Source of the DNA: Fragilaria crotonensis
Taxonomy: Eukaryota > Bacillariophyta > Fragilariophyceae > Fragilariales > Fragilariaceae
Direction of reading: 5' to 3'
Length of the DNA: 24,182 bases
Assembly (NCBI GenBank): GCA_022925895.1
Contig: JAKSYS010000803.1
Span: 1-24,182, forward strand
Shown here: positions 1 to 24,182 of the stretch, piece by piece
How positions within the stretch are numbered: position 1 is the stretch's first letter
Layout: every line of letters begins with the position of its first letter
Notes under the pieces: model-generated
What the model was told of the DNA's origin: nothing
What the model saw: the letters and a program-made list of their open reading frames with translations, nothing else
Database searches by the model: none
Program-made: the position numbers and the translations under genes

Positions 1-48
1 CTGCAATGCACAACTCTGTCGGATTGTTCTCATGTCTCCTTTGGCTAG

Positions 49-300
49 AGTCCATTTATTCCTCCCCAATTCTGGACCATCACTGGTGGATATGCAAAGT
101 TTTGCTTCTTCATGTGGCAGTTTGGACGAAACACTTCGAAGGAAATCAAATCAATTGACAGCCCTGAAAGTGAGCAAGAGAAGGCGCCAGACACCACATC
201 CTCATCAATTATGTCCTTTGCAAGGTACATGGCCAAAGGCGGGAAGAAGCAAATTGTCGGTGTACTGCGTTCAGTAGACTCGTTGATGGATGATGAATGA
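49..300 (+). CDS. possible C-terminal fragment of an unidentified protein
   Basis: An open frame runs from 49 to a TGA at 298-300. Its last 60 or so residues look protein-like: aromatic residues around GGYAKFCFFMWQFG, then a charged Ser/Glu stretch, then SFARYMAKGGKKQ and a terminal DDE. A pyrimidine-rich stretch ending TTTGGCTAG lies just before 49 and could be a 3' splice site, making this a terminal exon of a gene that starts left of the window. I do not recognise the family. The minus-strand frame over the same bases (548-45) looks like a mirror frame with no domain signal. Confidence is low because only length, composition and the possible acceptor support it. Confidence 0.25.
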   Translation, partial: SPFIPPQFWTITGGYAKFCFFMWQFGRNTSKEIKSIDSPESEQEKAPDTTSSSIMSFARYMAKGGKKQIVGVLRSVDSLMDDE

Positions 301-876
301 TGACTCTCTTTTGAATCCGCGAGATCCTTTTCCACTATGTAGGGAAGAACGCCAATCCATTGCCTTGATGCAAGCCTTTTGTCCACAACAGTCCACTCCG
401 GACTCGCAAGTAGGCACGGCCTTGGCGCAAGGTTTTCTGGATACCTTCCGCACCCGAAGCCTCCTGTTTTGACGAGGGGAGGAGTAGCACGATGTGGTTT
501 CCTACCGAACTCGGGTATGGAGACATTTGTACCGCAATCGCATGTCATTCGTATGGTTGTCTATCAAAATGCACAAGAGTAATCGGTGAAACTCAACAAG
601 AGGCACGATACATTTACACACTTCGGGACCAAGTCTTGCACGACCACCAAGAGGATTATGTTCTTATCTTAAGGAGTTCATCAAGACAAGCACTCATGCA
701 CACCTCAAGAACTATATCTCCAACTAGAGACAACCCATACGGTCCAGCATTCAGTTCCACCCCTTAAAATGTTATTCATATTACATGTATAAACTAGACG
801 ATAATCCAACCAAGGGCAGATGTAGCGTATTTCAAAGTGTTCTTTGGGATACACTGGCGGCATCTCGATATGTAGT
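301..876. other. intergenic stretch between converging genes, nothing recognised
   Basis: This stretch lies between the stop of the possible plus-strand fragment and the stop of the minus-strand glycosyltransferase. Open frames exist on both strands but overlap each other and show no domain motif. I see no repeat or RNA gene. Confidence 0.4.
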
Positions 877-2281
877 CTACCGCAAGCTGCTGGTGTCATT
901 TAAAGTTGGCATCTCGTTCAGGTTAGAGGTGCTCAACCGACAATCCCGCATCGCCTCAAGATATTCATAACCGTATATGTCGCTTGGCTCCAATGCCGCC
1001 TGCTCACTCCACTCATTCCAGGCAAAAAACAGAACCGCTTTTTCTGACTTGGTCTGATTGTACCAGGCACGAACACGGGAAATGCAGCGCTCTCGGAACT
1101 CCTTCGGCGTTGGTTGATGGGCTGGTAACGTCCGGTTTTTGGTCAATGCTTGTGGCAACCCTTCAGGGTCGCCCTTCGACACGCGTGGCGTGTTGTCAAA
1201 GTTCAAGCTCATACCAAGCTGATAGTCATCTACGTGATCCCACTTATGGTAGCCGTAAAAATCCCCATTGTGAGTATTGGGCGGGAATTCTGCATATGCA
1301 TCCGCAAACTCAATCTTCGAGACCTGGTTACGCCAGAGCTGGATGGAAGCAATAATATAAAGCTTTGGCGCACCCTTTTCAATGAGCGTGTCTTGAAGCG
1401 TGGATGTACTCCGTGGGTACATCCGTCGCAACGTAGACGTAAAGGATCGGGCGACCATTGATTGTGATGTACCGTGGATGTGACAAATGGCAGCAACACA
1501 TTTGCAAGCAATTCCGCTTCATCGTAAACGCTTTCTTGCCAGCGAACTCTTCATTCACCCAATAAAGGGCGAAGTCCGTGTCGGGTTCCCCATCCAAAAG
1601 CATTTGCTTATTGACATCCGAGAGAAACCACTCATTTTCGGGGAAGTAAAAGTAATAAATGAAACCATCCAACAAGTATTTCTTGGCCAGGGCAGCCTGG
1701 GTGCGGCGCTGCTCTAGGCATCGTGGATCATAGTAGATGTTATTGAGTGGTCGGGACATGAAAACCGAATTCCGATTCATAGTGAAATTGGGGTTTTGAA
1801 AGTACCTCCAGTCATCCAAGTTGTCGTTCACAGGGGATGGGTACCACTGCGGAAAATATAAAGCCAGAAACTTGACGTCGACTTTGTCCAGTACCGGGTT
1901 GGGTGGCGGATCGGGATGGTCGATGTACCAGGGCCAAGTTTTATTCTGTGGAGGGTTCGTGCCATTCAAGCAGATGTCCCTGTGCGTGCCAAGGTCCATC
2001 TCAAACATGTTCAATGTCCAGGTGACATTGCTCTCATCTCGCAGACGAGAGAGTTGCCATTTTTCTACATCCGTCACTAGCTTTTGATGGTCAATAGAGA
2101 AAGAGACAAAGTTGAAGAGAACCACAGCTATGGCAAACATGAACACCCCCCCACAGCGAGGAATGGCACCGCCGTTCCGCTCAACATAGGAAAGAAGGGC
2201 TTCGAACGGTGTCCCAAACAACCAAAAGCAGACCACCGATACAGCCAACAAACATACGAATTCCAAGATGTGCAGCACCAT
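877..2281 (-). CDS. WbsX-type glycosyltransferase with membrane anchor, one frame break
   Basis: Reading from the ATG at 2281, the first ~295 codons show two hydrophobic segments (about residues 5-23 and 46-63). A conserved core follows: LALYFPQWYPSPVNDN near residue 139, a YYFYFPENEWFL stretch near 209, and PRYITINGRPILYVY near 269. The frame breaks around 1385-1400. The adjacent frame continues with GAPKLY, GDFYGYHKWDHVDDY and AWNEWSEQAALEP, ending at 877. These motifs match the WbsX family of polysaccharide or O-antigen glycosyltransferases (known from the family), here about 465 residues. The N-terminal anchor and several N-x-S/T sites suggest a Golgi or secretory-membrane enzyme making glycans; that is inference. 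The break is repaired by removing one base near GCTTCAAG, so it is either a real frameshift or a sequencing error. Its start faces a long spacer; donor and acceptor sugars are unknown. Confidence 0.85.
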
Positions 2282-2930
2282 TTGTAACTTTTACCATTAG
2301 CCGAGAGTATGTCCGGATTGAGGTATAAAAAAAATGTATGGCTGGATTCATGACGAAGATTCGCGAGGTATGTACAGCTCTACTCATCTGTTCCAAAATT
2401 TATGCACGGACAAAACAATTCACGCCGTAGGATAAAAGTGTGCAGCTGTAACTTGTACGTGAATGGTCGTACAATTTCTACGAAATGTTGGGCTTGCGAC
2501 CGATATTTAGACAATAAGGCGCAAAACATTTCATATACTATGGGTGTGCATATGATCATGAATGAGATTACGTTTCTGTTGAGAAATATATAGAGCATCG
2601 CTCTCTGTGGGGTGCATTCCGGCTTTTTGGTATCTTCATCAATATTTACTCATATATTCAAATATTTTAAATGCCGAATGATTTCATGAATATACGCTTA
2701 TATACGATGTATCCTTGCACAAGTTGTTCTGAACGAAGAATAGATGCATACCGTTCGTAAGGGTGCATTGGACTTCATTTTTATATTCATGTTTGTATGT
2801 GAAACTGTATTAACATAGAAGTTCTTATTTTGCTTTTGGCAGTTTGTGCATTCACACATGAAACGTGTTTGCAGAAGCTGACACGACCTCGAGCAACGCT
2901 TCCCGAAACATTAACCCTTCGCGTACCTAC

Positions 2931-2956
2931 AGGCGGGATTCGTGGCTCTCCCGCCT
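2931..2956. repeat. short GC-rich inverted repeat
   Basis: AGGCGGGA at 2931-2938 pairs with TCCCGCCT at 2949-2956 across a 10-base loop. It stands out in an AT-rich spacer. I see no tRNA cloverleaf around it. Confidence 0.5.
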
Positions 2957-3062
2957 CAGCGGCTGCTTGACTCTACAGTCCTCAGGAATCTAGCTAAGTG
3001 GCTAGTAGTAGTAGGTAGATTTTGATGGGGGTTGTGACTATGGAATTGTATGTTTGAAACTG

Positions 3063-3085
3063 GTATTATACCAGTGGTATAATAC
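3063..3085. repeat. near-perfect palindrome, 10-bp arms
   Basis: GTATTATACC (3063-3072) and GGTATAATAC (3076-3085) are exact inverted copies with only AGT between them. A third related arm, GTATTGTACCA, follows about 5 bases later, so alternative pairings are possible. The surrounding GGAATTGTAT is present on both sides. This could be the end of a small foldback element. Confidence 0.6.
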
Positions 3086-3344
3086 AGCTGTATTGTACCA
3101 CCCAGTTTTGGAATTGTATTTTAAAATGTATTTTATAATAATTGTTAGGGTTAAGGTTTTACAATGGTATGGTGTTTTCTGAGCTTCAAACAGCAAACAC
3201 TTTCGACACAACATATAAAAGACCTACTTTTCCGTGTGCAATTGCACTATGGTCTTGCATAGATTTCTTGTTTCCCGGCATAATTGATCAAACCATGCAA
3301 ACCTGGCAAAATGCGAGCACGTTGGATTTGCTGCCTGTTTGTGT

Positions 3345-4067
3345 GCTCTGATCAAAGACACTGCATACCAAGCAGAGTCTGCGGTCAGACTTGGAGATGC
3401 AGAAGATGATCCTATAAATATTTCTTTCAGTTGCATTGGTGTTGTTCGTGATGCCCTAGGATTTTTTAGTGAGCTTACTCATTGGTTGAAACACAAGTCA
3501 ATGCACAAGCCCAAAATATACAGGGTGCGGGGTCCCCTTTGTAATGCAAAATCTGAGGGCTGCATTGGAGATGCAGAACAGATCTTCTGTCAAGGATTGT
3601 AAAGGGTGTATCAGAAATGTTTTAGACAACCTAGGATTGTTTGTAGTGAGCTTACTCATTGGTTGAAACACAAGTCAATGCATAAGCCCCTAATATAGTA
3701 CAGGGTGTGGGGTCCCCTTTGTAATGCAAAATCTGAGGGCTGCATTAGAGATGCAGAACAGATCTCCTGTCAAGGATTGTAAAGGGTGTATCAGAAATGT
3801 TGTAGACACCCTAGGATTGTTTGTAGTGAGCTTACTCATTGGTTGAAAGACAAGTCAATGCACAAGCCTCAAATGTACAGGGTGCAGGGTCCCCATTGTA
3901 ATGCAAAATCTGAGGGCTGTATTGGAGTTGCAGAACAAATCTTCTGTCAATGATTGTTAACGGTGTATCAGAAATGTTTTTGACACCCTAGGATTGTTTG
4001 TAGTGAGCTTACTCATTGGTTGAAAGAAAAGTCAACGCACAAGTCCCAGATATACAGGGTGCGGGGA
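3345..4067 (+). repeat. tandem repeat, period 177-180 bp, about four units
   Basis: The anchor AGTGAGCTTACTCATTGG starts at 3468, 3645, 3825 and 4002, giving periods of 177, 180 and 177 bp. Each full unit also carries GGGTGCGGGGTCCCCTTTG and AATGCAAAATCTGAGGGCTG. A diverged partial unit lies at about 3345-3467. All periods are multiples of three and one frame reads similarly in each unit (SELTHWLKHKS, then CNAKSEGC), but stops recur inside units, so I treat it as a satellite, possibly from degenerate coding sequence. The last unit is cut at GCGGGGACC by the element terminus at 4068. Confidence 0.85.
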
Positions 4068-4468
4068 CCCCTAAGGAAAAGGGGCTCTAAGTAGATAAAA
4101 TATCATCAAGTATTTATATTTTTATTTGATACGGTGGGTGGATTTTTACTTAAGGATTTTACGGTTGGTGTGGATTTTGGAGGTCCGGTGGTACCTTATT
4201 ATTTAACAACTTTAACACTTGGTGTTACCGAGCTTTCTACGACTTCCTTGGTATGTTAACATAGGAGGTACACAGCATGCATACAAGTATCATCGTGTGT
4301 TATTTTCTGGTAATAACTTCTTGCGTAGCCACTTTTCCACCAAAAAAGTGGAGTATGACATCCAGTAAATCTAACTACGTACAGTGACATACTTCCGTAA
4401 CGTAGTTTACTGTAGTTTTTAAACGAAATACAGTTAATTCATCATACTGTTGTCTGCATTTGTCACAT
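4068..4468 (+). mobile_element. CCTAAGG-family element, copy 1 (5' end, truncated)
   Basis: The copy begins with CCCTAAGG at 4069-4076 inside the last unit of the 177-180 bp repeat. TAGATAAAAT follows, then a degenerate hairpin (TCAAGTA at 4106, TATTTGA at 4123). Four iteron-like words start at 4131, 4161, 4181 and 4215, based on ACGGTGGGTG. TTTACTTAAGG lies between iterons 1 and 2. No gene follows and the rest runs into a minisatellite. The right boundary is not visible, so 4468 is only where the next repeat starts. Confidence 0.75.
4131..4227 (+). promoter_or_regulatory. iteron set of copy 1
   Basis: The words begin ACGGTGGGTGGA (4131), ACGGTTGGTGTG (4161), AGGTCCGGTGGTA (4181) and ACACTTGGTGTTA (4215). 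Start-to-start distances are 30, 20 and 34 bp. The last two words are weak matches and are accepted mainly because the spacing agrees with the other copies. Confidence 0.5.
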
Positions 4469-4894
4469 ACAAGTACCTACTAGTACAAGTACCTACTAGT
4501 ACAAGTACCTACTAGTACAAGTACCTACTAGTACAAGTACCTACTAGTACAAGTACCTACTAGTACAAGTACCTACTAGTACAAGTACCTACTAGTACAA
4601 GTACCTACTAGTACAAGTACCTACTAGTACAAGTACCTACTAGTACAAGTACCTACTAGTACAAGTACCTACTAGTACAAGTACCTACTAGTACAAGTAC
4701 CTACTAGTACAAGTACCTACTAGTACAAGTACCTACTAGTACAAGTACCTACTAGTACAAGTACCTACTAGTACAAGTACCTACTAGTACAAGTACCTAC
4801 TAGTACAAGTACCTACTAGTACAAGTACCTACTAGTACAAGTACCTACTAGTACAAGTACCTACTAGTACAAGTACCTACTAGTACAAGTACCT
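4469..4894. repeat. perfect 16-bp minisatellite, about 26.6 copies
   Basis: The unit ACAAGTACCTACTAGT repeats without any change that I can see from 4469 to 4884 (26 full units), with a partial unit to 4894. The unit contains the palindromes GTAC and TACTAGTA. The array ends where GTACCTAC becomes GTACCTAAGG, the terminus of the next element copy, so CCTA is shared by array and element. Perfect identity implies recent expansion or an assembler-collapsed array of uncertain length. Confidence 0.95.
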
Positions 4895-6208
4895 AAGGGG
4901 GCGGGGTTCAAATTAGATAAAATGTCCTCAAGTATAGATGCTTTTACTTGATACGGCCGGAGGGGAAATTTGTACGTCCGGAGGGGAATTTTATACGTCC
5001 GGAGGGTTTTTACTTAGGAACGACTACGTCCGGAGGAAAACGCTATCCGTACAATTTGCTCGTACAAAAATATGGCGCAATTTAGGTGCATCAACTCATC
5101 GAATGATAGTCTTTACGTATGTTAAACCAGGTATGGTCAAAATGTTTTTGCCGCCCAATTTTTGAACTATGCACTCGGCACTCCTGGTACAAGCGCCATT
5201 ATCACATCATGATGACCACCCTTGAGATACAAGAGGTGACTACCAACAACATGTCTCCTTTGCAAGCATCTGATCAACTTGATCACCCCTGCATCACTTC
5301 AAGGTATATTTTCCATTTCTCCCTTGGACTTGGGTGTCGACTCTGCCCAAAAAGTGTCTATCAGATCAATGAGAGATGCATCCGTGAGCATGTCAAAAAA
5401 CATGGTTTTGACAGCAGGGCCGCGTCTATCCGTTCCCTTTTTGATACTTTTGTAACAAAACTGGAAGTCATAAAGGCTGCTGGAACAATTGAGCCGTTCG
5501 AATTGACAACAGTACTTATAAGGGATTTTCATGCATCTGCGGTGAAGTTTTTCCAAGAAAGGACAACGCACGCCGTCACTGCACAAGGTTGGGTTGTGAT
5601 CCGTCTTGTCTCCAGAAGGTTGAGCTCATCAAATTGTGTTGTGGTCAATTTGTTTCAGAGGTGCAAATTGACAAGTTCTTCAACACTGTACCTCGAATCA
5701 CGCAGCAATTTGATTACTGCAAGGCAAGAGCGGCTTTGCTTCCTTTCCTTCCACCCAGGAAAAGCACGACCATACGTACACACATGTACACCCCATCATT
5801 GATGGTTGTGTTTGTCCACAAGACTTTGTAAGAAGGATAAAAAATGACTTCATTTCTATCCATTCTCCACCGAGCCAAATGCATGAGACAGTTCTGATCA
5901 AAATTCATAACCAAGCTGAAAATTGGCTTTTGAATTTTGCGCAGAAGAATATTTTGATGGTGCCAGGGAATCTCCGCGCTGGACTACAAAATTTTGATGC
6001 TGGTGAAGTCAATGGTATGTCACAAGGGAAGACTTATACGATGCAGCATGATCCATCCAGCTTACTACCTGAATTGAAGAAGCTTTTATCCTATTCCTAT
6101 CGCAAGGGCCTTTTTGCATCAAGGGGTTTTGATGAAAGCGATGAATTTGCAGTCGCATATTTTTTGAAAGATTTTTTGCTTGAAGTTCCACCATCAGTTG
6201 CCACGCAT
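4892..6208 (+). mobile_element. CCTAAGG-family element, copy 2, carrying a helicase-gene relic
   Basis: The terminus CCTAAGGGGGCGGGG starts at 4892 within the minisatellite. A hairpin (TCAAGTA 4928-4934, TACTTGA 4945-4951) and four ACGTCCGGAGG iterons follow. A leader near 5112 (ACGTATGTTAAACC) is shared with copies 3, 6 and 7. The N-terminal part of a helicase gene starts at 5209. The copy is cut at 6209 by copy 3. It links the terminus to the helicase gene independently of copy 8. Confidence 0.8.
4953..5036 (+). promoter_or_regulatory. iteron set of copy 2 (ACGTCCGGAGG x4)
   Basis: ACGGCCGGAGG starts at 4953, and ACGTCCGGAGG starts at 4974, 4995 and 5026. Distances are 21, 21 and 31 bp, close to 2, 2 and 3 turns of B-DNA. 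TTACTTAGG lies in the longer spacer. The set lies ~170 bp upstream of the helicase relic start, so it could be an operator, an origin-like site or a recombinase site. Confidence 0.8.
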
Positions 6209-6214
6209 CCCTAA
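5209..6214 (+). pseudogene. truncated OrsD/telomere-linked-helicase-like gene, N-terminal part only
   Basis: This is a diverged relative of the gene at 13722-17799, alignable by eye across three frames (breaks near 5510 and 5785). It shows a C2H2-type finger (GCRLCPKS...REHVKKH), a second CxC...HC finger (FSCICGE...RRHC), LIKLCCGQFV, and the block LMVPGNLRAGLQ...YTMQHDP...LLPELKKLLSYSYRKGLFASRGF. It ends at PPSVATHP, then a TAA contributed by the inserted CCCTAAGG of copy 3. In the intact relative the matching protein continues into the helicase motor, so about three quarters of the gene is missing. The start at 5209 (ATGATG) is chosen because homology begins shortly after. It cannot encode a helicase. 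Confidence 0.85.
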
Positions 6215-6270
6215 GGAAAAGGGGTTCGAACTGGATAAAAAATCCTCAAGTATAGATGCTTTTACTTGAT

Positions 6271-6355
6271 ACGTCCGGAGTGGTGAATTTACGTCCGGAG
6301 GGGGATTTTTGACGTCCGGAGGGATTTTTTACTTAGGAATTATCACGTCCGGAGG
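6271..6355 (+). promoter_or_regulatory. iteron set of copy 3 (ACGTCCGGAG x4)
   Basis: ACGTCCGGAG starts at 6271, 6291, 6312 and 6345 (spacing 20, 21 and 33 bp). The layout and sequence match copy 2, including TTACTTAGG before the last iteron, so copies 2 and 3 belong to the same subfamily. Confidence 0.8.
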
Positions 6356-6479
6356 AGAATCACTCCCCATGCGGAGACAACATCACGTATGTAAAACATG
6401 GTATTGTTAGAATGTTTTCGTAGACCAAATTTGGAGCTGTGCACTCCAAACTCCCGATGTCAGTGCTGCTTTCATGTCC

Positions 6480-7480
6480 ACTGTTTGCCTCATTTTGTTT
6501 GAAGATCTGTTGTGCAAGTGCCTACCACTGTTCTCAACATCCATGGTTTCAGATATTCGAATGCAGTGGTGGTGCACATGCCAATCACGATAAAAAATCA
6601 ATTGTCGATTGATGATCTGTAAATTGTTGTTTGGATCCTCAAGAGGTACATTTTGTTCAAAGATCTGTCGTGTAAGTTTCATCTCCACTGTTCTCATCGT
6701 GCATCCTTTCAGATACTACCTTGGACAATTATTCGTTAAGATGGAGTATGAACCACACATGTGGTGTACATGCCGAACACGTTTAAAAAATGAATGTCAT
6801 TGTGCGAATTGTTGTTCCAAAACTCAAGAGGTACCATTCGTATTGTTGTTTCAAAACTCAAGAGGTACCTTATGCTTGAAGATCTGTTGAGCAGCTTTGT
6901 AAGTGAAGATGAAGTAATGTTTTGCGGAGTTGGATCATTTGTGAATCACGATTGGACACTCAAATTTCATTCTCTATTTCATTGTTTGCATTCGTAACAG
7001 GTGCGGTTGTTTGGAGGTCCAACATTATTCGAGGTAAACCAATCTCAAAGTCTGTCCTTTCAGATTGAAAATTGGACTCTTATTCGTGACGAAACAGTAT
7101 GAAACGAGGACTGAGTTCATGTGTGATTCACGATTGAACACCAAAACTTAATTCTCTATCTTATTGTTTGCATTCTAAAGAGGTTTGTTTCCGTCAGAGG
7201 TCTTGTGTCCAACATTCTTCAATGTCTACTCTTCTCAAGGTCTGTTGTTTCAGATTTAAAATCAGGCTCTAATTCGTCAAGATACAGTATGCAACAAGGA
7301 GTTGGTACATGTGCGAATCACCATTAATGACTTGGTATTCATTCTCAATTCAGTTGTTTGCATCCTCAACAGGTTTGTTTCCGTCGGAGATCTTTTCCTG
7401 AACATTCATCGAGGTCAATTCTTCTCAAAGTGTGTTGTGACAGATTTCAAATTGGACAATTACAAGGCAAGATACGGTAT
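6480..7480 (+). repeat. diverged ~180-190 bp tandem units inside copy 3
   Basis: TTGTTTGCAT/TTGTTTGCATT recurs at 6982, 7164 and 7354 (periods 182 and 190). Each is followed by an AGGT word and, about 70-90 bases later, a CTTTCAG or GTTTCAG word, then text like ATTGGACTCTTATTCGTGA. More diverged units precede at about 6480-6900. They are related to the regular array at 10750-11640. No reading frame is conserved between units. Confidence 0.65.
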
Positions 7481-7922
7481 GAAATGCATATTTGGTTCTT
7501 CTGCAAATCGAAAACTTGTAATTCCTTCTTCAAAATGTTACAATAGTTTGCTCATCATCATTGTTGGTTGCTTATCGTTGTTGTTGTCACATCAGGAGTG
7601 TTTGTTACTTTGATGGTTTCGTCTCGTCATTGCTTACTTTGCTCACAAAGCATCATTGTCGATGATTTGTTCAAAAATCCATTACAAGTCATACTTGGTC
7701 ATTCAGTCATATTCAAGTATTCAAAAATAGTTTCCTTCGCTCCCATGCAAACCATTGTTTGCTATATAATTCTTACTTAGAAATATTTGCTAAAAGAATA
7801 AAATACTTAGAAAAATCAAGGCTAACTGAAATAGTTTCCTTTGCTTCCATTGAAACCATTTCACGTAAAGTATGAAATGTGATTGGGGTTACTTAGGTGA
7901 AAATTGCACAATTAAATAGTTT

Positions 7923-8090
7923 CCTAAGGGGGCGGGCCTAAAAATAGATAAAATATCCACAGATATAGATACTTTTACTTGATACGACGGGTGTCATTTT
8001 TAACTTAGGATTTGTACGGTGGATGTCACTTTTTGTACGTCGTGTGTCACTTTTATTTAGAGACGTGTACGTCGGGTGCTACGCCGCGTT
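7923..8090 (+). mobile_element. CCTAAGG-family element, copy 4 (168-bp terminus only)
   Basis: CCTAAGGGGGCGGGCC starts at 7923. TAGATAAAAT, a weaker hairpin (ATATAGATACTTTTACTTGAT region) and four iterons follow. The copy is cut after GTCGGGTGCTACGCCGCGTT by copy 5. It is nearly the same as the first 170 bp of copy 7, so these two form one subfamily. Confidence 0.75.
7984..8081 (+). promoter_or_regulatory. iteron set of copy 4 (ACGNNGGGTGTCA x4)
   Basis: ACGACGGGTGTCA (7984), ACGGTGGATGTCA (8016), ACGTCGTGTGTCA (8037) and ACGTCGGGTGCTA (8069) are spaced 32, 21 and 32 bp apart. TAACTTAGG lies in the first long spacer and TTATTTAGAG in the second. Confidence 0.75.
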
Positions 8091-8333
8091 CCCTAAGGAG
8101 AAGGGGCTGTTTCTAGATAAAAAGTCTTCAAGTATGAATGCTTTTACTTGATACCACTGGTGGTGTTTTTAAAACAAAACGAAACCTAATTATCGGGTTG
8201 TCACCGTCCTGAGACCGTACGGACTCAAGTGTGTACCCCATCCCGGCGAACCCGGAGATCCGCGAGGAATTTACTTGCTAGCTATGAAAGTGACCGTTGA
8301 CCGAAATATGACGTTATCAGCGTTTGACGTTCG
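8091..8333 (+). mobile_element. CCTAAGG-family element, copy 5 (short, truncated)
   Basis: CCCTAAGGAGAAGGGG starts at 8091. A good hairpin follows (TCAAGTA near 8128, TACTTGA near 8145). Only one iteron-like word, ACCACTGGTGGTG at 8153, is clear. The remainder to 8333 shows no gene or repeat that I recognise. It is cut by copy 6. Confidence 0.65.
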
Positions 8334-8985
8334 CCCTAAGGGGGCGGCCGAAAATATAGATAAAAAGCTTCAGGTATGCATGTTTTTACTTGATACGTTG
8401 CGAGGGCGTCGTTGTACGTTCGAGGTACGTCCGGAGAGATTTCTTTGTACTGAACATCCCCGTAGATTTATGTACCATGTTGAGGATTGTCAAAGTGCTT
8501 TGAAGTATGTACAACCTGGTATGCTCACTTATACTTTGCTGCCCATTTTTCTTCTTGTGCACTCGTCGGCACTACTCTAACTACCATGAAGACCACTTGA
8601 TGATTGAGTTTTCATCCTCATCAGGTTTATTTCGTTCAAAGACCTCTTATACAACTTTCGCTTTGAAGTCGCAACGACTATTACTTCAGATTCAAAATTG
8701 GTCTATTTTTTAGCAAGATAGTATGAAATGTGAAGCTGGAGGAATACCAGTCACAACTGAAAACTCGAATTTCGTCGTTCTTATGGCTGTGTTCAGCCTC
8801 AGTGGGTACGTTTCGTTCGAAGACCCGATGTACAACTTTCTTCGCCTTGTCCCATTCTCAACGTTCGTCGTTTCAGATTAAGAATTGGTCTATTTTTAGT
8901 GAAGTTACGGTGTGAAATGCGAAGTTGGTGGCCATGCCATTCGTGATTGAAAACTCAAATTCGTGGTCCATGCACGGAACTTTTG
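8334..8985 (+). mobile_element. CCTAAGG-family element, copy 6
   Basis: CCCTAAGGGGGCGGCC starts at 8334. The hairpin is TCAGGTA (8370-8376) with TACTTGA (8387-8393). Iteron-like words ACGTTGCGAGG (8395), ACGTTCGAGG (8416) and ACGTCCGGAGA (8427) are 21 and 11 bp apart. The shared leader (AGTATGTACAACCTGGTATG) is near 8502. Two body repeat units follow (TTTCGTTC near 8628 and GTACGTTTCGTTCGAAGA near 8806, each with a downstream TTCAGATT). The right edge is uncertain and is set where the character of the sequence changes. Confidence 0.65.
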
Positions 8986-9417
8986 TCACAACGTCACCTT
9001 AACCCGTGACAAACGTGACAACCCTAGCTCCACAAGGTGACGTTCCACAATGTTACTCCGCTTATCTGTCTGTTACCCTATCACGTTTCACGACTAGATT
9101 CGCCAATTGCCTCGCTGACGCCGACTAACGCGTCATTGCGAACACCGGAGTCGCTTAACGTCCACCGCGAGTTTTAAGTATCGCTATCACGACACGTCAC
9201 AAAGACGTTATCGTTTTAAGCGATACACCCGCCTTTCCTCGCCATTGTCCGCAATCCTATTTTGCATTTTTTGTTCTGACAATCTCACAACTCAGCCTGA
9301 CGAAGCATCCAGCGAAAGTCTTAAACATAAAAGACTTGTTAGTTGTCACTTCTCTAAATATCGTTTGATCGGACACAGTGTATTTCTTCCACTTTTACCC
9401 TAACCTACATTCTCACC
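8986..9417 (+). promoter_or_regulatory. putative promoter/leader or LTR with many TGACG-type motifs
   Basis: This ~430-bp stretch upstream of the ATG at 9418 is rich in GTCAC/GTGAC and TGACG words: AACGTCACC, GGTGACGTTCC, GCTGACGCCGAC, CACGTCAC, AGACGTT, CCTGACGAAG. TGACGT is the cAMP-response-element/bZIP core, known from CO2-responsive diatom promoters. The base composition differs from copy 6 to its left. It may be the LTR or promoter of the retroelement-like gene that follows; I could not find a second LTR or a primer-binding site. Confidence 0.4.
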
Positions 9418-10396
9418 ATGTCTAATCCTGCGACCAGCGCAACAAACAAAAGAGTCCGCCTCTCCAACCCAGCACTCGCTGCTGGAAAAAAGAATCAAGA
9501 TCCGATCACTACCCCAGCAAACGCTGCAAAATCGTCGATCACTCAAGCACTTGCGTCGCACGATTCTAAAGAAAAATCATTCTTCACCCCGTTATGTATC
9601 GAACTTCTTGAATTACAACTTAAGTTGCTACAAAAGAAATCTACGCTACATCGACTTGAAGATCCCTCATTCATTCCAAGAAGCATCAGATTATCTACTC
9701 TACTCGTTTTGTCCAACGACGCGACCGATCATCCTGAAGCCCTCGCTCTTCGTGAATCTATGAAGACTGTGGTCACTACTTATCAAGATAGTGCTCGCGT
9801 GGTCCTCATCCACAAAGCAGCGGAACTTGAAGTGAAAGTACTACATGATACTGTCGTTCAAAGATTCGTCTCTCTTTTAACACATATCTGTTCCACTTCT
9901 CTGCTTGCCAAGTCTGCCGATCAAGCGACTACAAAGTTCACTTTCTACTTTGTATGTTGAACGAACGGAGGAATGCAAGCGGAACTCTGTACACGCGACG
10001 AATTCTCAAAAGTTCGATCTCGTTTCCTACCAAGACCCCAGGGTTCTTGATAGAGGCTGGATTACTAACCCAGCATCGCTCGCGGACTGCACTTCTTATT
10101 GAGGAAACAAACCCACCGGGTGAAATCCTTAAGATCCAACGCTTCGTCCACACACCGATGGAACAATATTTTGTCTCTGTTGCTTACCAATCTTCTAAAC
10201 AGAAGTTGGGTGCATATTTTACGAACAAACTGTTACGAAAGCTACTGAAACGGCATCCATGCAAATTGATTCGAATATTGAATTGCGCTCGGAGACGTTA
10301 CAATCGCTCATCGATACTGCCCTTCTCAAACAATCCAAAGAATTCGAGAGAAAGCATAAAAGCCTGGAGAATACTGTCAAACAGATATCCGCCTAA
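9418..10396 (+). pseudogene. broken coiled-coil protein gene, possibly retroelement gag-like
   Basis: The ATG at 9418 follows TTCTCACC and opens a 180-codon frame. It starts with a basic, Ala/Ser-rich tail (TSATNKRVRLSNPALAAGKK) and continues with FFTPLCIELLELQLKLLQKKSTLHRL and a helical region rich in Glu, Val and Leu. After 9957 the coding text passes through other frames. It ends in a charged helix at about 10244-10396 (MQIDSNIELRSETLQSLIDT, KEFERKHKSLENTVKQISA) whose TAA lies inside the CCTAAGG of copy 7. I recall similar repeated diatom proteins associated with retroelements, but that is memory, not evidence. No zinc knuckle, protease or RT is visible. The true C-terminus is lost to the insertion. 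Confidence 0.55.
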
Positions 10397-10426
10397 GGAG
10401 AAGGCCCTAAGGAGAAGGCCCTAAGG
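10391..10426 (+). repeat. 14-bp tandem repeat of the element terminus
   Basis: The terminus word occurs three times in register: GCCTAAGGAGAAGG (10391), CCCTAAGGAGAAGG (10405) and CCCTAAGG starting the GGGGCGGG form at 10419. No other copy in the window has a reiterated terminus. Confidence 0.9.
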
Positions 10427-11640
10427 GGGCGGGCCTAAAAATAGATAAAATATCCTCAGATATAGATAATTTTACTTGATACGGTGGGTGTCATTTTTAA
10501 CTGTGCATTTGTACGGTGGGTGTCAATTTTTGTACGTTGTGTGTCACTTTTTATTTAGAGACGTGTACGTCGGGTGCTACGCCGTGATCCCGTAGATCCT
10601 GTACCATCTCAATTGGCACGCCTTGTTTCTTGCCTTAAAAGCACCATGCCTCACACGTATGTTAAACCTGGTATGGACCAAGTCTTTCTGCTGACAAATT
10701 TTTGAGTAATGAACACCATACTCCTGGTCCGAGTGCTGTTATAATTTCAATGTTTGCATCCTCAACCGGTACGTTTCGTTCAATGGCCTACTATCAAACT
10801 TTGTTTGAGATTGATTTGTCTCAACGTCCGATGTTTCAGATTTGAGATTGGACTGTTTTTCGTAAAGATAGATAAGGAAATGCAGAGGTGGTCAACATGC
10901 CAATCACGATTCAAAACTCGAAATTCGTTCGCCCATCTGCTGATTGCATCCTTAAGCAGTACGTTTCGTTCGATGGCGTACTATCAAACTTTGTTTGAGG
11001 TTAATTTGTCTCAACGTCCGTTGTTTCAGATTTGAGATTGAACTATTTTTCGTGAAGATAGATAACGAAATGCAGAGGAGGTCAACATGCCAATCACGAT
11101 TCAAAACTCGAAGTTCGTTCGCCCTTCTGCTGATTGCATCTTTAACAGGTACGTTTCGTTCAATGGCCTACTATCAAACTTTGTTCGAGGGTAACTTGTC
11201 TCAACGTCTGTCATTTCAGATTTGAGATTGAACTATTTTTCGTGAAGATAGATAACGAAATGCAGAGGAGGCCAACATGGCAATCACGATTCAAAACTCG
11301 AAGGTCGTTCGCCCTTCTGCTGATTTCATCCTTAAGCGGTACGTTTCGTTCGATGGCCTACTATCAAACTTTTTTCGATGTTAATTTGTCTCAACGTCCG
11401 TTGTTTCAGATTCGAGATTGGACTGTTTTTCGTGAAGATAGAGAATGAAATGCAGAGATGGTCAACATGGCAATCACGATTCAAAACTCGAAATTCGTTC
11501 GCCATTCAGCTGTTTGCATCGTTAACCGGTACGTTTCGTTCACTGATCTTCTATCAAACTTTCTTCGAGGATGATTTGTCTCAACGTCCGTCATTTCAGA
11601 TTTTCAATTGGACTATTTTTGGTGACGATACAGTATGCGG
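10392..11640 (+). mobile_element. CCTAAGG-family element, copy 7
   Basis: After the triplicated terminus come TAGATAAAAT, a weak hairpin, four iterons and the shared leader near 10654 (CACGTATGTTAAACCTGG, then ACTCCTGGTCCGAGTGCTG, which parallels 5180-5200 of copy 2). The body is a five-unit 190-bp tandem array. No helicase gene follows, so this is a non-autonomous derivative sharing its first ~330 bp with the helicase-bearing copy 2. The right edge is not defined. Confidence 0.75.
10481..10579 (+). promoter_or_regulatory. iteron set of copy 7 (ACGGTGGGTGTCA x4)
   Basis: Iterons start at 10481 (ACGGTGGGTGTCA), 10513 (ACGGTGGGTGTCA), 10534 (ACGTTGTGTGTCA) and 10567 (ACGTCGGGTGCTA). Spacing is 32, 21 and 33 bp, the same pattern as copy 4. 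Confidence 0.8.
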
Positions 11641-11649
11641 CGTCGGTGC
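10751..11649 (+). repeat. 190-bp tandem array, five units, intron-like signals
   Basis: ACGTTTCGTT starts at 10771, 10961, 11151, 11341 and 11531, an exact 190-bp period. Units share GTACGTTTCGTTC, CTATCAAACTTT, TTGTCTCAACGTC, TTTCAGATTTGAGATTG and CAATCACGATTCAAAACTCG. Because 190 is not a multiple of three, long plus-strand open frames here do not keep one frame between units, so I read them as non-coding. Each unit has GTACGT and, about 70 bp later, TTTCAG. Confidence 0.9.
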
Positions 11650-12019
11650 ACATAACAACAATGATTGGAAACTCCAAAATTGTTCTGCAAATCAATTTTT
11701 ATGAACTCAGCAGGACCGTCTCGTTCCATTGTCTTCACTTCAACTCTGTTTGTCTTTTTAGAGTCTAAATGACGGTTGTTTTAGATTTTATATTGGACTC
11801 TTTTCACAAAAAAACGTGAAATCTATTTTACGTGTGGTCACTGTGTCTCTTGAATAGACGTTACATAACAACAATGATTGGAAACTCCAAAATTGTTCTG
11901 CAAATCAATTTTTATGAACTCAGCAGGACCGTCTCGTTCCATTGTCTTCACTTCAACTCTGTTTGTCTTTTTAGAGTCTAAATGACGGTTGTTTTAGATT
12001 TTATATTGGACTCTTTTCA
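11650..12019 (+). repeat. recent direct duplication, 157-bp copies 213 bp apart
   Basis: The sequence from ACATAACAACAATGATTGG to ATATTGGACTCTTTTCA occurs at 11650-11806 and again at 11863-12019, apparently without differences. The 56-bp spacer (from CAAAAAAACGTGAAATC) is single copy. Identity implies a recent duplication. It continues the degenerate body repeat of copy 7, since TTGGACTCTTTTC and TTTTAGATTTTATATTGG resemble its units. Confidence 0.85.
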
Positions 12020-12220
12020 GTGAAGATACATCATGAAATGTCATGTTGGTGCTCGTGCTCCGGATTGTGTTATGAAACCACTATGTTAGGATGAGATGAT
12101 AAAATTCCATGATGAGTACTGTACATGTAGTATTTTATGGTTTGTGTACAACAATAGTGTAAAGGGAATAATCGACTGTACATACTGAAGGAATATTACT
12201 GTAAGACGTGATGCTTACGG
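12020..12220. other. AT-rich spacer, nothing recognised
   Basis: No gene, long repeat or element terminus is visible between the duplication and the 52-bp tandem repeat. Confidence 0.5.
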
Positions 12221-12376
12221 GTCAAAAACTCGTCATGTGTTCCCTGTGACGAGTTTTTGATTATTGCAATTGATCGAAATCTCGTCATGTGTTCCATATG
12301 GCAAGTTATTGATTATGGAAATCGATCGAAAACTCGTCATGTGCTTGATATGGTGAGTTATCGATTACGGCGATTG
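12221..12376. repeat. 52-bp tandem repeat, three units; first unit forms a perfect 14-bp stem
   Basis: CTCGTCATGTG starts at 12229, 12281 and 12333 (period 52). In unit 1, TCAAAAACTCGTCA (12222-12235) is an exact inverted copy of TGACGAGTTTTTGA (12247-12260) around an 11-base loop. In units 2 and 3 the right arm is degraded (GGCAAGTTAT, GGTGAGTTAT). It abuts the GC-rich copia fragment. Confidence 0.85.
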
Positions 12377-12384
12377 AGCATGCA

Positions 12385-13482
12385 CAGTTCCGAGGACCGC
12401 ATCGGCCTGATTCGATTCCCAAGCCGCGCGTCCGCTCATCCTTCGGAGGATATCTGCATCAGTTTGCAGCCTACCCGTCTTCGCGGCGGCCTGACTTTCA
12501 CTGATGCCCTCCTCATTCCGACGTCGGATGCCCAAGTTGCCCCTTTGCCCTGCGGACCTCATCGTTTCGTTGTCGATCCTTTTACCACTGTCGTCGCGCC
12601 GCCTCCTGCCTACTACCCATCGTCGTGCGCCACCACGCTCGATGCGATGGTTTTTCCGGAGTTCCTTGATGCCTCCACATCAGTCGTTGAGCAGAGCTTC
12701 GCTGTTAACGCTCTCGGACGCTCCGCACTCCGCATGTTGTGGCACCAACGCCTTGGTCATCTGAATTTCCGTCGACTCTCCGAACTCCACAAGCACACTC
12801 GGGGTATGCCCGTACTCAGCCTCCCAGACACTGTCGACGAATGCGCGGTTTGCATGTCGTCCAAACTGCGAAAAACTTCGCGTGGCCACGCCAACACCAT
12901 GACTGCGACCGAGTGTCTTCAAGGTCTTGGAATCGATTTCGCTTTCATGGTACAAAAGAGCTCCGACTCCAAGCGTTTCGACAACTTGGTCGGTCACAAC
13001 GGCGAGACCTGTTACGTTCTGATCACCGACCATTTCAGTGGCCGATTGATTGGTCGCGCATTCGCCACCAAAGCCCCGCCTGTGGATTGGCTGAATCAGT
13101 GGCTCGCCAACAATGCACCTGCATGTAACGGAAAGTATGTTCGGATGGATGGTGGTGGAGAACTTGGGGGCGCTGTCGCGAAATCCTTGATACTTTCGCC
13201 AACTTTGGTTATCAAACCCAGCTTACTGGCCCCGACTCCTCCCACCAGAATGGGCCCGGCGAACGTCCCCATCAAACCATCGGTGATGCCCTGCGCGCCA
13301 TGTTGACCGGCGCCAGTCTCCGTCCCGCTTTTTGGCCGTACGCGTTCTATCATTTTGTCCGCCTGTACAATTTTATCCCACATGGCGCCCGGATGTCCAG
13401 TCCCCATGAGTTGTGCGGCGGCGAACTCCCCGATTTGTCCAAATTACGCACCTTCGGTTGCCGTGTCCACGTGCGTCCCTAA
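12385..13482 (+). pseudogene. Ty1/copia (CoDi-like) pre-integrase and integrase fragment
   Basis: The text LWHQRLGHLNFRRLSELHKH ... ECAVC is the H-H-C-C GAG-pre-integrase finger. The integrase core follows: GIDFAF (first Asp, near 12935), DGGGEL (second Asp, near 13148) and NGPGERPHQTI (Glu at 13261), then FWPYAFYHFVRLYNFIPHG. The Asp-to-Glu interval is about 37 residues, as expected for D,D-35-E. One base is missing in the G-run near 13168, which switches frame. Gag, protease, reverse transcriptase, RNase H and LTRs are absent. The right end stops at CGTCCC, where CCCTAAGG of copy 8 adds TAA. NGETCYVLITDHFSGRLIGR-type text is characteristic of diatom CoDi elements. GC content is clearly higher than in the flanks, marking a separate origin. 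Confidence 0.9.
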
Positions 13483-13720
13483 GGGGGGCGGGGTTCAAAC
13501 TAGATAAATTTTCCTCAAATATGTATATTTTTACTTGATACATCAGGAGCCATTTTACTTAGGCAAATTTGCATCGGGAGCCATTTTTCTGCATCAAGAG
13601 CCACTGATTACTTAAGGAAAGTTGCATTGGGAGCTACAGATTGCTTCTGTAGACTCTCCTATCCATGAATTTAAACTCGATCATACCATTCATCCCTTGG
13701 CAATCACAATAAAATCATAC
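13477..13720 (+). mobile_element. CCTAAGG-family element, copy 8: terminus and leader of the helicase-bearing element
   Basis: CCCTAAGG at 13477-13484 inserts in the copia integrase. TAGATAAATTTTCC, a hairpin (TCAAATA 13515-13521, TACTTGA 13532-13538) and four iterons follow. A small CTACAG/CTGTAG stem lies at 13634-13652. The helicase ATG is 238 bp from the end of the terminus. No other CCTAAGG terminus occurs from here to the window end, so the element could extend through all remaining genes; only the left end is visible. Confidence 0.8.
13540..13636 (+). promoter_or_regulatory. iteron set of copy 8 (GCATCGGGAGCCA x4)
   Basis: ACATCAGGAGCCA (13540), GCATCGGGAGCCA (13571), GCATCAAGAGCCA (13591) and GCATTGGGAGCTA (13624) are spaced 31, 20 and 33 bp apart. 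TTACTTAGG and TTACTTAAGG occupy the two long spacers. Spacing matches copies 4 and 7 although the word itself differs. The set ends ~85 bp before the helicase ATG. Confidence 0.8.
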
Positions 13721-13721
13721 C

Positions 13722-16700
13722 ATGCTGCCGATTGCAACATCCAGGAAGCGATGCGCATCGGATGGGATACATTTGCCAGCATTGATTGAAGCAAATGGCT
13801 TTGCTTTCAAGAATCCTTCACCTGTTGTCCACCCCATCATGACTATCCAAGAAGTTTTCACATTCTCTCCGTTTGGTCTAGGTTGTCGACAATGTATTCG
13901 GTCTGCTTCAATTCAGTCAGACGAGAGATCCATTCAAATTCACCTGAAAAAACATGGTATGGACAGTAGGCTTTCGACAGTCCGTTCTCTCCTTGAAGAA
14001 TATAAAATGGAACTACTTCATGCAAAGGCTTTGGGAAGTATCGATCCGTATCGGAGCGACAGCAAAACCTATGCTGGATTTTCTTGTGTGTGTGGTCAAT
14101 CCTTTGTAAAGATTGGAAATGCAAATCGACACTGCAAGACTGTGGGTTGTGATTCTTCAAAACTACAGAAAGTTGATCTCATCAAGCTTTGCTGCGGCAG
14201 GTATGTGACTCATGCTAAAGTCACTTCATTTTTCAACGAATCACCACACAATTCAAAACAGCAATTTGATTATTGTGAGGCAAGAGCTGTGCTTTTTCCT
14301 ATTCTTCCAAAAAGGGAGAAACAGGATCATACGTACACACATATGTTTACACCCCTTATTCATGGATGCGGTGGTGGCAAACAATTCGTCCAGAAGATAA
14401 AATCCGACTTTTCTTCGATCCATTCATCACCGTGCTCATCAACTGAGTTCTTGTTGGTTCAAATCCACAAGCATGCTGAGGATTGGCTCCTTAAGTTCGT
14501 GCAAAAAATATATTGATGGTTCCTGGCAATCTCCGAGCTGGACTTCAAACATTTGAAGGTGGTGAAATAGAAGAGATATCACATCGTTGTACCTACACAA
14601 TGCAACACGATCCACGGAGTTTGCTTCCAGAGTTGAAAAAGCTTTTATCCTTTTCTTACAGACGAGGTCTCTTTGCATCGAGAGGCTTTGACACAAGCAA
14701 TGCCTTTGCAGTGCCCTACTTTTGAAGGACTTGTTGCTTGAAGTCCCTCAATCGGTGGCATCTCTTCCCTTCGTTGCAGAGTTCTGTTTAATGTTTGCTT
14801 TCCGAGTCTCAACCAATGGTTCAGAAATCAACATGATCTCTTGTGACACAGTGTCCTCTGTCTTCTCAAAGATCTCATCAGTTCTGAAGGCAGCCGTTTG
14901 CTCCGTTATCTGTTCATTTTCCAACCAGTCATTTACAATTTTTGGTCCTGCACTTGTCAAATCAGTACGTGAATCACCAGTGATTCACATTTTGTCACCG
15001 ATGGTTCGTCAAATTCGTGAAATGCATCGTCGCATGCCTAAAAGGAGAAAGACAACACTTGATACGGTTGGCAACATTATGGTTGATCAATATTCTTTCT
15101 TATTTGATGAATGGTCTCGAATCGTACCTCGGACAGTGTTCTTGATGCGGGATGCAATTACTGAATTGGCAGACGGGCTATGGTGGGAACCCATTGTTGA
15201 CCTTGCAACAAATATCAAGGTAAGGGTTGACAAGGACACAGGGGACCTTGCTCTTGTCGATATTCACTCAGTTTGGAAGCAAGGTTTGTGCTTGCCTCTT
15301 GAGCATCTGGATTATTTAACTGCACAACTCGAGATGTCTTTTCATGGATTTGGTGGTGGCTCGGCACGAATGACCGAATTGGTTGAACCATCAATGTTTC
15401 ACTGCGTTTACAGCAATGATACTATCTACTATTCCCTTACATCATTGAAAGGTTTCACCAATGCTTCACGACGAAAGTGTAAACAAGTTGAACGCAAGCT
15501 TCCACCAATTATCTCCCGATATTTTTTGTTGTTTCGATCCCTGATCCAAAACAATGGAAGCTTTTTCTCAGATGAAGACTCTCAATCATTAATCTTTCCA
15601 AGGCGAGTCAATCGATCAGATTTTGGACCATCTCATGTGATTCGGGATCTCTTCAACTTGTCGTCATTACCAGACATGACACAGGTTCGTCAGTTCTGGG
15701 CTTGCGTCTCAAATTTTGTTACTGGTGGTGAGCAACACAAGTACTTGTGCTCAAGCACCATCGGAGCATCAAAAATGGGTCATTCAACATTTACTCATGC
15801 ATCTACCTATTCCAGTGAACGAGTCGGTTCAGAAGAGGCCCACTTCAATGCCTATCACTTTGCTTTAGGAGATACATCATATGGATTCTCGAGATGTCAG
15901 AATATTTTATCCTTGGCTAATCTGCGGTCGGCAATGCAACTCCGATATCCAACTTCCTCAACACCAGAGGGTCACAACTACCTTTCCTTGCAACAAAAAG
16001 AGTTGGTTGAGTTTGGGTATGGTATGACCTTCACCAAGCCACAGCATTGCGTTGCTCTACTAGCTCCTGGTGAGGGGAAGTCAGAATGCTACATAATCCC
16101 AACCATTGCTCGCGTCCTCGCAAACCAAAGTACGAAGACCATCATCCATGTTTCTCCGTATCGCTTCCTGGCCGAATATCAGTTCGCCACATGTTCAGCA
16201 GCCTTTAAGAAGCTTGGACTCGATTCCAACATGCGTGTTTTCACCGGGCAAGACATCACTTCTGATGGTGTGTTGCCGGAAGGACTCTACACGAAAGAAC
16301 GTCTTCCGAGTTTACTGTTTTTAAACCTTGATGCCTTAAACAACTTGTTCCATTACTTCGGGGAAGTTTTCAAGTCGTGGTTGGATGTCGTCGACAAAAT
16401 TGTAATAGACGAAGCGCACACCATCCTTTCCGAGACATGTTTCCGAGACAAGTACAAGGTATATTCCAAACTTCCAAGTTTGGGTATTCCCATTGTCATG
16501 TTGAGTGGATCAATGCCTACGTTTGCAGTTTCTAAATTCACAAAGCAACTAGGATTGTCCAACGCTGATGACATGAGTGATGTCAAAGTTATTCTTGGGA
16601 ATCATGTTGTCGGAAAGTTTCCAAGCGGATTTAAGATAAAGGTAGCGGTTTCGTCTCTGTACGTAAACCTCGCTGCCCGATTCGTCCAGAAAAAGATGGA

Positions 16701-17799
16701 CTCAGGTGGAGGACTATCAGGTCCACTTTGTGCTGCTCATATTATTGTTGCCGAGAAGAAGGATGGCATGACTTTATTCGAGCAGCTTTCCACCACCCGG
16801 TATAAATGCAAGTTTGTTTCCTCTGATTCTACTCACCAAGAAGTCAAAGAATCTGCCACTGCATGGAGCAATGGAAAGTTAGACATCCTCATATCGACAA
16901 CCATGGGCTTGGTCGGCAATGAAAATCCATACTGCAGATATTTGGTTTGCGTAGGATATCTGTATGATTCCATGCAGATTGTGCAAGCGTTCGGTCGATT
17001 GCGAAACTACATGAGAACCTCTTTTGGTCAAGTGTTATTCGCGGTTCCCGACAAATTGTCCAATAACCGAACTAAGGATGATGAACATCGCTACACTCGG
17101 CTTTTGAATGAGAACTTTATTTCTTCAAAAGACCATTGCAACTTCAAAGCGGTTATGACATCGAGTGGAGTTCATGATTGGTTATCTGACACCTCCCAAG
17201 GACAGAGGGGTTGTGCGATCAAGATTTTGTCGGCTTCGTTTGGGAGAGAAACGTTAGACAATTGTGGAGCCTGCCACTTTTGTCGCAACATTCCGTTGAT
17301 GAGTCTCCAAAGCGAGGCAACCAACCGCATTCATCAAGTCCGAAAGGATGAATGTGCCTCGCGACGCGTCTTACTCCAATTGTCATCGGCCTGTCTTGTG
17401 TGTGGGAAACCCACGTGTCGAGGAATACCTCTCTTGAGAGGACCAGGTAGCAAGTCCTTGCCAGAGAACCAACAAGTTTGTTTCCAATGGAAAATGTGTT
17501 ACGCATGTGGTGTGAGTACACATGATCGCAAGCTTTGTCCCTTTAAAAAAGATTATTTGAACAACCGAGCATGCTGCGAGTGTTGGGTTTTTAAAGGCGC
17601 TGCCGGTTCCACGAAGCACGAAAGCAACAGCTGCCCAGTTAAGGGCAGACTGCGACGATTACTGTCGCATACCTTCCTCAAAGCAAAAGTGACAGGTACC
17701 TTCCAGGCTTACGTTGAACAAATTTACACTTCAGAAGCATCATTTTCCAAGTTTTTGGCCTCACAGGAGACAGCATTTATGACACCTGCGTCCCGGTAG
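13722..17799 (+). CDS. OrsD/telomere-linked-helicase-like zinc-finger SF2 (RecQ-like) helicase, two frame breaks
   Basis: About 1,358 codons. The first segment (13722 to ~14510) has a C2H2 finger (C55, C58, H74, H78) and a second Cys/His cluster (C122, C124, H137, C138, C143). Single missing bases in an A-run (~14508) and a T-run (~14718) shift the frame. The long segment from 14722 (residues numbered from there) carries Walker A APGEGKS (448-454), DEAH (563-566), motif III SGSMPT (595), a motif V-like STTMGL (725) and QAFGRLR (755, motif VI). A RecQ-like Cys cluster CGACHFC (848-854) precedes further CxxC-rich text to the C-terminus. Family knowledge: this finger-plus-RecQ layout is seen in fungal OrsD proteins and subtelomeric TLH helicases; expected activity is ATP-driven DNA unwinding in the nucleus. 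I infer it is the element's own mobility or maintenance protein because a relative sits at the same place in copy 2. No transposase or recombinase domain is visible. Confidence 0.8.
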
Positions 17800-17894
17800 A
17801 CAGGCGATGTTGTTCAGTCTCTGCCTGTTTATGGCTGCCATTGAGGCCAAATATATTCACCAAAAAATAAGTTGAACTAATGATTGGTTGACAA
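17800..17894. other. short spacer between converging genes
   Basis: Only 95 bp separate the helicase stop from the stop of the minus-strand dioxygenase-like gene, so the transcripts probably overlap at their 3' ends. Confidence 0.6.
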
Positions 17895-19373
17895 CTACTT
17901 TTGCACACTGTTGTTATTACCTCCCACCACTGCAGTCTTTAGGTACAACGACAAGCAAAACACATCCTTGTTTTCATAATTGGATGTTCGCGACGAAAGA
18001 CAGTGTTGATACAATGGGTTGAAAAGAAGCATGTCCCCTGGCCTGAGCGCGACAGCTATCCCTTCCTCAGCAAAGGTGAAGTAATTGCACACTTCAGCTT
18101 CCATGCTGTACCGATCGATATCCTGTCGTAGTCCCCACGCGGAAGCAATTGTTGTCAAGGAATAAAAAAAATCCTCGTCCAAATGTGTGTTCAAGTAATA
18201 GTTCTTGCCACAAGCAAGACTTCCCCATATTTGCTGCGATGACACTCCTTTCAGATTTGGCCACTGTGCCATCATCTTCGCAAATTGCAATCCTCGTAGT
18301 TCATTTGCCGGCACGTATCCTTTGGCAACATCCTGACATGTACTAATCAGCTTGCAAATTTTTTTCTTGTCAACGTTGCTCAACTTTTTGGCCACGATTC
18401 GGAAATACCTTTTCTACCTCTATTTGGCTTTAACCCCACAGTGATGTACTTTCCATCATCCTCCGCCACAGTCACTCGTCTTCCCTCTCACTTCAGCTTT
18501 CGTTTGCGAACCATCCAATGCGTATAGTGATCGAAGTGTTTCATGCACATGCGTCAATTTTTCGATTGCATATTCCCGTGGAATCAATGTGAACACAGTG
18601 TCCCCACCTTCTGATTCCATTCTTGCACCAAGCACTGTATCAACAACCTTGAGATTTTCAATTGCTGATAGCACATGTGCGTTCCGGTGCTGTTTCAGAT
18701 TCTTCATTACCTTATCTCTCGTTCCGCTGAAGAAAATTGGCGTTCCGCTTTTCAAAAGTAATGGGCAAATGCAGTGCACTGGCGATGCCTTAACAAGGGT
18801 CAGTTTTCCTATCTTGTTTTGCTTTTTATAATCGCGTCTTGCCGCCTTCTTGTTTTTTTGTTTTCAATTTTTAAAGATTCATTGTATGCCTCGCGCACTT
18901 TTTTGCTCGATGGTGCTTTGCTTGATTTGTATAGGTGTTGATATCCTCTCTTTCCCATGATTTCATTTTTTGAAGCACTGGTTTTTATTTTGACGACTGT
19001 ACTACGTTTTTTGATGGTTTCCAATTTGATGTTGGATCTTCTGCTACGGCGACATTCCTCTTGGCTAGCAGGGTCCTTTTTCAGAACAGTACTACTAATC
19101 ACGTTCATTTCCTTGTTGGAACACGTGCTATCAACCGTACTATGAATCATGATGGGTTCCGAGTTGAGGTTGGAGCTTCTGCTACCGCGACTAATGTCAC
19201 AGCTAGCGGTGTCCTGGTTAACAACTGTACTGCACACCCATTTCATTTCCATGTTGTAACTCGTGATATCAACCGTACTTTGACTCAGGATAGTTTCCTT
19301 GTCAATCTCGGCGCTTCTGCTACCGCGAGGAATGCCACAGCTAGCGGTGTCCTGTCACAAATGTACTAAGCAT
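17895..19373 (-). CDS. 2-oxoglutarate/Fe(II) dioxygenase-like protein with N-terminal repeats, several frame breaks
   Basis: Coding text runs from an ATG at 19373 through four one-base breaks (about 19355, the A7 run near 18852, about 18490, about 18408) to the stop at 17895. Order: three 46-residue repeats, a Lys/Arg-rich region, a middle block (KLTLVKASPVHCICPLLLKS ... TVAEDDGKYITVGLKPN), then a catalytic-like domain. Numbered from 18395 that domain has NTHLDEDFF (H71, D73) and PGDMLLFNPLYQHCLSSR (H131, R136). This is the HxD...H plus 2OG-binding Arg pattern of Fe(II)/2OG oxygenases on a double-stranded beta helix. Such enzymes include TET/JBP DNA-base oxidases, which are carried by some fungal transposons, but this sequence alone cannot place it there; protein or small-molecule substrates are equally possible. 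It converges on the helicase and diverges from the GNAT gene. Confidence 0.65.
18941..19354 (-). repeat. three 138-bp (46-codon) coding repeats
   Basis: The unit begins QDTASC or similar and contains RGSRS ... STVD ... EM ... STV. Units occupy 19354-19217, 19216-19079 and 19078-18941. The plus-strand word CTAGC recurs at 19065, 19203 and 19341, giving exact 138-bp spacing. Period divisible by three and retained Ser/Thr/charged positions support a coding, probably disordered, repeat. Confidence 0.8.
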
Positions 19374-19746
19374 CAACTTACTTTCCTTGTTGTCTTTTTA
19401 TTCGCCAACACCACTTGCAAAACTCAGCATGGTCATTTCATGTCGATGCAAATGTGAGGTTAGGAGTGAGTTTCTGCGCTCCACACAGTGTATTGATACT
19501 AGATTTTTCGTACGTACACGCCTACGCGCATATCTACGTATACCCCGCTGACAATGCTTGTTAGATTTGGATGTTGACGTCGACTTCTCATCCAAAACTC
19601 GCCACAGTTGTAAACGTCACCAATGGCAGCACCACTACATTCGTGTACAATCTACAGTCAATCTCTTACTTTCGATGTCATTAAAATCTTGCAGATCTCT
19701 CCTTCTCCCTTTTTGTTCTTTCTTTTCCCCTTGTCATTCGTAACTG
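19374..19746. promoter_or_regulatory. divergent intergenic region, probable shared promoter
   Basis: This 373-bp spacer separates the starts of the dioxygenase-like gene (minus) and the GNAT gene (plus). It contains CGTACGTACACGCCTACGCG and a pyrimidine-rich run (TCTCCTTCTCCC) just before the plus-strand ATG. I cannot define a TATA box or operator. Confidence 0.45.
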
Positions 19747-22700
19747 ATGTCAAAATCAGTCAAGTTTATTCATCCCCTACAGGGAGAGGATGACACAGTG
19801 TTTTGCAAATTTGAGGACGTCCTCCCATATCATCCACTCATACACCCGAGTTTTGATTTGCCAGATTTTCTTCGTCATTATTGGGTTGTGTACGATACTG
19901 GATCATCACCTGATGTATCCCTTCCTGTGCACTCCTTGTATCACTTCATATTTGAAAATGTGCACGATCGTGAAGCGTTGTTGCCTGCATTAACGAAGGG
20001 AGAAACAATTGCCATTCTGAACCCTGACAAATCGAACGCAATCAGTGCAATCACCTTTGCAGCCGCTGGTGATTCTTGCGTTATATTGTACGTCGCAACT
20101 GAGGTGTACATTCAGAATACAGGAATGGCCACCTTGTTGTTTTCCTCGTATCAGTCATCATGCGGTCCAGACTAAAGAAAAATGAAGTTTGGATGTATCT
20201 GAAAGTGAATCCAACAGAGAATAAACCAACGGCGAGGTACTACAAAAAAAGCTTGGATTTAAGGATATGACGAAGAAGAAATTTCTGACGAATTGGTCGA
20301 AGCATTCAAAGATGAGGCGGTAGGCAGTCCGCTCAGTAATTACTTTGATTCGACGGAAAAGGAATTGAAATGGCTTTACAAAAAATGCATCGCAAAAGAG
20401 TCCAAATACAACTGGAATCCTTATTTGAAGGAGGTAAAAGCACGATTTTTCACGGACCCAAATTGGATGGGTTCCCCTTCGACATATTCATATTTGCCTG
20501 GTACGTTGGGCCTGGAAAGTCTCAACCATTGTGCACCTGACTTTGAATCAACTTCAGCTTCGAAACTGAAGCATCACGTGTTCTCAACCTCGTCGGGCAA
20601 TGATGTACCCTCTCCTGCCTGCGACGTCGTCCACATGTCTTGGGTAACGCGATGTTTCACCAAGAAAAATGAGGGTTGCACCTCCGATTTTCTGCAGATT
20701 GCCATTTCTTGGCTGAAGCGTGATCCGCACGCGGTCATTTGGAACAAGTACATGACCCTCATTCCTATTGCCGTTATGGATGCAGTCAGGCTCATGGTTT
20801 ACCTGTTTCAGCAATACCGCCAAATGACGTTATTGCACCGCGAAATGATGTTGTCGACTAATGGTCAACCGGATGGAAGTTTGAACCACATTTTTCATCC
20901 ATATATAGACCACAAGAAGTTTATGGAGGCCTCTTCATGTGTCATGAAGTTTATTTTGGGAAACACTGATCTATTTGAGAAGCCGTACATCGCCATGCTA
21001 ACATGCGATGAAGTTGACTTCATTTGGGGTTGTTTCATTTCCTTCAATGCTGGAAAGATAGCAGTTGGTAATAAAAAGCACGACACAAACGATGGCACAG
21101 AAAGTGATTGTGGGTACATACAATTCGAACCACTTCCTGTGCCCGACAACGAATTTGAACGCACCGATTCCCTCCGACAACTTCAGTACTCCTTTTTCCT
21201 CAAGTTGGCCTATCATGTATGCCATTCAACTCCGAAAAACTCTAGTACAGTTCCTTTGAACTGTACATGGATTGATGAGTCCGTTGCTCCGTGGTTTCAG
21301 ACAATGAGACACTTTGAGAGACTGTTTCGAAATGAAAAAGTCAACTTTGGATATGTTCTTGATCACGATATGGACAGGAACGATATCGCGAAGGGTCGGT
21401 TCCGCACTTTCGATCTGCCACAAGGTCATCCAGCCTTATCTATGCCGTACTCAACAACAGCCGATACTGCCATGGCTTCATTCACATTTCTGCTCGAGTA
21501 TTGCACATTGATGAAACCAAATCATAACGATCCCAAAACAAATTTGCAAGAGATGCGCTTTGACAACGTACGCCATACCGAAGAAGGTTGGAATTCCTAT
21601 TTCTTTCATATGCAGGTCAACTTGTATCAACTTGTCGACAGAATTGCAAGTTATCAACTGGGCAGTGATGTGGTCGAATTCGAGGAATACAAAGTATGCA
21701 AATTGGGGGACGGACGTCTATTAAAAAATCCTCAATTGGAACTTTACGAGATGGCAGGTGACAAAATCATTCCTGACCTTTCTTTTCTGAATAATTGGGT
21801 ACCGTCTCTTCCGAAACAAAAAGGGAAAGATAAGAAACGTTGGGGACCTGGCGAGAAAGAAGCTGCTAAGCGCTTGCGCAAACCAACATTTGAGGATACG
21901 TCAGAAGAGGATGGCTTGACTCCAAGAAGCAGCAAAAAAACAAAGCGTCGCACTGTTTCGACAAAAGCGGCGTATTGAAACCATCCAGCCAAGTGTGCCA
22001 GAAGGTCTAGTTACTCCTCCAGATGATAATGTCAACACAGCAGAAAGTGCTGAAGAAAATTGCTGGGAAGACGAGACTTCCATTACAAGCGTCGCCAGAG
22101 TACCTGTGATCACTTTGGATGCGTCCGTTCCAAATGTGGCAAGAAGACCAGGACTGACAGCGGCCGAGGGTTCAGCTCATACAGATCTGGGTATGAGCTA
22201 CCCCACCATTCCGCTCGATGGTGTTTCCAGTATTGTCTCCATTTTCAAAGAAAGATACGATGAAGTGAAGTCAGAATTGGAAAAAGAAATCCTATTATGG
22301 GAAGTTTTCAAGTTCTCACATCTACAAAATCCATCTACGGTCGTGTCTGAAGTACTCACTCACATAAGAAAGTGCTTTGAGGAACCGGAACCTAATGAGG
22401 AAGATGGTGGCTGCGCCAACGAAGACCCGATTTTGTGGTACGCGTATGTAAAAAAGCAATCACTCGAACTTCCCAAAGTCATATTTGAAACGCACTGCTG
22501 AACTCAAAGTTCTTTACGAGGAGCACATCAAAGCAGGTACTACAAGTGAAACTGCTTATTTCAAGATGTACTGGATACTCAAGCGGGAACGCTTCAAATT
22601 TGTCCATCAACCTTCCGGCGAAGGTGGACCTTGGTCCGAAATGTATCGGTCCTGCAATACAGGTGCTTAAGAGGCGATTCAATAATTTGAGACGAGTTGA

Positions 22701-23524
22701 AACCAACACAACAAAAGTTGACAGTAAGAGAAAATTAACACAAAACCCGTCGAACATATCGACGAACAGGCAGTGTTGGTGGCCCAGGACCCCCTGCACC
22801 AACTTGGATTTTGGGAATGGAAATCCTTATTACAAGGGTAGTTTAGCAAACAAGGAATTTCGAAGAGAGAATGAAGGAATATTCTCCCAATACGAAAGCC
22901 TACCCCATTAAGTGAGGAAAGAACAAATGCGTTGAGGAAGTTCATGGAAAAATTGGATGGCGATGGTTACCAATTCATGGATTTCAAAGATGGAGTCTGG
23001 ATTGCCCTGGAAGGGGAGAACAAAAATGAGAAAAATTCGACAAGCCTTCGCTGCTCATGCAAGGGCGAATAGAGAAACTGTCGTTAAAGATGACTATCCC
23101 CAAAGTTGCAAACACCACTTCCAAGAAAAAGCCTCCAAGAAAAAGAAAGCTTTAGACGTAACCTCGTCGAACTCACCACCTAATGTGTGAAATCGCCAAA
23201 TCCAGAAGAGTCCCTGGGGTGTGAAAACTCATGCCTCACGTTCCAGCGGAAAACCAGGTTCTTCCACAGTTGGAGAGAGGACCCCAATTTATTCTGCCTG
23301 AAAACAAAATTTTACCTGAAACAAACAACGAAGATGGAGGGACTAATTCGCAAACGGAAGACCGATCGGGTATGGAAGACCTGACTTCTCAACGAGAACT
23401 AGTGTCTTTAAGCAACGTCCTGGCCAACCTTTCCAAAAATACACAAGACACATATGTTTTCCACGAAAACGACGATGTTTCGTGGAAACAAGGAGGGCGT
23501 TGTGGACCTCACACAGCCACGTGA
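19747..23524 (+). CDS. large protein with N-terminal GNAT acetyltransferase domain, many frame breaks
   Basis: The first segment (19747-~20160) contains AISAITFAAAGDSCVILYVA and QNTGMA (Q123-A128), fitting the R/Q-x-x-G-x-G/A acetyl-CoA motif. After one-base breaks near 20160, 20245 (A7) and 20265, NKPTARYYKK and LGF supply the usual GNAT C-terminal A-x-x-Y-x-x-x-G-F. A 561-codon segment (20293-21978) with no family I recognise follows; it ends in basic, nuclear-signal-like stretches (KQKGKDKKRW, KEAAKRLRK, SSKKTKRR). Coding-like text then continues in changing frames to 23524, including an acidic helix (IFKERYDEVKSELEKE), EEHIKAGTTSETAYFKMYWI, WEWKSLLQG and LRKFMEKLDGDGYQFMDFKD. Total is about 1,250 codons. 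I infer a nuclear acetyltransferase of lineage-specific type. It could instead be two genes joined by my reading, with a boundary near 21978. Confidence 0.55.
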
Positions 23525-23590
23525 TGAAAACGAACCATACGATGCACACGAATCATGATACATTATGCACGCGTAGGAACGTAATTCCTG

Positions 23591-23632
23591 ACATAATTGT
23601 TAAGAACGATTAACATTTCTTAACAATTATGT
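23591..23632. terminator. perfect 16-bp inverted repeat between converging genes
   Basis: ACATAATTGTTAAGAA (23591-23606) and TTCTTAACAATTATGT (23617-23632) are exact inverted copies with a 10-base loop. It sits between the stop of the GNAT gene (23524) and the stop of the next minus-strand gene (23722), so it may shape 3' ends of both transcripts; a small foldback element is the alternative. CCCTAACC, a telomere-like word, follows at 23635. Confidence 0.6.
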
Positions 23633-23721
23633 AGCCCTAACCGTGTTTTTTCAACTCAAAGTAGTCGACAATTTTTTCTGATACCTCACGGACAAAACAG
23701 AACCATCATTCCGATCATGCT

Positions 23722-24182
23722 TTATTTTATGCCAATCATGAATCCATACTTGTCTACAACACGATAGTGGTCTTCTTCACTGTTAAGTCGATCCATGAAG
23801 TCAACCCAAACAAATTTCCTCATGCAAGCGACCATTGTGGGAGAAGATTTTACCGTATCTGCTTGAATAGCACATTCCTGTAATTTTTCCTGTTTTGTCC
23901 ATGATCGGAAGTATTCTTTAACGTCGTCGTCATGAACTTTGTGGCTTTCACACGCGGAAGAGTGTACATATAAGTACGCAACTTTTCCGCAGCAACTTTC
24001 GCCAATTTTGATTCGACAACCACAGCAACAGTGACTCCATCGCTATCCTCGATGGATATCGATGGACCATCGTTGTCAGTATTTGTTAAATCAATAATGA
24101 ACGGGGAACCGTCCGACCGTTTGCATTCCTCCTTTACTTGAGACAAAGGAGAATCAACTGCCATCATAAGAACACTGTCACC
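23722..24182 (-). CDS. unidentified protein, 3' part, one frame break
   Basis: The frame is open at the right window edge, with a possible ATG at 24167 (MMAVDSPLSQVKEE). It has acidic text (SPFIIDLTNTDNDG, SIEDSDGVTVAVVVESKLAK) and continues to KATKFMTTTLKNTSDHG. Around 23890 the frame changes, after which KLQECAIQADTVKSSPTMVA, MRKFVWVDFMDRL, and HYRVVDKYGFMIGIK lead to a TAA at 23722-23724. The alternative stop at 23850 is reached only if the break is ignored. I do not recognise a domain. It converges with the GNAT gene and could be another gene of the same neighbourhood. Confidence 0.5.

Follow-up and report, generated by a model that had tools for sequence, protein, structure and literature searches.

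The question raised by this locus is what reads the short repeated words that stand inside the left ends of its elements. The window, meaning the whole 24,182-nt stretch of algal, probably diatom, DNA that was analysed, holds eight element copies with left ends between 4070 and 13478, all opening CCTAAGG, and the same layout is found in 8/8 copies: CCTAAGG is followed after 42–44 nt by TTTTA[C/T]TTGATAC and then by at most four words (iterons) of ~9 bp, with a spacing of mostly 20–34 bp in the window (Table 1). An AT-rich stretch precedes the word array. An earlier note on this DNA had placed the iterons at 4953–13636; copies and iterons are real, and their true span is 4070–13634, as that range omitted copy 1. 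In our reading, the words are predicted sites of the element's own helicase, forming subfamily-specific finger/word pairs in one-orientation subtelomeric units, and we put the probability of this at about 0.82. What was read directly from sequence comprises the words and their concerted change, the finger–word correlation, the fixed left end with its uniform strand and, on four contigs, the telomere side.

Table 1. Element copies and helicase-coding parts in the window.
Feature	Position	Strand	Details
Copy 1, type H	4070–4225	+	Left end CCTAAGG at 4070; iterons at 4133, 4163, 4183, 4217
Copy 2, type B	4892–5036	+	Left end at 4892; iterons GGCC/GTCCGGAGG at 4955, 4976, 4997, 5028
Type B helicase, N-terminal part	5119–6209	+	Several frames; tblastn matches 5221–6164; ends where copy 3 starts
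Copy 3, type B2	6210–6355	+	Left end at 6210; iterons GTCCGGAG at 6273, 6293, 6314, 6347
Copy 4, type C	7923–8079	+	Left end at 7923; iterons at 7986, 8018, 8039, 8071; truncated at 8091
Copy 5, type D	8092–8171	+	Left end at 8092; single iteron CACTGGTGG at 8155, then truncated
Copy 6, type I	8335–8437	+	Left end at 8335; iterons at 8397, 8418, 8429
Copy 7, type C	10420–10577	+	Left end at 10420; iterons at 10483, 10515, 10536, 10569
Copy 8, type A	13478–13634	+	Left end at 13478; iterons ATCAGGAGC, ATCGGGAGC, ATCAAGAGC, ATTGGGAGC at 13542, 13573, 13593, 13626
Helicase N-terminal part P0001	13722–14513	+	Two C2H2-like fingers
Rest of type A helicase	14502–17799	+	DEAD, Helicase_C, Cys-rich C-terminus
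Distal part, type A element	17800–24182	+	98–99% shared with contigs C592 and C84

The start-to-start spacings that the earlier note gave for seven copies were measured at the same values, namely 30/20/34, 21/21/31, 20/21/33 and 32/21/32 for copies 1 to 4 and 21/11, 32/21/33 and 31/20/33 for copies 6 to 8, and those of the type representatives are nearly identical. The first word recurs (≤2 mismatches) above 500 dinucleotide shuffles at P < 0.05 in 10/13 types, with types H, I and M not rising above the shuffles at that level, and the first-word-core pattern occurs 72 times genome-wide against 0 occurrences of the reversed control. Within a copy the words are uniform, and between types they differ, much as had been claimed (type A carries ATCRGGAGC, with CACAGGAGC and ATCGGGTGG as contrasting words). 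The mean Hamming distance across slots within a copy is 1.49 of 9, whereas the same slot compared across 12 types gives 3.89, and none of 20,000 permutations gave a within-copy value this low. When words of 17 types were picked blindly by a generic core, 0/5,000 were as low for w1/w2/w4/w9, and likewise for w7; type M, known from one copy, was left out of these concerted-change tests.

Phasing by whole turns of the helix held up in part: the spacing recurs, but 10.5 bp is not a distinctive period, with a resultant length of 0.81 there and of 0.78–0.83 across 10.25 to 12 bp. The single spacing common to most types is probably due to common descent. The span from iteron 1 to iteron 4 differs by 0 or 2 bp in 28/28 pairs (8 types), the ratio of gap openings to substitutions is 90/949 in the module versus 106/557 in the next 50 bp, and the first spacer of type B is approximately one helical turn shorter, which together point towards a constraint on spacing. 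The same spacing is seen again across the genome, and the type of iteron goes with the subtype of helicase, the opposite on both points of what the earlier note had named as telling against its proposal.

The candidate reader put forward in that note, the zinc-finger helicase encoded downstream, gains support from the finger–word covariation described below. In a Pfam scan, the type A helicase matched DEAD (E 3.1e-13) and Helicase_C (E 2.2e-5); its coding sequence in the window has a frame change between 14502 and 14750. Finger 1 of P0001 comprises residues 55–78 (His74) and finger 2 residues 122–143 (His137). C55, H74, H78, C122, C124, H137, C138 and C143 are invariant or nearly so in 14 sequences, and C58 is nearly invariant in 13, with Ser replacing it in type G. 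The spacing of the ligands is non-canonical (15 residues from C58 to H74; C-x-C in finger 2), and an AlphaFold2 model has helices at 68–77 and 131–141, beginning at +1 of each finger as assumed. No Pfam zinc-finger model scored above its cut-off, the best being the BIRD-IDD C2HC finger (E 0.029, type C). C2H2 fingers made up 11/16 matches in a profile search against the PDB, all weak (E 0.23 to 7.9), Foldseek against the PDB returned nothing at E ≤ 0.001 for models of 264 and 125 residues, and VIA-align gave the archaeal virus zinc finger 2lvh a Z of 2.4 over 38 residues, the highest Z overall being 2.7. Matches of the helicase core to the PDB by sequence were weak and mostly to helicases other than RecQ. 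The N-terminal pair appears to consist of C2H2-like fingers, having the pattern of zinc ligands and recognition helix while missing the curated profile cut-off.

The earlier note had asked for a test of whether the words vary together with finger residues of the helicase linked to them, and they do, at specific helix positions. A total of 154 helicase protein columns were scanned against word bases w1–w9 in up to 15 types, with types H, I and T (no readable full N-terminus) left out and J2 dropped for finger 1. Residue 73 (finger 1, +6) was top of the 154 for w1, with a mutual information of 1.58 of 1.58 and a p of 2e-4, the floor of the test. Top for w7 was residue 133 (finger 2, +3; 0.84 of 0.84, p 7e-4), a correlation that alone would fail correction for 154 columns, and top for w9 was residue 132 (finger 2, +2; p 2e-4). 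Residue 72 (finger 1, +5) led for w2 (p 0.03), and w4 had no clear partner, its top residues being 141 and 135. The covariation thus suggests that helix positions set word bases. In the part of PMC12264921 available to us, the C2H2 code relates helix positions -1, +3 and +6 to DNA bases, and the code as given there does not state a pairing of Ser +3 with T.

The pairs follow simple rules, in which R, D or E, and I or N at finger-1 +6 go with C, G and A at w1, respectively, and N and S at finger-2 +3 with A and T at w7. Among 105 left ends, 7 lacked two readable iterons, and finger 1 could be read in 42 and finger 2 in 43 of the remaining 98. By copy, the w1 rule was right in 40/42, with no rule for 2/42 and 0 wrong, and the w7 rule was right in 43/43, counts that include the copies that supplied the rules. 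Predictions fixed beforehand were right in 18/18 newly fetched loci (7 groups) for w1 and in 15/15 for w7, all of the latter with w7 = A; the Ser at +3 predicted for types with w7 = T was present in both readable ones, C and Q. The 18 derive from 28 prediction-test loci, 21 of which had a readable finger 1, less two without a module (L084, L094) and one whose module was already known (L075). The words of K, L and C were already known, the wholly new ones being those of P, Q, S and F'. Outside the scan, the w1 rule also fits finger 1 pieces of types H (L061) and T (L100). Predictions for w9 held in part and the rule is loose: Asp at +2 goes with T in 9/25 copies, words of the new L group are split evenly between T and G and those of F' between T and C, and type C, with Gly at +2, has T in 3/4 words. 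A degenerate copy (L085, C431:4121) combines B-like words with an E-like finger 2.

Written out as recognition, finger 2 would read w6–w9 of the written strand much as in the standard C2H2 code, with R at +6 pairing with G, N or S at +3 with A or T, and R/K at -1 with G, and with D at +2 favouring G at w9. Finger 1 may read w1 through helix position +6 and seems to do so on the complementary strand, where R would specify G if w1 is C, D/E would specify C if w1 is G, and Ile would specify T if w1 is A. The four phased words would be binding sites of the element's own helicase, several molecules of which could sit on one face of the helix. As each subfamily has its own finger/word pair, its helicase would recognize the left ends of its own kind, and each element family seems, by these correlations, to make a protein of that specificity.

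The 105 left ends lie on 34 contigs of fetched genome sequence, none of them mixed in strand, and on every one of the 23 multi-copy contigs all left ends are on the same strand. Telomere repeats were found on four contigs, where 13/13 left ends face the telomere; C754, C592 and C490 carry telomere and helicase, and C23 carries telomere and modules. These four come from 17 contig ends fetched for this question, two of them chosen by telomere search. Elements face the farther end on 5/15 contigs of ≥60 kb (C273, C122, C199, C271 and C300). In C592, the distal part of the type A element runs on through a 52-bp satellite into telomere repeats. A second word array near the telomere end was found neither for type A in the distal 9.6 kb of C592 nor for type F in C754:1-9400; between 13478 and 24182 of the window, the type A word pattern is matched only by the four iterons of copy 8. 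A helicase beside telomere repeats in one orientation is the mark of a telomere-linked helicase element and is present here, and the elements look like such elements with a fixed left end. Left ends open C-CTAAGG, the first C being present in 83/87 distinct junctions; the left-end search required CTAAGG, and 5/83 modules lack CTAAG at the expected place (one at a locus edge).

Several other explanations would account for parts of these data. Words and fingers could be correlated through co-inheritance, without any binding, since a few hundred bp separate the module from the part of the gene that codes for the fingers. Linkage is indeed close, the types are few, and their tree is star-like and unsupported, with one independent pair on starred branches, so that the changes may not be independent. 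Linkage alone should single out no particular protein column; nevertheless, helix positions +6, +5, +3 and +2 rank first for w1, w2, w7 and w9, respectively, the chemistry of the pairs is close to the published C2H2 code, and separated sites change in concert. Type G, a natural chimera, has its own finger 1, while finger 2 and the rest of its N-terminal part read as type A; correspondingly, its words have CA for AT at w1–w2 in all four sites and are identical to those of type A at w6–w9. We regard co-inheritance alone as very improbable. A better placed alternative, though still a doubtful one, is that the helicase, on binding the words in its promoter, represses or activates its own gene and does not mark an end for copying. 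The array lies between left end and helicase start, where an operator is expected, and four phased sites fit cooperative binding; the AT-rich stretch lies before the array. Arguing against an operator, the array has a fixed position relative to the left end, and 37/82 modules have no detectable helicase N-terminus in the DNA examined (26 of the 37 with ≥860 bp following; the module at C84:75993 has helicase coding further in). In addition, three modules of type A' for which no helicase was detected have three different left junctions, and two of them (C23 and C121) share a repeat body beginning at CCTAAGG.

Plasmid iteron origins consist of phased short repeats beside an AT-rich stretch, and the array could by that likeness be a set of replication-initiator iterons, at which the helicase would start the replication of a subtelomeric or extrachromosomal unit that copies itself. 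The ORFs scanned gave no recognisable nickase, Rep or polymerase, and this origin is quite improbable. Ordinary cut-and-paste or rolling-circle elements inserted in each other are somewhat less so, but still unlikely. The left boundary is precise with varied flanks (87 distinct junctions, with C preceding in 51), and in C121 the coding sequence of a type A helicase breaks off near P0002 residue 8 and resumes ~26 kb on, as after ordinary insertion. Against such nesting, no remainders of the cut helicases in C754 (hN 211), C490 (hC 484) and C84 (hN 108 and hC 338) were found further out among the best candidates scored (for P0002, the best 45 of 135 candidates), all 20/20 left flanks with helicase coding are on the same strand as the new element, and the window contains neither an inverted copy of the left end (up to 3 edits allowed) nor a pair of inverted repeats of ≥30 bp.

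Under the favoured reading of the words as sites of the element's own helicase, a unit would run from the fixed left end CCTAAGG through its body and, in a complete outermost unit, on into telomere repeats. Units would stack one way, with the left end of each newer one abutting either the cut-off body of an older unit or other DNA, and binding may tag the left end so that it is copied onto the end of a broken chromosome. More tentatively, the element could be a one-ended mobile element with a zinc-finger-coded left address that its own helicase reads and the telomere as its right end, copied to broken ends without reverse transcriptase or transposase. If fingers and address change together in such an element, many mutually blind families could coexist in one nucleus.

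Comparison with known systems brings out both likeness and difference. Y' elements of Saccharomyces cerevisiae likewise recur as subtelomeric units at chromosome ends and contain a helicase gene; they have telomeric tracts between units and spread by recombination, whereas here junctions have varied left flanks and the word array matches the fingers of the helicase. HeT-A, MoTeR, FoTeR and Athena/terminons share with the present elements one orientation at chromosome ends and a fixed end, their other end being variable; the fixed end here is the 5' side of the gene. The scan of the window's element ORFs, a set excluding ORFs 18809–19252 and 22546–22911, recognised no reverse transcriptase. In DNA transposons, the element's own protein recognises the end sequence and diverges with it; in the present case, the protein predicted to do the reading is a helicase bearing C2H2-like fingers, and change can be traced per residue. 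Helitrons start with 5'-TC, not C-CTAAGG, and ten window ORFs had no HUH Rep or Pif1 match, the helicase matching DEAD/Helicase_C. The lack of inverted ends in the window and the continuation of the outermost C592 unit into telomere repeats set aside a TIR DNA transposon, and the head-to-tail units differ from an integron-like cassette array in that right sides are truncations and the outermost units reach telomere repeats. Neither a transposase domain, as for the helicase-encoding AcademH transposons, nor a recombinase domain, as for Cryptons, was recognised in the window ORFs scanned. In the available parts of PMC12857005, several FoTeR proteins have N-terminal C2H2 motifs. Fungal telomere-linked helicases (RecQ-like; Ustilago, Magnaporthe, Metarhizium, Agaricus, Fusarium) are, in the parts of PMC7473861 and PMC12857005 available, likewise multi-copy, often truncated genes near telomeres, and the fungal subtelomeric helicases examined in the former had no domain beyond the helicase core. 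The elements described here, likened to these by description only, differ in their two N-terminal fingers, paired word array and fixed left end.

Helicases of subtelomeres have been on record since the 1990s without agreement on what they do, according to the part of PMC7473861 available. As the predicted DNA target of the helicase can be read from its sequence, the question of function becomes testable at the bench, with protein, site and single-residue predictions all named. The occurrence of ~17 finger/word pairs within a single genome, type G among them having its fingers partly swapped, amounts to a natural experiment in C2H2 evolution; it tests the recognition code and may yield mutually orthogonal DNA-binding pairs.

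Some smaller features of the locus deserve mention. No repeat run that would suggest a telomere-repeat origin of CCTAAGG precedes the left end in the junctions inspected; CCTAAGG resembles CCCTAA, yet on the strand opposite to that of the faced telomere. A search of the DNA following copy 7 did not find a helicase N-terminus. Truncated helicase coding stands directly before the left end of copy 3, and 190-bp repeats and the 52-bp satellite come after the module of copy 7.

The units in the window (see table) share one order, in which the left end CCTAAGG is followed by 42-44 nt, the motif TTTTA[C/T]TTGATAC and up to four words (iterons) of ~9 bp; left end and words together form a module. In the genome searched (62.1 Mb in 881 contigs), a strict module pattern had 60 copies, with 0 for a reversed control, and a pattern anchored on WTTTAYTTGATAC plus the core of the first word had 72 copies, again with 0 for the control. 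Fetched sequence provided 105 left ends, spread over 34 contigs. The genome is likely that of a diatom: the chlorophyll-binding family has 61 matches in it, and the best of these is closest in the PDB to the fucoxanthin chlorophyll proteins 6ly5 and 6l4u of the diatom Chaetoceros. The helicase of the last unit (copy 8) contains a frame change, and longer open frames were found by genome searches at other loci.

Features of the window and the basis on which they were assigned
Feature	Position	Strand	Basis or remark
Left ends of the eight units	4070, 4892, 6210, 7923, 8092, 8335, 10420, 13478	+ (all)	each begins CCTAAGG
Helicase gene in the last unit	13722-17799	+	domains DEAD (E 3.1e-13) and Helicase_C (E 2.2e-5)
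Antisense ORF of the type A element	17895-18395	-	68.5% conserved in element ends on contigs C551 and C578
Chain of ORFs of 142, 561, 168 and 121 aa	19747-22911		parts conserved in the C84 and C592 copies

The copies were sorted into types A to M, and P, Q, S, F', J2 and T were added later. Across the four words of a copy, the mean difference was 1.49 of 9 positions (w1 to w9), and between types it was 3.89 for words in the same slot and 3.90 for words in different slots; 0 of 20,000 permutations, which take the types as independent, reached a within-copy uniformity that low (12 types). In this set w7 was constant inside every copy (eight types with A, four with T). To counter picking bias, the words were picked again by a generic core that allowed A or T at w7 and ignored w1, w2, w4 and w9, and 0 of 5,000 permutations, under the same assumption of independence, were then as low in both tests (17 types). 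Between 13478 and the end of the contig (10.7 kb), the type A word pattern has four occurrences, every one of them within the array.

The N-terminal part of the helicase contains two C2H2-like motifs, C55-x2-C58...H74-x3-H78 and C122-x-C124...H137-C138...C143. AlphaFold2, given 14 and 13 family sequences, modelled helices at residues 68-77 and 131-141, starting at helix position +1 in both fingers, with a mean pLDDT of 65 for the full N-terminal part and 87 for residues 41-165. The N-terminal models had no significant match in structure libraries. A sequence profile search of the PDB returned 16 weak matches (E 0.23 upward), 11 of them to C2H2 fingers (Aart, ZFP91, JACKDAW and Zif268 are among these); the Aart and ZFP91 alignments are in the same register as finger 2.

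Rules linking finger residues to words were drawn from the initial pairs and fixed before 28 further loci were read, the fingers ahead of the modules. Position +6 of finger 1 called w1 correctly at 18 of 18 further loci with both readable (7 groups), and position +3 of finger 2 called w7 at 15 of 15, every one an A. Ser at +3, predicted in advance for the types with T at w7 whose fingers were then still unread, was present in both readable ones, C and Q. The rule for w9 was right for most words in types P, K and S, with a split between G and T in the L group and between T and C in F'; in type C, w9 was T in three of four words, against the expected C. At the level of copies, 98 of the 105 left ends had at least two readable iterons, and finger 1 was readable in 42 and finger 2 in 43. 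In these counts, which include close relatives and the copies that gave the rules and are not independent trials, the w1 rule was right in 40 of 42, wrong in none and without a rule for two (Leu, w1 = A), and the w7 rule was right in all 43 (37 Asn/A, 6 Ser/T). Finger 2 +2 and w9 combined as D/G 16, D/T 9, G/C 14, G/T 1 and A/T 3. Finger 2 had Arg (42) or Gln (1) at +6 and Arg (29) or Lys (14) at -1, which agrees with the G that is nearly constant at w6 and w8. As a caution, one degenerate copy, at locus L085, has B-like words followed by an E-like finger 2.

In an open scan of the 154 testable protein columns, covering up to 15 types, the top column for w1 was residue 73 (finger 1 +6) and that for w7 was residue 133 (finger 2 +3), each reaching complete mutual information; w9 was led by residue 132 (finger 2 +2), w2 by residue 72 (finger 1 +5), and w4 by residue 141, with residue 135 (finger 2 +5) next. 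Taken alone, the p of 7e-4 for w7 would fail correction for 154 columns. A tree that leaves out the finger columns has a star-like shape and weak support; it requires four changes for w7 (shuffled mean 3.7) and seven for w1 (shuffled mean 7.6), with only one independent pair on supported branches. The case for covariation lies in the four top columns all being helix positions, together with the chemistry, the predictions and the swap seen in type G.

In the C2H2 code, as set out in PMC12264921, the 5', central and 3' bases are read by positions +6, +3 and -1, G being preferred by Arg, Lys or His, A by Asn or Gln, and C by Asp; in some proteins the methyl group of thymine is contacted by small and hydrophobic residues, and Egr1 has an Arg-Asp pair at -1/+2 whose Asp makes a water-mediated contact with the cross-strand cytosine. 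Finger 2 would read the written strand, with +6 Arg on G, +3 Asn on A and -1 Arg or Lys on G, and its Asp at +2 would favour G at w9. The pairing of Ser +3 with T is compatible with the code but is not among the pairs given there. For +6 of finger 1 we infer a reading of the opposite strand, where Arg would meet G (opposite C), Asp or Glu C (opposite G) and Ile T (opposite A); Asn, in types F and F', fits less clearly. Type G carries a finger 1 of its own, but over the stretch between about residue 83 and residue 262, the last one read, it is almost the same as type A. Its words are CACAGGAGC, CACAGGAGC, CATCGGAGC and CATAGGAGC, against ATCAGGAGC, ATCGGGAGC, ATCAAGAGC and ATTGGGAGC in type A: the half assigned to finger 1 is altered at all four sites and w6-w9 are unaltered. 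Judged by its sequence, type G is a natural finger swap relative to type A. The earlier note had proposed that words uniform within a copy and different between copies would be binding sites, with the linked zinc-finger helicase as the obvious candidate and each subfamily co-evolving its own specificity; both observation and reading were right, and stronger than a reader of the sequence alone could know.

The sequences support phasing by helical turns less strongly than the earlier note suggested. Word-to-word distances in the type representatives are 19-22 or 30-34 bp (12 once, 53 twice). They agree with an integral number of B-DNA turns, yet periods anywhere between 10.25 and 12 bp agree about as well, and shared descent probably accounts for most of the similarity in spacing. 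Gap openings numbered 90 per 949 substitutions inside the array versus 106 per 557 in the next 50 bp, and type B (copy 2) differs from the other types by a step of about one turn; the lower indel rate and this step favour constraint on the spacing.

The helicase N-terminus was undetected in 37 of 82 modules, each followed as far as the module after it or to where the fetched sequence stopped, with at least 860 bp read in 26 of the 37; at least one of them (C84:75993) contains helicase-coding sequence further in. The left flanks differ among three type A' modules (C23:3639, C121:81467, C122:27696), of which those on C23 and C121 have a common body, with 190-bp repeats, starting at CCTAAGG. Modules without a detected helicase, the different flanks and the common body from CCTAAGG favour a cis-acting end rather than a mere promoter.

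Several features suggest that the units lie towards chromosome ends. Exact (TTAGGG)5 occurs at two sites, C754:311-340 and C23:331-360, on the minus strand close to the contig start. Mixed CCCTAA/CCCCTAA arrays lie at four of the 17 contig ends fetched (the left ends of C754, C23, C592 and C490), and the stretches inspected at the tips of the other 13 showed none. The repeats at the four starts (loci L037, L038, L042, L044) are an irregular mix of the two units. On these contigs 13 of 13 element left ends are on the minus strand, towards the telomere, and on C592 a type A unit runs from left end through helicase and distal part (98.8% identical to that of the window) into 2.2 kb of a 52-bp satellite and then telomere repeats. 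A 52-bp satellite at 12225-12367 of the window resembles the satellite of C592 but is short and internal; it may mark a former chromosome end. Wherever a contig has several left ends (23 contigs), all of them are on one strand; helicase coding in 20 left flanks is on the same strand in 20 of 20, and the base 5' of CCTAAGG is C in 51 of 87 distinct junctions (59% versus 22% C overall). Matches cover the outermost helicase of C754 end to end, and among the best-scored candidates no remainder of the cut type A helicase deeper in that contig, nor of the cut helicases on C490 and C84, lay further out. Contrary cases are elements on C273, C122, C199, C271 and C300, which face the farther contig end, and C121, where a type A helicase continues after ~26 kb, as after an ordinary insertion. 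At L014:696, L029 (minus) 730 and L036 (minus) 369, three element types have the same junction base, ...TTCTCTC|CCTAAGG, with nearly the same left flank; either this is a preferred joining site or the outer part was exchanged by recombination within the module.

The units are best classed with the subtelomeric helicase elements, as a new form. Fungal subtelomeric helicases are RecQ-like and, according to PMC7473861, those examined have no domain beyond the helicase core, whereas the units here also have two N-terminal C2H2-like fingers; FoTeR retroelements occur together with the fungal helicases (PMC12857005). A term search of the main text of the P. tricornutum telomere-to-telomere paper (PMC9266582) did not return "helicase", and among the open-licence papers listed for subtelomeric and telomere-linked helicases, for iterons with zinc fingers, and for diatom chromosome ends, none describes a finger-word pairing in its title or in the opening of its abstract. 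The predicted binding of helicase to words would most likely serve copying to chromosome ends.

In the window, a perfect 16-bp tandem array of TACAAGTACCTACTAG (4468-4895, 26.8 copies, 100% matches) runs up to the left end of copy 2, and similar units lie upstream of left ends at C84:82872 and C431:33705. At 10392-10420, CCTAAGGAGAAGGC occurs twice in tandem and is followed by CCTAAGGGGGCGGG; the pair are apparently two type D left-end stubs, each truncated at an identical base by the left end that follows it, and the same stub also lies upstream of elements at two places on C588 and one on C754. A Copia-type polyprotein fragment (~12375-13477, gag_pre-integrs E 2.8e-9) is ended by copy 8. Between iterons the spacers contain the motifs CTTAGG/CTTAAGG; these motifs and the left end CCTAAGG resemble inverted copies of one another. 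The antisense ORF has no Pfam match over cut-off and, from an HxD...H pattern, is a candidate 2-oxoglutarate dioxygenase. The 142-, 561- and 168-aa ORFs likewise have no Pfam match over cut-off; large parts of them are 96-100% identical in the C84 and C592 copies, and the 121-aa ORF is 52-61% identical there.
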